DNA of 64,000 bases from contig JAAERX010000153.1 in NCBI GenBank assembly GCA_024229935.1, positions 24,554 to 88,553 on the forward strand. Reading direction: 5' to 3'. Source of the DNA: Gammaproteobacteria bacterium. Lineage in GTDB: Bacteria > Pseudomonadota > Gammaproteobacteria > Steroidobacterales > GCA-2729495. Both the position numbers and the translations under genes were made by a program. Positions 1 to 64,000 of the stretch are shown in pieces (the stretch's first letter is position 1; each line of letters starts with the position of its first letter). The notes below the pieces were generated by a model, which had not been told where the DNA came from, did not search any database, and saw nothing but the letters and a program-made list of their open reading frames with translations.

Positions 1-2267
1 GAATTGCGCAGATCATAAGGGTGCAGGGAAGCGCCATTCAGCAAAGCCCCAAAAATATCCATGACGGCCGCATCAAAACCATAGGGTGGAAGCAAACTGA
101 GCCTGTCAGTCATGCCAATATGTACTGCATTTGTATAAGTGCGGCAGTGATGCAGAACGTTCCGATGTGTCTGCATAACCCCCTTTGGGGTTCCGGTAGA
201 GCCAGACGTAAATAGAATGTATGCAAGTGTATCGGGTGCAATGCTGAGATCAGGGTTTGCAATATCAGCGGATGCATTAGGATCGAGTTCTACGATGCCC
301 AGCCCCTCATGTACCAGTTCATCCGCCAGGCTTCTGTGCTGAGCATCTGTAACAATCGCACTTAGCTTTGCTTCAGAACTAATCTGCTCATGACGTGCTG
401 TCGGGGCTTCCGGATCCAGCGGCACGTAGGCCATCCCAGCCTTAAGCACACCAAACAGACCCGCCAACATTGGCACATCCTGACCCACCAGCAGACCTAC
501 CCGCTGCTCACCATCACCAACCAGCGTACGCAGATCTTGCGCAACTTTATTAGCCTTTGAATTGAGTTGTGCATAGGTCCAACTCACCTCAGCAGAATGC
601 GCCACAAGCCTGTCGCCATGAGCACACACCTGCGCCTCAAAACGTTTAACTATGGATTGCTCTATTTCACTCGCAGGAAACTCTATAAAAATATTACCGG
701 GTTTTGCCGCAGTTTCAGCTGCCTGATGCCGAAGCAGATCCTGTTCATCAGACAAAGGCAATGCACCGATGCGCTGCAGAGAATCGGCTGCTATTCCTTC
801 GAGCATCGTAACAAGGCCGCGTGCCATCTCCTCGATGGTCAACCTGTCAAAAAGATCGGTGTTGTATTCAAATTCCAGCGCGAGACCCTGCTCACCGACA
901 TCAACAGAAAGCGCCAGATCAACCTTGGCCGTCGCACGCTCCACATGATCAAAATCTACATCCAAACCATGCCATTCGAGCGCACCACCGTTCTGGGTCC
1001 GTAAATTAAATAACACCTGAAACAACGGAGAGTGGCTGGGCTCTCGCTCGGGCCGTAATTCCTCCACCAGTTTTTCAAATGGCAAATCCTGATGGTCATA
1101 AGCAGAGAGCGTCACCTTGCGCACCCTCTCTAACAATTCTATGAATGTAGGGTTGCCTGTAATGTTTGTGCGCAACACCAGTGTATTGAGAAAAAAACCA
1201 ATAACAGATTCAAGCTCAGTGTGCTGCCTGCCCGCAATGGGCGTACCTATGACAACATCTTCAGTGCCGGCATAACGCGCGAGTAACACATCAAAGGCCG
1301 CCTGCATCAGCATAAACATACTGGCGCCCTGCGCTTGTGCTATTGCCTGCAACCTGCCCGTAAGCTCTTTAGGAACTTTGAATTTTACGTGATCACCAAC
1401 ATAGGTTTGTATAGCCGGACGTGGTCGGTCGGTTGGTAATTCCAGTAGCGGTGGGGCATCTGCAAGCGTATCCCGCCAGTAACTTATCTGACGATCAAGC
1501 TCTGCACCTTCCAGCCAGGCTCTTTGCCAGACTGCAAAATCAGCATATTGCACCGGCAGTTTCTGCAGCTGTGCAGACTTACCTGTGCAATGAGCCGCAT
1601 ACAGGAGGCTCAGCTCCTGGAACAAAATCGACATCGACCAGCCATCAGAAACAATATGATGAATATTAATCAATAGCCGATAATCATTAACAGCAGTCTC
1701 CAGCAGATAAACCCGGAGCAGCGGCCCCTTACTAAGATTAAATGGCAGCGAGGACTTTTTAACCAACCAGTCTGCCAGCCACGAATCCGTGGCGTCATGC
1801 TGTGTTTCCTGCTCAACTAAAATTTTGAATGAGCTGTCGATAACCTGCAACGGCATCGCTCCTTCAGATGCAAACCGGGTCCGCAAGGACTCATGCCGGG
1901 CTACAAGGTCATCAATTGCCGCCTGCAGGGCCGCGATATTGAGTTCACCCTTAAGACGCATCGACCATGGCATGCTATAGGTTGAACTACCGGGCTCCAG
2001 TTCATCCAGAAACCAGAGGCGTTGTTGTGAAAATGAAGCCGGTAGAGGCTGGTCACGATCGGCCGAGGTTATAGCCGAGCCCTGCTTCGCCACTGAGGCC
2101 TGGGCAGCAAGCAGAAAAGCGATGATATCCTGCTTTTGTATTTTCAGCTCAGCACGCAGTTCATCAGACAAACTGCCTTTGGGCGCCTGCAGGCGTAACT
2201 CGTCGTTATCCAGGTAAAGCCTGCCACCCAGATCACTGATTTTAGCTATGAGCTCCGCTGGACTCAT
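1..2267 (-). CDS. Nonribosomal peptide synthetase, N-terminal part (TubC-C-A..., runs off window)
   Basis: This gene is absent from the ORF track because it is open at the left edge. I read about 755 residues from the ATG at 2267. An N-terminal ~50-residue TubC-type docking domain begins MSPAELIAKISDLG. It is followed by a condensation domain with an intact HHxxxDG motif (HHIVSDGWS, about residue 209) of the LCL type, and by the first part of an adenylation domain (LFTSGSTGTPKG, about residue 690; pocket start FDAAVMD). The ATG overlaps the TGA of the upstream synthetase as ATGA, so the two are very probably translationally coupled. The A domain closely resembles the second A domain of the preceding protein and may use the same substrate. 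The rest of the A domain, the carrier protein and any thioesterase lie outside the window. Confidence 0.93.
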   Translation of the reverse strand, partial: MSPAELIAKISDLGGRLYLDNDELRLQAPKGSLSDELRAELKIQKQDIIAFLLAAQASVAKQGSAITSADRDQPLPASFSQQRLWFLDELEPGSSTYSMPWSMRLKGELNIAALQAAIDDLVARHESLRTRFASEGAMPLQVIDSSFKILVEQETQHDATDSWLADWLVKKSSLPFNLSKGPLLRVYLLETAVNDYRLLINIHHIVSDGWSMSILFQELSLLYAAHCTGKSAQLQKLPVQYADFAVWQRAWLEGAELDRQISYWRDTLADAPPLLELPTDRPRPAIQTYVGDHVKFKVPKELTGRLQAIAQAQGASMFMLMQAAFDVLLARYAGTEDVVIGTPIAGRQHTELESVIGFFLNTLVLRTNITGNPTFIELLERVRKVTLSAYDHQDLPFEKLVEELRPEREPSHSPLFQVLFNLRTQNGGALEWHGLDVDFDHVERATAKVDLALSVDVGEQGLALEFEYNTDLFDRLTIEEMARGLVTMLEGIAADSLQRIGALPLSDEQDLLRHQAAETAAKPGNIFIEFPASEIEQSIVKRFEAQVCAHGDRLVAHSAEVSWTYAQLNSKANKVAQDLRTLVGDGEQRVGLLVGQDVPMLAGLFGVLKAGMAYVPLDPEAPTARHEQISSEAKLSAIVTDAQHRSLADELVHEGLGIVELDPNASADIANPDLSIAPDTLAYILFTSGSTGTPKGVMQTHRNVLHHCRTYTNAVHIGMTDRLSLLPPYGFDAAVMDIFGALLNGASLHPYDLRN

Positions 2268-5200
2268 ATGGAGATATCCTCCATATCCTCACCTTCCAGA
2301 TTTAGTGGAGCTGCACCTGCAGCCAAGCTGAATGCGTCCACGGCAACAGCAAGGGATGCAACACTCGCATAATCAAAAATATACATGAGGGGCAGTTCTG
2401 CATTAAGTGTATTCCTGATTCTTGCAACAAGCTGTGTAGCAAGCAGTGAATGACCTCCCAAAACGAAGAAATTATCGTTAATACCTACTTTATCCAACTG
2501 CAGTATATCTGCCCATATCTCAGCCAGAGCCTCTTCGGTCGGTGTACCCGGTGCGACATAGTTATCCCCGCTCTCCCATTCAGGTGCCGGTAGCGCCTTG
2601 CGGTCTATCTTACCATTCGGAGTCAGGGGCAGTTCATCAAGCTGCATGAAGGCGGCAGGAACCATGTATTGTGGCAAGCTTGCGTATAGTTGCTCACGCA
2701 AGCTATTTACTTCAAGATCCGGCTCAGCAGAAGTCAGGTAACACACCAAACGTTGATCACCAGGCAGATCTTCCCGTAGCAGCAGCACGGCCTGATCAAC
2801 GCTATCACAATCACGCACAGCCGCTTCAATTTCACCCAATTCAATGCGGAAGCCACGTAACTTCACCTGGAAGTCGGTACGTCCAAGTACCTGAATGCTG
2901 CCATCCGGAATAAATTTTGCTAAATCCCCGGTACGATACATCCGACCACCAGAAACACTGACAAACGTATCTGCCACAAAACGATCAGCTGTTAAATCAG
3001 GGCGGTCACGGTAGCCGCGCGCCAAACCTTCTCCACCAATAAAAAGTTCACCCGCCACACCAACCGGCACCGGTTGTAACTGTTCATCAAGTATATACAT
3101 GCTCGTATTATAGATAGGCCGGCCAACCGAGATCACAGGTTCTGCAGGGTCAAAACGATGACAGGAAGACCAGATTGTCGTCTCCGTGGGTCCATACATG
3201 TTCCAAACTCCACTCGTGGCTGCATGTAGTTGTTCCGCAAGCTCCCGGTCCAGCGCTTCACCACCACACAACACAGTGAGACTTTTGGAGCCTTGCCAAC
3301 CCGTCTGCAGCAACATACGCCAGGTTGCCGGCGTTGCCTGCATCACTGAAATAGCAGCATCTCCCAGCAATGCTTTTAGCTCAAAGCCATCAGCGGCCTG
3401 CTCACGGGTTGCCAGCACCACCGTAGCACCCACACTCAATGGCAACAGCAACTCCAATACAGAAATATCAAAACTCAGCGTGGTCACTGCCAGCAGACGA
3501 TCCGCCCCGGTCAAACCGGGTGTACTTGCCATGCTGTTGAGGAAGTTAACAACCGAGCGGTGTTCTAACTGAACACCTTTGGGCTTACCCGTTGAACCCG
3601 AGGTATAGATTACATAGGCGAGGTTATCGGCTTGCATACCGGTATTTACAGGCGCTTTGTCATCACTCACATTAAGCGGCCCAAGTGCATCAACACAAAT
3701 CAGCTCTGCTGTAGCAGCCGGAATACTCTCAACCAGAGATGTCTGAGTAATAACTACCGGCGCACCTGAATCTTCCAGCATGTAGGCAATACGGTCTTCA
3801 GGGTACGCAGGATCCAGTGGCAGGTAAGCACCACCCGCTTTATGCACGCCCAAAAGACCAACCATCATCTCAATTGAGCGCTCCAGACATAAACCCACCA
3901 GTACGTCAGGGCCGACACCGGATTCACGCAACCGGTGGGCAAGCTGGTTCGCTCGCCGATCCAGTTCTACATAGCTTAATGAAGTACCACCACACTCCAG
4001 CGCAACTGCCTCTGGCACAAGAGCAACCTGCTCTGCAAATAAATCCACCAGCGTTGTATCACGCGGGTAGTCGAACCCCGTGTCATTCCAGTCAACCAGT
4101 AACTGTTGCCGCTCCTGCTCCTGCAGCAATGGCAGTTCGGCAATGTGTACATTCGGGTGCGCAGCCACACCTTCAAGCAACATCACAAAATGATCAAGCA
4201 TGCGCTCTATCGTGACTGCATCAAAAATATCCTTGCTGTATTCAAGGTGAACATTCAGACCATCAGGCTGACTTGTCAACGACATAAACAAGTCAAACTT
4301 GGCAGTTTGAAAATCAACTTCAACCATTTCCAATTGCAGGTCGGGCAATTCACCAGGGCTTGCCGCTTGCGTCACGACTGTAAACATGACTTGAAATAAT
4401 GGCGAGTGACTGGTGTCCCTGACAGGCTGTAACTCTGTCACCAGCTGCTCAAATGGCAGATCCTGATGCGCATATGCATCGAGTGTGTTGGCTTTAATTT
4501 GCCGGAGAAATTCAATAAAGGTCGGGTCCCCGCTCACATCCGCACGTAAAACCAACATATTCAGGAAAAACCCGATGAGGCCTTCAAGTGATGATTGCTT
4601 ACGACCCGTTACTGGCGTGCCGATGACAACATCTGTCTCACGGCTGTAGCGCGCCAGCAAAATATCAAACACTGCCTGGAGCACCATAAATAATGTAGCG
4701 CCCTGCTGGTGACCAATGCGTTTTAATGAATCATTTAATTTAGCTGGTAAAAAGCGGTTAACAGCACCGCCCTCAAAACTTCTTTGTAGCGGGCGTGGTC
4801 TGTCAATCGGCAACTCAATGACTGCCGGTATGCCCGCAAGCTGATCACACCAATACTGAAGCTGTCGTTGTGACTCTGCACCACTTAATAACTGTTGCTG
4901 CCAGAAAGCGTAATCCGCATATTGAATCGGAAGATCTGGCAATGACTCAGATTCCAGCCCACAGTGTGCTCGATAAAAGCTGAGGAAGTCCCGATACATA
5001 ACTTCCATAGACCAAACATCAGCAATGATGTGGTGAATAAGGATGACAAACACATAACTGTCATCGCTGACATGCAATAACCGAACTTTAAACAACGGCC
5101 CCTGTGCAAGGTCATAGGGCTCATTGACCAGCTCTATAAGTGTGCTGCGTACAAGCTGATCATCTGCGCCAGGCATCTCAAGCACTTCAACAGGAACATC

Positions 5201-8200
5201 GAGGTGCTCAGCAATTAACTGCAGCGCCTCTCCCTTCCTGTCAATAAAAGTTGAACGCAGAGTTTCATGACGAGCCACCAGATCATTTACAGCAGACTGT
5301 ATTGCATCCAGCCGCAGCGCCCCGGTCATTCGTACCGGTGCAAACATATGATAAGCAGGGTTATCACCTTCAAGTTGATCGAGGAACCAAAGGCGTTGCT
5401 GGGCAAATGATAAAGGAGCCCCATCTTTATGCGGTACAGGCACAATATTGCTAACACCGGCCTCAGCACCATCCAGCGAAACTGCAAAATCTGCCACGGC
5501 TGGATACTTGAAAAGCATACCTATGCCGGGCTCGATATTCAGAGCATCCCGGATACGCGAGATCAATTTTGTTGCAAGTAATGAATGACCACCAAGCAGG
5601 AAGAAATCATCATGGACACCAACCCGATCAACACCTAATACATCAGCCCACAAGCCGGCCAGAATTTCTTCAGTAGGTGTGCGCGGCGCTACATAGCGTT
5701 TTTCATCGTACTGAATTTCTGGCAACGGTAATGCCAGCCTGTCGAGCTTGCCGTTCGGCGTGAGCGGAATAGCATCAAGCTCAACAAATGCAGCTGGAAT
5801 CATGTACTCAGGCAATAAGCCCTGCAGGTAATGACGTAATGTACTGCCATCCGGCGACATTTGTTCTGCACTAACAAAATAGGCCACCAGCCGTTCTTCA
5901 TCCGGCTGATCCTTGCGTAGAATGACCACGCATTGCTCAACAGTAGAATACCCGGCCAGCGCTGCTTCAACCTCTCCAGGCTCTACTCTGTTACCGCGGA
6001 TCTTAAGCTGTTGGTCTCGTCTGCCAACAAACACGATTTGCCCATCTGGCAGGTAACGGCAAATATCACCCGTACGATAATTTTTCTCATCGCTACCGGG
6101 TACGGGAATAAAGGTGCTTGCCGTCAGGTCTGCATCCCCCCAGTAACCCGGACTGGTATATTCACTTCGAATACAAAGCTCGCCATGCAATACCGCTGAC
6201 TCACCCTCAGGAACTACTAACTCTACATTTGCACCATCTACAGGCAGCCCCAAGGGTAGTTTTGCGCCAACAACCTGGGTTTCATGATCAGCAAAGCAGA
6301 CCATTGCAATTGAGTATTCAGTAGCGCCCATCAGGTTGGAGAAAATGACATCCGTGCCAAATCGATCCTGAAATAAATTCAGATCCGTCAACCGGGCTTC
6401 TTCACCACCCAGAACAACAATGCGAATGGCAGTCAATTCTTCGGCAGCTGGCTGCTCAAATAAAAACCGGAATACTGTCGGTGTTGAATGGAAGACTGTG
6501 ACCTGCTGTTCTGCCAGCTGCTGGCGTATATCAGCTGCAGAAACCTGTTCCCTTATATCAACAGGACAAAGACATGCGCCATTAAGTAAGGCGCCATAAA
6601 TATCCATGACTGCCGCATCATAACCATAGGGAGCAAACAAGCTCAGCCTGTCATCACTGTTGATATGCATTGCATCGCTGTATGTACGAATGTGATGCAA
6701 AGCATTTCTATGTGTCTGAGTAACCCCTTTGGGCGTCCCCGTCGAACCAGAAGTAAAGAGAATATAAGCCAGCGAATCCTGATCAATAAGCAACTCAGGA
6801 TTTGCTGCATCACTCTCGGCAGGCTGATCAGCTAATACAATAGTTAGTGCAACAGCTGCATTACGCACCAACTCACCTGCAAGACTCTGTCGTTGGGCAT
6901 CACTTACGATGACAGCAAGCTCCGCCTCTGCAAATATTTTCTGCAGGCGGCTGACCGGCGCTTTCGGGTCAAGCGGCACATAGGTCAGCCCGGCCTTTAA
7001 AGCGCCAAGCATCCCGGCCAACATCGGTGCATTTTGCCCCAGCAGCAAACCCACACGTTCACCTGGCTCAAAACCACTGGCAATTAATTCATGCGCAACC
7101 TTGTTAGCACGCACGTTCAGCTCCGCATAACTCCAGCTTTCTGAGTCACTCAAAACCACACAAGCCTCTGGTGTCAGCTGTACTTGTTGCTCAAAACATG
7201 AGGCTAACGATGAACTGGTCGTTAGCTCCTGAAAAGGCTGGGATACATTAGACGGACCAGTCTGAGCAGTAATCTTAAGTGACGTATCTTCCAAACGCAG
7301 GAGGTCTGCCACTTGCAGGTCAGTCGCCGCAACCACCCGGTGCAGCATCTGTCTGAATTGTTCAAGCAATTGCTCAATTGCAGCAGCTGTGTAGCAGCCT
7401 GTGTCATATGACAATCGCAATACCAGCTGCTCACTGATACTGACAGCCGCCGCTAAAGGTAAACTCGTCCAACCCCGTGATTGCATATCTGTAACACGCA
7501 ATGTGTTGCGATCGGACCAAAGTGAACTCGCATCCGGGTAGTTTTCAAAAATTAAGACAGAATTAAATAAGGCAGAACCCTGGGGTACGCTCGACCAACC
7601 CTGCACATCCACCAGAGATATATACTCATGTTGGCGCGAGGCAAGTTGTAACTCCTGAATGCCCGCCATCCATTCCTGCAGGGAAACATCTGGCTGTACT
7701 TTGATGCGCACCGGCAATGCATTTAGAAATAAGCCAACAATGGATTCAACATTCTTCAGTTCTGCTGGTCGCCCTGAAGTGGTGGCACCAAACAAAACAT
7801 CATCTTCACCGGTGTAACGACTAATCAACAGCGCCCAGATACCCTGCACCAGAGTATTTGCGGTAAGCCGCATAGTCTTGGCAAGTTGCCGAATCTGCGC
7901 AGTCTCAGCAGGTTCAAGGCTCATAAAACACTTTGCGTAGCTACTGGCATTATCAGTGCCGGGAAATTCTTTACTGGCGGCAGGTAAAGGGGTTGGCGCT
8001 GCAAACCCCTGCAGGGTTTCTTGCCAAAATTGCCTGGCTTCTTCTTTATCCTGATCCTGCAACCAGGCAATATAATCCCTGTATGAACGCGCTGGTGACA
8101 GCGTTAGCTGCTTGCTCTGAAGCGCAGCTTCATAGGCCTGAAAGAGTTCATCCAGCACCACCGGTATCGACCAGCCATCTATAACAATATGGTGATGACT

Positions 8201-11200
8201 CCAGACAAAGCGGAAATCCTGCTCACCAAACTGGACAAGTAACAACCGCATTAAGGGTGCGCTGCTAAGTTCATACCCCCGCTTCTGATCTTCAACAAGC
8301 CAAAGTTCAAGCTGCTGTTCCTGATCAGCAGAACCCAGATGACTCCAATCTAGGAATTGCAGCGGAATTTCTACCTGCTTGTGAACTATAGTGAGTGGCT
8401 CATCCAGTCCACTTTGCAGGAAGGATGAACGTAATGATGTATGCCTTGCAACCACAGTTTGCCAGGCCTTCTCAAACGCGCCTGGGTTAAGGTTCCCCTC
8501 AAGGTTCCATATCACCTGCGTGAGATAAACCTGACTTGTATGGTCTGCATCATCGCCAGCAAATGCGCTGTGGAACAGCATGCCATGCTGCATAGGTGTG
8601 ACCGGATAAATATCTTCAAGGTCAGGGCACTCAGTGAGGAGCGCATCAACAGCAAACTGATCCAATTGCACCAATGGAAAGTCAGACGGTGTGAAACCAG
8701 AATTGCCTGGCTCAACACAATGCTCAACCAGGGAAGCAAGCTCATGTATGAAGGCATTAGCAATTCGTTCTATTGTTGCTGATTCATGCAGGTTTTCACT
8801 GTATGAAAAGCCCATCTGCAATTTGCCATCAAAAACGCTGCCATTGATATCAATCAGATGTGACCGCTGACGAGTCAACGCCTGATCAGGACCTGTCTGG
8901 CCTGCGGCCGGAACAAAAGCAGAATCTTGGGAAAAAGTCTGATCAAACTGCCCAAGATAGTTAAACAAAATAGGCGCAGCAGGGAGCCTGGCAAAAACAT
9001 CATGCACTTCGGCAGAGTGATGCAGATAACGCAATAGCCCAAAAGCAAAACCATTTGCCGGAAGTGCCCGCAGTTGCTCCTTGATACTTTTGATTCGATC
9101 AGAGGCCGTAGCATTTGGTGCAACATTTATGGAGACGGGATAAATCGTGGTAAACCAACCCACTGTACGTGAAACATCCAGATCAATTTCTTCATCACGC
9201 CCATGCCCTTCCATATCAATAAGCACAGCCCCCTGACCCGTCCAGTCCGATACGGCACTACCCAGCGCCGTTAGCAGCAGGTCATTGACCTGAGTCCGAT
9301 AAGCCTGCGGCGCCTCCTGTAATAATTGCCGCGTAGTCTGCTCATCCAACGATACTGTGACAGTTCGTGCGGAATCGACCAGGTTCTCCCCGTCCGCATG
9401 ATCAACCGGCAAAGTGCACTCAGGCCAGGACTGTTGCTGCCAATAACTCAGCTCAGACTTTGCCCTGTCTGTGCTGGCGTAATGCTGTAACTGCTCTGAC
9501 CAGGCTTTAAACGAACTGCTCTTCGCCGGAAGTTCAGGCTGCTTATTCTGACTAATAGCCGCATAAGCGGATTCAATATCTTCAAGCAGTATTCGCCAGG
9601 AAACCCCATCAACAACAAGGTGATGAATAACAATCAACAGTCGGTCGGGCCGGTTACTTCCAAGCTCAAAGCCAATTGTTTTGATCAGCAATCCAGCATT
9701 AAGATCAAATGAGGCCTGCAAACGCATAGCCTCCTCATACATGCGCTGGTCCTGATCAGCCGGGGACAATTCATGCAAATCAACATGGGCATGAATAGAC
9801 CTGGCTTGGGGCTCACCTATAGTTTGCAACCACTGGCTATCAACAAACTTGAAAGAGCTACGCAAAGCATCATGCTGCCGCACAATTGCCTGAAATACTG
9901 ACTCAAGCAAATCAGCATCAAGTCTGCCCTCATGGTCTAATAAGGTTGATTGATTAAAATACTGTTTATCTACAGATGATTGTTCAAAAAACCAGTGCTG
10001 CACGGGTATTAAGGGGAAGCTGCCGGTAACCAGTCCCTGCTCAGCAGCTACCACAACCACACTGCCAGCAACGTCAGCAAGCTCAGCAATTGTCTGATGC
10101 TTAAATACTTGTTTTGGCGTGAGGTGTAAACCAGCTTTAGCAGCACGGGCAATAATCTGAATACTCAGAATAGAGTCACCACCTAGCTCAAAGAAATTAT
10201 CGTGTATACCCACACGCTCTATATGTAATAAGTCAGACCATATCTGGGCAAGCACACGTTCATGATCAGTGCCTGCCGGGATGTATTCATCGGCAACATC
10301 ACGCCGACCTTCCGGTTCTGGCAAGGCCTTGCGGTCAACCTTGCCATTGGCCAGTAAAGGGAATTCCTGCAAGGGCACAAACACAGCCGGCACCATATAC
10401 TCAGGTAACTGCTGCTTTAAGGCGTCACGTAATTGCGGGATATCCGCTGCATTACCATCTGCAGCTGTAACATAGGCGACCAGTCGTTTGTTGCCCGCTA
10501 CATCTTCATGCAACATCACCAGGCTTTGCTTTACACCGGGCAGTGCATCAAGACTTGCCTCAATTTCCCCCAGCTCTATGCGAAACCCACGTAACTTAAC
10601 CTGGTGGTCTATACGGCCAAGAAATTCGATCGCCCCATCATTACGCCAGCGCACCAGGTCACCACTGCGGTAAATGCGTGCATCGCTGGTGGAACTAAAG
10701 GGATCCACAATAAAGCGTTCCGCTGTCAGCTCAGGTCGGTTGATATAGCCACGCGCAACCTGCTCACCGGCTATCCATAATTCACCCGCAACACCCACAG
10801 GTGCCATCTGACCATTGGGCTCAACCACATGAATCCGTGTATTAGCAACGGGCCTGCCAATGGGTACAGAAGTGTCCGTGCTATCACGGTCACAAGCCCA
10901 GTAAGTAACATCAATGGCCGCCTCTGTGGGACCGTAAAGGTTATGCAGTTCTGCTGTACCCAACGTTTCAAAAAAACGTGTTTGCAACTCATGTGGTAAT
11001 GCTTCGCCAGAACAGATAACCCGCTTCAGACTGGAACAATTACCGGCATGTGAGTCCTGCAGAAATACCTGCAACATGGACGGCACAAAGTGCATCGTGG
11101 TAACACCATGCTCCTGAATAATATCGGTCAGGTAAGTACTATCCTTGTGCCCGTCAGGACGAGCCATTACCAATGTTGCACCTGAAATCAGGGGCCAGAA

Positions 11201-13390
11201 AAATTCCCATACCGACACATCAAAACTGTATGGCGTTTTTTGCAGAACTTTATCGTCAGGTCCTAACCCATATTCAGATTGCATCCACAACAGGCGGTTA
11301 ACAATCCCGTGGTGTTCATTCATCACACCCTTGGGTCGACCTGTGGAGCCTGAGGTGAAAATAACATAGGCCAAATTATCAGGTTGTGCCTGTTGCGGTG
11401 GGTTGCTATCCGGCTGTTTGGCTAATACCTTAATCGCACTTTCCACGCATAACACTTCAGCTTCATGCCCCGGTAACTGTTCAACCAGCGCTGACTGAGT
11501 CAGCAGCAACCCGATGTCGGCATCCTCAAACATATGAACTAGGCGTTGTTCCGGATAATCTGGATCCAGTGGCACGTAGGCACCACCAGCTTTAATGATG
11601 GCATGTAAGGCCACCACCATCTCCACGGAACGCTCCATATATACACCGACCATGGTATCGGGTGTCACACCCTTGCTGATCAGCCAGTGGGCCAGCTGAT
11701 TAACCTGACTGTTAAACTCCGCATAGGTCAGCTGCTCATGCTCAAAAATAACGGCCAGTGCATCCGGGCTTGCTTCTGCTTGTTGTTCCAGCAAGGTCTG
11801 CAAAGTTGCATCACTTGGGTAATCCACATTGGTGTCATTCCAGCTTGCAAACAACTGCTTGTCATCACTACCGACTAAGGGCAACTCATTAATCTTCACT
11901 GTTGGGTTAGTAACAATGCCATGTAACAAACGTTCAAACTGTTCCAACATACGTTCGATCGTGATGGCATCAAACAAGTCAATGCTGTATTCAATTTCCG
12001 CCATCAAACCATCATGGGTTTCACCCATAGCAAGCGTTAAATCAAATTTTGCCGTACCGTATTCAAACTCCAACCCTGTCAGCTCAAGACCCTGAACAGG
12101 ATCAGCTGAAGCGGGTGCATTCTGCAACATGAATTGCATCTGGAACACAGGTGAGTAACTCATATCACGTGCAGGCTGAAGTGCATCTACCAGCTTATCA
12201 AAAGGTAACTCCTGATGAGCATAAGCATCCAGAGCCGTTGTCTGCACCTGTTTGAGTAGTTCACTGTAACTAGGATTAGCGGACAAATCTGTACGCATAA
12301 CAAGCGTATTAAGGAACAACCCGATAAGTCCTTCCAAATCTGTTTGCTGTCGGCCTGCAATAGGTGAACCAACGACAATATCATTTTGCCCGGAGTAACG
12401 TGCCAACAGCACATCAAAAGCTGCCAGCAAAACCATAAACAAGGTGGCATTATTGCTTCTGGCCAACGCCTTTAAGCTTTCTCGCAAATCAACAGACAGA
12501 AGCCTGCGCATCCGCGCTCCACGATAACTTTGCTCACTGGGCCGTGGCCTGTCAGCAGGTAATTCAAGTATAGGCGGCGCCCCACATAGCTTATCTGTCC
12601 AGTACTTAAGCTGACGCTCAAGCTCTGCTCCCTGCAAGTAGTCACGTTGCCAACATGCATAATCTGCAAACTGCAGAGGTAACTCTGGCAGTTCAACTGT
12701 CTCACCAGCACATTCAGCAAAGTAAATACTGAACAGCTCAGTCTGCAACAGATCCAGAGACCATGCATCCGAGATGATATGGTGCATGACCATCATCAGC
12801 ACATGATCATCTTCAGCCAGCTCAACCAGGCGAACACGCAGCAATGGTCCTTGCGCTAGTGGAAAAGGTTCTCCAGACCATTCCTCAAGCTGCATTCTTA
12901 CAGCAGCATCATCTGCACCCGGCATAGACACCTTCTCAACTACCAGATCCATACTGTTGAGAATTTTTTGTTCTGGTTCAGCTTCGGTTTTTAGGAATAC
13001 TGTACGCAGACTTTCATGCCTGGCTATCAGTTTACCCAAAGAGCTTTGCAGGGCATCAGCATTAAATTGACCTTTAATCCGCATTGCCCATGGAATATTG
13101 TAAATTGAGCTACCGCCCTCAAATTCTTCCAGAAACCAGATACGTTGCTGGGCAAATGACAAGGGAATGGTCTGACTTCGGTCAGCATGAGGGATATTGA
13201 TTTCCACTGCGTTCTGAGAGGCATCTGCAACAAGCAACAACTCAAGCAGTTCAGCTTTACTGTCTTTAAGCTGTTCGTGGAGTTCAGCTGTCAGCACTCC
13301 TTGTGGTGCGCTCACGCGCAACTCACCGTCCTCCACCCGCAGGCGGACGCCGAGTTTGCTCAGCTGCCCAAGAAGTTCAGCCGCACTCAA
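2264..13390 (-). CDS. Trimodular nonribosomal peptide synthetase (TubC-C-A-T-E-C-A-T-C-A-T)
   Basis: A 3708-residue assembly-line enzyme. Domains in order: TubC docking (1-52); C1 (HHIISDAWS ~205); A1 (SGSTGRPKG ~682); T1 (GGDS, Ser1073); epimerase (HHLVVDGVSW ~1257); C2 of DCL type (HHHIVIDGWS ~1733); A2 (~2215); T2 (GGHS, Ser2603); C3 (HHIIADVWS ~2787); A3 (~3265); T3 (GGHS, Ser3648). Aligning by eye to GrsA, the A1 pocket reads DVWHISLID(K), a serine code, and A3 reads DILQLGMIW(K), one change from the classic glycine code. A2 reads about DAMHVGLIA(K), which I cannot assign. GGDS before the epimerase and a DCL domain after it agree with a D-Ser first residue. The TTG start at 13390 is supported by AAGGAG 8 nt upstream. 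The acidic C-terminus (EGEDMEDISI) looks like a docking tail for the TubC domain of the next protein. There is no thioesterase. Confidence 0.96.
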   Translation of the reverse strand: MSAAELLGQLSKLGVRLRVEDGELRVSAPQGVLTAELHEQLKDSKAELLELLLVADASQNAVEINIPHADRSQTIPLSFAQQRIWFLEEFEGGSSIYNIPWAMRIKGQFNADALQSSLGKLIARHESLRTVFLKTEAEPEQKILNSMDLVVEKVSMPGADDAAVRMQLEEWSGEPFPLAQGPLLRVRLVELAEDDHVLMMVMHHIISDAWSLDLLQTELFSIYFAECAGETVELPELPLQFADYACWQRDYLQGAELERQLKYWTDKLCGAPPILELPADRPRPSEQSYRGARMRRLLSVDLRESLKALARSNNATLFMVLLAAFDVLLARYSGQNDIVVGSPIAGRQQTDLEGLIGLFLNTLVMRTDLSANPSYSELLKQVQTTALDAYAHQELPFDKLVDALQPARDMSYSPVFQMQFMLQNAPASADPVQGLELTGLEFEYGTAKFDLTLAMGETHDGLMAEIEYSIDLFDAITIERMLEQFERLLHGIVTNPTVKINELPLVGSDDKQLFASWNDTNVDYPSDATLQTLLEQQAEASPDALAVIFEHEQLTYAEFNSQVNQLAHWLISKGVTPDTMVGVYMERSVEMVVALHAIIKAGGAYVPLDPDYPEQRLVHMFEDADIGLLLTQSALVEQLPGHEAEVLCVESAIKVLAKQPDSNPPQQAQPDNLAYVIFTSGSTGRPKGVMNEHHGIVNRLLWMQSEYGLGPDDKVLQKTPYSFDVSVWEFFWPLISGATLVMARPDGHKDSTYLTDIIQEHGVTTMHFVPSMLQVFLQDSHAGNCSSLKRVICSGEALPHELQTRFFETLGTAELHNLYGPTEAAIDVTYWACDRDSTDTSVPIGRPVANTRIHVVEPNGQMAPVGVAGELWIAGEQVARGYINRPELTAERFIVDPFSSTSDARIYRSGDLVRWRNDGAIEFLGRIDHQVKLRGFRIELGEIEASLDALPGVKQSLVMLHEDVAGNKRLVAYVTAADGNAADIPQLRDALKQQLPEYMVPAVFVPLQEFPLLANGKVDRKALPEPEGRRDVADEYIPAGTDHERVLAQIWSDLLHIERVGIHDNFFELGGDSILSIQIIARAAKAGLHLTPKQVFKHQTIAELADVAGSVVVVAAEQGLVTGSFPLIPVQHWFFEQSSVDKQYFNQSTLLDHEGRLDADLLESVFQAIVRQHDALRSSFKFVDSQWLQTIGEPQARSIHAHVDLHELSPADQDQRMYEEAMRLQASFDLNAGLLIKTIGFELGSNRPDRLLIVIHHLVVDGVSWRILLEDIESAYAAISQNKQPELPAKSSSFKAWSEQLQHYASTDRAKSELSYWQQQSWPECTLPVDHADGENLVDSARTVTVSLDEQTTRQLLQEAPQAYRTQVNDLLLTALGSAVSDWTGQGAVLIDMEGHGRDEEIDLDVSRTVGWFTTIYPVSINVAPNATASDRIKSIKEQLRALPANGFAFGLLRYLHHSAEVHDVFARLPAAPILFNYLGQFDQTFSQDSAFVPAAGQTGPDQALTRQRSHLIDINGSVFDGKLQMGFSYSENLHESATIERIANAFIHELASLVEHCVEPGNSGFTPSDFPLVQLDQFAVDALLTECPDLEDIYPVTPMQHGMLFHSAFAGDDADHTSQVYLTQVIWNLEGNLNPGAFEKAWQTVVARHTSLRSSFLQSGLDEPLTIVHKQVEIPLQFLDWSHLGSADQEQQLELWLVEDQKRGYELSSAPLMRLLLVQFGEQDFRFVWSHHHIVIDGWSIPVVLDELFQAYEAALQSKQLTLSPARSYRDYIAWLQDQDKEEARQFWQETLQGFAAPTPLPAASKEFPGTDNASSYAKCFMSLEPAETAQIRQLAKTMRLTANTLVQGIWALLISRYTGEDDVLFGATTSGRPAELKNVESIVGLFLNALPVRIKVQPDVSLQEWMAGIQELQLASRQHEYISLVDVQGWSSVPQGSALFNSVLIFENYPDASSLWSDRNTLRVTDMQSRGWTSLPLAAAVSISEQLVLRLSYDTGCYTAAAIEQLLEQFRQMLHRVVAATDLQVADLLRLEDTSLKITAQTGPSNVSQPFQELTTSSSLASCFEQQVQLTPEACVVLSDSESWSYAELNVRANKVAHELIASGFEPGERVGLLLGQNAPMLAGMLGALKAGLTYVPLDPKAPVSRLQKIFAEAELAVIVSDAQRQSLAGELVRNAAVALTIVLADQPAESDAANPELLIDQDSLAYILFTSGSTGTPKGVTQTHRNALHHIRTYSDAMHINSDDRLSLFAPYGYDAAVMDIYGALLNGACLCPVDIREQVSAADIRQQLAEQQVTVFHSTPTVFRFLFEQPAAEELTAIRIVVLGGEEARLTDLNLFQDRFGTDVIFSNLMGATEYSIAMVCFADHETQVVGAKLPLGLPVDGANVELVVPEGESAVLHGELCIRSEYTSPGYWGDADLTASTFIPVPGSDEKNYRTGDICRYLPDGQIVFVGRRDQQLKIRGNRVEPGEVEAALAGYSTVEQCVVILRKDQPDEERLVAYFVSAEQMSPDGSTLRHYLQGLLPEYMIPAAFVELDAIPLTPNGKLDRLALPLPEIQYDEKRYVAPRTPTEEILAGLWADVLGVDRVGVHDDFFLLGGHSLLATKLISRIRDALNIEPGIGMLFKYPAVADFAVSLDGAEAGVSNIVPVPHKDGAPLSFAQQRLWFLDQLEGDNPAYHMFAPVRMTGALRLDAIQSAVNDLVARHETLRSTFIDRKGEALQLIAEHLDVPVEVLEMPGADDQLVRSTLIELVNEPYDLAQGPLFKVRLLHVSDDSYVFVILIHHIIADVWSMEVMYRDFLSFYRAHCGLESESLPDLPIQYADYAFWQQQLLSGAESQRQLQYWCDQLAGIPAVIELPIDRPRPLQRSFEGGAVNRFLPAKLNDSLKRIGHQQGATLFMVLQAVFDILLARYSRETDVVIGTPVTGRKQSSLEGLIGFFLNMLVLRADVSGDPTFIEFLRQIKANTLDAYAHQDLPFEQLVTELQPVRDTSHSPLFQVMFTVVTQAASPGELPDLQLEMVEVDFQTAKFDLFMSLTSQPDGLNVHLEYSKDIFDAVTIERMLDHFVMLLEGVAAHPNVHIAELPLLQEQERQQLLVDWNDTGFDYPRDTTLVDLFAEQVALVPEAVALECGGTSLSYVELDRRANQLAHRLRESGVGPDVLVGLCLERSIEMMVGLLGVHKAGGAYLPLDPAYPEDRIAYMLEDSGAPVVITQTSLVESIPAATAELICVDALGPLNVSDDKAPVNTGMQADNLAYVIYTSGSTGKPKGVQLEHRSVVNFLNSMASTPGLTGADRLLAVTTLSFDISVLELLLPLSVGATVVLATREQAADGFELKALLGDAAISVMQATPATWRMLLQTGWQGSKSLTVLCGGEALDRELAEQLHAATSGVWNMYGPTETTIWSSCHRFDPAEPVISVGRPIYNTSMYILDEQLQPVPVGVAGELFIGGEGLARGYRDRPDLTADRFVADTFVSVSGGRMYRTGDLAKFIPDGSIQVLGRTDFQVKLRGFRIELGEIEAAVRDCDSVDQAVLLLREDLPGDQRLVCYLTSAEPDLEVNSLREQLYASLPQYMVPAAFMQLDELPLTPNGKIDRKALPAPEWESGDNYVAPGTPTEEALAEIWADILQLDKVGINDNFFVLGGHSLLATQLVARIRNTLNAELPLMYIFDYASVASLAVAVDAFSLAAGAAPLNLEGEDMEDISI

Positions 13391-13713
13391 ATCTGGAACT
13401 CCTTCAATGGAACTCCTATTCCTCTCATAAACTGGGTCCTACCCGTGGTAAATCAGAGTGTTAGTGCCTGAAGCCGGGCTACAGGCAAAGGATGATTTTA
13501 ACCCTCATAAAGCAATTCTTCTGCGGCCCTGTTCACGTATTAACGCTATGAACCTTATATATATATGTGTGTGAGTATAATTCTACCCTTGTTGATTCAG
13601 TTGGTCATCCTACTTCCAAACACAACTGGGATGCCATGAAAGGTATATCTGGCGGGACTTAAAGCTGATGTTATGTCAGCAAGGCAGCCCATAGGAAACG
13701 ATTAAAGAGAGCT
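13391..13713 (-). promoter_or_regulatory. NRPS upstream region with leader hairpin
   Basis: A 323-bp gap before the NRPS start, with no convincing ORF. It holds a nested inverted repeat at 13466-13486 (outer arms GCCTG/CAGGC, inner arms AGCC/GGCT), 76 nt upstream of the TTG start, so it would fold in the mRNA leader. No U-run follows it, so it is not a typical terminator. A short TA/TG microsatellite lies at about 13555-13574. I found no promoter matching consensus well. Transcription could also enter from the arylsulfotransferase-like gene. Confidence 0.4.
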
Positions 13714-15168
13714 TTAGTGAAGGCGCCCCTCATTAAATGGGAAATCCGCCTCATTGAAGTAGGTAACTGTCTGAGTTGCAAAACGGCCATAAACCTCTGC
13801 ACTACCCTGATCACCCTCTACAATCCCACTAACATCATGGATATTCAGAAACTCCCAGAGCAGCTTACCGCTAGCAAGATCTATTTCCAGGGTGCGTCCC
13901 TGCCGGGTCAGTGATATCAAGGCGCGTGAACGATCATCACTTAAGCTAATCTGCCCACCAGTAGCACTGAGCACATCATAATTTTTAGCTTCAGATACAG
14001 ACTGGTTGCTTGATTGAGGTGGGTAAATAACATCTACCGCATCAGTATCCATATCAAGACGCAATAACCTGGAGCCCCCCTCATCCGCCTTTCCACCAAG
14101 ATTATCAAATACCAGCAGAGTGTTATCACCCATATAGCGCGGGCTGTGCTGTAAAGCGGTACGACCTACAGATACCCAGGTTACTTTTTTGGTCTCACGA
14201 CTAATCACCATAACTGTATTGTTACTGCGCAGTGAGACCAACAAATCACCCGCCGATAAATACGGTGATGTTGCTGCATCTTCCATTGAGATAACCCGAA
14301 CATCATTCAGGTGAGTGGGGTCGCATTCAGAGTAGTTAAGTGGTAATGGCAAATCAGAGTGCACCCCCTGAAATACAACACCAAGGTAACCAGAGTCAGC
14401 CAAAGCCTGCAGAATTGAAATACGTTCAACTTCATTACCATCCGCATCCAGCACCAGGATGACATCCTCCTGCAGCACTCCGCTATTGCAATTAATTTTC
14501 AGATTACTTGCACCCAACTGCACGGGTGCCTGTAAAGCATTAAATGCTGATACATAGATGTAGCCATCCTGATCTACAGATAGCCAGTGATGAGCATAGT
14601 TACCCTTTAGCCATAATAAATTAGAGTCTTTATCAAACTTCGCAATACCAACTCCATAGGGATAGGTATTACGCCCCTGATAAACAACCAGCAAGTCCCC
14701 ATTGGGAAATGGGTGTGCACCAACGGAATAGATATTTTCAGCACGGCTAAAGCCCTTGATATGTGAAGCATTTTCCCAGATCAGCTCAGAGCCTATATCC
14801 CATACATGCCGGATAGTTCCAGCTTTATCCATGACCCAGGCAATACAACCATTATCAGGACAATGTGCACGTAATTGATGTGTGCCACCATCAACAAAAA
14901 TTAAATCATCATCTCGTTCAAGGGCAGGAGCATAATTAATTACGGCCAGTGACTGGTAATCACTTTCTTCAATCTGTTCCATACTGGTTGGCCAGTTTCT
15001 GCGCAGCTCCTCTTCCTGAACTGATAACAACGCTGCTGCTGCATTTTTTGCATCCGCAATAATGCTACTTGGCCACCAACCTAAATGAACTGATGCAGCG
15101 CCGTAAATGACTGCCAGAAAGCATAATGCCAGTGCCGTAAATACATTTACCAAAAATGATTTCTTCAT
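13714..15168 (-). CDS. Arylsulfotransferase-like (ASST family) beta-propeller protein, membrane-anchored
   Basis: A 484-residue protein with an N-terminal hydrophobic segment (about residues 8-28) after a basic start, so it is anchored or exported to the periplasm. The body has repeated propeller-like strands: FPNGDLLVVYQG, a histidine pair in YAHHWLSVDQDGYIYV, and QHSPRYMGDNTLLVFDN followed by GSRLLRLDMDT. These resemble the arylsulfotransferase (ASST / Arylsulfotran_2) families. Members with the catalytic histidine move sulfate between phenols, but many bacterial homologues are untested. It lies upstream of the NRPS on the same strand, 323 bp away, so a shared transcript or a tailoring role is possible but unproven. 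I see no strong ribosome site before the ATG. Confidence 0.6.
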   Translation of the reverse strand: MKKSFLVNVFTALALCFLAVIYGAASVHLGWWPSSIIADAKNAAAALLSVQEEELRRNWPTSMEQIEESDYQSLAVINYAPALERDDDLIFVDGGTHQLRAHCPDNGCIAWVMDKAGTIRHVWDIGSELIWENASHIKGFSRAENIYSVGAHPFPNGDLLVVYQGRNTYPYGVGIAKFDKDSNLLWLKGNYAHHWLSVDQDGYIYVSAFNALQAPVQLGASNLKINCNSGVLQEDVILVLDADGNEVERISILQALADSGYLGVVFQGVHSDLPLPLNYSECDPTHLNDVRVISMEDAATSPYLSAGDLLVSLRSNNTVMVISRETKKVTWVSVGRTALQHSPRYMGDNTLLVFDNLGGKADEGGSRLLRLDMDTDAVDVIYPPQSSNQSVSEAKNYDVLSATGGQISLSDDRSRALISLTRQGRTLEIDLASGKLLWEFLNIHDVSGIVEGDQGSAEVYGRFATQTVTYFNEADFPFNEGRLH

Positions 15169-15211
15169 TGCAAAAACAATAACACATGGAGAGACTTACT
15201 TTACAACACAT

Positions 15212-16510
15212 TTAACGCCCGTGCTGCTGACTTCCAGAAGAACGTTTACCCGACCCTGAGCGTCTCTTTGAGCCACCGCCATAATTTTTCTTACCACCAC
15301 CCAAACTATTACGTTTACGCCCATTACCACCTGAAGGCCTGGAAGAGCGCCCGTTTCTAATGGGCTCAGGCTTGATCCGTGGATCCACCTCATAACCCGG
15401 GATAATTGTCTGAGTGATTTTTGTTTTCAGAAGCTTTTCTATATCACGCAATAACTTCAGCTCATCTACACAAACCAGCGAAATAGCATGACCATCCAGG
15501 CCAGCTCGTGCTGTACGGCCAATACGATGAACATAGTCTTCCGGAACATTGGGTAATTCATAGTTCACAACATGCGGTAGCTTCTCAATATCCAAACCGC
15601 GAGCAGCAATATCAGTTGCCACCAACACCCGCACCTTGCCAGCTTTGAATGCGGCCAGCGCTTTGGTTCGTGCACCCTGTGACTTATTACCATGGATAGC
15701 AGATGAATGAATACCATCGCGTGACAACTGCTCCGATAAACGATTTGCTCCATGCTTGGTGCGGGTAAACACCAGTACCTGCCGCCAGTTTCCTTCACCT
15801 ATCTGATGTGATAACAACTCGCGCTTGCGACTCTTGTCAACCGGATAAACAATCTGGGTAACACGTTCAGCTGTCGTATTCTTCGGGGTTACATGAATCT
15901 CTTCTGGCGAATCAAGCAATTCAGCAGACAGTTTTCGGATCTCATCTGAAAAAGTTGCCGAGAATAGCAGCGTCTGACGTTCATCCGGCAAGACCTTAAA
16001 TATTTTTCTCATGTCACGGATAAAGCCCATATCGAGCATGCGATCCGCTTCATCAAGCACCAGTATTTCCACAGCAGAAAGATCTACAGTTTTCTGCTGC
16101 ATGTGGTCAAGCAAACGTCCTGGCGTTGCGACAATGATGTCAACACCCTTACGTAATTTTGTTTTCTGTGGATTTATACTCACTCCACCAAAAATTGTGG
16201 TCGACCTGAACGGCAGATACCGCCCATAATCACGAACACTTTCTGACACCTGCGCCGCAAGTTCACGCGTTGGGGTCAGTATTAATACACGAGGAATATC
16301 TCCAACAGAGCCGGAGGCCTGTAAGCGCCGTAGCAATGGCAGGGTAAAACCAGCTGTTTTACCAGTACCAGTTTGTGCACCCGCAAGCACATCCTTACCT
16401 TCTAAAATAAGGGGGATAGCCTGCTGCTGGATTGGGGTTGCCTCATGGTAACCCTGTTTTTTAATCGCACGCAGCAATTCGGCCGACAGGCCGAGTTCTT
16501 CAAATAACAT
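15212..16510 (-). CDS. rhlE: DEAD-box ATP-dependent RNA helicase, RhlE type
   Basis: RNA helicase of ribosome assembly and RNA turnover. Conserved motifs: Q-motif region ([14 protein letters not shown]), motif [29 protein letters not shown] ([13 protein letters not shown]), SAT (FSATFS), ARGLDI and [10 protein letters not shown]. The C-terminus is a basic, Gly/Ser-rich tail ([20 protein letters not shown]), usual in RhlE. The track starts at a TTG at 16540. I prefer the ATG at 16510 because [13 protein letters not shown] matches the family start and GGAG lies about 9 nt upstream. The gene is divergent from the MFS gene. Confidence 0.93.
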
Positions 16511-16783
16511 GTGGTATTGCTCCAAGATCGCCTGATCCAATCACGGGTATAAACCGCGCGTGGTTCGGTCCAGGCTGGAATTCTGAATTAGATCCTAAAG
16601 CCGCGAAATTGCTGACTTTGGGGTATAGGCGCAGACCGATGCGCGCCAAGACGGAGCAGACTATAACAGATAAAACAACAAATAACCGATCCAGATAGCG
16701 AAAATTAATGGTCACACAATGATTAGGTTGTGCATTTACTACATTTGCATGCGAGTATCGCCTCGCGATTATCTGAGGGTTCT

Positions 16784-18013
16784 ATGACCGATACCAAAAC
16801 AGCCTATAACTACGGGAAATTTATCCTCTCCAGCGGGATCATTATTTTTGCCATAGGCCAGTCACTCCTGTTTATTATTGTGGCACCCCTGGCTCGTAAA
16901 ATTGGAGTCAACGAGCTGCAGTTTGGAGTGGTCTTCTCGCTTGCCAATATTTCACTGATCTTTGCGGGACCTTTCTGGGGCAAGAAAAGTGATGTTATCG
17001 GTCGCAAACCCGTGTTCATCATTGGCCTGTTTGGTAGTGCCATCGGCTCACTGGCAATGGCCGGCACACTGAGTATTGGTCTCAAAGGCGCCATCTCTAC
17101 TATGGGGCTGCTGGGCTTACTCTTTACATCCCGCTTTATCTACGGTCTGACAGCTTCATCTATCTACCCATCAGCCTCGGGCTATATCGCTGATATTACC
17201 GATTGGCAAAACCGTGGCAAAGGTATGGCACTCATCGGCAGTGCAAATGCCATTGGCTCAATTCTTGGGCCAGCCATTGGCGGCGGTCTGGCCTTTATGG
17301 GGATTTTATTTCCTATATATGCAGCAGCAGGGTTATCCCTTATCGGCGCACTGGTAGCTATCTTCTGGCTGGTTGAACCCGAGCACCACAAAATTCGTCA
17401 GCAGAATAAGGACACTTCAAAACCAACATTAAAATTTACAGACCCCCGACTGCGCCCCTACATGATCATGTGGGCAACCTTCTTTATAATCTTCATCTCA
17501 CTAAACTTCGTGACCGCTTTTTATATTCAGGATAAATTCGGTATCACTGAACTTACCGCCATATTCCGTGCAGCCAGCATCATGCTGGTATGCATGGCTG
17601 CTGTTATTACCCTTATACAGGGCGTGTTATTCCAGATAATAAGAATCTCACCGCAGCTATTGTTACGTATATGCGCCCCTGTATTTGCTATAGGCCTGTT
17701 TATCATGGCTCTGGCTCCCAATCTGATTGTACTTGGAACAGGCTTTGCCATACTTGGCGGTGCCTTCGCCTGCGCCACTCCAGGCATAAATGGCTGTGCA
17801 AGCCTGAAAATGGAACCTCATGAACAAGGAGCGGCCGCTGGTTATCTGGCAGCTGCCAATACCAGTGGTGCAATTCTTGGCCCGGTGGTCGGCACCTCAC
17901 TTTATAATCTGCAGCCCAATGCACCGATGTTAGCTGGTGGCGTACTGATGATAATAATCAGTATCTATGCATTTAAAATTCCAGCTCCAAAACAATATCA
18001 AGCAAAACAGTAA
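16784..18013 (+). CDS. Major facilitator superfamily transporter, probable drug or metabolite exporter
   Basis: A roughly 409-residue inner-membrane protein with about 12 hydrophobic segments. The MFS motif-A loop is visible (GPFWGKKSDVIGRKPVF), and the segment YPSASGYIADIT...GKGMALIGSANAIGSILGPAIGG resembles TetA-type drug:proton antiporters. I chose the ATG at 16784 (MTDTKTAYNYGKF), preceded by GAGGG, over the track start at 16730, which would add 18 non-hydrophobic residues. The gene ends 3 bp before the convergent lipoprotein gene. The substrate is unknown. Export of the nearby NRPS product is conceivable, but the gene is 3.4 kb away and on the other strand. Confidence 0.9.
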   Translation: MTDTKTAYNYGKFILSSGIIIFAIGQSLLFIIVAPLARKIGVNELQFGVVFSLANISLIFAGPFWGKKSDVIGRKPVFIIGLFGSAIGSLAMAGTLSIGLKGAISTMGLLGLLFTSRFIYGLTASSIYPSASGYIADITDWQNRGKGMALIGSANAIGSILGPAIGGGLAFMGILFPIYAAAGLSLIGALVAIFWLVEPEHHKIRQQNKDTSKPTLKFTDPRLRPYMIMWATFFIIFISLNFVTAFYIQDKFGITELTAIFRAASIMLVCMAAVITLIQGVLFQIIRISPQLLLRICAPVFAIGLFIMALAPNLIVLGTGFAILGGAFACATPGINGCASLKMEPHEQGAAAGYLAAANTSGAILGPVVGTSLYNLQPNAPMLAGGVLMIIISIYAFKIPAPKQYQAKQ

Positions 18014-18016
18014 TTA

Positions 18017-18358
18017 TCAGAACTGGCTACCCGTACAGTCAGGGTGCACCATCTCGTCATCTACCTTGATGTATGCAAGAGCACCCTGAGTCCATAAATC
18101 CATGGATCCATCTGAATAACGTGCACCGGAAGCTGCTTGCAGAGTTCTTAACCTGAACTCCTGACTAGCATCTTTTAATACAACAAATTCTCCATTACGC
18201 GCATAGGTAGCAGTAAACACATAATCATCTATGCAGGTATATCCCCAACGGTCCTTGACATCAGATGTCGTGATACAACCGGAAATCCCTATCAGCCCTG
18301 TTAAAAGCACTGACACAAGCACTTTGAATGACGCAATTTGAAATACATTAATTATCAT
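18017..18358 (-). CDS. MliC-like lipoprotein (putative lysozyme inhibitor)
   Basis: A 113-residue protein with a signal peptide and a probable lipobox (GISGC), so likely a lipoprotein. The mature part (YTCIDDYVFTATYARNG...VVLKDASQEFRLRTLQAASGARYSDGSMDLWTQGALAYI) resembles the MliC/PliC fold of c-type lysozyme inhibitors, including the SGARY and W-x-G-x-A segments and two cysteines that could pair. The family protects peptidoglycan from host or predator lysozyme. The gene is monocistronic and convergent with the MFS gene. Confidence 0.7.
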   Translation of the reverse strand: MIINVFQIASFKVLVSVLLTGLIGISGCITTSDVKDRWGYTCIDDYVFTATYARNGEFVVLKDASQEFRLRTLQAASGARYSDGSMDLWTQGALAYIKVDDEMVHPDCTGSQF

Positions 18359-18485
18359 GAGTAAAGTTAGCCTGCATCCAGTTCCATCATGACCATCCAG
18401 CAGTGTCAGCTAAAACAGCACAATCAGGGTTATCGATCAGCACCTGACATAGCTGGCCTTTTTCATGCCTGTTAGGGCAGCTGAG

Positions 18486-19307
18486 TCAGGGTACCTGCGC
18501 CATCCAGGCACCATTCTTGAACCACTTAGCCTTTATTATTTCCAGTGCACCAGTAGCTGTTAGTGCCTGCATATAATTCTGCACCAGATTAATCAACAAA
18601 GGATCACCTGGAGCAATTGCGATACCAATAGGCTCAATCGTCAGCGGTTTATTGAGAGTAACGAAACCCGCATCTGGATTACGCAAAATACTGAGCGCAC
18701 AAATCGGGTCATCGGCTACAACTGCATCAACCTTGTCATCTTTGAGTAACTGAATAGCTTCAGCATAAGTATCTGTTGCCGTAATAACAGGCTTGTTAAG
18801 TGCAGCTTCAACAAAGTCTTCTGATGTAGAGCCCTTAAGTACAGCAATACTGCGTTCACCTTTGTTTAACTTTTCTGGTGTATTAATAGACTCAAGTATT
18901 TCTTCCTTGGTCAGGATAGTGGTAGCTGTGACAAAATACGGGCCCACAAAAGCAACACGTATATTTCGTTGTACTGTTGCCGTCACTCCGGAAATAACCA
19001 AATCTATATCGCCATCCTCAAGCGCTGGCAGAAGTTTTACAAATGGCATTTCAACAATTTCCATTGTTACACCCATTTCATTCGACAGCAGCTGGGCCAG
19101 GTCCACATCCATACCTATAAACCTGTCATCACGGTTCTTCATATTGAACGGCGGTTGTGTACCCGTCATACCAATACGCAGTGTATTAGTCTGACTTATA
19201 CGCTTTAAAATTGGAGACGTATTATCAGCTGCAGTAACTGAAGTAACTGCGAACATCAGGGTTGCTATTGCAGCAACCATTTTGGTAAACCAAAAACGGG
19301 TTTTCAT
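18486..19307 (-). CDS. Periplasmic substrate-binding protein, amino-acid type (SBP_bac_3)
   Basis: A 273-residue protein with a cleavable signal peptide (MKTRFWFTKMVAAIATLMFAVTSVTAA) and the family-3 solute-binding fold: LRIGMTGTQPPFNMKN, GMDVDLAQLL, DLVISGVTATVQRN and VDAVVADDPICALSI. Such proteins deliver polar amino acids or related small solutes to ABC permeases. No permease or ATPase gene is next to it, so it is an orphan here. Some orphan members act in signalling or resemble cyclohexadienyl dehydratase. The ATG at 19307 has AAGGA upstream. Confidence 0.88.
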   Translation of the reverse strand: MKTRFWFTKMVAAIATLMFAVTSVTAADNTSPILKRISQTNTLRIGMTGTQPPFNMKNRDDRFIGMDVDLAQLLSNEMGVTMEIVEMPFVKLLPALEDGDIDLVISGVTATVQRNIRVAFVGPYFVTATTILTKEEILESINTPEKLNKGERSIAVLKGSTSEDFVEAALNKPVITATDTYAEAIQLLKDDKVDAVVADDPICALSILRNPDAGFVTLNKPLTIEPIGIAIAPGDPLLINLVQNYMQALTATGALEIIKAKWFKNGAWMAQVP

Positions 19308-19448
19308 ATGTATGATTCCTTAAGAATTAAACTGCTTTATTAATATCCACACCAAGCTGATCTTCTGGTAGATATATTTTCTTATGTACAGGTCATTTAC
19401 TTTTAGAGGTATTGGTCCAAGTAAACACAATAAGAGAATTGAGGCCGC

Positions 19449-20360
19449 CTAACAAGCTTGAAATGACTTTTCAGGGCTAGTGCCTACTGCTTCATGGTGC
19501 CCGACACCCTTAAATTTCAGCCAGGGGCCAACCAGCCCTTCACTTGCACTCCACAATTGTGTAGCAGTTTTATGCTCCCAGTGTAACCGCATTATCCTGC
19601 GACCATCACGGCCTTCCCTGATAAAGAATTCACCATTAATTTCAGCTGCCGCAGGATCAGACGCAAGATATAAAGGCACCAGTGCGCCCTCTTCTGAGCT
19701 GCGCATCCCAGGACGCATACGTTCATAGGCAGATTTGGGGAAAACGCTATTAGTATGAAAGAAATTGGTATCAATCAAACCAGGGCATAAAGAATTAGAC
19801 ACCACACCTGACCCTTCCAGTTTCTCTGCCAGCAAATGGCTGAACAATACATTTGCCAACTTAGAGTTTGCATATGCCTGCCAACCATTAAACGCCTGTT
19901 CCTGTTGCAAGTCAGAAAAATTAAGCCTACCACCACCTAGTGCAGTTGAAGCCACATTCACAATACGGGCAGGCATATTGTCTTTTAACGTAGCAATTAA
20001 ATTTAATGTCAGCAGGAATGGCGCAAGATAATTAACAGCAAAGGTCAACTCAAAGCCATCCACACTTAGCTGACGATGATCTGTTAAATGACCAGCATTG
20101 TTTATCAATACATTTAAATCTGGAAACCGATCACAGATATGCTCTGCTAATACAGCTACTTCTTCAAGAGAAGTAAAATCTGCCAGTACTGTATGCAAAT
20201 TTGAATTGCCAGTTTCCTGTTTAAGCTGTTGCAGGGTAGCTGCTGTTTTATCGGGGTCACGCCCGTGGATAATGACACACACATTACTCCGCGCAAGAGC
20301 AAGTGCTGTGGCTTTACCTATGCCATCAGTAGCGCCGGTAACCAGATAGGTAGGTAACAT
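19449..20360 (-). CDS. Short-chain dehydrogenase/reductase
   Basis: A roughly 303-residue NAD(P)-dependent oxidoreductase of the retinol-dehydrogenase/protochlorophyllide-reductase-like SDR branch. It shows the cofactor motif TGATDGIG near the start, NNAG (INNAGHL), a serine in NVASTAL, and the catalytic YxxxK (YANSKLAN). I use the ATG at 20360 (MLPTYLVTG), preceded by TAGGA. The track start at 20402 falls inside a palindromic operator-like site and adds residues before the Rossmann strand. Divergent from the AI-2E gene. Substrate unknown. Confidence 0.88.
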   Translation of the reverse strand: MLPTYLVTGATDGIGKATALALARSNVCVIIHGRDPDKTAATLQQLKQETGNSNLHTVLADFTSLEEVAVLAEHICDRFPDLNVLINNAGHLTDHRQLSVDGFELTFAVNYLAPFLLTLNLIATLKDNMPARIVNVASTALGGGRLNFSDLQQEQAFNGWQAYANSKLANVLFSHLLAEKLEGSGVVSNSLCPGLIDTNFFHTNSVFPKSAYERMRPGMRSSEEGALVPLYLASDPAAAEINGEFFIREGRDGRRIMRLHWEHKTATQLWSASEGLVGPWLKFKGVGHHEAVGTSPEKSFQAC

Positions 20361-20385
20361 AGATATAATCCTACATTTAAAATAC

Positions 20386-20402
20386 TTGGTATCTGATACC
20401 AA
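20386..20402. promoter_or_regulatory. Perfect 17-bp palindrome TTGGTATCTGATACCAA (operator candidate)
   Basis: Eight-base arms TTGGTATC/GATACCAA around one central base, between the divergent SDR (ATG 20360) and AI-2E (ATG 20442) genes. An almost identical copy (one end base different) lies at 46739-46755 before another gene. The form suits a dimeric repressor of the GntR or TetR type; the cognate regulator is not identified. Confidence 0.6.
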
Positions 20403-20441
20403 TTAGGTGTAAAACTAGTTAGATGGGAGAAATACATCATA

Positions 20442-21551
20442 ATGTCTGAATCAAATCCACTCAATAATGTAACCAACCTGCGTAAGCCTGTTATTGAACT
20501 GGCCATCCAGCTTGGTGCTCTGTTTGCATTACTGTCATGGTGTTTTGAAATCATCAGGCCATTTGTACTGATGATCATTTGGGCAGGCATAGTTGCCATT
20601 GCGCTATATCCGGTTTTTGATCGCCTGGTCAAGATACTGGGTGAAAGTCAAAAACTGGCTGCAGCCATGGTTGTTTTGTTACTGATAGGTGTACTTGTTT
20701 TACCTACCTTCCTGCTAACAGGCAGCCTGTTAACCGGCGCAGAAATGCTTTCTGCGGCAGGTGAAGCAGGTCAGCTACAAGTACCTGCACCACCAGCCAG
20801 CGTTGCTGACTGGCCCTTCGTTGGCGATGCTATTTACGACTTATGGCAACGTGCAGCAAACAATCTCCCCTCTGTACTGCAAGATTTTGCGCCACAAATT
20901 AAAGCTACTGGCACCTGGATACTTGAAAGTGTCACCGGTACTGGCCTTGGAATTCTGCAGTTCATCATTTCATTTATTATTGCCGGCATCTTTCTTGCCA
21001 ACTCAAGCAAGGGTGCTGGTGCTGCCAAAGCATTATTAACCCGCCTTTTACCAGGTCGTGGTGAAGAGTTTGCTGACTTATCAACCAGCACAGTACGTAA
21101 TGTTGCACTTGGTATTGTTGGTGTATCAATTTTGCAAACGGCTCTAATCAGTATTGGCTTTGTAGCCATAGGCATGCCAGCCATTGGCCTCGCAGCTTTG
21201 ATTTTACTCATACTCTGCATCATTCAGGTTGGGCCCACCCTGGTAACAATACCAGCAATTATTTATGCCTTTTCAACATTAGGAACAGGCACCGCTATTG
21301 CATTTACTATCTGGACCGTTGTCATGTCATTAATTGACAGTGTACTTAAACCATTGATCTTTGGACGTAGTGCATCGGTGCCCACCTTAATAATTTTTCT
21401 GGGCGCAATTGGTGGCATGCTCACTCACGGCATCATCGGATTATTTGTGGGCTCAGTCATACTATCACTGAGCTACAAACTTTATATGGCCTGGCTTGAT
21501 GACAAGCCTGAGTCTGATGAAAAACAAGAACCTCGCGCTAATGAGGTCTGA
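20442..21551 (+). CDS. AI-2E family / PerM-like membrane transporter
   Basis: A 369-residue inner-membrane protein with two N-terminal hydrophobic segments, a less hydrophobic middle, and a cluster of C-terminal segments. These include the conserved LILCIIQVGPTLVTIPAIIYAF and SLIDSVLKPLIFGRSASVPTLIIFLGAIGG region of the family. Members include TqsA and various ion or antiporter-like permeases; the substrate cannot be read from sequence. The ATG at 20442 is preceded by GGGAG at a slightly long spacing. A perfect palindrome about 40 bp upstream may control it. Confidence 0.9.
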   Translation: MSESNPLNNVTNLRKPVIELAIQLGALFALLSWCFEIIRPFVLMIIWAGIVAIALYPVFDRLVKILGESQKLAAAMVVLLLIGVLVLPTFLLTGSLLTGAEMLSAAGEAGQLQVPAPPASVADWPFVGDAIYDLWQRAANNLPSVLQDFAPQIKATGTWILESVTGTGLGILQFIISFIIAGIFLANSSKGAGAAKALLTRLLPGRGEEFADLSTSTVRNVALGIVGVSILQTALISIGFVAIGMPAIGLAALILLILCIIQVGPTLVTIPAIIYAFSTLGTGTAIAFTIWTVVMSLIDSVLKPLIFGRSASVPTLIIFLGAIGGMLTHGIIGLFVGSVILSLSYKLYMAWLDDKPESDEKQEPRANEV

Positions 21552-21702
21552 ACACAGCGGTCCATCCTGCAGCGCTGAAGAGAGTATATCTGTGGAATGA
21601 TTGAAACCTGGTTTAATAAGCTCAAATAACTATAGCAATACTAACCCACAGATTGCTATGAACATCCAGGTGCTATAACGAATGAAATGCACAAAAATAA
21701 AG

Positions 21703-22158
21703 TTAGTTACCTGCAGATTTAGCAAGCCAGCAATCCAGCTGATCAGCAAAAGCCTTACGGTCACTTTGACTCAGGGGTGGCGGACCTCCACCCACATCAA
21801 CCGCACTGGCACGCATGGTATCCATAAAGTCCCGCATATTCAGACGTGCACCAATATTTTCCGCTGTATGTAGCTCACCACGAGGGCTCAGAGCCAGCCC
21901 ACCTTTTTCTATAACCTCTGCAGCCAGGGGAATATCACTGGTAATCACCAAATCCCCAGCAGACATACGCCGCACAATTTCGTTATCTGCAACATCAAAG
22001 CCAGCAGCCACCTGCAATGTTTTAATGTGCCGTGAAGGCGGTACCCGGAGAGGTTGGTTGGCAACTAAGGTAACCAACATTTTGGTGCGATCAGCAGCCC
22101 GGAATAGAATTTCCTTGATTACAACTGGACAGGCATCAGCATCAACCCACATGCTCAT
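21703..22158 (-). CDS. UPF0178 family protein (YaiI/YqxD-like)
   Basis: A 151-residue cytoplasmic protein starting [17 protein letters not shown], with the family signature [31 protein letters not shown] and [21 protein letters not shown]. The acidic pattern resembles PIN-like nucleases, but the function is not established. Length is normal. It lies 11 bp downstream of the DbpA-like helicase gene on the same strand, so probably co-transcribed. Confidence 0.92.
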
Positions 22159-22169
22159 CTACATATTCC

Positions 22170-23624
22170 TCAACGGGGCCTGACCGAAGCTCGTCGTCTC
22201 GCGATGCGCCGACTATTCTCCGGTTGTCCATCAACACGTCTTGCCTTGAACGCCCGTCCCTTCAGCTTACCCTTATTTAATTTTTTCAGTGCAGCACTAA
22301 CAGCATTAATACTGACAGCCACATAAGCACAGCTATCAAAAATATTTATCTTACCAACCTGTTTGCCAGTAATGCCATGTTCACCAGTCAATGCACCAAG
22401 AATATCGCCAGGGCGGATCTTCTGTTTCTTACCACCATCTATTTGCAGGGTCACCATTGCCGGTTTGACTGGAGATGTTTCAAGTAAAGCTATAGGCGGT
22501 AGTGCCGTGGCTTCAATAGAAATGCCTAATAATTTTTCCAGCCGGTTAACTTTATAACGTTCTTTATCGGCATAGAATGTCATGGCTATACCGGTACTGC
22601 CTGCTCTGCCGGTACGGCCTATACGGTGCACATGCACCTCATCATCGCTGGCAAGCTGGTAATTTATGACAGCATCTAGGGCCGCTATATCCAAGCCACG
22701 AGCAGCAACATCGGTTGCCACCAATACCGCCACACTTTTATTGGCAAACCTAACAAGGGTGCGATCACGGTCATTCTGTTCCAGGTCACCATGTATAGCA
22801 AGCGCACTAAAGCCATGGCTACGCAGCGCTTCGGCTAATTCCTGAGTTTCTTTTTTGGTATTACAAAATACCACTGCAGATTCTGGCTGATGCTCCAGCA
22901 ATAAAAGCCGCAATGCAGACAGTCGTGCAGCGGCATCATTAGTTATATAAAAATATTGCTCAATAGTGTCACTATCGTGCATCTCCAGTGCAGTCACCCG
23001 CTCCGGCGCAAACATAATACGTCCAGCTACAGCCTTAATCTCATCCTGAAATGTAGCACTGAACATCAAAGTCTGCCGCTGTGCTGGTGTCGCCTCAACA
23101 ATCATATCCAGTTCTTTCTGAAAACCCATATCAAGCATGCGGTCAGCTTCATCAAGCACCAGCATGTTCACATCATTAAGTTTTAGCGTGCCCTTACGTA
23201 AATGATCATCCACACGGCCGGGCGTACCAACAACAATATGAGCACCATGCTCCAGAGACCCTGCTTGCGGACCAAATGGGCTACCACCTGTCAAGGTCAG
23301 GACTTTTACATTTGCCAGCGTGCGAGCCAATTCACGAATAGCATTGGCCACCTGATCGGCAAGCTCCCGGGTAGGACACAGGACCAGTCCTTGCACCCGA
23401 AATTTTTTGCGGTCCAGTTTTGCCAATAAACCTAAAGCAAATGCTGCAGTTTTACCTGACCCGGTCTTGGCCTGGCCGATAACATCCTTGCCTGTGAGTA
23501 TTAGCGGCAGACTCTGCGCCTGAATAGGGGTCATCGCCACATACCCCAGTGACGTAAGATTCCGCAGAAGCTCGGGGCTCAATTTAAGGGCAGCAAAGGA
23601 ACTCTGATTAGCAGAAACAGTCAA
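22170..23624 (-). CDS. dbpA: DEAD-box RNA helicase, DbpA type
   Basis: DEAD-box helicase with motifs [63 protein letters not shown] and HRIGRTGRAG. The C-terminal domain (VTLQIDGGKKQKIRPGDILGALTGEHGI...KINIFDSCAYVAV) is the DbpA RNA-binding domain that targets 23S rRNA hairpin 92 during 50S maturation. The start is uncertain. The track begins at TTG 23669; TTG at 23624 (LTVSANQSSFAALKLSPELL) fits the family better, and I see no nearby ATG. A second DEAD-box gene, rhlE, lies at 15.2 kb. Confidence 0.9.
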   Translation of the reverse strand: MTVSANQSSFAALKLSPELLRNLTSLGYVAMTPIQAQSLPLILTGKDVIGQAKTGSGKTAAFALGLLAKLDRKKFRVQGLVLCPTRELADQVANAIRELARTLANVKVLTLTGGSPFGPQAGSLEHGAHIVVGTPGRVDDHLRKGTLKLNDVNMLVLDEADRMLDMGFQKELDMIVEATPAQRQTLMFSATFQDEIKAVAGRIMFAPERVTALEMHDSDTIEQYFYITNDAAARLSALRLLLLEHQPESAVVFCNTKKETQELAEALRSHGFSALAIHGDLEQNDRDRTLVRFANKSVAVLVATDVAARGLDIAALDAVINYQLASDDEVHVHRIGRTGRAGSTGIAMTFYADKERYKVNRLEKLLGISIEATALPPIALLETSPVKPAMVTLQIDGGKKQKIRPGDILGALTGEHGITGKQVGKINIFDSCAYVAVSINAVSAALKKLNKGKLKGRAFKARRVDGQPENSRRIARRRASVRPR

Positions 23625-23776
23625 GATAAATCCGGTATATAAAAAAATGTTGGTTTCAGGCACCAACAATTAGAGGCGGTATTAAGGACGTAAATCCAGA
23701 TCCTTTGGGTGCAGTATAGGTAAAAAAGCCAGACCTTTAAATCAGTAATTTATCAGTAAGATTCTTTACATACCAA

Positions 23777-25300
23777 TTACCGTTGACTACCACGCCGCCA
23801 CCACCGGCGCCTTGGCTTTTTCTCACCAATATCAGACTTATGTGCTTCCCGGTAAATATCCCAGGCATCTTGTGGCAAAAGGAAGCCATCGCGGTACGTA
23901 TCTATAACTGCTGATAAAGTCTGATGTACATAGTCACGATGCCATGGATAACGTACCGCCAGCTCCGCTTCACTAAATGGAATAAAATTGCCATTAAGAA
24001 AGCAATAAAGATTAGGATTAAGGCCAGACCACACCCCTGTGGGTACAGCGAGTTGAGGTAAATGTATGCCACCCACCTCATTTCCATCGCTGTCCTTCTC
24101 GCTTACCAGCCGGCCCTTATCATTTTCTATCAGTGTTATCAGGCGACTTTCCGGGGGGCTGCGCCCACTCTCTATCCAGTCACCAAGACGTGAAAGTAGT
24201 GCCGAATGAACATACTCAACCGGCAAAGTACTGGCATCCTCACAAAGAGGCCAAACTGACATCAGGCCCAGTTCATCAATATTCTGTAGTTCCTCAAAAA
24301 TTAACTGACGAGCATCAACATGTGCACTACCCGCCATCTCATAGGTACGCACCCAGGGACTGTCTTCTTCAGTCTGCCGGTTCACTTTCGAATTAAAAAA
24401 CCCCAGCACCTCGGTACTTGTCTGAAAGCGCATAACAGGCGCCATAACAGGTAATAGTGTCTTATTCCGAGGATCTCCACCCGGATTAAATTCACTACTT
24501 GGATTAGGGGGATTAGGCACCTTCGAGGCAAAACTACCTGCCCCTTCAAAAAAGCCATCAAATGCCATACGCCCATCAGACATGATCGCATCATTATGAA
24601 AGGAATTAACAAAGGTCTTAACGTAACCAGCCGATTGTGAATAACCGGTCAAAATAATACGCTCAACACCAAACCCTGCTAATGGGTTACTCGGCTGCGC
24701 ATCTGATTTAAGCAATGCTGCAGCCTGACTTAGCATGTCCCAAATCTGACCGTCTTTCTGCATCTGCAGGTTGGCATAACGACTGTAGTTACGCAGAATA
24801 TATGGCGGCCTGCCAAACTCATCACGTAAAAAGTTTACCGTAGTTGGCTTGCTGGTCAGCCCCACATATACAGCACCCTCTCGCATAATCATTCGTGCGC
24901 TGTAATGCCAGGTAATATCACTATCAAATCCACGCGTGGCATTCACCACATCCAGATAGACCGTACCATTGAATTTAGACCTGTTGGCAGGTCGGCGGAC
25001 TATCAGTCGGGTTGCATAGGGAAGATTTTCCTCAACTACACCAACCAAAGGACTCTGCGATGCATCATCAACATAGTCATAAATATTAGCTGTACCGGAC
25101 AGCACATATTCATCTTCCACATAATTCCAGTCAGCCATATATTCAGCCTGACTAAGGAAGGGCACTGAACGTTCAGCAATGCTACCTTCTGTTACCGGCA
25201 AATACTCGGCAGCAGGAATTGCCACCTGGGCTGCCAATGGCAATGACATTGATATAAGAACAACAGTAAGCACCATCTGCCTAATATAATTATGCGGCAT
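23777..25300 (-). CDS. Exported alpha/beta hydrolase domain protein
   Basis: A 507-residue protein with a signal peptide (VLTVVLISMSLPLAAQ). It shows the large alpha/beta-hydrolase-domain pattern: YATRLIVRRPANRSKFNGTVYLDVVNATRGFD, a nucleophile elbow (ILTGYSQSAGYVKTF, serine of GxSxS) and EFNPGGDPR. Members are predicted periplasmic esterases or lipases of unknown substrate. The C-terminus is very basic (KKPRRRWWRRGSQR), possibly a membrane-surface contact. Monocistronic. Confidence 0.8.
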   Translation of the reverse strand: MPHNYIRQMVLTVVLISMSLPLAAQVAIPAAEYLPVTEGSIAERSVPFLSQAEYMADWNYVEDEYVLSGTANIYDYVDDASQSPLVGVVEENLPYATRLIVRRPANRSKFNGTVYLDVVNATRGFDSDITWHYSARMIMREGAVYVGLTSKPTTVNFLRDEFGRPPYILRNYSRYANLQMQKDGQIWDMLSQAAALLKSDAQPSNPLAGFGVERIILTGYSQSAGYVKTFVNSFHNDAIMSDGRMAFDGFFEGAGSFASKVPNPPNPSSEFNPGGDPRNKTLLPVMAPVMRFQTSTEVLGFFNSKVNRQTEEDSPWVRTYEMAGSAHVDARQLIFEELQNIDELGLMSVWPLCEDASTLPVEYVHSALLSRLGDWIESGRSPPESRLITLIENDKGRLVSEKDSDGNEVGGIHLPQLAVPTGVWSGLNPNLYCFLNGNFIPFSEAELAVRYPWHRDYVHQTLSAVIDTYRDGFLLPQDAWDIYREAHKSDIGEKKPRRRWWRRGSQR

Positions 25301-25507
25301 TTCACTTTCCCTATTCTGCTTGCTCTTGAATGGCTAGTTTATAAACCAGCTCTTAACCTTTTAGTTCTTAATTTTGTCGTTTTTTATAAGGGTTCTGCTA
25401 ACTACTATACGAGTTATTAGCAGTTAATAAAAACCAGTATTAAGTGAAATTCAGCATAGCCTGACCTTCATTACTTACAGTACAGCTATGAGATCAGAAA
25501 ATACCCA

Positions 25508-26875
25508 TCACATAACTCCATAGGCAAGCATAGCTTCAGCAACTTTGACAAAGCCAGCAATGTTTGCACCTTTCAGATAGTTTACGTGATGATCACTCTC
25601 ACGACCGTGCTCCTCACACCGAGCATGAATATCAGCCATAATTTCACGTAGCTGTTTGTTAAGTTCCTCACGACTCCACGACATGCGAATGCTATTCTGA
25701 GACATTTCCAGTCCAGACACCGCCACACCTCCTGCATTTGCGGCCTTACTGGGTGCAAATAAAATCTTTGCCTGCTGAAATATATCAATTGCTTCCTGCT
25801 CTGACGGCATATTGGCACCTTCTGCTACCGCAATACAGCCGTTTCCTAGCAGACTATTTGCATCATGAAAATTAAGTTCATTTTGGGTAGCACAGGGAAA
25901 GGCAAGATCACAAGGCACTTGCCAGGGCCGCTCAGCCTCATGATATTCACCACCGAACTCCTCGGTATACTCTTTAATACGGCCACGGCGTACATCTTTC
26001 AACTCACGTACCCAAGCAAGCTTTTCACAATTAATACCCTCAGGGTCATAAATAAAACCAGAGGAATCCGAGAGCGTAACTGGCTTCGCACCAAGCTCTA
26101 TAAGCTTATCAACCGCATACTGCGCGACATTACCGGAACCCGACACAACAGCAGTCTTACCTTCAATATTCTTGCCATGTGCAGCAAGCATATCTTCCAT
26201 CATATAAACAGTGCCGTAACCCGTTGCCTCAGTTCGAATCTCAGAACCACCGAATGCCAAACCCTTACCCGTCATTACACCAGTAAAGGTATTGGCCAAC
26301 CGTTTGTACTGACCAAACATGTAACTGATCTCACGATTGCCCACACCAATATCACCAGCAGGCACGTCTGTGTCCGGGCCAATATGTCGATACAGCTCAG
26401 TCATAAATGACTGACAAAACCGCATGATTTCACCCTCAGACTTGCCCTTAGGGTCAAAATCAGAACCGCCCTTACCACCACCCATTGGCAATCCGGTCAA
26501 ACTGTTTTTAAAGGTCTGCTCAAAAGCCAGAAATTTTAAAATGCTTTGATTGACACTTGGATGAAAACGGATGCCGCCTTTGTAAGGGCCAATCGCATTA
26601 CAGTGCTGCACACGATAACCACGGTTGATTTGCACCTTGCCCGTATCATCATCCCAGACAACACGAAAACTAATAATGCGATCAGGCTCAGTCAGACGAC
26701 CAAAGATAGCCGCCTCCATGTATTCAGGATGCTTGCGAAGAAATGGCAATACATTGATACCAACTTCATACACAGCCTGATGAAACTCTGTCTCCCCAGG
26801 ATTACGCCGCTCAAGCCAGTCCATAAACTTGGGGACAATCTCAGGTTGATCAATCTTAGTGTGCCAAACAGCCAT
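25508..26875 (-). CDS. gdhA: NADP-specific glutamate dehydrogenase
   Basis: A 455-residue hexameric-type enzyme for reductive amination of 2-oxoglutarate to glutamate. Family segments: GYRVQHCNAIGPYKGGIRFHPSV, PMGGGKGGSDFDPKGKS (catalytic lysine region), DTDVPAGDIGVGNREISYMFG and the dinucleotide fold VVSGSGNVAQYAVDKL. Full length. The ATG at 26875 has GAGG 8 nt upstream. No linked nitrogen-regulatory gene. Confidence 0.97.
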   Translation of the reverse strand: MAVWHTKIDQPEIVPKFMDWLERRNPGETEFHQAVYEVGINVLPFLRKHPEYMEAAIFGRLTEPDRIISFRVVWDDDTGKVQINRGYRVQHCNAIGPYKGGIRFHPSVNQSILKFLAFEQTFKNSLTGLPMGGGKGGSDFDPKGKSEGEIMRFCQSFMTELYRHIGPDTDVPAGDIGVGNREISYMFGQYKRLANTFTGVMTGKGLAFGGSEIRTEATGYGTVYMMEDMLAAHGKNIEGKTAVVSGSGNVAQYAVDKLIELGAKPVTLSDSSGFIYDPEGINCEKLAWVRELKDVRRGRIKEYTEEFGGEYHEAERPWQVPCDLAFPCATQNELNFHDANSLLGNGCIAVAEGANMPSEQEAIDIFQQAKILFAPSKAANAGGVAVSGLEMSQNSIRMSWSREELNKQLREIMADIHARCEEHGRESDHHVNYLKGANIAGFVKVAEAMLAYGVM

Positions 26876-27019
26876 ACCGTACCTCAGCTTTTGTTGGGGT
26901 CATACCCTAAAGTTTCAATCATGCTTCACCAGGTATCAAAATATAATCCGCCACCAATGTGACACACAAAATACCAATAGATCCACACAAATTAATTAAA
27001 CCCATTACAGGCCCTACTA

Positions 27020-27673
27020 TTACCTGAACAACTTGCCAATTCCCTGGCGCCAGAACTGCTCAATAATTTTTTTACGTAACTCACCAATACCTGCATTAGC
27101 ATGTGGAAAAGGCCTGTCCGGAACAGGATGCCCAAGAAACTGACACAAGGGCTCCCAACCTTCAGTTACTGAATACACCAGCAATCGATCTTTTGGCACC
27201 GTAGCCTTAACCTCTTCTATATGCTGCTTGTACTGCAGGATGCACCTCTCCTCGGTGATCTCACCATCGAATACATAGTCAATTAACCGAAAATTCATAT
27301 CTGCAAACTTTTTGAACATTGGCACAAAATTAAAATAACGGGTTTTCATAACCAGTCTGAGTAACTTTGAATAACTCTTCCACCAGGCCTGTGCATCACG
27401 CACACTCAGAATAACCACTGCATCGGGAAAAGCTGCCATTAATTCACGATAGAAAATACAAGAAGGAAAATCGACCGTTGCTTCATAACCAGAAAATAAT
27501 GACTGCCAATCTATTTGCTCACCACGCAGAACTGCATCCCACTGTTCGACATGCCCCCGGTCATAGGATTTCATTACTTCCTGCATGTGATAACAGGGAT
27601 AACCCAAACATTCGAACGCCTGCTGCAGTGAAACCGTACCAGTACGACCGTACCCTGCACCGATAATTTTCAT
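27020..27673 (-). CDS. Sulfotransferase family protein (PAPS-dependent type)
   Basis: A 217-residue protein starting MKIIGAGYGRTGTVSLQQAFECLG, the 5'-phosphosulfate-binding P-loop of the small sulfotransferase family with GxGRTGT. A second conserved segment is VVILSVRDAQAWWKSY (3'-phosphate-binding R/S pattern). It lies 21 bp downstream of the flavoprotein gene on the same strand, so likely one operon. The acceptor substrate is unknown. Confidence 0.85.
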   Translation of the reverse strand: MKIIGAGYGRTGTVSLQQAFECLGYPCYHMQEVMKSYDRGHVEQWDAVLRGEQIDWQSLFSGYEATVDFPSCIFYRELMAAFPDAVVILSVRDAQAWWKSYSKLLRLVMKTRYFNFVPMFKKFADMNFRLIDYVFDGEITEERCILQYKQHIEEVKATVPKDRLLVYSVTEGWEPLCQFLGHPVPDRPFPHANAGIGELRKKIIEQFWRQGIGKLFR

Positions 27674-27694
27674 TACCAGAAACTCATTTGAGAA

Positions 27695-29803
27695 TTATGC
27701 GGCAATTTCCCGGACAACCGTAAAACTACCCCAGACTGCATTCATGATTGAGTCCACCTTGACACAATCACCAGCACTCAGAATTTTACTTGCATGACCA
27801 TTTATTTCGGTAAGTTCCTGCACCAGCGAATCCTGAGGCAGCAAGCGGCCGGCAAAAACCAGACTATCAGCGGTAACAGTAATTTCACCCACTGAGCTTT
27901 TAGCACCCGTATTTGCCAACGCTGAATCCTTAGCATGCTCATTAATCATATCGACCAGTTCATCTCGCTCTGAACGCTCTGTGGAATCAACTGCATTTGT
28001 AGACATACCTGTCTGTAATACAACACTACCATCTGCAAGTCTTAGTGGGATTGAATTGTCATGTATCTGGATATCAGCATCTTTAACCATTTCAATCAAC
28101 ATCTCGCGGTTGGAACGATCAACAATATCACCGCCCAGCTTATCCCTGCCACGACGGGTAGTCAGCGTAACCTGCTTGCCCTGCCTGGCCAGATACACAG
28201 CCGTCTCACAACCCACCAGACCACCGCCCATAACCAGGACATGCTCACCCTGAACAGTTTCCTTATCATTGAGCAGGTCAATAGCCGTCAGCACTTTCAC
28301 ACTGGCAGAACTTTCAAATGGCAATGCTTCCATCTTGGCGCCCGTAGCCAGCACCACATAGTCAGCGCCAAAGTCAGTAATATCCTTAGCTACACCATGC
28401 TTGTTTAACACAACATTAACAGGCAGATCATGCAATAGCTTGCGCAGGTAATTTAGGTACCGGGTGATATCCAGTTTAAAATCAGGCTTAGCCGCAGGCC
28501 ACAGGTTGCCGCCAACCTGATTACTGGCTTCCCAGAGCGTGACATCAAAGCCACGTTCTACACCGGCACGAGCAGCTTCTATACCAGCAGGACCACCACC
28601 AATAACCAGCAATGATGTTGTTTGTTTTACTGGCAACAAGGGCCACTCAATTTCATGGCCAGTGGTAGGTCGTACTGCACAACTGGTGGGTTTGCCTTCT
28701 GCCATTTGCCACAGACAACCTTCATGACAGCCAATACAGGGAATAATGTCATCTGGCTGTTCAGCTGCAACCTTATTAACCAGTTCCGGGTCCGCAAGCA
28801 GGCCACGCCCCATGGCTACAAAATCAGCCTTATTTTCAACAAGCACACGTTCTGCAATATCCGGATACTGAAGGCGACCAACAGCAATGACGGGTATATC
28901 CACCTGTGCTTTTACCTGCTCTGCAAGTGATACCATGCAACCCGGTTCCTGGTACTGTGGCGGATGTGGCCACCAGTGTGTTTCATAACAACCGGCATCA
29001 ACATGCAGGGCAGCTACACCCATCTTTTCCAGTTCACCCGCTATATACAGACCCTCTTCTGGCTCACGACCACCGGGTAGGTAATGGGTTAAACCAAAAC
29101 GATAAATAACCGGGAAGTCCTCACCTGCTTCACGTTTGATTGCAGCAATCGCTTCACGAGCAAAGTTCAGGCGTTTGTCTACAGAGCCGCCGTAATGATC
29201 ATCGCGACAATTCCATAACGCTGTCATAAACTGATCAAGTAAATAACCTTCATGGCCATGCAACTCGACACAGGCTGCACCACCTTCACGAGCACGCCTG
29301 GCCGCAGGGCCAAAACTTTCTGCATGCGCTGCTGCTTCCTCAGTGGTTAATGCCCGGCTATCGAACTTGCGTTTATCCGGCAGGTAATGACTGTCATTAA
29401 GCGATGCAGACACCGGACGTAAATCTTCAGGCAATGGGTCATCCGTCCACCATTCCGGCAAAATAAATGGCGGAACTACCCGACCAAAACCAGCCGTCAG
29501 CTGTATGCCAAGTTTGCAACCATGTTGTTCAAGTGAATCAGCCAGTCGGCGCACCGATTTCAGATGTTCATCTGAAGCAAGATCAATACAGCCTCTTGCC
29601 GCTAATTCCAGGGCACGAGAGGTAAAGACCATCTCAGGCATAATCAGGCCCACACCACCGGCTGCGCGTGCTGTGTAATAAGCAATAGCACGGTCGCCCC
29701 AGTCACCATCCTCCTCAACAGTACCGCGTATACCCATTGCAGGCATGATCACGCGATTTTTCAGTTCCATGGTGCCGATATGACCAGGCTCTAATAATTG
29801 CAC
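27695..29803 (-). CDS. Old-yellow-enzyme / 2,4-dienoyl-CoA-reductase-like iron-sulfur flavoprotein
   Basis: A 702-residue two-part enzyme. Residues ~1-370 form an FMN TIM barrel (MQLLEPGHIGTMELKNRVIMPAMG; RAREGGAACVELHGHEGYLLDQF; VAMGRGLLADPELV). Cysteines CIGCHEGCL...SC suit one 4Fe-4S cluster. The C-terminal half has two dinucleotide folds (LLVIGGGPAGIEAARAG and VLVMGGGLVGCETAVYL) for FAD and NAD(P)H. The family reduces activated double bonds (dienoyl-CoA, enoates) or demethylates amines. The GTG start is supported by GAGG 8 nt upstream. Divergent from a Rieske oxygenase gene and in operon with a sulfotransferase. Substrate unknown. Confidence 0.9.
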   Translation of the reverse strand: MQLLEPGHIGTMELKNRVIMPAMGIRGTVEEDGDWGDRAIAYYTARAAGGVGLIMPEMVFTSRALELAARGCIDLASDEHLKSVRRLADSLEQHGCKLGIQLTAGFGRVVPPFILPEWWTDDPLPEDLRPVSASLNDSHYLPDKRKFDSRALTTEEAAAHAESFGPAARRAREGGAACVELHGHEGYLLDQFMTALWNCRDDHYGGSVDKRLNFAREAIAAIKREAGEDFPVIYRFGLTHYLPGGREPEEGLYIAGELEKMGVAALHVDAGCYETHWWPHPPQYQEPGCMVSLAEQVKAQVDIPVIAVGRLQYPDIAERVLVENKADFVAMGRGLLADPELVNKVAAEQPDDIIPCIGCHEGCLWQMAEGKPTSCAVRPTTGHEIEWPLLPVKQTTSLLVIGGGPAGIEAARAGVERGFDVTLWEASNQVGGNLWPAAKPDFKLDITRYLNYLRKLLHDLPVNVVLNKHGVAKDITDFGADYVVLATGAKMEALPFESSASVKVLTAIDLLNDKETVQGEHVLVMGGGLVGCETAVYLARQGKQVTLTTRRGRDKLGGDIVDRSNREMLIEMVKDADIQIHDNSIPLRLADGSVVLQTGMSTNAVDSTERSERDELVDMINEHAKDSALANTGAKSSVGEITVTADSLVFAGRLLPQDSLVQELTEINGHASKILSAGDCVKVDSIMNAVWGSFTVVREIAA

Positions 29804-30111
29804 TTTAGTGGCCTCTTAATTTTGCTGTCGTTATCTTACAGCTTTTGTTGCCAATGCTTGTAACAGATTGTAATAACTAATTAAAAATAAAAAATCCCAA
29901 CTACTTCCTGCACCTGAACAACGAAGATCTGCGTACGTATTATCCCTTATCTGCTAAGCAACAATATCTACTCAGTATGTCATTAGAAAGCAGCAGGTGA
30001 AGCAATAAGTCACCTTCTTACAGGGTAGTAACGCTGCTTTAAACGCACAGGGACAAACCATGCCGGCACATAGTTTGATACGTAAAAAATAATTTACCTG
30101 GAGACCCTACC
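29804..30111. promoter_or_regulatory. Divergent intergenic region, flavoprotein / Rieske oxygenase
   Basis: A 308-bp AT-rich region that must hold the promoters of both divergent genes. GGAG lies 8 nt before the Rieske ATG at 30112. I saw no clear palindrome or small ORF. Confidence 0.5.
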
Positions 30112-31224
30112 ATGTACATTAACTTCTGGTATCCCATCGCCAAGAGCGAAGACGTCGTTACCTACGAACCTCATCGAGTCAAAGTATTGGGACAGCAACT
30201 GATTGCCTTCCGTGACACCGAAGGCAACGCCCATATACTAAGTGATGTCTGCATCCATCGGGGAGCTGCCCTTGGCAAAGGCTGGGTCAAAGGCAATCAC
30301 GTAGTGTGCCCGTATCACGGCTGGCAGTTTGCCGGCGATGGCAAATGCACGCATATTCCGACAGTAGACGAAAAGCAGATCCCCGCCCGCGCCAAAGTTG
30401 ATAGTTACCCGGTACAGGAAAAATACGGCATCGTATTTGCATTCCTTGGCGACCTGCCAGAAGAAGAACGGCCACCACTTCATGAGATTGAGGAATATGA
30501 CAAGGAAGGCTGGCGGGCAAACCGACTGGTTGTATTCGAACTTGATGCCTATTACGAACGTTCCATCGAAAATGGACTCGACCCATCCCACAATGAGTTT
30601 GTACATCCGGCCCAGGGCCGACCAGGCATGCAACCTGATTTTCGTAAAAAGCCACTGGACATGAAAGACGGCCCCTGGGGAAGTGAGTTCCTGGTAAGTT
30701 TTGAGAACCAGCTAAGTGACTCACGGGCGTTAAGTGAGGAAGCCAAACTTGAACATGAGGTCACTGCAGGGTCCGGTTATGTCGGTCCCAATCAGATGAT
30801 CACATGGATCTGCTTATCCAAGGATCAGGTATTTCATCAGTACTTCTTTGAGGCACCGGTTGATGAGGGCCGTACGCGGATTTTCTTCGTCAACATGCGC
30901 ACCTTCATGCTTGAACCTGAAAATGACAGACGCCTGGTTAATATCAACCTGACTGTCGCCCAGGAAGATATTGATCTGTTAGCAACACTTGATCCGGTCG
31001 GTACACCCAACAATCCTTCTGACGAGGTGCTGGTACCATCCGATGGTGCTGTCATTAGTTACAGGCAACACCTGAAAACCTGGAAAGAGAAAGGCTGGTG
31101 TATAGATATGGAGACACTGAATGCAAAGCGCCAGAATATGGCCTTCGCAATCCCCTGTCCGGACAGACGCACCTCGGGAAACTGGGTACTAAGCCCGGTA
31201 CCTCTGTTTCCAACTGCTGAGTAA
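30112..31224 (+). CDS. Rieske [2Fe-2S] aromatic-ring oxygenase, oxygenase component (copy 1)
   Basis: A 370-residue terminal oxygenase. The Rieske cluster ligands are C47-x-H49 (CIHRGAAL) and C66-x2-H69 (CPYHGW). The mononuclear iron site is in ENGLDPSHNEFVHP, with bridging Asp157 and His160/His165. Known relatives hydroxylate or O-/N-demethylate aromatic or polycyclic substrates with electrons from a reductase; no ferredoxin or reductase gene is next to it. It closely resembles the product of the gene at 54699 (same MYINFWYPI start, same domain lengths). Substrate unknown. Confidence 0.92.
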   Translation: MYINFWYPIAKSEDVVTYEPHRVKVLGQQLIAFRDTEGNAHILSDVCIHRGAALGKGWVKGNHVVCPYHGWQFAGDGKCTHIPTVDEKQIPARAKVDSYPVQEKYGIVFAFLGDLPEEERPPLHEIEEYDKEGWRANRLVVFELDAYYERSIENGLDPSHNEFVHPAQGRPGMQPDFRKKPLDMKDGPWGSEFLVSFENQLSDSRALSEEAKLEHEVTAGSGYVGPNQMITWICLSKDQVFHQYFFEAPVDEGRTRIFFVNMRTFMLEPENDRRLVNINLTVAQEDIDLLATLDPVGTPNNPSDEVLVPSDGAVISYRQHLKTWKEKGWCIDMETLNAKRQNMAFAIPCPDRRTSGNWVLSPVPLFPTAE

Positions 31225-31284
31225 ACAGATGCCAGAAAAACCGGATACATGGCCCGCACACAAGCATGCCCGGGTCCCAGAATG

Positions 31285-32337
31285 TTACCTCACACTGACA
31301 AAATGCTGAAAACTGATCTGCTGGGTAACGTAGTCATCCCGGGGTGGCTCTGCATTACGCAAACTGGTGGACAGGTACTTTTTATTTGAATCCGGCAGTA
31401 CTGTTACAACAGTTGCATCATCACCCAGTTCTGCCGCCAGTTTAATGGCACCAACCACATTTGCACCTGAAGAGATGCCTACTCCAAGCCCAAGCTGATG
31501 ACACAAAGCCTGTGCCATCAGGATGGCATCACCATCCCAAACATCAACAATCTCATCAAGCTCATCAAGCCTTACTATGGATGGAATAAATTCATCACTG
31601 ATACCCTGGATACGATGCTGGCCGACTTTCTTGCCAACCCGCAGCGTTGGAGAGTTCGCTGGCTCAAGTGGGTGCACACAAATATTTGGATTCGCCTGCC
31701 GCAGATAACGACCCACTCCCATCACCGTACCACCCGTACCCACACCTGCAACAAAGGCATCGGCCATACGATCAAAAAGCTTTAACTGTCGTTCAATTTC
31801 CGGCCCGGTGGTTTGCTGATGTGACTCAATATTGACCGGGTTATCAAATTGTCGTGGCAGATAAATGTTGTCATTCTCATCAGCATAGTCCACAGCCATC
31901 TGCACCGAGCCAACAAAACCACCCTGTGCAGATGAAACAGGCACCACTTCCGCACCCAGCCCGTGGATCAGTTGTACTCGCTCCTGACTCATCCAGTCCG
32001 GCATATAAATCCGCACATGATGCCCAAGCGCCCGCCCGACTGCAGCAAAAGAAATACCGGTATTACCGCTGGAAGCCTCGGCAATCTTGTCACCCGGTTC
32101 CAGCTCCCCGGTCGCATAGGCCCGCTCCAGAATTTTTAATGCCATCCGGTCTTTAACGCTACCGGTCATATTCATCGATTCGTATTTCGCATAAATACGA
32201 CCGGGCTTACCCTGATACAGGTAATGAATCTCAAGTAATGGGGTATCCCCAACCAGCGCGGCAAGTGCCGCAACCTTGTTGCCTGAATCAGCAACAGATG
32301 TACTTGTAACTGAACTTACTTTTGCAGCCTGTGCCAT
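31285..32337 (-). CDS. Cysteine synthase / cystathionine-beta-synthase-like PLP enzyme
   Basis: A 350-residue fold-type II PLP enzyme. PLP lysine Lys62 lies in MTGSVKDRMA, the substrate loop is ASSGNTGIS, the phosphate-binding loop is GVGTGGTVMGVG, and GLGVGISSGANV is near the end. It is longer than CysK/CysM (~300-320) because of a 25-residue N-terminal stretch and a C-terminal tail (PPRDDYVTQQISFQHF). It lies 6 bp downstream of the TauD-like gene, so the two are co-transcribed. It may use a sulfide, thiosulfate or other nucleophile in a specialised reaction rather than general cysteine synthesis (inference). Confidence 0.88.
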   Translation of the reverse strand: MAQAAKVSSVTSTSVADSGNKVAALAALVGDTPLLEIHYLYQGKPGRIYAKYESMNMTGSVKDRMALKILERAYATGELEPGDKIAEASSGNTGISFAAVGRALGHHVRIYMPDWMSQERVQLIHGLGAEVVPVSSAQGGFVGSVQMAVDYADENDNIYLPRQFDNPVNIESHQQTTGPEIERQLKLFDRMADAFVAGVGTGGTVMGVGRYLRQANPNICVHPLEPANSPTLRVGKKVGQHRIQGISDEFIPSIVRLDELDEIVDVWDGDAILMAQALCHQLGLGVGISSGANVVGAIKLAAELGDDATVVTVLPDSNKKYLSTSLRNAEPPRDDYVTQQISFQHFVSVR

Positions 32338-32343
32338 TGCAGA

Positions 32344-33198
32344 TTACTGCCTGCTATCCGGTTCAGTAATGGCAACACGATGCATGATGCGTGGTTCTTT
32401 ACTAAGATCAGGCATGTCCGCATAAATACCACGATGGATTGTGGAAATATTGTCCCAAAAAGCAACGGAACCCTTACGCCAGTGGAAACGTACCATGAAT
32501 TCAGGCCGAACCATTTTCTGAAATAAAAACTCCAGCAGGTCCTTGCTCTCATCAGCATTTAAATCCTTGATGTAAGAAGTCATCAGCGGATTGATGTACA
32601 AGCACTTTTCTCCGGTATCCGGGTGCATACGCACAACCGGGTGTTCAACCGGCGGGTTGCGATCACGTGCACCCTGCCAGGCTTCCGGGCCGTTCTGTGT
32701 CAGGATGGTCGGGCCCATCACATCAATCACATCATGTACTGCAGTCAGGCCAAGTAGAAATTCCTGCATGGGTTTCGACAAACTTTCATAAACCTTAACG
32801 GTATTCACCCAGGCGGTATCCCCACCCGCTTCAGGTACTTCAACGGCATACAGAAAAGAACAGCGCTGCGGCACTTCAACAAAACTGTTGTCATGGTGCC
32901 AGTCCACATCACCGGGTACGGCACCCGCCTTGGACATATCCTGCAAACGAATTTCCGGGTAACCCTCAACTGTGGGAATATAGGCTGATTCATCAACCTC
33001 ACCAAAACGCTTGCCCAGTGCTATATGTTGCTCAGGTGTTAGTTCCTGATCTCGGAAAAACAACACCTGATACTTATGCCAGGTATCACAAAACTCTCCA
33101 AAGGTTGCATCATCCATCGGCTGTGACAGATCCAGATCAATAATTTCTGCACCCAACGCACCACTTAAGGGCCGTATTCCAAAGCTTTTAGCATTCAT
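32344..33198 (-). CDS. TauD/TfdA-family Fe(II)/2-oxoglutarate dioxygenase
   Basis: A roughly 284-residue non-heme iron oxygenase. The metal triad is visible: H101-x-D103 in VDWHHDNSF and His255 in ISTIHRGIYAD, with the 2-oxoglutarate arginine in EPRIMHRVAI. Relatives oxidise taurine, 2,4-D or other small acids. I use the ATG at 33198 (MNAKSFGIRPL), which has GGGGG 6 nt upstream; the track start at 33225 is a TTG inside the leader. First gene of a two-gene operon with the PLP enzyme. A 20-bp palindrome lies 42 bp upstream. Confidence 0.92.
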   Translation of the reverse strand: MNAKSFGIRPLSGALGAEIIDLDLSQPMDDATFGEFCDTWHKYQVLFFRDQELTPEQHIALGKRFGEVDESAYIPTVEGYPEIRLQDMSKAGAVPGDVDWHHDNSFVEVPQRCSFLYAVEVPEAGGDTAWVNTVKVYESLSKPMQEFLLGLTAVHDVIDVMGPTILTQNGPEAWQGARDRNPPVEHPVVRMHPDTGEKCLYINPLMTSYIKDLNADESKDLLEFLFQKMVRPEFMVRFHWRKGSVAFWDNISTIHRGIYADMPDLSKEPRIMHRVAITEPDSRQ

Positions 33199-33239
33199 AT
33201 CCATCCCCCATACTGGCCCCAACAAGGGCCGAAAACCAT

Positions 33240-33259
33240 TTTAAGTCACATGACTTAAA
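33240..33259. promoter_or_regulatory. 20-bp palindrome upstream of the TauD-like gene (operator candidate)
   Basis: Inverted arms TTTAAGTCA and TGACTTAAA around CA, perfect over 9 bases each side. It lies about 42 bp before the chosen TauD start and 220 bp before UbiM, consistent with an operator for a dimeric regulator acting on the dioxygenase operon. No regulator gene is adjacent. Confidence 0.55.
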
Positions 33260-33478
33260 TGTACAATAGCCCTGAAACCCTTCCAGTGCTATAGGTAGAA
33301 GCCCATATCCTGATAAATCAGGACGTATCAGGCATCATTCAGGTACACGGCTCGGTAAATTCCCGTATATCAAGAGACCCGACACGTCAGGAAACTATGC
33401 CCTGCAAAACTGAACCCGCGAAGCCTGCTGAAAAAACGACAACGCTATGACTGGCACCATATCTGTTAAGAGATACAA

Positions 33479-34654
33479 ATGAATTACGACATCATTATTA
33501 TCGGCGCAGGCCCGGCCGGACTCAGCTTTGCCCGCTCACTGAAAGACAGCAAACTGAAATTGCTGGTCATTGAAAAAGCACCAGCCAAGGCCATTCAGAA
33601 ACCAGCACCGGATGGACGTGAGATTGCACTCACCCATCTGTCTGAAAAATTATTAAAAGAACTTGATGTATGGGAACGTATTTCTCCAGAATCAATTTCT
33701 CCCATCAAGTCTGCAAAAGTTATGGATGGCAACTCACCCTACTCACTTGGATTTGATACTGACAATAAAAGCGGTGATGCACTCGGTTACCTGGTGCCCA
33801 ACTACCGTATTCGTCAGGCACTTTATAACGCTGTTGAGGGACAGGATAACCTTGAGTTCATGACCGACATATCGGTTAACAGCCTGAGCACAGACAATCA
33901 GGGTGGTGTTGTACATTTATCCAATGGTGAGAGCCGACAGGCAAAACTAATTGTTGCCGCTGACAGTCGTTTCTCCGCAACACGGCGTGAAATGGGTATT
34001 GGTGCCAGCATGAAGGACTTTGGCAAAACCGCAATTGTCTGTCGTATGGAACATCAGCAACCCCATGAACAAACGGCATTCGAATGCTTCCACTACGGTC
34101 GCACCCTGGCCGTATTACCAATGGCAGGTAAGCTGTCATCCATAGTAATTACCGTTGATAACGAACTGGCAGATGATATTGTCAATATGGACGAAGCTGA
34201 ATTTGATCGGGACATCGAGCAACGCTTTGGCCACCGGCTAGGTGACATGAAACTCATCGGGGAGCGTTATGCCTACCCGCTGGTAGCTGTACATGCCGAT
34301 CATTTTGTTGCCAATCGTTTTGCTGTCATTGGTGATGCCGCTGTCGGCATGCACCCAGTTACAGCGCATGGTTTTAACCTGGGACTACGGGGGCAGGCCA
34401 CACTGGCATCACTCATTAAAAACGCCCGCATACATGGCAAAGATATAGGCTCCAAAAAGGTGTTAGCGCCCTATGAAAACAGGCACATGCGCATCACCAA
34501 ACCTATGTACTGGGGCACTAATGGAATTGTTGGGCTGTTTACAGACGACAGACGTCCTGCCAAAGCACTCCGAAGTCTTGTGCTACGGGTTGCCAATAAC
34601 TTTCCACCCATCAAGCACATTATTAAAAACAGCCTGACGGAAGTCAGGCGATAA
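33479..34654 (+). CDS. ubiM: UbiH/UbiF-family FAD monooxygenase, probably UbiM
   Basis: A 391-residue flavin hydroxylase: FAD-binding IIIIGAGPAGLSFARSL at the N-terminus, DGREIALTHLSEKLL near residue 45, and GDAAVGMHPVTAHGFNLGLRG near residue 287. The HPVTAHGFNLGL form and PAPDGREIALTH are what I associate with UbiM, which hydroxylates the ubiquinone ring in place of UbiF/Coq7. The gene stands alone. Its 3' end overlaps a hairpin that looks like the terminator of the convergent molybdenum hydroxylase operon. Confidence 0.82.
   Translation: MNYDIIIIGAGPAGLSFARSLKDSKLKLLVIEKAPAKAIQKPAPDGREIALTHLSEKLLKELDVWERISPESISPIKSAKVMDGNSPYSLGFDTDNKSGDALGYLVPNYRIRQALYNAVEGQDNLEFMTDISVNSLSTDNQGGVVHLSNGESRQAKLIVAADSRFSATRREMGIGASMKDFGKTAIVCRMEHQQPHEQTAFECFHYGRTLAVLPMAGKLSSIVITVDNELADDIVNMDEAEFDRDIEQRFGHRLGDMKLIGERYAYPLVAVHADHFVANRFAVIGDAAVGMHPVTAHGFNLGLRGQATLASLIKNARIHGKDIGSKKVLAPYENRHMRITKPMYWGTNGIVGLFTDDRRPAKALRSLVLRVANNFPPIKHIIKNSLTEVRR
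34625..34649 (-). terminator. Rho-independent terminator of the molybdenum hydroxylase operon
   Basis: Read on the minus strand: stem GCCTGAC, loop TTCC, stem GTCAGGC, then TGTTTTTAAT. It starts about 30 nt after the large-subunit stop codon and lies inside the last codons of the convergent ubiM gene. On the plus strand the hairpin is followed by A-rich sequence, so it should work mainly for the minus-strand operon. Confidence 0.75.
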
Positions 34655-34678
34655 AAGCTTAAAACAGCTTGGTGCCAG

Positions 34679-36952
34679 TCAGTCTTTTATAGCTCTAATC
34701 ACCCGCCACGGAGCTAATGGCATTTCAGTGACCTGATCACCAATAGCATTGGTGACTGCATTGGCGATGGCCTGCATGGTACACACGATAGGACCCTCCC
34801 CCACTTCCTTGGCACCAAAAGGACCATTGGGATCAATACTTTCAACAATAATATGATCAACTTCCGGCATTTCAAAAGCTCGTGGCATTTTGTAATCCAG
34901 CCGGGAAGGATTCATGACCTGGCCATCTTCCATAAGCGTTTCTTCATACAGCACTTGTGACATGCCACTAAATATCTGGCCATCAATCTGACCCTCAACA
35001 ACACGAGGGTTAATAGCCCGTCCAACATCATGGGATGCAGTCATCTTATCAACAGTCACCACACCAGTGCCCGGGTCTACGGTTACTTCAGCAATCTGAG
35101 CACCAAAGGAATAGGCCATGGTGCCTTTCTCCAGTGGTGAGTTATAAAAACCACGACCCATCACAAAGCGACCTTCACGACTGTGCAGTGTTTTGTACAC
35201 CACTTTTGCAAACGCAATTGCTTTATCTTCCTGCCCCTCCGGATAAACCTTTCCATCACGGAACACCAGCTGTGCCTCATCCACTTCAAGAATATTTGCA
35301 GCCGTCTTTGCCAGCTGATCACGTGCATCAATGGCCGCATTCTTGGTGGCATTACCTGTATTAAACGTACCACGCTGGGTAAACGCACCAATATCCAGTG
35401 GGTCCGTGTCCGTGTCACCCGATATCACTGTAATATCTGTTGGCAATATACCCAGCACTTCGGCACAGATAATAGCCATAGTGGTGTGGGAACTCTGCCC
35501 CATATCGGGCAAACCAACAAACAGGGAAGCTTTACCGTCTTCGGTAACTTTCACAAAAGCAGCCGAAGTATCGTGCTTATACAAGCCCTTGGCACCGGAA
35601 GCCATCGCACCAATGCCAATGCCTATACCTTTAAACTTAGGCAGCTTGCCGTACTTGTCATTCCAGCCCGCCATTGCAGCCGTCTTTTCGATGCATTCTT
35701 TCAGACCGCAACTGGCGTAATGGGCACCTTCCATGGTGGTATGCCCTTCTTCAACGGCATTCAGCAGATTAAATTCCACCGGGTCCATACCCATTTCACG
35801 CGCCAGAGCATCAACATGCTGACCAAGAGCAAACTGAAACTGAGCTATACCGCCACCGTGATGAAAGTAATAGGGCAAATGATTGGTATGCACCAGGCGG
35901 CCACGGTAACGGGATGCCTCTATCGGATACAGAGCATGAATGTATTTTGAAGTCAGCAAAGTCACAATCATCTGTGACTCAATGTACGCACCGGTATCAA
36001 ATAACAGATCAGCCTCAATAACTTTAAGCTTGCCATCTTTACTGGCACCAGAACGAAGCTTGTAAATAACCTTGCCACCGGCACGACACATGATGAACTC
36101 TTCATCACCGGCAGCCCGTAGTCGCACCGGCTTACCTGCCTTACGTGATAACAATGCTGCCAGGAAATGATGCGGCCGGGTTGAAGTACGGCCGGTAAAA
36201 CCACCGCCTGTGTTTAATGTCAGCAAACGCACATCGCTGGCTGGCAGCTTGAAACCTGCAGCCAGACTTTGCTGAAACAAATGTGCCGTTTGTGTGGGCG
36301 TCCACATTTTGAGTTTGCCTGGCTTGGTGAAGTCAGCAACACACACATGGTATTCAGCATAACAATTATGACTGGGATTGGTTATATAAGTGTCTTCACG
36401 AATAACGTCACACTCAGCAAAGACAGCATCTGGATCGCCATGTTCCTCTTCCTGCTGCCAGCCAATATTTAGTGCGGCTTTTTCATGCAACTGCGGAGCA
36501 TCTTCTTTTAATGCTTTTTCCACATCCAGCAACTCAGGCAGCCGTTCATACTCAACCTTAATAAGTGCAGCTGCCTGAGCAGCAATTTCTTCACTCATGG
36601 CTGCCACCGCAGCCACTTCATGACCTACATGGGTCACATTTTCAGTGGGCAACAATGGTTGACTGATACCTATCCAGATATCCTTGGCATCTTCAGGTGT
36701 AATCACTGCTTTTACACCGGGTAGTGCTTCAGCCTCACTGGTATCAATACTGATAATACGGGCATGTGGATACGGACTGCGCACCACCTTGGCAAATAAC
36801 ATGCCGGGCAGCCGCACATCATCAGCAAAAATAGACCGACCACTAACCTTATCGGCACCATCAAGGCGCGACCAGTTCTTACCTACAACTGCAAGGTCTT
36901 CTTTAGTTCGTGACTTAGTTGGCACATTATTTTTAATCTTAGCTTTCGCCAT
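34679..36952 (-). CDS. Molybdenum hydroxylase large subunit (4-hydroxybenzoyl-CoA reductase-like, alpha)
   Basis: A roughly 757-residue xanthine-oxidase-family molybdopterin subunit. It has the N-terminal hammerhead domain (GRSIFADDVRLPGMLFAKVVRSPYPHARI), Moco-binding segments (GGGFTGRTSTRPHH; ISGDTDTDPLDIGAFTQRGTF) and the C-terminal catalytic glutamate region (GPFGAKEVGEGP). I use the ATG at 36952 (MAKAKIK), preceded by GAGG, which overlaps the end of the 2Fe-2S gene by 14 bp. The last gene of the operon, and possibly 4-hydroxybenzoyl-CoA reductase alpha given the middle-subunit insertion. Confidence 0.88.
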   Translation of the reverse strand: MAKAKIKNNVPTKSRTKEDLAVVGKNWSRLDGADKVSGRSIFADDVRLPGMLFAKVVRSPYPHARIISIDTSEAEALPGVKAVITPEDAKDIWIGISQPLLPTENVTHVGHEVAAVAAMSEEIAAQAAALIKVEYERLPELLDVEKALKEDAPQLHEKAALNIGWQQEEEHGDPDAVFAECDVIREDTYITNPSHNCYAEYHVCVADFTKPGKLKMWTPTQTAHLFQQSLAAGFKLPASDVRLLTLNTGGGFTGRTSTRPHHFLAALLSRKAGKPVRLRAAGDEEFIMCRAGGKVIYKLRSGASKDGKLKVIEADLLFDTGAYIESQMIVTLLTSKYIHALYPIEASRYRGRLVHTNHLPYYFHHGGGIAQFQFALGQHVDALAREMGMDPVEFNLLNAVEEGHTTMEGAHYASCGLKECIEKTAAMAGWNDKYGKLPKFKGIGIGIGAMASGAKGLYKHDTSAAFVKVTEDGKASLFVGLPDMGQSSHTTMAIICAEVLGILPTDITVISGDTDTDPLDIGAFTQRGTFNTGNATKNAAIDARDQLAKTAANILEVDEAQLVFRDGKVYPEGQEDKAIAFAKVVYKTLHSREGRFVMGRGFYNSPLEKGTMAYSFGAQIAEVTVDPGTGVVTVDKMTASHDVGRAINPRVVEGQIDGQIFSGMSQVLYEETLMEDGQVMNPSRLDYKMPRAFEMPEVDHIIVESIDPNGPFGAKEVGEGPIVCTMQAIANAVTNAIGDQVTEMPLAPWRVIRAIKD

Positions 36953-37439
36953 GATTAACCTCACGTTCTCTAAGTACACTAGCCGCTTCTTTAATGGCTT
37001 TTTTAACCTTGATATGACCCGTACAACGACAGATCACTCCAGCCATCGCCTCATTAATATCAGTTTCACTTGGGCTGGTATTCACATCCAGCAAAGCCTT
37101 GGCAGACATAATCAGGCCTGGTGTACAAAAACCACACTGCACAGCCCCATGCTCAAGAAAGGATTTTTGTATTGGATGCAGTTCATTGCCCTCTTCCACA
37201 CCTTCAACAGTTGTTACCGAGCGCCCATCCCATTCCACCGCTAGTGCCAGACAGGACAGAATTACTTCACCCTGTTCGCCATTCACTGTGCACACACCAC
37301 AACTACCGGCTGTACAACCACGCTTGGTACCAGTCAAGTTCAGACTGTCACGCATCACTTCCAGCAAAGTCTGATGGGGGGAAACAGCAACCTCATACGG
37401 GTCGCCATTCACTGTTAATGCTATCAGTTGTTTCGCCAT
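36939..37439 (-). CDS. Molybdenum hydroxylase [2Fe-2S] subunit (gamma)
   Basis: A 166-residue electron-transfer subunit with two 2Fe-2S clusters. The plant-ferredoxin type uses C42, C47, C50 and C63 (GCTAGSCGVC...LSC). The second, helical cluster uses C102, C105, C137 and C139 (QCGFCTPG...CRCTGH). It passes electrons between the Moco and FAD subunits. It starts 2 bp after the FAD-subunit stop and overlaps the large-subunit start, so it is translationally linked. Confidence 0.94.
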   Translation of the reverse strand: MAKQLIALTVNGDPYEVAVSPHQTLLEVMRDSLNLTGTKRGCTAGSCGVCTVNGEQGEVILSCLALAVEWDGRSVTTVEGVEEGNELHPIQKSFLEHGAVQCGFCTPGLIMSAKALLDVNTSPSETDINEAMAGVICRCTGHIKVKKAIKEAASVLREREVNHGES

Positions 37440-37441
37440 AA

Positions 37442-38431
37442 CTAACCTCGCACCCGCTGGTCTCTAAGCTCCAGGAGAGCATCCTTAACCAGTACCTTAA
37501 TCAGACGTTTTTTATAAAAAGTCGGAGTAAATAGATTGGTTACCTCCAACAAAGCCCGGCGTGCAACATCTGCAGCTGCATCAATAGCTTCATCCGTAAG
37601 TCCGCCTTCGAGCAGAATTTTTTCAGCCTGAGGCATAACCCGGGGCTCAGGCGCAACCGAACCCAGCACCAGGGACACAGACTCCGGTTGTTCATTGCTG
37701 CCAATAACAGCAGCAGCAAAAGTTCCAGTCGCAAAATCCAGCCCCTCTCGTTGTGAGAGCTTCCTGAATACTGACCGACCTTTGGCCGGCGGCAAAACAA
37801 CTGCCGTCAGTACTTCACCAGGCTTAAGAACCGTATGTTCAACACCGTCATTCTGATAAAACTCCCGCATCGGCACAATTCGTTCACCTGTGTGGCTCGC
37901 CAGTACGACACTGGCATCCAGCGCCATGAGAATTGGGCCGCTATCCGTACTGTTTAAGGCATGGCACTTAGGTGCTGATTTAATAACATGACACTGCTCG
38001 GCGTCCGTTTTAAAACAACCTTCACGGGTATCACGCCAAATTTTAGATTGATTGGTATACCAGCAGCGTGTTTCCAAACAAATATTGCCACCAATTGTGC
38101 CCATATTGCGTACATGACGGGAACCAACAACAAAAATTGCAGCCCGTAATGCCGGGTAACATTCTTTAATTATCGTATGTTCAGCAAGATGGGTTAATGT
38201 GCATGCAGCTCCAACACGAAGACTGCCATCATCGAGTTTCTCAAGTTGCTGCAACTCCGATAAACCATTTAAGCTTAAAAGATAAGCAGGCCCCTCCAGG
38301 CGAAATTTCATATTAAGCAACAGGTCAGATCCACCAGACATGATGGCAATCTTGTCGCCATGCTCGGCAAGGGCTGCCAGACCTTCCGCAAGGCTCTTGG
38401 GCCGGATGTATTCAAACTGGGGTAATTGCAT
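37442..38431 (-). CDS. Molybdenum hydroxylase FAD subunit with extra 4Fe-4S-type insertion (beta)
   Basis: A 329-residue FAD-binding subunit (PCMH-like: IAIMSGGSDLLLNMKF; RNMGTIGGNICLETRCWY). After GGNICLE there is an insertion of roughly 40 residues with cysteines 123, 139, 147 and 156 (TRCWYTNQ, EGCFKT, EQCHVI, PKCHAL). This spacing and context match the extra 4Fe-4S loop that sets 4-hydroxybenzoyl-CoA reductase beta apart from xanthine dehydrogenase relatives. First gene of the three-gene operon; AAGGA lies about 10 nt before the ATG. No CoA ligase is nearby, so the substrate is inferred. Confidence 0.88.
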   Translation of the reverse strand: MQLPQFEYIRPKSLAEGLAALAEHGDKIAIMSGGSDLLLNMKFRLEGPAYLLSLNGLSELQQLEKLDDGSLRVGAACTLTHLAEHTIIKECYPALRAAIFVVGSRHVRNMGTIGGNICLETRCWYTNQSKIWRDTREGCFKTDAEQCHVIKSAPKCHALNSTDSGPILMALDASVVLASHTGERIVPMREFYQNDGVEHTVLKPGEVLTAVVLPPAKGRSVFRKLSQREGLDFATGTFAAAVIGSNEQPESVSLVLGSVAPEPRVMPQAEKILLEGGLTDEAIDAAADVARRALLEVTNLFTPTFYKKRLIKVLVKDALLELRDQRVRG

Positions 38432-38766
38432 GCACTTACCGTCCTTCTGAGGTTTTCCTCTTACTCATCATCCACTTATCATGGGTCTTGATCCAAGCTA
38501 TTGGATTCTAGATGAGGGCACATCTTAGAATCTATACGTACTCGCCGCCTAACCGCATAGTGTAATCATCAGGATCAAACCCTAATAATTACTGGCATTT
38601 TAAGAGCCAGCATTTTTTACGACATACCCATAACTAAGGGGTCGCGACTAACGCCGCTCCTAAAGGCAATAAAATTGGGGTCAGTTCAATAAAAATATAT
38701 TTTTTGCTCTCTTGAAGCAGGCAACAAAGAAGCTCTCAAACACATACCGCAAAAGCAGAGCCCAAG
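38432..38766. promoter_or_regulatory. Upstream region of the molybdenum hydroxylase operon
   Basis: A 335-bp gap without a credible ORF. An imperfect inverted repeat at 38504-38532 (arms GATTCTAGATG and CATCTTAGAATC, one bulged base) lies 73 nt before the FAD-subunit ATG and may be an operator or a leader stem. A REP-like element (38641-38662) and a GGGGTCAG-type repeat (38677-38684) follow. Confidence 0.45.
38641..38662 (-). repeat. REP-like palindromic element
   Basis: On the minus strand TAGGAGCGGCGTTAGTCGCGAC: a TAGGAG head and a GCGGC/GTCGC stem with a G-T pair. It belongs to the same family as the elements at 43881, 54138 and 55965, all intergenic. Confidence 0.55.
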
Positions 38767-39141
38767 CTATGCACCACCTTTTTCAAGGACAACCACTGTG
38801 CCATCTTTATTAAAACCAACAACGTAAATCAAACCAAAATCTACATGCCAGCTTAAATACTCGACAGCTTCACTTTCTGCTGCTCGCTTATAAGCATCAT
38901 CAAGCCCTTCTCCTTCCCCCAGTGAGAGCTCAGTTAACTGCTCATCCGGCGCTCCCAACATGGAAACCACCATGGATTCAGTCATGCCAATTTCTATTTC
39001 TGCATACTGGGCTTTAAATTTTTTGTCATCTGATATGGTAATCAACCGATCCATGAGCATGGTCATGAGAATAAGAAAAATGGCAAATCCGAACAGAGCT
39101 TTAACTGACGAACTAAAAAAAGGCTTATCATCCTCGGACAT
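38767..39141 (-). CDS. Small membrane-anchored protein with BamE/SmpA-like motif, function unknown
   Basis: A roughly 124-residue protein from the ATG at 39141 (MSEDDKPFFSSS). It has one membrane segment (ALFGFAIFLILMTMLM) and a periplasmic part with YAEIEIGMTESMVVSMLGAPDEQ, like the 'G-M-x-x-x-V-x-x-x-L-G-x-P' turn of SmpA/BamE-type domains, ending in beta strands (LIYVVGFNKDGTVVVLE). The track start at 39219 adds a Cys-rich leader with no support. Not assigned to a named family. Confidence 0.65.
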   Translation of the reverse strand: MSEDDKPFFSSSVKALFGFAIFLILMTMLMDRLITISDDKKFKAQYAEIEIGMTESMVVSMLGAPDEQLTELSLGEGEGLDDAYKRAAESEAVEYLSWHVDFGLIYVVGFNKDGTVVVLEKGGA

Positions 39142-39499
39142 ATTGAGACACCTGATACCTAGCGCATGAAAGCAACACATGAAAGTGCCGCATAGAATAG
39201 ACATTCGATTATAGCCCATCCACCATGCCTACTGGCAGATCATATCGCTCTATTTCACGAATCACCCTTCATGTTGTTACATGTCATGGGTTAAAAGCAC
39301 AAGTTTATCAACCTCAATCCAGTCAGTAAATTCAACATTGGTGCTTGAATCTGTCAAACCTTTGGTTATCCACATGATAAACCTGATCTTAAATAATCCA
39401 GAGGGCCGCACTTCAGGCAATATAGTTTTCTATATATCCACCTAAAGTGATTGTATTTAAAGCCGCACCTACAAGCATATTTTTTGCATCTGACAGCAA
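39142..39499. other. Intergenic region with half REP element
   Basis: A 358-bp AT-rich gap between the small membrane protein and the RND permease. No credible ORF. A half element matching the REP head (AAAGCCGCACCTACA; minus strand TGTAGGTGCGGCTTT) lies at 39459-39473. I see no U-tailed hairpin right after the RND stop. Confidence 0.4.
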
Positions 39500-42400
39500 C
39501 TAGTTAACTTCTGCTACTGACCGGCGATTACGAAGTCGCTGAAAACCTGCCCGGGCATCTTCAACAATAAGATACAGACACGGCACCAGTATCAGCGTCA
39601 CAAAGGAGGCAAAGGCCACACCAAAACCCAGCGACAAGGTCATGGGTTTCAGGTATTCAGACTGGGCGCTGCGCTCCGACATGATGGGCAGCAAACCTAT
39701 AAAGGTTGTAAATGATGTCAGCAGAATTGGTCGAAAGCGACTTACAGCGGCCTGAATAACAGCCTGACTTATTTCTACCTGCTCACCCAGCTCTTCACGC
39801 ACCTGGTTGATACGGTCAATCAATACCAGGTTGTCATTAATAACCACACCTGCAGCCGCAACCACGCCCATGAATGAAAACATCGACATAGTCACACCAA
39901 AGATAAGATGCCCAATAATGGCTCCAAGCAAACCGAACGGCACCGCACTCATCACGATGGCAGGCTGTATATAAGAGCGGAATGCGATAGCTATCAAGCC
40001 GAAAGTACACAGGAACGCCATTAAGGTCAGGCGCACAAGCTCGAGCATAAATTCACTGGCGGCATCCTGCTCACCCTTCACCAGAAACTCCAGCCCCGGG
40101 AATTCCTTAATTAACCCGGGTGCAAAGTTGTCACGTATATCGGTCACAATACGGTGCGGATCGGCCGCTACGTGATCTGCCTCAGCTGTTACCTCCACAA
40201 TACGGCGGCGATCCAGACGGCGAATAGCACTGGCTCCCTGAGCAAATTCCAGCTCTGCCACACTGCCAATTGGTATCTGCACATCCTCACCCACGCGTAT
40301 ACGCATGCGATTAATCTGCTCGAGTGAGCGACGGTCTTCCTTCGGGTAACGCACCATAACTTTCACTTCATCACGGCCACGTGGAATACGCTGTACCTCT
40401 TCCCCAAAAAAACCCTGCCGTACCTGGTGGGCCAGCTGATCACGGCTGACATCATAGTTCTCAGCACTATCACGTGCCGTCACCAGAATCTCGGTACGTG
40501 CCGAGCGCTGACTATTATTAATACCAAACAGTCCATCGTACGTGGCCAGCTTAGCTTCCACACGGGCGGTCGCAGCCATCAGCACTGCCGGATCATTTGC
40601 CGTTAACCCGAGTTTGACCGGAGGCTCACGGTCAATCAGGTGATAATCAAAAGTGTACGCCTTGGTATCAGGAATAAAACCAATCTCACTTCGCCAGCGC
40701 TCGGTGATCTGTTCAATCGGCATATTACGATTCTCACCATGAACCAGTTCCATGGTGATCTGTATATTATTTTCACGTGCATAGGTACGAACATTTTTCA
40801 CAATGTCCATATCAAGCTCTTCATGAAACTGTGCTCGTATGGCTTCACCCGCATGTTCAATCTGAGCAACCACCTGCTCAGTAGTCGAAAATGACACCCC
40901 ATCTGACAAGGTGACGCTAACAATAATATTGTCGCCGGGGATCAACGGATAAAAAGTCTGCTTGACCCAGCCACCCTGCACAAAACTCATAACCACCAGC
41001 CATACTGCAATAAATATGGATAAGGCCAGGTAGCGTGCTTTGATTGCACGGGTAATAAAGGGGCGATAGCGCCGCTCACAAAAATTACTCAGACCATTGG
41101 CTACTTTAAGCCGGGCACGGGTAAGTAAACCGGAATTAGCATCGTCATTAAGTGGCTTCAGATTGGACAGATGTGCCGGCAAAATCATAAATGCATCAAT
41201 AAGTGAAAAAGCCAGCGCCAGTATGACCACTACAGACAAAGGCATAGTCATCTTGGCCGCTCCACCATCAATAAACAGTGCGGGAGAAAAAGCAATCATG
41301 GTTGTCAGAGCGGCAAAAATAACCGGCTTGGCAACCCGCTGCGCGCCCACATAAGCCGCCTCGGTTCCGCACAGACCTTTCTGCACCTGCACATGAATGC
41401 TCTCGCCTATAATAATGGCGTCATCCACCACAATACCCAGCACCAGCACGAAGGCAAACAGCGTCATCATATTGATGGAAATCGGGGTCGAGGGAATAAC
41501 AAAAATAGCACCAAGAAATGACACAGCAATACCTACGCACACCCAGATAGCAATGGCAGGACGCAGAAAAAGAGTCAGCAACAGAAATACCAGCGCCAGC
41601 CCCATTGCACCACTCTTAAGCAGCATGTCAGCACGACTACGAAAAATCTCTGAACGGTCCAACCAGAAATCAAGCTGCACTCCGGGCGGCAATGTAGCCC
41701 GGGCGCCTTTGGCATAAGTCCGCACGGCTTCATTCACTGCGATTACATCCGGGTTGTTACGCACCCTGACAATAATGGCAGCAGCACGATGGCCGTTAAA
41801 ACGACTCAGCGCATCCGTCTCTTCAAACCCATCCCGGATATCAGCTACATCACCCAATCGCACACGGGTACCATCAGCATTTCTGAGCAGGACTATGTCT
41901 GCAAAATCCTGCTCACTGTAAGCCTGCTCAAAAGTTCGTAGTGAGATATCACCGCCCGAAGCACGAATAGAACCACCCGGAAGATTTATAGAAGAGCGAC
42001 GTATAGCCGTCACTACATCATCAAAGGTCAGGTTATATTTTTGTAAGGTGTGCTCGGAAACCTCGATCGCCATCTCCGGGTCACGCAAACCTTCAATAAG
42101 CACTTCATCAACACCCTGCAAGCGTGCTACTTCATCACGCACGCGATAGGCAATCTCACGCAAAGCTGTTTCATCTGTATCGGCACTAACAACCAGTTCA
42201 ATAACTTCCTCGCTCCAAGGCGCTTCCTGAATCAGTGGCTCTTCTGCCTCATCTGGCAGGGTATCGAGCGCATCCACACGCGCCTTGATATCACTGAGCA
42301 TGCGTTCAGTCTCGAAGCCCTTGGCAATTTCAATGGCCACGCCTCCACGGCCGGCTACTGCCTCAGAAATGATCGACTTAATACCCTCAAGGTCGTGAAT

Positions 42401-42604
42401 AGCCTCTTCGATACGGATACAAATACGCTCTTCAATTTCAGCCGGACTCGCACCCGGGTAGTCGACATTGACCTGAATCATATCGAGCGGAATGCCTGGC
42501 ATAACCTCACGATCAAGTAAGGGCAATGACAATACGCCACCTAAAATAATGGCTATCATCAACAGGTTGGAGGCAACCTTATTTTCAGTAAACCAACGCA
42601 ACAT
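39500..42604 (-). CDS. RND efflux permease
   Basis: A 1034-residue inner-membrane proton-driven pump of the AcrB/heavy-metal-RND superfamily. It has an N-terminal helix then FPEVDREV-like strands (LLDREVMPGIPLDMIQVNVDYPGASPAEIEE), the TM4 charged motif GIVVDDAIIIGESI, repeated periplasmic loops and a second membrane bundle (GVVAAAGVVINDNLVLIDRI). The start overlaps closely with the adaptor gene end (2-bp gap), so they form one operon. No TolC-like outer-membrane gene is linked. The PadR-family gene upstream may regulate it. Confidence 0.93.
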   Translation of the reverse strand: MLRWFTENKVASNLLMIAIILGGVLSLPLLDREVMPGIPLDMIQVNVDYPGASPAEIEERICIRIEEAIHDLEGIKSIISEAVAGRGGVAIEIAKGFETERMLSDIKARVDALDTLPDEAEEPLIQEAPWSEEVIELVVSADTDETALREIAYRVRDEVARLQGVDEVLIEGLRDPEMAIEVSEHTLQKYNLTFDDVVTAIRRSSINLPGGSIRASGGDISLRTFEQAYSEQDFADIVLLRNADGTRVRLGDVADIRDGFEETDALSRFNGHRAAAIIVRVRNNPDVIAVNEAVRTYAKGARATLPPGVQLDFWLDRSEIFRSRADMLLKSGAMGLALVFLLLTLFLRPAIAIWVCVGIAVSFLGAIFVIPSTPISINMMTLFAFVLVLGIVVDDAIIIGESIHVQVQKGLCGTEAAYVGAQRVAKPVIFAALTTMIAFSPALFIDGGAAKMTMPLSVVVILALAFSLIDAFMILPAHLSNLKPLNDDANSGLLTRARLKVANGLSNFCERRYRPFITRAIKARYLALSIFIAVWLVVMSFVQGGWVKQTFYPLIPGDNIIVSVTLSDGVSFSTTEQVVAQIEHAGEAIRAQFHEELDMDIVKNVRTYARENNIQITMELVHGENRNMPIEQITERWRSEIGFIPDTKAYTFDYHLIDREPPVKLGLTANDPAVLMAATARVEAKLATYDGLFGINNSQRSARTEILVTARDSAENYDVSRDQLAHQVRQGFFGEEVQRIPRGRDEVKVMVRYPKEDRRSLEQINRMRIRVGEDVQIPIGSVAELEFAQGASAIRRLDRRRIVEVTAEADHVAADPHRIVTDIRDNFAPGLIKEFPGLEFLVKGEQDAASEFMLELVRLTLMAFLCTFGLIAIAFRSYIQPAIVMSAVPFGLLGAIIGHLIFGVTMSMFSFMGVVAAAGVVINDNLVLIDRINQVREELGEQVEISQAVIQAAVSRFRPILLTSFTTFIGLLPIMSERSAQSEYLKPMTLSLGFGVAFASFVTLILVPCLYLIVEDARAGFQRLRNRRSVAEVN

Positions 42605-42606
42605 GC

Positions 42607-43779
42607 TTAGTTCACCGCCAGCGAATCTGCAGGTTTGGTCTTGTTGACCACATCCACCAGCAGACCGTCAACAAAGGCTTCAACGGGTGACACACACACC
42701 CTGTCTCCAGGTTCCAGACCAGATGTTATATAGGCTGATTCAAAGTCTGTACGCAGCAACTCAACCTTACGCTGGCGTAAGCGACTCTCACTATCAACTA
42801 CAAGTACATTATTCTCTTTGCGCAAGGCTGAACGCGGCAACTTGAACACCTTATCAACTGTACGACCTTCAATAGTGGCATCAACAAACAAACCCACCAC
42901 TAGCGGTGTAGTGCGCTCCACATCATCTAACCCGTAAGGATCATCCACCCGTGCCACGGCATACCAGACACGGTTATCCGGGTCGACCGCTCCCTCCATA
43001 CGATGCAGATAAGCTGGGAATTCTGTTTGCTGGCCGCCAATTTCTGCACGCAGGGTTACCGGTGTATTTAACAGCTGCTCATTACTACCGGTACCAAAGG
43101 GCAAGTCTAGAAAACGCAGTTGCTGATCTGTTAGCGGCAAACGTATTTCAGCAATGTCGGTAGAAAAAATTCGTCCCAGTGATTCGCCCTTGTTAACGTA
43201 CTGCCCAAGATCAACCAAGGTAAATAAAATTCGCCCGTCAAATGGTGCACGCACTTTAGTACGTCGTAAATCTGCCTCAGCCTGAGCAAGATCTGCACGC
43301 GCTGAAGCAACTCGTGCTTTAGCTGAGTCCACCCGCGCATCACGCATTGGGAACAAGCCTTCTTTGGCAAGTTCAGCCTCGGTTTGTTCTACCTCATAAT
43401 CTTCTACCGCCTCTGCCACCAGAGCCTCGGCACGTACCCGAGCCAGCTCGTAATCAGTATTATCAAGTTCCAGCAATACATCCCCGGTTTTAAAATAACC
43501 TCCGGTAACAAAAGCCGGTGCCACACGTACCACACGTGCCGGCACTTCGTTAGCAATATCAATTATATGTTCGGCATCAACCTCACCCTGACTCGTAATG
43601 GTCAGGCGCACCTGTTGCTGCTCCGCTGTAACCACCCGCACCACCAGTGCCTGCGGTTCCGGCGTGATAACTTCCAGCTCGGGGCCAAGATTACGAATGA
43701 CCATAGCCACGCCATAAGCCACTACGATTACACCCACAGGTAGCAACCACTTCTTATGACGGTTAATAAAAGCACTCAT
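42607..43779 (-). CDS. RND efflux periplasmic adaptor (membrane fusion protein)
   Basis: A 390-residue protein with one N-terminal membrane anchor (WLLPVGVIVVAYGVAMVI) and the adaptor layout: lipoyl half (TSQGEVDAEHIIDIANEVPARVVRVAPAFVTGGYFKTGDVLLELD), alpha-helical coiled hairpin rich in Ala/Glu (SAKARVASARADLAQAEADLRRTKV), second lipoyl half (RAPFDGRILFTLVDLGQYV), then beta-barrel. It links the permease to an outer-membrane channel encoded elsewhere. It lies 142 bp downstream of the PadR gene on the same strand. Confidence 0.92.
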   Translation of the reverse strand: MSAFINRHKKWLLPVGVIVVAYGVAMVIRNLGPELEVITPEPQALVVRVVTAEQQQVRLTITSQGEVDAEHIIDIANEVPARVVRVAPAFVTGGYFKTGDVLLELDNTDYELARVRAEALVAEAVEDYEVEQTEAELAKEGLFPMRDARVDSAKARVASARADLAQAEADLRRTKVRAPFDGRILFTLVDLGQYVNKGESLGRIFSTDIAEIRLPLTDQQLRFLDLPFGTGSNEQLLNTPVTLRAEIGGQQTEFPAYLHRMEGAVDPDNRVWYAVARVDDPYGLDDVERTTPLVVGLFVDATIEGRTVDKVFKLPRSALRKENNVLVVDSESRLRQRKVELLRTDFESAYITSGLEPGDRVCVSPVEAFVDGLLVDVVNKTKPADSLAVN

Positions 43780-43880
43780 TAATTATTATTCCTTTAGATA
43801 CGGCTTTGACCACGGCTCTATACATTTCATTTATCACGGCTGAAACTGATCCTACAACATACCCGACAGTAGATATTCCT

Positions 43881-43902
43881 GTAGGAGTGGTTTTAACCGT
43901 GA
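43881..43902 (+). repeat. REP-like palindromic element
   Basis: GTAGGAGTGGTTTTAACCGTGA, between the PadR and adaptor genes. It has the GTAGGAG head and a short GGTT/AACC stem. Family members at 38641, 54138 and 55965 share the head and vary in the stem. Confidence 0.55.
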
Positions 43903-43921
43903 CCTGTTAATAGCAATTTAA

Positions 43922-44440
43922 TTACGCCACCTCTACTGCACGCTCACGTAATTCATGTAACTTTGTATCCAGCCAGTCCAGCTCGAGCAGAGTTTGCTTT
44001 AATCCAAGATCCAGTGCCGGATGCAGGTGCAACACTTCTTCCGGTATATTTGCGAGTTCGCGATAACGTAGTGCAACTTTTTCGCGCCGCACTTGCAACT
44101 GATCAGCAGCAGCAGCCGGATCAAGTTCATCTAGGTAATTGAGTACAGCAATACCAGGCTGATCAGCAGTGGCATCCTGTGCAAGTTCTTTTAACAGGCA
44201 ATCCTGAAAAAAAGCTTCACCCGCTGGAGTCACTTCATAGACATGGCGTTCCGGACGATTGCCATCACGCTCAGTTATGCTCAGGATCAGGCCCTCATCC
44301 TCCATCACCCGTAATAAGCGATAGGCATTGGATTTACCAATAGCAGCCCCACTCACTGTATGTTTATTTAAATACTCCAGAACCCCATAGCCATGCAGTC
44401 TTTGCCCCCGCAGAAGCCCCAGCAACAGTAGTTTTTTCAT
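43922..44440 (-). CDS. PadR-family transcriptional regulator
   Basis: A 172-residue regulator with the PadR winged-helix N-terminus (LLLLGLLRGQRLHGYGVLEYL; SNAYRLLRVMEDEGLI; NRPERHVYEVTPAGEAFF) and a C-terminal helical dimerisation part. PadR proteins usually repress efflux or detoxification genes and respond to phenolics or drugs. It precedes an RND pump operon on the same strand, and a 32-bp nested dyad sits directly before its ATG, which suggests autoregulation and pump control. Confidence 0.88.
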   Translation of the reverse strand: MKKLLLLGLLRGQRLHGYGVLEYLNKHTVSGAAIGKSNAYRLLRVMEDEGLILSITERDGNRPERHVYEVTPAGEAFFQDCLLKELAQDATADQPGIAVLNYLDELDPAAAADQLQVRREKVALRYRELANIPEEVLHLHPALDLGLKQTLLELDWLDTKLHELRERAVEVA

Positions 44441-44443
44441 GAT

Positions 44444-44475
44444 TAGTCCAGACCTGAATAGTCAGGATTGGACTA
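44444..44475. promoter_or_regulatory. Nested palindrome at the PadR start (operator candidate)
   Basis: Outer arms TAGTCC and GGACTA, inner arms CCTGA and TCAGG, 3-base spacers on both sides and a 4-base centre: a symmetric 32-bp dyad starting 4 bp upstream of the PadR ATG. Its place over the translation start region suits an autorepressor site. Two copies of GTCAGACACC lie just beyond (44489 and 44592). Confidence 0.6.
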
Positions 44476-44615
44476 TATACTACATAGCGTCAGACACCAA
44501 GACATATTTCATATCAAAACCACCATGCCCCTCCCCTGAGTGGAGAACGACCTCTGTATTTGGGTACCTTAAATCAACGAGAACTTTTAGTGTCAGACAC
44601 CGGTTGCCTCGGTTA

Positions 44616-45293
44616 CTAATCAGGAAGCAGCCCTTCATCTTGCAGGCGTTTCGCTATGCGTGGCGTAATTTCAGCAAACGCATTATCGCTTGAGTACAGA
44701 TCGTGTGCAGTAGTGATCAATTTATATACCAGCGTTTTATTTTGTGTAGCGTACAGCATGGACTGAATCTGAACTTCACCCTCGATAGACGTAATAACCG
44801 GAACCTCCATAAACTCACCATAGACTACCGGTACACCGTAAACACCATAACCACCAAAGTAGAAGTCCTCATAGCCTGAGCCAATCGCTTTTAAGTAAAG
44901 ACCACCACGTGTATCTCGGTCCCCTCCCTCTATGACGCTACCATCAGACTGAACAAGTATCGTTGTCAGGACAGCATCAGCCCCATACTCAAGAACAACT
45001 GCATGGATGTTCTCAGCAGTTAAATTTTCTGAGGTATTCATCAGGTTGCAACTTGCTGTTGCATCCGCACCGGTAGCACGAATCTGGGTCTCCAGAAATA
45101 ATTCAAAATTACAGCGCGCACTGCTATTTGGGCTTAAAGCAACAATCAGCACCCGTGTAAATGACTCATCATGAGATACACCCTTCTCCCAGCTCCCATG
45201 AACCTTTACCTGCCGGGAACAACTGGCCAGTACAATGGCAAACAAGAGGAGGGGGAATAGCCGATAAGATATATTCTTAATTATTAATTGCAT
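44616..45293 (-). CDS. Lipoprotein of unknown function
   Basis: A 225-residue protein with signal peptide and lipobox (VLASC), so a lipoprotein. The mature part starts SRQVKVHGSWEKG, contains three further cysteines and a Gly/Tyr-rich stretch (FYFGGYGVYGVPVVYGEFMEVP), and ends with VYKLITTAHDLYSSDNAFAEITPRIAKRLQDEGLL. The pattern resembles DUF4136-like envelope lipoproteins, but I do not assign it. It lies upstream of PadR on the same strand with a 175-bp gap. Confidence 0.7.
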   Translation of the reverse strand: MQLIIKNISYRLFPLLLFAIVLASCSRQVKVHGSWEKGVSHDESFTRVLIVALSPNSSARCNFELFLETQIRATGADATASCNLMNTSENLTAENIHAVVLEYGADAVLTTILVQSDGSVIEGGDRDTRGGLYLKAIGSGYEDFYFGGYGVYGVPVVYGEFMEVPVITSIEGEVQIQSMLYATQNKTLVYKLITTAHDLYSSDNAFAEITPRIAKRLQDEGLLPD

Positions 45294-45475
45294 GCTGCAA
45301 TAGTAGGTAGATTATGAGGCAATTGATAGTGAATATTATTGGGGGGGGGCTGAGCTTTACAATTCTTATTTATTTAATGCGCTCAAACAAAAATGCCATG
45401 CCCCACCCAAGGCGCAGAGCACGGCAGCTTAGATGTGAAATAAATTTCAGCCAGGCCACAAATTTCTTTACGCCG

Positions 45476-46249
45476 TTATAAAAGCGGGTCCCCAAATGCA
45501 TCGTAGCTTGTTTTTTGATCTAGCCTTCCGTCACCATCTGTATCAAGCTCAGACTCAAGAGGTTTTCCAAACGCATCAAAAATAATGATTTTCTTCCTGA
45601 TATTCGTGAAGGGGTCATACAATTTGGAATCAATCAGCACCCCATTCATATAATTGTTTTCAATATCTCTGGGGCCATTCCCACTTGAATTAATCCTGCC
45701 AGCAACAGGAACCCCATCTTCATATTCCACAATCTGCTCAAATGTCCCATTGAAGTCGTTATCAGCCTCCATGGTATGAAGCACGCCATCAAAGCCATAA
45801 ACCCAGCGCAAATCAACATCACCGTCTCTGTTGCGATCATGCTCAATCTTGCTAATCAAATCACCCTGCCTGTAGTAAATCTCATCCAACTCACCATCAC
45901 CATTGTGATCAAAGCCTCCATCTGTTCCCGGAAAACGAAACAGCAGGAATAAAGCAAGAGCAGCTACTGCAGCACCTGCCATAAAATAAGTAGCCTTACC
46001 GGCTGGGGTTTCCGGTTCCTCTTCTTTTTCCTGAGTTGGTTTTACAGAGACCCATTGGGCGACAAGCCGTTTGCCTTCATCTGCATCCTGAGGCTTTACA
46101 CTCACACGGAAATTGCCTTTTTCTGGCAATTCAACTGCCACCTCCTCAGGGTGCTGCCCATTAATCTGAGCCTTAATCCCAGATTGCTGCAGTAAATGCA
46201 CCATCATGTGGGCTTCAATACCATTTGCTACATCAAGAATAACAATCAT
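45476..46249 (-). CDS. DUF2007-like membrane protein with acidic Asp/Gly calcium-type repeats
   Basis: A 257-residue protein. The N-terminus (IVILDVANGIEAHMMVHLLQQSGIKAQINGQHPEE...FRVSVKPQDADEGKRLVAQW) looks like the ~70-residue DUF2007 'putative signal transducing' domain. One membrane segment (FMAGAAVAALALFLLF) follows. The exterior part then has repeated D-x-[DN]-x-D-G-like loops (DHNGDGELDEIYY; DRNRDGDVDLRWV; DTDGDGRLDQKTSYD), which suggest calcium-binding EF-hand or dockerin-like turns. Function unknown. Confidence 0.72.
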   Translation of the reverse strand: MIVILDVANGIEAHMMVHLLQQSGIKAQINGQHPEEVAVELPEKGNFRVSVKPQDADEGKRLVAQWVSVKPTQEKEEEPETPAGKATYFMAGAAVAALALFLLFRFPGTDGGFDHNGDGELDEIYYRQGDLISKIEHDRNRDGDVDLRWVYGFDGVLHTMEADNDFNGTFEQIVEYEDGVPVAGRINSSGNGPRDIENNYMNGVLIDSKLYDPFTNIRKKIIIFDAFGKPLESELDTDGDGRLDQKTSYDAFGDPLL

Positions 46250-46432
46250 AAAAACAGCCTAAAAAAAGATTATTTATTACATACCCTCCGGCGCATAATA
46301 ATGAATGACGTAAGTAGTCACAAAATCAGCACAGGAAACCGCTGAGAAACAGCTTAGCTGAAATGGCCGTATTCCGCATATAATTTTGTGGAAATTACTG
46401 GTGTCAAAGTAATTTTCAAGCCTATATTGGCA

Positions 46433-46585
46433 TCAGCCGTCTTCATCTTCCCATTTCTTGAGCTTAGTTTTATCAACCTGATTCCATTCGGCGTCACTCT
46501 GGCGCATATAGGAAAGCACCTTTGCCAGAACATAAACTACGAAGACCGCAAGAACAGCAAGCACTAACTGAAGCTGATTAGACAT
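46433..46585 (-). CDS. Small single-pass membrane protein (50 aa), unknown
   Basis: Too short for the ORF track. It reads MSNQLQLVLAVLAVFVVYVL..., with one hydrophobic helix (residues ~6-26) and a charged C-terminus (KTKLKKWEDEDG). The amphipathic order and clean hydrophobic pattern make it plausible. Upstream AGGG is rather far from the ATG. Function unknown. Confidence 0.5.
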   Translation of the reverse strand: MSNQLQLVLAVLAVFVVYVLAKVLSYMRQSDAEWNQVDKTKLKKWEDEDG

Positions 46586-46738
46586 ACGTTATAAAGACCC
46601 TGAGCCCTTCCCCAGCCAACTACAGATTCTATAGCTAAATACTACACCTCATGCAACATTAAGGTGACCCCCCCTGGATACACTAAAAATGAACCGGTTC
46701 AGGTACTTAAATTGTCTCGCTTACATTGCCTACAAAAG

Positions 46739-46755
46739 TTGGTATCTGATACCAG
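46739..46755. promoter_or_regulatory. Second copy of the TTGGTATCTGATACCA palindrome
   Basis: TTGGTATCTGATACCAG, identical to the site at 20386-20402 except for the last base. It lies 28 bp before the ATG of the YdjM-like gene, consistent with an operator. Confidence 0.58.
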
Positions 46756-46783
46756 CAAAACTATGAAACAATAAGCGCCTACT

Positions 46784-47794
46784 ATGGATCCAATCACTCA
46801 AGGCGTAGTCGGTGCCAGCTTACCGTCCGCCATCAGCCAAAAAAGAACTCTCGGGGCGGCCGGTTTATTCGGCGCCCTGGCTGGCATGGCGCCCGATCTG
46901 GACAGTTTTATCCGCTCAGACACCGACCCGCTAATGTACTTGGAATTCCATCGCCAGTTTACGCACTCCCTGTTCTTCATCCCCTTTGGCAGTCTTGTAT
47001 GTGCACTGCTGTTCTACTATTTATTTTCGAAGCGCTGGAAAATCAGCTTCAAGCTTACATATATATTTTGCTTTTTGGGGTATGCAACACACGGTTTACT
47101 GGATGCCTGCACCAGTTATGGCACTCAGCTACTGTGGCCGTTTAGTAATGAACGTTTTGCCTTTAACACCATTTCCATTGTTGACCCTTTATTTACCCTA
47201 CCACTATTAGCACTAATAATTATCGGTTTAAAAAAGAACAACACTGCATTTGCCAAAGCCGCATTGTGCTGGGTTTTGGCTTATCAGGGCTTAGGATTTT
47301 ACCAGCACCAGCGTGTTGCTGCCGCAGGCGAACAATTGGCTGAAGAACGAGGCCATAATCCAATACGCCTGGATGTAAAACCAAGCTTTGCTAATTTATT
47401 ATTGTGGAAAGTAATCTACGAAGTGGAAGACGGTTATTACACCGATGCCGTCAGGGCCGCACCTGGTTCTAATGGCCTGACTATTTACCCCGGTGCATTT
47501 ATTCCCCGCCTGGATGTCGAGCGGGATCTACCCTGGTTAGATAAAGACTCTCAGCAAGCCAACGACCTTGAACGCTTTTACTGGTTCTCCCGAGGATATT
47601 TGTCCCTCGACCCAAACAATCCGCTTAGAGTAATCGACATGCGTTACTCATTAGTACCCAACGAAGCCACCGGCATGTGGAGCATCTGGCTTAGCCCGCA
47701 AGCAAACAAAACAGACCACGTCACTATTAAACAAGACAGAGATACAAGCAGCTCACGCCGAGAGAAATTTGGCCGAATGCTGCAGAATAATTAA
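46784..47794 (+). CDS. YdjM/YbcI-like membrane-bound metal-dependent hydrolase
   Basis: A 336-residue membrane protein. The N-terminal half has the family histidines and aspartates (MDPITQGVVGASLPSAI; GMAPDLDSFIRSD; FHRQFTHSLFF; GYATHGLLDACTSYGTQLLWPF) and several membrane segments; the C-terminal part is soluble. The family is annotated as inner-membrane metal-dependent hydrolase, and some members affect stress and filamentation phenotypes; the substrate is unknown. A palindromic operator candidate lies just upstream. Confidence 0.86.
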   Translation: MDPITQGVVGASLPSAISQKRTLGAAGLFGALAGMAPDLDSFIRSDTDPLMYLEFHRQFTHSLFFIPFGSLVCALLFYYLFSKRWKISFKLTYIFCFLGYATHGLLDACTSYGTQLLWPFSNERFAFNTISIVDPLFTLPLLALIIIGLKKNNTAFAKAALCWVLAYQGLGFYQHQRVAAAGEQLAEERGHNPIRLDVKPSFANLLLWKVIYEVEDGYYTDAVRAAPGSNGLTIYPGAFIPRLDVERDLPWLDKDSQQANDLERFYWFSRGYLSLDPNNPLRVIDMRYSLVPNEATGMWSIWLSPQANKTDHVTIKQDRDTSSSRREKFGRMLQNN

Positions 47795-47811
47795 TAGCAG
47801 GCAATTTACTG

Positions 47812-47836
47812 GCCTGAAAACCTATGATTTTCAGGC
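47812..47836. terminator. Bidirectional hairpin terminator between convergent genes
   Basis: Stem GCCTGAAAA / TTTTCAGGC with a 7-base loop, placed between the convergent YdjM-like and LLM genes. On the plus strand the 3' stem is followed by ATCGATTTTATT. The A/T-rich stem ends suit termination in both directions. Confidence 0.55.
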
Positions 47837-47909
47837 ATCGATTTTATTGAAATCTTTGTGGCCCACCTTGCAAGCTTACGCGGCTTCTCATTATTGAATC
47901 TGACACTAG

Positions 47910-48962
47910 TTAACTAAACTGCGGTATCACACGCTCAGCAATAATCTTAAGTGCATCAAATGGGTCATCAAAGACACGGATTGCTAAGTCTGTTACACCA
48001 GCTTGCTCCATTCGTTTGAAGCGTTCAATCTCGTGGTCAACATCTTCAAGCCCACCCGCTGAACAAACATGATCAATCAACTTTTGCACCAGCTCTGGCG
48101 GTACGTTCTTGATTTCACCCGTGCCCGTAATATCCGCCATGATGAAATTGCGGAAATTGTCTTTAACGATCTGTGCCTCATCAGCTTCAAGCAGATGATC
48201 AAGACCTATGTAGGGCGGCAGTAACTCAGCACGTGAGAATAATTTCCGCCGTGCCTCATGCAGTGAAACCTCGCGGTCTGTTTTCATGTGCCAGGCCCAA
48301 AAATTTCCCACACGAAAATCTTCAGCAGGATAGTTTCGTTTTGCCAACCCGGCATTTATCTCAGTCATGACTTCCGGCATACGCTCGGGCACCACATCCC
48401 CCACCTGCAGACCATCAGCAATGCGTCCACCCATGCGCAGCATTTGCGGCCCCATCGAACAACTAATAATTTTTGGCTGGGGCAATGATGAGATAAAGGT
48501 GGTGTTAAACGGTCGGTTAATCGTAAAAACCTCACCTTTATAGGCTGGCCAGTAACCACCGCTGGTAATGCGGTAAATAATCTCCGCTGCTTCACGCACA
48601 CCACGCACAATCCGCATTTTGGTAAAGTCCAAGCTGACTTCTGCCGCCTCATTACGAATCCATAAGGCCATCGCCCCACCACCACCCAAACCTATCTGGG
48701 CTCGACCACCGGACAATTCATTCAGCGTTGACAGCGCATAACCTAGTTTTAGGGGGTGCATCTCGTATGGACTTATCGCCAGCGGACCCAGACGAATACG
48801 ACTGGTCACCTGTGCTGCCGGTACCAGTGCCATAAACGGGTCATAACCATTGGTAATGTTTGAGTTCCAAAGCGAGCGGACACCCGCTTCCTCTGCAGCA
48901 ATCGCAAACTCCGCGACCTGCTGCGGAGACATTTCATTACCAACAATCAGTTCGATATCCAT
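47910..48962 (-). CDS. LLM-class (luciferase-like) flavin-dependent oxidoreductase
   Basis: A roughly 350-residue TIM-barrel flavoenzyme of the bacterial-luciferase / F420-reductase superfamily. Segments: EFAIAAEEAGVRSLWNSN, TSRIRLGPLAISPYEMHPLKLGYALSTLNELSGGRAQIGLGGGG, and VTDLAIRVFDDPFDALKIIAERVIPQ at the end. Members use FMN or F420; which one is not readable here. I use the ATG at 48962 rather than the GTG one codon earlier. Monocistronic. Substrate unknown. Confidence 0.88.
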   Translation of the reverse strand: MDIELIVGNEMSPQQVAEFAIAAEEAGVRSLWNSNITNGYDPFMALVPAAQVTSRIRLGPLAISPYEMHPLKLGYALSTLNELSGGRAQIGLGGGGAMALWIRNEAAEVSLDFTKMRIVRGVREAAEIIYRITSGGYWPAYKGEVFTINRPFNTTFISSLPQPKIISCSMGPQMLRMGGRIADGLQVGDVVPERMPEVMTEINAGLAKRNYPAEDFRVGNFWAWHMKTDREVSLHEARRKLFSRAELLPPYIGLDHLLEADEAQIVKDNFRNFIMADITGTGEIKNVPPELVQKLIDHVCSAGGLEDVDHEIERFKRMEQAGVTDLAIRVFDDPFDALKIIAERVIPQFS

Positions 48963-49212
48963 CACTGCATTCTAGTAGCAGAGGCTAGTACCAGCAATAA
49001 TTAATAGCTGATGCCAGAGACCAGAACGGATTGCCAATCTTACAGGCCAGCACTTCAATCCTTATAAGTAGAGCACCTATAGAAAAAACAAGCCTTTAAA
49101 TACACTTAAAAAATGAGATCTGGCCCAAAAAAACTCCGGCAGAAAAATTCAACACATTAACTTGGCCAGAAATATGCGCATCTAACATCGGCGATTCAAT
49201 TAGTAACACCCA

Positions 49213-50316
49213 TTAAAGGTACGGGCTTACTAAGTCTTGTGAAACATTCCACAGTTTAGCTGCCAACTTTGAGCTATTGGCATTTTCACCTTTCATTACA
49301 GACGGATTGCAGTCTTCAAAGTAGTAGCCACTAACACCGTTCAGGCGCTTATCTATCGCACAGTACACTTGGGTAGCTGCACCCTGGTCTGGGGTTTTAA
49401 AACCTTTACGTAATGGTGCATCAGGGTCTTTAGCCTTACCGCTTATATAGCGACCCAGGTTGGTGTTCACCATACCAGGGTGTACCGCATTAGAGGTCAG
49501 TGGTGTATCAGCATAGCGGCGCGATAATTCATTCGAGAACAAGGCATTCGAAAGCTTGCTCTGACCATAGGCCTTAAACGGTTTATAGTTTTCAGCACCG
49601 GAGAGGTTATCAAACTGAATGCCTTCCTCAGGTGCCAGCGTATAACCCATGCTCGACAGTATCACAATACGTCCAGCAGCCGCAGCCTCTACTTGTGGAA
49701 GCAAACGGCGGGTCAGCAGGTAATGTCCAAGGTGATTTACTACAAATTGCTTTTCCAACATCACATGCTTGCCACCGACAAGGACATCCACCTGCTCCAG
49801 CTTCGGCAGCGCCATAATGCCGGCATTACACATCAACACATCGAGAGGCTTGTTATAGTTTTCCAGCAACTGGTCAACGGCATCAGCACAGGCAGTCACC
49901 GACTCCATATCAGTAAGCTCACACACCAGCGGTGTCGCTTTGCCACTAAACTGCGCCATACTCATGCCCGCACTAACAGACGCACATGCCTCTTCTGCCT
50001 TTGCCCGCGTGCGGGCTGTGCCAAGCACATGGGCACCGTGAGCAACCAGCGTACGCATGGATGCATAACCCAAACCGGAGTTACACCCGGTTATCAAGAC
50101 CGTCTTGCCAGCCAGATCATAACCCGCAGCCACCTCATCACAGGTGGTCGCAAACCCATAATTACTACGGGGAATATCGGTGAGCAATGCAGGGTACGGG
50201 CTTATGCCTGCGCCATCACCGTTATTATTAACGGTAGTACAACGCGGCAGCACGGCGGCCAGTGCGAGGGCCGAACCTACCTGCAAGAGTCCACGCCGCC
50301 TTATATCAATAGTCAT
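49213..50316 (-). CDS. Short-chain dehydrogenase/reductase with Tat-like leader
   Basis: A roughly 367-residue SDR. It has TGCNSGLGYASMRTLVAHGAHVLGTAR (cofactor fold), CNAGIMALP, a serine in ILSSMGY, and YGQSKLSNALF (catalytic YxxxK). It resembles protochlorophyllide-reductase/WW-oxidoreductase-like SDRs. Unusually, the N-terminus reads MTIDIRRRGLLQVGSALALAAVLPRC, a Tat-type RR-x-G-L-L motif with a hydrophobic stretch and a cysteine, so export is likely. The ATG at 50316 has GAGGGG about 9 nt upstream. Confidence 0.87.
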   Translation of the reverse strand: MTIDIRRRGLLQVGSALALAAVLPRCTTVNNNGDGAGISPYPALLTDIPRSNYGFATTCDEVAAGYDLAGKTVLITGCNSGLGYASMRTLVAHGAHVLGTARTRAKAEEACASVSAGMSMAQFSGKATPLVCELTDMESVTACADAVDQLLENYNKPLDVLMCNAGIMALPKLEQVDVLVGGKHVMLEKQFVVNHLGHYLLTRRLLPQVEAAAAGRIVILSSMGYTLAPEEGIQFDNLSGAENYKPFKAYGQSKLSNALFSNELSRRYADTPLTSNAVHPGMVNTNLGRYISGKAKDPDAPLRKGFKTPDQGAATQVYCAIDKRLNGVSGYYFEDCNPSVMKGENANSSKLAAKLWNVSQDLVSPYL

Positions 50317-50588
50317 ACATTCATTCCCCTCATCAGCCATAAATGATCACCCGGTATACAGACACCATTCTAACGGGTGAATGCAATGCCTACTCTCACC
50401 CCCCAAGTTGATACGCATCCAAAACCCGGTTTTAGCAAACAAATCTGCATACAAGCAAACATGAACACGCCCAAGGCTTTATAGTCTTGCATAATCCTAT
50501 TGCAGCACCCCCGGGTATTAGGCTATTGTATTTACTCAAAAGGTCAGACCCTAATAATAAATAAAAAGTCCTTTTCAGGGAGCAGTCT

Positions 50589-51503
50589 TTGGCATCTACA
50601 ACCCTAAACCGACTAAAAGAGGAGATGACAAACAATTCATCTACCCCGAAGTTGCCCACCCCACCCTGGCGGCAACCTACACTTCGTGACAGACTGCGTT
50701 TCTTTATTGGCATTCCACTGTTACTGGCACTGGTCTTTTCATTGGTTGGCATACGCCTGACCCATGGCATGGCTTACTTTGATGCGCTGGCATACATGAT
50801 CCTGCACATGTTCATAGCCTGGTGGTCAGTCTGCCTTGGCGCTACTGTTATCAAGTTAAGTTTGCGGAGTTTACGACCGCCGACCATTACCGTATGCCTG
50901 ATGGGTGTCTTTATTGCACTAATACCTGCCGCATTTTTATTTCAGGCACTGGGTGATCTGTACGCTGACTTTTATCCGATATTCGCCACCAACCGGGAGG
51001 ACTCGGTTTACCCAAGCTGGAGCCTGACCTATCTACTGCATTTCATTCGTTATTCAGCTCCTGTGCTACCGACATTCCTGGCTGGTGTATACGGCTATCG
51101 TTACGCAACAGGCGTGGACTGGTATGGCTACGAACCACAGGTAAGCAAACAAGAAACCACTACAGAGACCGGGCTCACCACCACCGCAACAGCACAACTA
51201 ATCAAAGGCAGCAAACTTCCGGATGATGCCCGGTTGATCGCCATCAAAGCCGATCAGCATTACATTCATATCTGGTCAGACCAGGGCAACGACCTCGTCC
51301 GCTACCGGTTTAGCGACCTGCCCAATGCACTGCGTGACTGCCATGGCGTGCAAACACACCGATCATGGTGGGTTAATCTCAATTTCGTACAGTCTTACAA
51401 AACATCCAGCCGAAAAATGGAGCTCATTATTAATGATGAGCTGAATGTGCCGGTGAGCCTTTCTTACAAAAATGCCATTTTGGCTTTGCTCAACAATAAT
51501 TAA
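50589..51503 (+). CDS. Membrane-bound LytTR-family transcriptional regulator
   Basis: A 304-residue protein with about four N-terminal membrane segments (residues ~38-175) and a C-terminal LytTR DNA-binding domain (LIAIKADQHYIHIWSDQGNDLVRYRFSDLPNAL...GVQTHRSWWVNLNFVQS). Such MHYT-less membrane LytTR proteins probably sense envelope or small-molecule signals directly. The TTG at 50589 has AGGGAG 6 nt upstream; ATG 50625 lies right after GAGGAG, which is too close. GGTCAG-type repeats flank the gene on both sides. Confidence 0.88.
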   Translation: MASTTLNRLKEEMTNNSSTPKLPTPPWRQPTLRDRLRFFIGIPLLLALVFSLVGIRLTHGMAYFDALAYMILHMFIAWWSVCLGATVIKLSLRSLRPPTITVCLMGVFIALIPAAFLFQALGDLYADFYPIFATNREDSVYPSWSLTYLLHFIRYSAPVLPTFLAGVYGYRYATGVDWYGYEPQVSKQETTTETGLTTTATAQLIKGSKLPDDARLIAIKADQHYIHIWSDQGNDLVRYRFSDLPNALRDCHGVQTHRSWWVNLNFVQSYKTSSRKMELIINDELNVPVSLSYKNAILALLNNN

Positions 51504-51525
51504 GGTCAGGGTTATAACTCTGACC
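51504..51525. repeat. 22-bp palindrome after the LytTR stop codon
   Basis: Arms GGTCAGGGTTA and TAACTCTGACC, symmetric except for one pair. It starts immediately after the stop codon. No U-run follows, so it may be a repeat or a protein-binding site rather than a simple terminator. It shares GGTCAG with the repeat at 50542. Confidence 0.45.
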
Positions 51526-51648
51526 CTTCAGCTGCTGGCGCTTACCCATCAAGCACTGATCATCTTCCCTGAACCGGTCATTACCCAGCTACAGGTAAAA
51601 ACGCCCCAGGTGCTGGGCGGACATAGCAGCACTTCCTGAAATTGTTGG

Positions 51649-52254
51649 CTAACTGGTGATGGCTCGCCGTCGTGACCAACCTATCAACCCGAACAGTCCG
51701 GATGCAAACAACCACACAGCTGCCGGAACCGGAACGGTGCTCATAACGATGTTATCCAGATCATACGGAGCGTCATAAACACTGCCATCAAAGGAAATCA
51801 ACATATTCGTCAAGCCCATCATATTAGAAAGGTTGTACGTGCTGATGGTACCGTTAAGCACAAGGTTCTCTGTCACAACCGCGCCGCCAGCCAGCGTTCC
51901 GGACAGGTTCAATACGCCGGCTGCGTTGTAGAGCGAGGAGGCGTCCAGTGACAGCACATCAAAGACGAAGCCCTGATCATTCGACAGGCTGAGCGTACTC
52001 GTCTCCCCATTGGCACCCCAGAATATACTCTGCGAGTTAGTGCCCCCACTGAAGATACCGACACTCTGACGCACTGTGTTGTTGTCATCAATGAGCGTCG
52101 CATCCGGCATATTGCTCGTTAGCGTAAACCCTTCCTCCTGGTAAGTGGCAAGATTAGTATAGGTCGGCAACGTGCCATCAAAGTCGATGGTCACCGCAAA
52201 TGCTGGCGCAGCTCCAACCATCGTCAACGCTGCAAGTATTATTATTTTTTTCAT
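51649..52254 (-). CDS. VPLPA/PEP-CTERM exosortase-sorted surface protein
   Basis: A 201-residue exported protein: signal peptide (MKKIIILAALTMVGAAPAFA), a beta-rich body, and the C-terminal sorting signal VPVPAAVWLFASGLFGLIGWSRRR (VP-x-PAAVWLF motif, membrane helix, basic end). Such proteins are cut and relocated by an exosortase encoded elsewhere. It lies 20 bp downstream of the FG-GAP protein on the same strand, so co-transcribed. A second such protein is at 60.4 kb. Confidence 0.88.
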   Translation of the reverse strand: MKKIIILAALTMVGAAPAFAVTIDFDGTLPTYTNLATYQEEGFTLTSNMPDATLIDDNNTVRQSVGIFSGGTNSQSIFWGANGETSTLSLSNDQGFVFDVLSLDASSLYNAAGVLNLSGTLAGGAVVTENLVLNGTISTYNLSNMMGLTNMLISFDGSVYDAPYDLDNIVMSTVPVPAAVWLFASGLFGLIGWSRRRAITS

Positions 52255-52274
52255 TTATCTGCTCTCTATTCCGC

Positions 52275-53960
52275 TTAAAGCGAGCATACGCCGGTAACTA
52301 CATCAGCAGGACAGACGACTTTCTTGGTCGATGCCTGCGGCCGGAAACTGATGCGATGAATATCACGGCCTTCAAAGACCGGGATATAGATTTCTGCATA
52401 GGAACCCCAGGACCATGCGCGATCGTAGCGCCATGAGACAGACCCGATCGTCGAAATGCTAATACCGGTCGCGGGCGCTGGGGCCGTGAATGTCTGGCTG
52501 GTATTCGGCCCGTAATAATCATTGATATCGAAGATAACAGCCGACTGATAGCTCCAGTCCGTTGTGCTTTCACTATTGGGCTTCAGCAACCAGACTTTGG
52601 ATGCTTCGTCACCACCTGACACGATCCAGGGTTTCTGGGTCGCTTCCTCAAAGGGCGTTGGCCAGATAGCCTGCGCCAGTCCAGGCGCCAGGCGACCCGG
52701 GCCCGATGATTGCGTCGGGACCGTGATATTGGGGCGAATGTTGTCCATGAGGATATGCGTAGTCCACGGATCATTGAATATGTCCCCGCTGGTCGGTTGC
52801 TCCAGCGCGTAAATCTTTCCTGGTATAGATCCGCTGATTTTACAGTTGTCACCCTGATGGTTGGTCGCAAGAACATCCATCTGGCCATCCCGGTTCAAAT
52901 CGACAAGGCGCAGACCAAAGGGCGACCCCTGACCACTAGAGATCGTAGCGACACGCACCGGGTTAGTCGTCAGATCTACATCCGTCCAGTTATCACCAAT
53001 TGGCGCACCAAAAATCTGGATGCGCTCACCGTTAAGGAAGCCCATAGCAAAGAAGTTGTTCGCTATAACCTCGGGAACACCATCACCTTCGAAGTCGTAT
53101 AAACCAAGCGTAATTTCCGGACCGTTATCGGCGGCAGAAACAATAAACTCATCCCATTCAACATTGGGGTCAATCGAGGCACCGGGGTTCTTAAACCAGA
53201 CCAGCTCTCCCTGCGGCCAACACAGGCCGGGCGTTGCCTTGAAACCGGAGCGCACTGTCACAAGATCTTTTAGCGCATCACCGTCCATATCAAACCATTT
53301 TGCCTCGTGGTAGAAGCGTGGAACCCCGCCCAGACATTCGGTTTCACCGGGTGCCAGCTCTGACTCCACATCCACGATATAGGTGGTTTTATTCGGGTCA
53401 TCAATATTAATAATCGTCATACGGCCATTAGGAGGGGTCGTAATATGGAAACCTTCGGGTACGACCACCGCCCCAAACGGCAGGATACCGTCTGGCACAA
53501 CCGCAACTTCATTTGGCCACACAGTTTGGCCTACATCACTCGGAAACGCCGGGTTGGCAACATCAAGATCACTAATAATTTCAACATCACGGTCTTTATT
53601 CCACCAGGCCTCATTGCGGTAACCGATACCCTCGATGCGGGCCACCAGATCACGCTCAAAATAACCGGTTCGGGTGACACCATCTGCTGTCTTAATGGCA
53701 TTGAAGAAGCTGGATACCACAAGGCCATCTACCTGGTTGCCATTCTGCAGGGTCATTTTGCCTATGCTCGTGAAAGCGGCATTGAAAGGCACTGGGAAAA
53801 CACCTGTCTTATATACATCCGGACAAGAATTGCCGGTCGGCCAACGCCAGTCTGCGGCACCACTCACCACCGGCAAAGCGGTAAACAATACAACCAAACC
53901 TGCTTTTCTCAGCACACGGCTCGCATAAGCCTGTGCGTTGGAAGCTGATAAATTCAGCAT
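52275..53960 (-). CDS. Secreted FG-GAP/VCBS-repeat protein
   Basis: A 561-residue protein with a signal-like N-terminus (GLVVLFTALPVVSGAA) and several FG-GAP/VCBS-type blades with Asp-rich turns (DMDGDALKDLVTVRSG; DFEGDGVPEVIANN; DLNRDGQMDVLATNHQGDN), consistent with a calcium-binding beta-propeller. It has paired cysteines (NSCPDVY; TECLGG; PGLCWP). A very good AGGAGG lies 8 nt before the ATG. By eye the gene looks more GC-rich than its neighbours. First gene of a pair with the VPLPA-CTERM gene. Function unknown. Confidence 0.82.
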   Translation of the reverse strand: MLNLSASNAQAYASRVLRKAGLVVLFTALPVVSGAADWRWPTGNSCPDVYKTGVFPVPFNAAFTSIGKMTLQNGNQVDGLVVSSFFNAIKTADGVTRTGYFERDLVARIEGIGYRNEAWWNKDRDVEIISDLDVANPAFPSDVGQTVWPNEVAVVPDGILPFGAVVVPEGFHITTPPNGRMTIINIDDPNKTTYIVDVESELAPGETECLGGVPRFYHEAKWFDMDGDALKDLVTVRSGFKATPGLCWPQGELVWFKNPGASIDPNVEWDEFIVSAADNGPEITLGLYDFEGDGVPEVIANNFFAMGFLNGERIQIFGAPIGDNWTDVDLTTNPVRVATISSGQGSPFGLRLVDLNRDGQMDVLATNHQGDNCKISGSIPGKIYALEQPTSGDIFNDPWTTHILMDNIRPNITVPTQSSGPGRLAPGLAQAIWPTPFEEATQKPWIVSGGDEASKVWLLKPNSESTTDWSYQSAVIFDINDYYGPNTSQTFTAPAPATGISISTIGSVSWRYDRAWSWGSYAEIYIPVFEGRDIHRISFRPQASTKKVVCPADVVTGVCSL

Positions 53961-54698
53961 ATAAACCCCTCCTGTAATAATCTTCCCTTCAGTGTCTTTC
54001 CCGGGCGGAAAATTACTGATGGGAACTTGTTCTTTTAATTTTGTAATGCAGCAAAACGATTCTGAACCCGGGATTTAGGCAACCTGCACCGGTATTGAGA
54101 CCCTAGTCTGCAGGCATGCTTTTCCGATACAGTCATTACGTAGGAGCGGCAGGCAAACAACAAGCAATTTGTCACAGCTGAGCCTGTTTATTCACGAATA
54201 CCTTTTCAGGACACAATTTGGCGCTAAAACGTACTTGCGCCGATTAACCATGAATAGGTCAGCCGGTATTTACTGCTCTGCACCCCATGCAGCTGCAATC
54301 AACCCGTTTTTGTCTAACCCTGTTTTTTAGAGCCAGTTCTCTGCTGCATGACTGAGGCATTACCAGGGCTGGTAAAGCCAACTGTAATCAATGACAAACT
54401 CTGGTGTATTGATCTGTATTCTAGGGGCAGACCCCAAAAATTTTGTACTTTGTGGGATGATATTACGACCCTTAGGTTTGAGTACCGACGGAAAATTTGG
54501 CGCCTTAAATCGCATTTAAATCTTGGGATCTGACCCCAGGCACAATGTCTGGCATTCTTATACGTACAAACCCTAGCTATGGAGTCCGGTGATACAAGTT
54601 ATTACTTGCAGGCAACCCGTTCTGGTTAAGGTGCTTATAAAAACCTTCCGGATGCGCAGAAAATCAGTATTTACCTTTGCCCAGGGAGTCACAATTAA
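53961..54698. other. 738-bp intergenic region with repeat sequences
   Basis: No credible gene (a 61-aa ORF at 54348 has no family features or ribosome site). It holds a REP head (ACGTAGGAGCGGC, 54138-54150), GGGGCAGACCCC (54424-54435) and GGGATCTGACCCCA (54525-54538). The last two form a pair about 100 bp apart, like the ends of a small repeat unit. It also holds the promoters of the FG-GAP and Rieske genes. Confidence 0.5.
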
Positions 54699-55805
54699 AT
54701 GTATATAAATTTTTGGTACCCGATCTGTACTAGTGAAGAACTTGATCAGCAAAACCCACGCCGTGCCGAATTACTTGGCGTACGGCTGGTGGTTTTTCGT
54801 GACTCAGGCGGCAATGCCCGTGTCCTCAGTGACACCTGCATCCATCGCGGTGGTTCGTTAGCCAAGGGCAAAATAATAGACGACTGTGTACAGTGCCCGT
54901 ATCACGGTTGGGAATTTGATGGCGATGGCCAGTGCACCAAGATTCCACCCTTGGGTGACAAGAACCCTCCTGCTCGTGCCAAAGTAGACAGCTACCCGGT
55001 TGATGAAAAATACGGTGTGGTGTTTGCCTTTCTGGGTGACCTGCCCGAAGCAGAGCGTCCTCCACTGTACGAAGTTGCAGAACTCGGCAAAGAAGGCTGG
55101 CAAATCAGTGGCCCGGTAGTACTCGAGGTGCCCACCTACTTTGAACGCTCGATAGAAAACGGTCTTGACCCGCTGCATAACGAATTCGTGCATCCTGGCC
55201 AGGGCGCACCCAGAGTAGAAAGCGACCAGATTGAAATGCAAGATGCTAAATGGGGCAGCCGCTTTGTATCAGACTTCAGCAATTACACTCAGGCAGAAAA
55301 TCGCCTTAAGGTCGCCGATACTTCTGACACCGATACCGAAGGTCTCCGCGCAGGCACCTGGTACCACGGGCCCAATACCATGGTGACTGAGATCCATCTG
55401 CCGGGAAACAACAGTTTCATCCAGCATGCTTATGAAGCACCGATCAGTGACACCCGTACCCGCATCTATTTACTCAGTGCACGTAACAACACGCTTGGGG
55501 CAGAAAATGATCAATGGATTCATGACACCTATCTGAAAATAGCCGCAGAAGATGTCGAGATTCTTGAGAACCTATGGCCACTACGCACACCCGATACGCT
55601 AAATAAGGAATTAATGACGCCCGGCGATGCACCCGTTGTACGCTACCGAGAATACCTGAAAGACTGGGAGAATCGCGGCTGGCGTATCGATCAAAAAACC
55701 ATGCAGCAGGAGTACGGCGATACAGCCTATGCCATTCCCTGCCCAGCCCGACGACAATCCGGTAACTGGGTGCTTGATTCAGTACCACTGGTTGGGAGTG
55801 GCTGA
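54699..55805 (+). CDS. Rieske [2Fe-2S] aromatic-ring oxygenase, oxygenase component (copy 2)
   Basis: A 368-residue terminal oxygenase. Rieske ligands are in CIHRGGSL and CPYHGWEF; the mononuclear iron site is in ENGLDPLHNEFVHP. It is a close paralogue of the product at 30112: same start (MYINFWYPI), the same SYPV-EKYG-VFAFLGDLPE block and the same C-terminal AIPCP.RR.SGNWVL. The middle region after the iron site differs most, which is where substrate pockets vary. No reductase partner adjacent. Substrate unknown. Confidence 0.92.
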   Translation: MYINFWYPICTSEELDQQNPRRAELLGVRLVVFRDSGGNARVLSDTCIHRGGSLAKGKIIDDCVQCPYHGWEFDGDGQCTKIPPLGDKNPPARAKVDSYPVDEKYGVVFAFLGDLPEAERPPLYEVAELGKEGWQISGPVVLEVPTYFERSIENGLDPLHNEFVHPGQGAPRVESDQIEMQDAKWGSRFVSDFSNYTQAENRLKVADTSDTDTEGLRAGTWYHGPNTMVTEIHLPGNNSFIQHAYEAPISDTRTRIYLLSARNNTLGAENDQWIHDTYLKIAAEDVEILENLWPLRTPDTLNKELMTPGDAPVVRYREYLKDWENRGWRIDQKTMQQEYGDTAYAIPCPARRQSGNWVLDSVPLVGSG

Positions 55806-55945
55806 GGGGATTGGGACTGCAGAGATCACCAGCAGTTTGCCACAACGCAAAAAGCCAGTGGCATCCCACATGTCGCTTGAAATTAAAGGTAATTCAATAT
55901 TGCTGAAACCAGTTTAAGCCCAACCCTTTATTTTGCGGACTAATC

Positions 55946-55985
55946 AAACCAACTTTCGTTGGTTTACGGCTAAAGCCACGCCTAC
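55946..55985. repeat. Perfect hairpin plus REP-like element
   Basis: An 8-bp stem (AAACCAAC, loop TTTC, GTTGGTTT) at 55946-55965 is followed at once by TACGGCTAAAGCCACGCCTAC; its minus strand has the REP head GTAGGCGTGGC with stem GGCT/AGCC. The region lies between the Rieske gene and the small membrane protein gene. Confidence 0.5.
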
Positions 55986-56094
55986 TCCCCCTTTATATTT
56001 CTGATTTGCCAACCTGAGTTGTGGTGTGGTTTGATGCATTGGTTTCATCTGATTGCAATTAAACCTAACAGTATCAAGTACAGGATAGAACGTC

Positions 56095-56250
56095 ATGATG
56101 ACACTACTGTTCCTGCTGATTACACTGGCAATATTTGCACTGTTGATCGGTCGCGTTCAAGCATCATATATTTGTTTTGCAATTTCATTAGCTCTGAGTT
56201 GCTATTGGTTTAGCTATCATGCCAGCGCTCAACTAAGCATCGTCTTATAG
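56095..56250 (+). CDS. DUF5993-like small membrane protein
   Basis: A 51-residue protein too short for the track: MMTLLFLLITLAIFALLIGR... then ASYICFAISLALSCYWFSYH. Two hydrophobic helices. It ends 8 bp before the DsbB-family gene on the same strand. The length, the W-F-x-x-H end and the neighbouring DsbB match DUF5993 proteins, which I recall next to dsbB-like genes. The role is unknown; perhaps a partner of the oxidase. Confidence 0.7.
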   Translation: MMTLLFLLITLAIFALLIGRVQASYICFAISLALSCYWFSYHASAQLSIVL

Positions 56251-56258
56251 GCTGTTAT

Positions 56259-56798
56259 ATGCCAAACAATATAATGCGAAATATCAATGCGCTGGGTGTA
56301 CTGGGTATTACAGTGATCCTTAGTATCGGGCTGATCATGCAAATTGCACTAGATGAACTGCCATGCCCACTGTGCCTGCTACAACGTATCAGCTTCACAT
56401 TTGCCATCTATGGATTTATGCTCAACGTGATACGTGGGCTGAGTTTTCGCCATCACGGTATCATTATTATCGGTGCGCTATTTGGGGGTGCCGTGGCGCT
56501 CAGACAAATATCATTACATGTAATACCAGGCACCGGTACTTATGGCTCCCCAGTGTTTGGACTGCATTACTATACTTGGGCATTTATTCTGTTTGCTGCA
56601 ATACTGCTGGCTGTTGGCATCATGCTCATTTTCTCTCATCCGCGTCAGCAGGATAAACAGGTTATTGTCACTAAGGCTGAATACCTGATTTGCTGGGCTG
56701 CACTGTTCATTATCGCACTGAACTTAATAGCAACCTTTCTCGAATGCGGCCCATTGGTTTGTGATGACAACCCCACCAGCTACCGGTTACTCATGTAA
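56259..56798 (+). CDS. dsbB: DsbB-family disulfide bond formation protein
   Basis: A 179-residue four-helix quinone-coupled oxidase. The first periplasmic pair is C36/C39 in LPCPLCLLQR. The second loop (GTGTYGSPVFGLHYYTW) has no cysteines, unlike classical DsbB, but a C-terminal pair (LECGPLVCDDNP, C163/C168) may replace it, as in DsbB-like variants. Co-transcribed with the DUF5993-like gene. A DsbA partner is not in the window. It may serve the nearby c-type cytochromes (inference). Confidence 0.88.
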   Translation: MPNNIMRNINALGVLGITVILSIGLIMQIALDELPCPLCLLQRISFTFAIYGFMLNVIRGLSFRHHGIIIIGALFGGAVALRQISLHVIPGTGTYGSPVFGLHYYTWAFILFAAILLAVGIMLIFSHPRQQDKQVIVTKAEYLICWAALFIIALNLIATFLECGPLVCDDNPTSYRLLM

Positions 56799-56828
56799 CT
56801 TTGGACCAGAGTCTATTGCTCATACCTG

Positions 56829-58163
56829 TTATTTTGCCTCGTCTTTGACGCTCACAGGTTTATTGACCCCTGCGCTCTGCGGTTTAGAAGCACTTAGTGA
56901 ATGCTGAAAATTTTTATATTGCGATGCTGTTAGTGCGGTTTTTAACATGTAGTCAACAGCCGCCTTAATTTCATTATCACTACAGCTTGGACAGGCACCT
57001 TTTGCGGGCATATTGTTATAACCACCAATGGCATGCTGGTAGAGTTTATCCAATGGCCTTGCCTGAACTCGATTATTCCAGGCACTACTATCAGTAATCC
57101 GGGGAGCTCCAGCAGCACCACTGGAATGACAGGCACTGCATGCATTTGTATACACTTGTTTGCCAAGCTTCAGGTGTGGCTGGCTGGCACGTATACTTTG
57201 ACTAACTTTGGGTTGCGTACTTTTTACTGACTTCAAATATTCAGCAATTGCCAGGCTGTCCTCCCTGGTCAGGTATTGCAGGCTATCATGGTTTACTTCT
57301 GCCATCGGGCCACGCACATTACCGGCCTTATTAATCAATGTGCCTTTAAAAAAAACATCTGCAACCTGGAAGCGAGTAGCGGTAGCTAGCCCACTGCTGG
57401 TGATATCCGGCGCCCAATAGCCCTCAACAGGTGCGCCCGTAAGATAGTGCTGTTTTTTTGCACTACCGAGTACATTCAAAGGCGTATGACACATACTGCA
57501 ATGACCGGGGCCTTGCACCAGATAGGCGCCACGATTCCAGGCATCTGAATGAGCCGGGTCCACTTCAAACTCACCCTGATCCCAATAGAAAAAAAGTGCT
57601 TTCCAGCCATACTGTAAAAAACGAATATCAAGTGGGAACGACAGAGTATTGCCCTGATTCTCTTTTTTTACAGCAGGAATAGCTTGCAGATAGGCCCAGA
57701 TATCTTTCAGGTCTGAATCATGCATCCTATTGAAATAAACATAGGGAAAAGCCGGAAACGAATTTGAGCCATCAGCCCGAATACCCTCACGCATTGCCCG
57801 CAAAAAATCTGCTTCACTCCAAGAACCGATGCCTGTCTGTTTATCGGGGGTAATATTTGGTGTAAAAAAATTACCAAACGACGTCTTTATAGACAGACCC
57901 CCAGCAAAGGCTTGGCTATCGACGCTGGAATCAGTATGGCACGCAATGCAATCACCAATTTGCGCCATATATTCACCACGCCGCACAGCCTCAGGCTCGG
58001 CAACCACGCTGTAATCAATCTTGGGATACGTTGGTTCAACGCTGACAAATTCAGGCTGCCCCGAAGCGGGGTGTGATGCATGAATCGAAAGTGGCGCAAC
58101 AGCAACCCCGACTATGCTGATAACGAGTAAATACCGAAACCTACTGTAATAATGAGCAGCCAT
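56829..58163 (-). CDS. Three-heme cytochrome c (alcohol-dehydrogenase-type, with c5-like third domain)
   Basis: A 444-residue exported protein with CxxCH heme sites at 72-76 (CIACH), 222-226 (CSMCH) and 342-346 (CSACH). The first two domains resemble the membrane-bound dehydrogenase cytochrome subunit (FAGGLSIKTSFGNFFTPNITPDKQTGIG). The third ends with NNMPAKGACPSCSDNEIKAAVDYM, the cytochrome c5 signature with its extra Cys pair (C391/C394). No partner quinoprotein or GMC dehydrogenase is next to it. It probably carries electrons from a periplasmic dehydrogenase to the respiratory chain. Confidence 0.9.
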   Translation of the reverse strand: MAAHYYSRFRYLLVISIVGVAVAPLSIHASHPASGQPEFVSVEPTYPKIDYSVVAEPEAVRRGEYMAQIGDCIACHTDSSVDSQAFAGGLSIKTSFGNFFTPNITPDKQTGIGSWSEADFLRAMREGIRADGSNSFPAFPYVYFNRMHDSDLKDIWAYLQAIPAVKKENQGNTLSFPLDIRFLQYGWKALFFYWDQGEFEVDPAHSDAWNRGAYLVQGPGHCSMCHTPLNVLGSAKKQHYLTGAPVEGYWAPDITSSGLATATRFQVADVFFKGTLINKAGNVRGPMAEVNHDSLQYLTREDSLAIAEYLKSVKSTQPKVSQSIRASQPHLKLGKQVYTNACSACHSSGAAGAPRITDSSAWNNRVQARPLDKLYQHAIGGYNNMPAKGACPSCSDNEIKAAVDYMLKTALTASQYKNFQHSLSASKPQSAGVNKPVSVKDEAK

Positions 58164-58459
58164 AACTAATACACCTCACACCCTGACCCAAGCCGAACAA
58201 CCATGCTGTTTAATATGTGCTCATCATCCAACTAAAGCGTATCGCTATCAGCACCACTGCTGACATGCGTTCCACCTGTTGTATGCCCCTGATAATTTAG
58301 CGATTCACCATCGATAATATGACCATAACTCATGAATATACTCGCACCATCAGACGATGCAACAGAAATTTAATGGGGTCAGAGTGAAACTGCAGTTGAC
58401 TGAGTGGACATCTTGCTACCCTAAACCAGGAGAAAATAATTAAGGATGGACGACAGAAT
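58164..58459. other. Intergenic region with a TTAATGGGGTCAG repeat
   Basis: A 296-bp gap with no credible ORF. It contains the repeat TTAATGGGGTCAGAG at about 58370-58384, shared with 61124, 63561 and others. Confidence 0.45.
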
Positions 58460-58897
58460 TTACGCCTGCTCTTCTAGCTGTTTTAAAAAATCCAGCAACG
58501 GCGGTTCAGGAGTAATTTCTTCCTGTCCGGCCCCTGTAAATATTTGACCCAATTTCATACTTTCCAGATATTGATCAGGCCTGCCCTCAGGATGTGTTAT
58601 TTCATCCGCCAGTTTTCTGAGTTGTTCGGCTGCCTTTTTTCCACTCAACTCCTGCCGGGCAATATAGTCAGCCAACTCGTGCAGCCAGGTTACAAATACA
58701 TCATTGTGCATGTTGGCGTGATGAACTCCCGCAGGTAACTCTTCCAGCTCATTCATAATTCTGGACAACAAGGAACCCACCTGATTGATTGTGATAACAG
58801 AGGGGTCCTGTGCTGTTTCCATCAACCCTGCAATACCGCGCACCTCTTCTATTAAAGCCTTGTGACGCGCGGCTTGATTATTTTGCTGATCAGTCAT
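58460..58897 (-). CDS. Hypothetical cytoplasmic helical protein
   Basis: A 145-residue protein without signal peptide or membrane segment. It is predicted mostly helical (HKALIEEVRGIAGLMETAQD; LLSRIMNELEELP; KKAAEQLRKLADEITHPEG) and acidic at the end (PPLLDFLKQLEEQA). I do not recognise a family. It lies downstream of the third Rieske gene on the same strand (72-bp gap), so possibly co-transcribed. Confidence 0.65.
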   Translation of the reverse strand: MTDQQNNQAARHKALIEEVRGIAGLMETAQDPSVITINQVGSLLSRIMNELEELPAGVHHANMHNDVFVTWLHELADYIARQELSGKKAAEQLRKLADEITHPEGRPDQYLESMKLGQIFTGAGQEEITPEPPLLDFLKQLEEQA

Positions 58898-58969
58898 TAT
58901 TGATTTCCTTATCTAATCCGCACACTCTGCCACAAAAATAGGCTGAATTTAATACGAGATTAGACCCCT

Positions 58970-59884
58970 TTAATTATGCGCGTGATGCAGCTTACGATAA
59001 GCAATGACAGGGGCATCACTGGGGAGCAGTTTTTCATCAGTGGCGGTTAACACATCGCCCGGTATCTGGCTCGCAACTATGGGCCAGTCTTCACGAAACA
59101 CCATAAACTGTGAAAAGCGCGTGTAACCATTCATCAGCCATTGAATACCAGGCAGCGGCAGACGATACCAGGTGCGTCCGTAAACAAAGGTATGCGTCTC
59201 ATCAATAGGTGCAAACACCAGTCCCAGCATGATGCGCGGTGCAAGCCGCAGCAACCAGCGGTTAGGGTAAAGAAATTCCAGGCTCTGGGCACTCTTACCA
59301 TCCTGTACCAGGCGCGCACGAAAGCCACCCGGCACATCCTGCATATTAATCTGTATCACCCAGTCTTTTTTAAACAAACCAATGGTGGTCTTGTGCACAA
59401 AGGGCAGATGACTAAAATCACACACATTCTCTATGCAACGTGTGTAATGTGCATTCCAGTTGCCGCTAGAATCCCCATGCCGCATACCCTGGGTCTCCGG
59501 ATGAATAGCGACCTCAGGTAACTCGCCTTGTGGCAGCGGGCCGCGCCAGACCCAGATATAGCCGTCTGCTTCCCTGACAGGAAATGACGCTGCAGCAAAA
59601 TCAGCAGGTATTGCAGTATCCTGCTCCACCGGAATGCAGGTACAGCGCCCATCAGCAGCAAACTCAAGGCCATGAAAGGGACAGACAATACTGCCCGCTT
59701 GTTTGTTCACATGGCCAAGACTCAATGCAGCACCGCGATGCGGGCAACGGTCTGACATGCACACCACATCAGCACCATTGCGCCAGAACACCAGCGGCTC
59801 ACCAAAGCGGGTAACGCCTAAAGGCCGCCTACCCAACTGATTTGATGCAACAACCGGCCACCAACTACCTACCTTCGGGTTCAT
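58970..59884 (-). CDS. Rieske [2Fe-2S] oxygenase, pheophorbide-a-oxygenase-like (copy 3)
   Basis: A 304-residue oxygenase, shorter than the other two. Rieske ligands are C47-x-H49 (RCPHRGAAL) and C68-x2-H71 (CPFHGLEF); iron ligands lie in CIENVCDFSHLPFVH (Asp156, His159, His164). The FSHLPFVH form and C-terminal layout recall the PaO/vanillate-demethylase-like branch rather than the MYINFWYP pair. A GGGGTC-type repeat lies right after its stop codon. Substrate unknown. Confidence 0.9.
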   Translation of the reverse strand: MNPKVGSWWPVVASNQLGRRPLGVTRFGEPLVFWRNGADVVCMSDRCPHRGAALSLGHVNKQAGSIVCPFHGLEFAADGRCTCIPVEQDTAIPADFAAASFPVREADGYIWVWRGPLPQGELPEVAIHPETQGMRHGDSSGNWNAHYTRCIENVCDFSHLPFVHKTTIGLFKKDWVIQINMQDVPGGFRARLVQDGKSAQSLEFLYPNRWLLRLAPRIMLGLVFAPIDETHTFVYGRTWYRLPLPGIQWLMNGYTRFSQFMVFREDWPIVASQIPGDVLTATDEKLLPSDAPVIAYRKLHHAHN

Positions 59885-60426
59885 GGATACATATTAACGA
59901 TAAACACGCACATAAAAATTGCAGGCACCACTTTGTGCACACTTTGAACCAATAATCACCTCTGAAATATTCAGCATTCATACTTATCGCAGAGTATTTG
60001 ACATAAGACAGCGCCCAACACCAAAAGATTTCTGAAACAAGGCCTCTTTAAACTGCTCATTGTCACATTTATGACAAGTTTGTAACCCTAGGGCATTGTT
60101 ATTAAAGACTTAATAAAAATAAAGGTCTGGATATGACCCTCAGCAAGAGTGAAACATCTAAACACCCATATAAAAATCAACCATCTTGAACATTTTTTCA
60201 AATCTGGAAATAAGTTTCATATAAGAATCAGTTACTTGGAGAAATACGCCCCCTATTGGTACAACTTTTGCATTATTTTTATGTGAATAATTCTCATTTA
60301 GGAATTACGTAATACTTTGCTTTAGGTTAATGTAATTATAAATACTATAAGAACATATACTTAGTTACTAGATGACTTACATATAAACGACATAACTCAT
60401 ATACATAACTCATATAGAAGAATGAC
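59885..60426. other. 542-bp AT-rich intergenic region
   Basis: A divergent region between the third Rieske gene and the VPLPA-CTERM gene. Strongly AT-rich from about 60100 on, with a near-tandem ATAACTCATATA repeat (about 60392-60415) just before the VPLPA-CTERM start. No credible ORF. It must hold both promoters. Confidence 0.45.
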
Positions 60427-61113
60427 ATGCAAAATATTAAAAAAAATAAGCTCTCAATATTCTTACTTGCTTCACTAGCCGTATTTATACCCGGCATAGC
60501 ATCGGCCGCAACCGTCTACTACACCTTTGAGGGAGTTGTAGACGAAGCAAAAAAAGATGCTAGTGACTATGGCTTTAGTACTGGTGATATTCTTAGAGGT
60601 ACGGTTGAAGTCGATGATGGCCATACTGACAATAATTCAAATTCTGAAATAGCTGAATACACCGACGCTGAAATATTCCTACGCTTTACGGTAGAGAGCA
60701 GTGGCGGCACCTTGCTATACAGTTCAGATGAAGCCGCCGATGACATCAAGATAAAGATCGAAGACAACCATAATAACGACCATGACAAATGGGAAATGGA
60801 AGATAAATCCGACACACGACCTGATCTTACAAGGTCAGGTGGCCACACCAGTGCTTTTGATTATCTGAAGATTAAGATTGAAGATAAATCAAAATCACTT
60901 TTTTCAACTACAGTACCAACTGTAGATTACAGCGTTATGCTGGACCCTTCTTGGAAAAAATATGAATTTGATCTCAAATTTAAATCAGGTGGTGAAGAAG
61001 TACAGTTAAAAGGTGATCTTTCATCCTTTGTCGTGCCAATTCCAAGTGCAGTCTGGTTATTCATCTCAGCCCTTGGTGGTCTGCTCGGATGGAGACGTAA
61101 AGCTTCAGCTTAG
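60427..61113 (+). CDS. VPLPA/PEP-CTERM exosortase-sorted protein (second)
   Basis: A 228-residue exported protein: signal peptide (LSIFLLASLAVFIPGIASAA), an acidic beta-rich body with many Asp/Lys/Asn (EDNHNNDHDKWEMEDKSD) and the sorting signal VPIPSAVWLFISALGGLLGWRRKA. Unrelated in its body to the one at 51.6 kb, but sharing the C-terminal signal, so both would use the same exosortase, encoded outside the window. Confidence 0.88.
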   Translation: MQNIKKNKLSIFLLASLAVFIPGIASAATVYYTFEGVVDEAKKDASDYGFSTGDILRGTVEVDDGHTDNNSNSEIAEYTDAEIFLRFTVESSGGTLLYSSDEAADDIKIKIEDNHNNDHDKWEMEDKSDTRPDLTRSGGHTSAFDYLKIKIEDKSKSLFSTTVPTVDYSVMLDPSWKKYEFDLKFKSGGEEVQLKGDLSSFVVPIPSAVWLFISALGGLLGWRRKASA

Positions 61114-61161
61114 CCCACAAACAATTTAATGGGGTCTGGCACCAGCTGCTATAGTCAGGCA

Positions 61162-62097
61162 ATGAAATTCCTGCATGCATTGATGCTACTAACTGCGCTG
61201 GCATATCTGAGCATGACCACAGCCCATGCCTACAACGGCCCAGTCATCGATATGCACGTGCATGCCTGGCCCAGTGGCACCGATGGTGGTCCTGATGAAC
61301 CGAAAAATCAGGCGGCCCTGGAAGCCGAATGGGCTGAGTTGCAAAGCTTCAACATCGTGCTTGCCGTCACGAGTGGCCCCGAAGCATTTCTAGAAGCCTG
61401 GGAAGCAGCCCAACCTACCGAACTGCTACCCGGACCAATTTTCCCATGCATCGATGGCAAGAACCCCGTATTCTACAGGCATACCTGTTTCACCAACGGT
61501 GAAAACTTTCCGAATATCGAGTGGCTCGAAGAGCAATACACCTCTGGCCGCTTTGGCGTCATGGGCGAACTGTACAATCAGTATGCAGCCATTCCTTATG
61601 ATGACCCACGCATGGACCCTTACTATGAACTGGCAGAACGCCTGGGCATACCGGTCGCATTTCATACTCACTCGGCGCCACCGCTAACAGCACAACAATG
61701 CTGCCCCGACTTCCGCATCGCCAACGGCAACCCGTTACTCATTGAAAACGTACTGGTGAAGTACCCAAAACTAAAGGCATACATCATGCATGCGAATCCG
61801 CTGGTGTATCCAGAAGTGTTGGATTTACTGGTGCAGTTCCCAAAAGTATATGTGGATGTAAGCCCATGGCAGATGGCTTACACACGCAAGAAATTTCACC
61901 GGCTGCTACAAGAATACGTAGATGCCGGCCTAATTGGCCGCGTCATGTTTGGTAGTGATGGAGCTAATTACAAGAAAGCCTTCGATGCGTACACCTCGGC
62001 CGAGTTTCTTAGCAAGAAACAACTCGAGGGTATTTTCTGCATGAATGCCGAACGATTTCTGAGAAAAAATGGTATTTGTGATTCAGGGTCAGATTAA
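61162..62097 (+). CDS. Exported amidohydrolase-family TIM-barrel hydrolase
   Basis: A roughly 311-residue protein with signal peptide (MKFLHALMLLTALAYLSMTTAHA) and the amidohydrolase-2 pattern: VIDMHVHAWP (HxH), AFHTHSAPP, AYIMHANPLVYP and RVMFGSDGANY (catalytic Asp). Cysteines (FPCIDG, RHTCFTNG, QQCCPDF, IFCMNA, NGICDSG) may form disulfides in the periplasm. I use the ATG at 61162, not 61129, which falls in a repeat. The related family decarboxylates or hydrolyses ring or lactone compounds; the substrate is unknown. Confidence 0.85.
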   Translation: MKFLHALMLLTALAYLSMTTAHAYNGPVIDMHVHAWPSGTDGGPDEPKNQAALEAEWAELQSFNIVLAVTSGPEAFLEAWEAAQPTELLPGPIFPCIDGKNPVFYRHTCFTNGENFPNIEWLEEQYTSGRFGVMGELYNQYAAIPYDDPRMDPYYELAERLGIPVAFHTHSAPPLTAQQCCPDFRIANGNPLLIENVLVKYPKLKAYIMHANPLVYPEVLDLLVQFPKVYVDVSPWQMAYTRKKFHRLLQEYVDAGLIGRVMFGSDGANYKKAFDAYTSAEFLSKKQLEGIFCMNAERFLRKNGICDSGSD

Positions 62098-62282
62098 AAA
62101 AGCCTGTAAATTTTGCTTTATGAAACCAACATATAGCGGCTCCAACGCAACAGCAAAGGTACCGGATTTGCAGAAAGCAAAATATCAGTGTTACCCCTAA
62201 AAAAGGATCAGTCCCGGCCAACGATTTTGAACCGATCTCAAAATTTTTAGCCGAACCCGGTCAGTAACGTTCCAACAAGGGA

Positions 62283-63461
62283 TTATTTCTGTGCCGGCTT
62301 GATATCCGTTATCCCCCAGGACTCAAGCTTTGCCTCGAACGTCCAGCGCGGATGGATTCGTTCCAGATCGGCAAGATCATCATTGCTGGCAAAGTCATAG
62401 GCGTTGCCGTCATATCCATACCACTCGGCATAGCGAATGGGATAGATCACTTCGGGCGTTGTCTTGGCATACTTCTTCATCATTTCCATCGGGAACTGTT
62501 TGTACTTGAAGGTGGTGCCGTGTTTGTTGGTGCGTTCAGCAATCGCGACTGCTTCGTTACCAGTCATTGCTGCTGAGGCAATTGAGAAGGTTTGGTTTAA
62601 AAAGACTTCCGGGTACTCAAAACAAGTCCCGCACCATTTACCGACATCACGCACATCCACCCAGTTAATGACGATGTCCGGGTGATTGATGCCTGACAAA
62701 TTGTCTTCACTGATCATGGTTTGAGCCATGCTGCTATCACCACGCTGCTGCTTGGTATTGGTGTAATCAACACGGTGCATGGCGTAGTAATACGCCGGGC
62801 GGTGTATACAGGTCACATCGATACCCTGACCACGCAAGAGATCAGAGAACCGGTGCCGCTGATCAATCCACCAGGGGATGAGCGGATAGTCATCAACGAT
62901 GCCGGTCACCTTATCCGGCGGAAACACCAGCGTAATCACCTGTTGCACCGAAGGGTTTGCCTTTAGTGCAACCAGCGATGCCTCAACCTGCCGCATAAAG
63001 GCAATGCGACCACCGACAGGGTCATCACCGTGGTTGGTAATTTTACCGGCCTTGGCCTCGTTCGCCGTACAGTACAACACTAAGCCATCACAATCCTTGA
63101 AGGCCTCGGTGAGTTTTTCTGCAGACGTCATATCAACACCGGAGTGCAAGGTGAGCAGACCAGGGTCTGCACTTTCCACCCTCTCCAGCAAAGTTTCGAG
63201 CCGCTCAGCAGCCTGAGTGCCGGGTGTGCGGTACAACGCACGCACCCGAAACTTTTTGGTTTTAGTCAGTTCCTCAACAATCGCATAGCTTTCCCAGCCG
63301 GTGGAACAGGTGACTGCAACCAGGGGGCGTTCTGCCAGCGGTTTCTCTGCCGCTCCGCTTTGCTCTCGCTCCGCCTTAATTTCAAGTACCGCATCCACGA
63401 TGCGTTTGTTGTTCGCCTTAATGGCAGCCTGCGCCATTGCTACCGCTGTATCTTTGTCCAT
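62283..63461 (-). CDS. NmrA-like NAD(P)-binding protein
   Basis: A roughly 392-residue protein from the ATG at 63461 (MDKDTAVAMAQAAIKANN). After a helical N-terminus it has a Rossmann-like start (PLVAVTCSTGWESYAIVEELTKTKKFRVRALYR), then GVDMTSAEKLTEAFKDCDGLVLYC, as in atypical extended SDRs of the NmrA type. The glycine motif is altered (TCSTGWESY), so it may sense or bind cofactor rather than catalyse. Monocistronic. Confidence 0.78.
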   Translation of the reverse strand: MDKDTAVAMAQAAIKANNKRIVDAVLEIKAEREQSGAAEKPLAERPLVAVTCSTGWESYAIVEELTKTKKFRVRALYRTPGTQAAERLETLLERVESADPGLLTLHSGVDMTSAEKLTEAFKDCDGLVLYCTANEAKAGKITNHGDDPVGGRIAFMRQVEASLVALKANPSVQQVITLVFPPDKVTGIVDDYPLIPWWIDQRHRFSDLLRGQGIDVTCIHRPAYYYAMHRVDYTNTKQQRGDSSMAQTMISEDNLSGINHPDIVINWVDVRDVGKWCGTCFEYPEVFLNQTFSIASAAMTGNEAVAIAERTNKHGTTFKYKQFPMEMMKKYAKTTPEVIYPIRYAEWYGYDGNAYDFASNDDLADLERIHPRWTFEAKLESWGITDIKPAQK

Positions 63462-63645
63462 TGAAACTGTCCCGGTAAATAATTGATGCACTACAAATGC
63501 GTTTAGTTGGGCAATTATAGATTTTCTGTGGGCTGGTAGGTATGGGTCGGATTGATACGCAATAATGGGGTCGAACCGATTTATTTTTAATGGCTACCCT
63601 GCGCATAAATGACTGACAGCAGTACGTCCCCAGCCAGCAGCTGAC

Positions 63646-63984
63646 TTACTGGCTCTGCGCAACGATGTATTCAACCGCAGCACGAATATCCGCATCCGAG
63701 CACTCATCACAGCCACCGCGCTCTTTCATCCTGCCTTCACCGGTAATGCTGTTGTCCGTCATTTTATCCACACCCTGTGAGATGAATTCCGCCCAGGCCG
63801 TTTGTTTGCCTATACGAGGTGCACGCTTAATTAAGCCGCCGAAAAAACTATCATGGCACTTGGCACAGTGGTCTTCAAAAATTACCTGCCCGGAGGGAGC
63901 GGTCGATTCCGGCCCGGCGGCCATCGCTAAAGGAGCACAGGCAACAACAATGAGCGCCATGCCAAATGAATACCGTACTTTCAT
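63646..63984 (-). CDS. Cytochrome c5-type monoheme protein
   Basis: A 112-residue exported protein: signal peptide (FGMALIVVACAPLAMAA), one CxxCH (CAKCHDSFFG) and the c5 end signature MKERGGCDECSDADIRAAVEYI with a second Cys pair. Axial Met probably from MKERGG. A small electron carrier, similar to the third domain of the three-heme cytochrome at 56.8 kb. Confidence 0.92.
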   Translation of the reverse strand: MKVRYSFGMALIVVACAPLAMAAGPESTAPSGQVIFEDHCAKCHDSFFGGLIKRAPRIGKQTAWAEFISQGVDKMTDNSITGEGRMKERGGCDECSDADIRAAVEYIVAQSQ

Positions 63985-64000
63985 TAAGATTCTCCAGAAA

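Follow-up and report, generated by a model that had tools for sequence, protein, structure and literature searches.

A Probably Relocated Terminal Synthetase Pair Is Proposed to Complete a 17-Module Nonribosomal Peptide Assembly Line in a Gammaproteobacterium

Introduction

Two overlapping minus-strand open reading frames at the left end of a 64,000-nucleotide stretch of gammaproteobacterial DNA encode nonribosomal peptide synthetases (NRPSs), P0001 and P0002, that probably constitute modules 13–17 of a 17-module assembly line, relocated together with a thioesterase gene and most likely fed in trans by a third synthetase, prot5; modules 1–12 reside on two other contigs of the same genome, C76 and C38. 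The stretch, hereafter the window, covers positions 24554–88553 of the 88.5-kb contig C152 (JAAERX010000153.1) in a genome of 2.71 Mb.

A conserved and so far undescribed NRPS repertoire in a bacterial family with genomes of only 1.7–3.9 Mb would provide a new peptide source. A terminal NRPS that has moved, with the intact order preserved in congeners, further provides a clean case for asking whether a split assembly line can stay functional by docking domains alone. Finally, a distinct clade of adenylation domains, here termed X-type, points to a substrate whose identity one loading experiment could reveal.

Architecture of the two synthetases

P0001 (window 2264–13390, minus strand, as are all NRPS features below) has a TTG start and comprises 3708 aa. 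P0002 (C152:20248–26820, 2190 aa) overlaps it by four bases; its first 755 aa lie within the window (1–2267, open at the window edge) and the remainder to its left. Pfam assignments combined with hand reading give the order TubC_N–C–A(Ser)–T–E–C(DCL)–A(X)–T–C–A(Gly)–T for P0001 and, over the whole contig, TubC_N–C–A(X′)–T–C–A(Val)–T for P0002, with Pfam counting one TubC_N, three C, three A, three T and one E domain in the former, and one TubC_N and two each of C, A and T in the latter. The core motifs are intact in all modules, with HHxxxD in each C or E domain, A3, A5, A7, A8 and A10 in each A domain, and GG(H/D)S in every T domain. With repeated C–A–T modules and intact core motifs, both proteins are, as judged from sequence, modular NRPSs. 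The same reading found no thioesterase domain within either of them; a separate thioesterase gene (C152:19413–20195, 260 aa, PF00975) is located on the opposite strand, 52 bases past P0002.

P0001 opens with a TubC-type N-terminal docking domain (13235–13378; PF18563, whole-protein E 7e-15), followed by C1 (11855–13174), which Pfam and the C-domain tree identify as an elongating (LCL-type) condensation domain. The first module is completed by A1 (10316–11791), with pocket code DVWHISLIDK, a carrier domain of the GGDS type (T1, 10073–10255; Pfam and motif) and an E domain (8696–10003) that carries HHLVVDG and is predicted from motif and tree to convert the residue to the D form. The next condensation domain, C2 (7307–8623), groups with other post-E (DCL) domains with a support of 1.0. 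An E domain after a GGDS-type T domain and before a C domain of the DCL clade is the arrangement, read here from sequence motifs and tree, by which a D-residue is incorporated. There follow A2 (5732–7219; alignment, tree and AlphaFold), an X-type domain with code DAMHVGLIAK and A5 motif MGATE; T2 (5483–5671; Pfam and motif); C3 (4136–5473; Pfam and tree); A3 (2576–4063), with code DILQLGMIWK; T3 (2321–2518; Pfam and motif); and an acidic C-terminal tail, GEDMEDISI (2267–2305), the presumed partner of the TubC-type docking domain of P0002 (2112–2255; Pfam). In P0002, C4 (738–2045; Pfam and tree) precedes the first part of A4 (3–650), an X-type domain cut at the window edge whose full code on the contig is DAMHVGGLAK; A5, further left, has DAYWLGGTFK. 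We take the codes of A1 and A3 to be the standard serine and glycine codes, and that of A5 to be valine-like. The pocket mapping is checked by the identical alignment columns, which for other A domains of the family yield the standard codes of Pro, Orn, Ala, Cys and beta-Ala.

These readings bear out the expectation, set down in an earlier note on this DNA, of serine at A1 with an epimerase and a matching DCL condensation domain after it, and of glycine at A3. The note had also counted four A domains and read the system as a Ser–X–Gly–X′ line. Left of the window, the contig holds the rest of P0002, the thioesterase gene and a fifth, Val-like A domain. The residue order stands; the self-contained line is not supported, with a Val module and a thioesterase at its end and, at its start, an elongating C1 behind a docking domain.

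The X-type adenylation domains

A2 and A4 share 51% identity, against 33–36% between either of them and A1, A3 and A5, so their resemblance is not due to chance. Within the window only the start of the A4 pocket is visible, and there the shared pocket start noted earlier is confirmed (YGYDAAVMD in A2, YGFDAAVMD in A4). The accompanying GATE motif is peculiar to A2 and not clade-wide, A2 having NLMGATEY and A4 having NGLGPSE. A tree of 213 A domains unites all X-type domains of the bacterial family in one clade (support 0.994), characterized by its own sequence features, DAAVMD and FHSTPTVFR, with a few distant A domains from other phyla falling outside it. The earlier note had named membership of A2 and A4 in a common characterized clade as evidence against an unusual type; the tree places them in a clade of their own.

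At least 21 of the family's 37 genomes carry X-type domains, which are spread over three kinds of NRPS line: the line of the window, the giant line as organized in congeners, and an acid-starter line of two or more proteins with the order acid starter–(beta-Ala code)–(Orn code or DIESVGTIVK)–X–(Gly)–X. Of 369 genomes sampled across the class, a single one from outside the family (G151) has such a domain (47%, code DAQHVGGLAK). The AlphaFold model of A2 adopts the canonical A-domain fold (pLDDT 88). Searches of the PDB by sequence and by fold returned general A-domain matches only, at about 30% identity; the best match in a plasmid collection was 37.5% identical, at background level; in the literature searched, the X pocket codes appeared only in unrelated papers; and a literature search for NRPSs in oxygen-minimum-zone gammaproteobacteria returned none. 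Tree, PDB, plasmid collection and literature together thus yielded no characterized member of the clade. A–T proteins of Streptomyces and Halothiobacillus (code DSQHAGxxAK) were considered as characterized relatives, and at about 38–41% identity and outside the family clade proved uninformative.

Several observations concern more distant relatives and other lines. The free DSQHAGxxAK A–T protein, distantly related to the X clade, is common to loci of Streptomyces, Umezawaea and Halothiobacillus (L019, L020, L021, L028 and L033), where it is followed by a large polyketide-synthase-like protein and then a C domain, apparently as one conserved pathway. Isolated X-like A domains are found in a Halothermothrix MAG, a Verrucomicrobiota genome and a Ramlibacter MAG (L017, L015 and L029), with codes DAMHVGGVTK, DAMHVGGIAK and DAMHVGGLA; X-like domains in other phyla suggest either occasional wide transfer or an old clade. 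The window's genome itself (G000) holds a second X-type NRPS line (C126:3381–9581 and C38:28939–32172), with an acid-type starter A domain that contains an inserted methyltransferase-like stretch and with a beta-alanine-type code, VDWAISTDVK; relatives of this line occur family-wide, with Orn and Gly modules.

We infer that A2 and A4 select one kind of building block, X. Close to an even chance may be given to X being an ordinary amino acid (glutamate, glutamine or a hydroxyphenylglycine-like residue) admitted through a divergent pocket, in which case the clade would be new in sequence only. The published codes for glutamate (DAWHFGGVDK) and of the hydroxyphenylglycine type (D..HLGLLCK) agree with the X code at about 5–6 of 10 positions: D235, H278, G301 and K517 are common to all three, A236 and G322 are shared with the glutamate code as well, and in the X pocket D235 is the sole acidic residue, with His at 278. 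Against this reading, positions 239, 299 and 331 (M/Q239, V299 and A/V/T/G/N331 in the X type) differ from both codes, the X domains are set apart in their own clade by DAAVMD and FHSTPTVFR, without a close solved or characterized relative found, and their codes are absent from the relevant literature that was searched.

Orthology to the terminal protein of a giant line

In two congeners, the uncultured gammaproteobacteria G001 (Arabian10_MAG_56, JASLMV010000001) and G003 (SS_bin_65, JABDLC010000102), the ortholog of P0001, prot6, is the last protein of a contiguous NRPS series and directly follows prot5. Six genes encode this giant line in G001, whereas G003 has prot2 fused to prot3. Prot1 reads A–T–Cy–A(Cys)–oxidase, its first A domain having the code G.WS.STGQ; prot2 reads C–A(Gly)–MT–T; prot3 is Pro-like; prot4 reads Ser–Gly–Ala(MT)–Pro–(DAFTTALVWK)–E–Ser/Gly; and prot5 reads Pro–Pro. 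Prot6 starts Ser–E–X and continues Pro–Pro–Ala–Pro in G001 and Gly–Gly–Gly–Val in G003. The oxidase of prot1 and the MT domain of prot2 were located by scanning the window's genome; for prot4, G001 and G003 show the MT motif itself, and the window's genome only an insertion of the same size.

Each segment of the first two modules of P0001, as well as C3, finds its best match in G001 prot6, with identities of 62% for TubC plus C1, 73% for A1T1, 49% for E, 59% for C2, 55% for A2T2 and 54% for C3. A1T1 is likewise 73% identical to G003 prot6, as compared with 56–63% for non-orthologous Ser modules, and A5T5 has as its best match the Val module of G003 prot6 (57%, vs. 43% for the next). In the C-domain tree, C1 groups with prot6 C1 of G001 and G003, and C2 with the prot6 C2 domains inside the DCL clade (support 0.998 in each case); in the A-domain tree, A2 groups with A2 of G001 prot6 (0.907). 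Position-specific orthology to prot6 is, by these comparisons, established for modules 1–2, C3 and A5. For C4 and C5 no position-specific ortholog stands out, and the second half appears to have been rearranged, because A4 seems to be a copy of A2. Compared with the convergent thioesterase encoded behind G001 prot6, the C152 thioesterase shows 38% identity over 276 aa; with the thioesterase fused to G003 prot6 the value is 34%.

The window's genome encodes prot1–prot4 on C76, and the end of prot4 together with prot5 on C38, the two contigs sharing an exact overlap of 141 bp. On C38 a nitrilase gene lies 40 bp downstream of prot5. The corresponding gene directly follows prot6 in G003; in G001 a thioesterase and an aminotransferase gene come between prot6 and the nitrilase. 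No prot6 is present at the prot5 locus of the window's genome, and no prot6-like A-domain set other than that of P0001 and P0002 was seen in the genome. With prot5 followed by the nitrilase at 40 bp, prot6 is absent where it would be expected, and C152 holds its counterpart.

An alternative in which P0001 and P0002 form a self-contained line producing acyl-D-Ser–X–Gly–X′–Val, with C1 serving as the starter condensation domain to load an acyl group, fatty or otherwise, appears improbable. It would agree with a cluster that stands alone between unrelated genes, equipped with a thioesterase gene, on an 88.5-kb contig that has no further NRPS genes. However, the neighborhood of the cluster showed no gene for an acyl ligase or acyl carrier, prot5 of the same genome has an acidic tail and no adjoining partner, and C1 itself carries a TubC docking domain. 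In a tree that held no reference starter C domains, C1 moreover nests among elongating C domains together with prot6 C1, for which gene order gives the upstream partner, a combination unlike that of starter-C lipopeptide lines.

Probable relocation and proposed docking of the terminal segment

The preferred reading, a relocated terminal segment of the giant line, is informed by a third congener, G004, whose only observed NRPS line is the family-wide one. There, orthologs of genes from both sides of the NRPS pair on C152 (luciferase-like, 85%; EamA-type, 66%; DEAD helicase, 80%; MFS, 70%) lie within about 22 kb of each other, with no NRPS between them. Because these flanks occur there without the NRPS, C152 represents the genus backbone and the NRPS pair arrived in it; the thioesterase gene of C152, by its identity to the prot6-associated thioesterases of G001 and G003, moved along with the terminal segment. 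This relocation presupposes that two contigs of a 189-contig assembly are correctly built, and the contrary proposal, that assembly or binning has misplaced terminal proteins that truly belong at the prot5 locus or has admitted a contig from another organism, draws on that fragmentation and is very unlikely in view of the prot5–nitrilase junction with its normal 40-bp spacing, C152 flanks that are 66–85% identical to a region of G004, and a completeness of 99.5% with 0.6% contamination.

How the separated proteins might communicate is suggested by their termini. NRPSs of this line that precede a TubC-bearing partner end in acidic-hydrophobic tails (DEGEL, LEEIEI, DEFHI and FEEFSL, with MEDISI in P0001). 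The C terminus of prot4 is basic, and no TubC domain is present in the next protein, prot5; prot5 of the window's genome in turn has an acidic C-terminal tail and no adjoining partner. Short C-terminal tails bind TubC-type docking domains through their last five residues (PMC6195595), and the tail/TubC pattern of the giant line fits this published mode. Such docking motifs are generic, and by themselves do not single out prot5 over prot1–prot3.

Proposed assembly and product

Domain order, pocket codes, orthology, gene locations and the docking-motif pattern can be read directly from the DNA; docking in trans, a joint product and activity of the line are predicted from them. Modules 1–6 would assemble a carboxylic-acid starter, Cys, N-methyl-Gly, a Pro-like residue, Ser and Gly, the Cys probably becoming a thiazole, given the heterocyclization and oxidase domains. 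Modules 7–12 would add Ala (probably N-methylated), a Pro-like residue, a D-residue (DAFTTALVWK), Ser and two further Pro-like residues. Through the acidic tail of prot5 and the TubC domain of P0001, the 12-residue chain would most likely be passed in trans to modules 13–17, where P0001 is predicted to add D-Ser, X and Gly, and P0002 to add X′ and Val, before the separate thioesterase (C152:19413–20195) releases the chain.

A more ambitious proposal combines three elements: that X is a building block new to NRPS products, found in three lines of one small-genome uncultured gammaproteobacterial family; that the 17-module line produces a thiazole-capped, N-methylated, proline-rich peptide; and that the C-terminal third of this peptide is swapped between species by relocating a docking-compatible terminal NRPS. 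We regard it as speculative and rather unlikely as a whole.

Neighboring genes

A QueD/6-carboxytetrahydropterin synthase gene abuts prot1 (G000:C76:35536–35898; L091:15536–15898) and likewise adjoins the giant-line starter NRPS in G018 (G018_C123, 4089–4490); in other genera QueD neighbors the starter NRPS of the family-wide line, and an upstream position relative to the starter NRPS recurs in many family genomes. We considered 6-carboxytetrahydropterin as the starter acid and set it aside: QueD is single-copy in most family genomes and QueC is present, so that QueD probably belongs to the queuosine pathway. The starter acid may possibly derive from a pterin, but queuosine synthesis is the simpler reason for QueD. 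The family-wide NRPS line has a FolE gene downstream and is adjoined by F420-biosynthesis-like genes (CofD, CofE, CofC and FbiC-like, by eye) at about 209–215 kb of G001:C11 (L144) and about 53–58 kb of G017_C24 (L135).

An arylsulfotransferase gene upstream of P0001 was rejected as a tailoring gene, its G001 ortholog (52–53%) residing beside unrelated genes and not beside prot6. The window's contig also encodes three luciferase-like monooxygenases (PF00296; window 47910–48965, and L009:5397–6437 and 10922–11935), possibly F420-dependent; a three-subunit molybdopterin hydroxylase with FAD and Fe-S partners (window 34679–38431); two VanA-type Rieske oxygenases (window 30112–31224 and 54699–55805); and an RND efflux pump with a membrane-fusion protein and a PadR-type regulator (window 39500–44440). 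The named relatives are metagenome-assembled gammaproteobacteria, and from the isolate names at least some family members are probably marine.

Comparison with known systems

The closest counterpart is prot6 of G001 and G003, which shares with P0001 the start TubC–C–A(Ser)–T–E–C(DCL)–A(X)–T at 46–73% identity per segment and which, as in the window's system, has a thioesterase after or in the last protein. Prot6 is a single protein of 6850–7124 aa, whereas here its counterpart consists of two proteins, divided between Gly and X–Val, at another locus. The lipopeptide and pyoverdine NRPSs of Pseudomonas offer a parallel in which one assembly line is encoded at two chromosomal places, an arrangement that appears to hold here as well. 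In contrast to those split loci, the split described here is lineage-specific: the intact arrangement is retained in congeners and the terminal part has moved. At the level of subunit contacts, the TubC/Kj12-type systems (PMC6195595) likewise place an N-terminal TubC_N domain on the acceptor and a short charged and hydrophobic tail on the donor, although the tails of the giant line are mostly acidic at positions −4 and −5.
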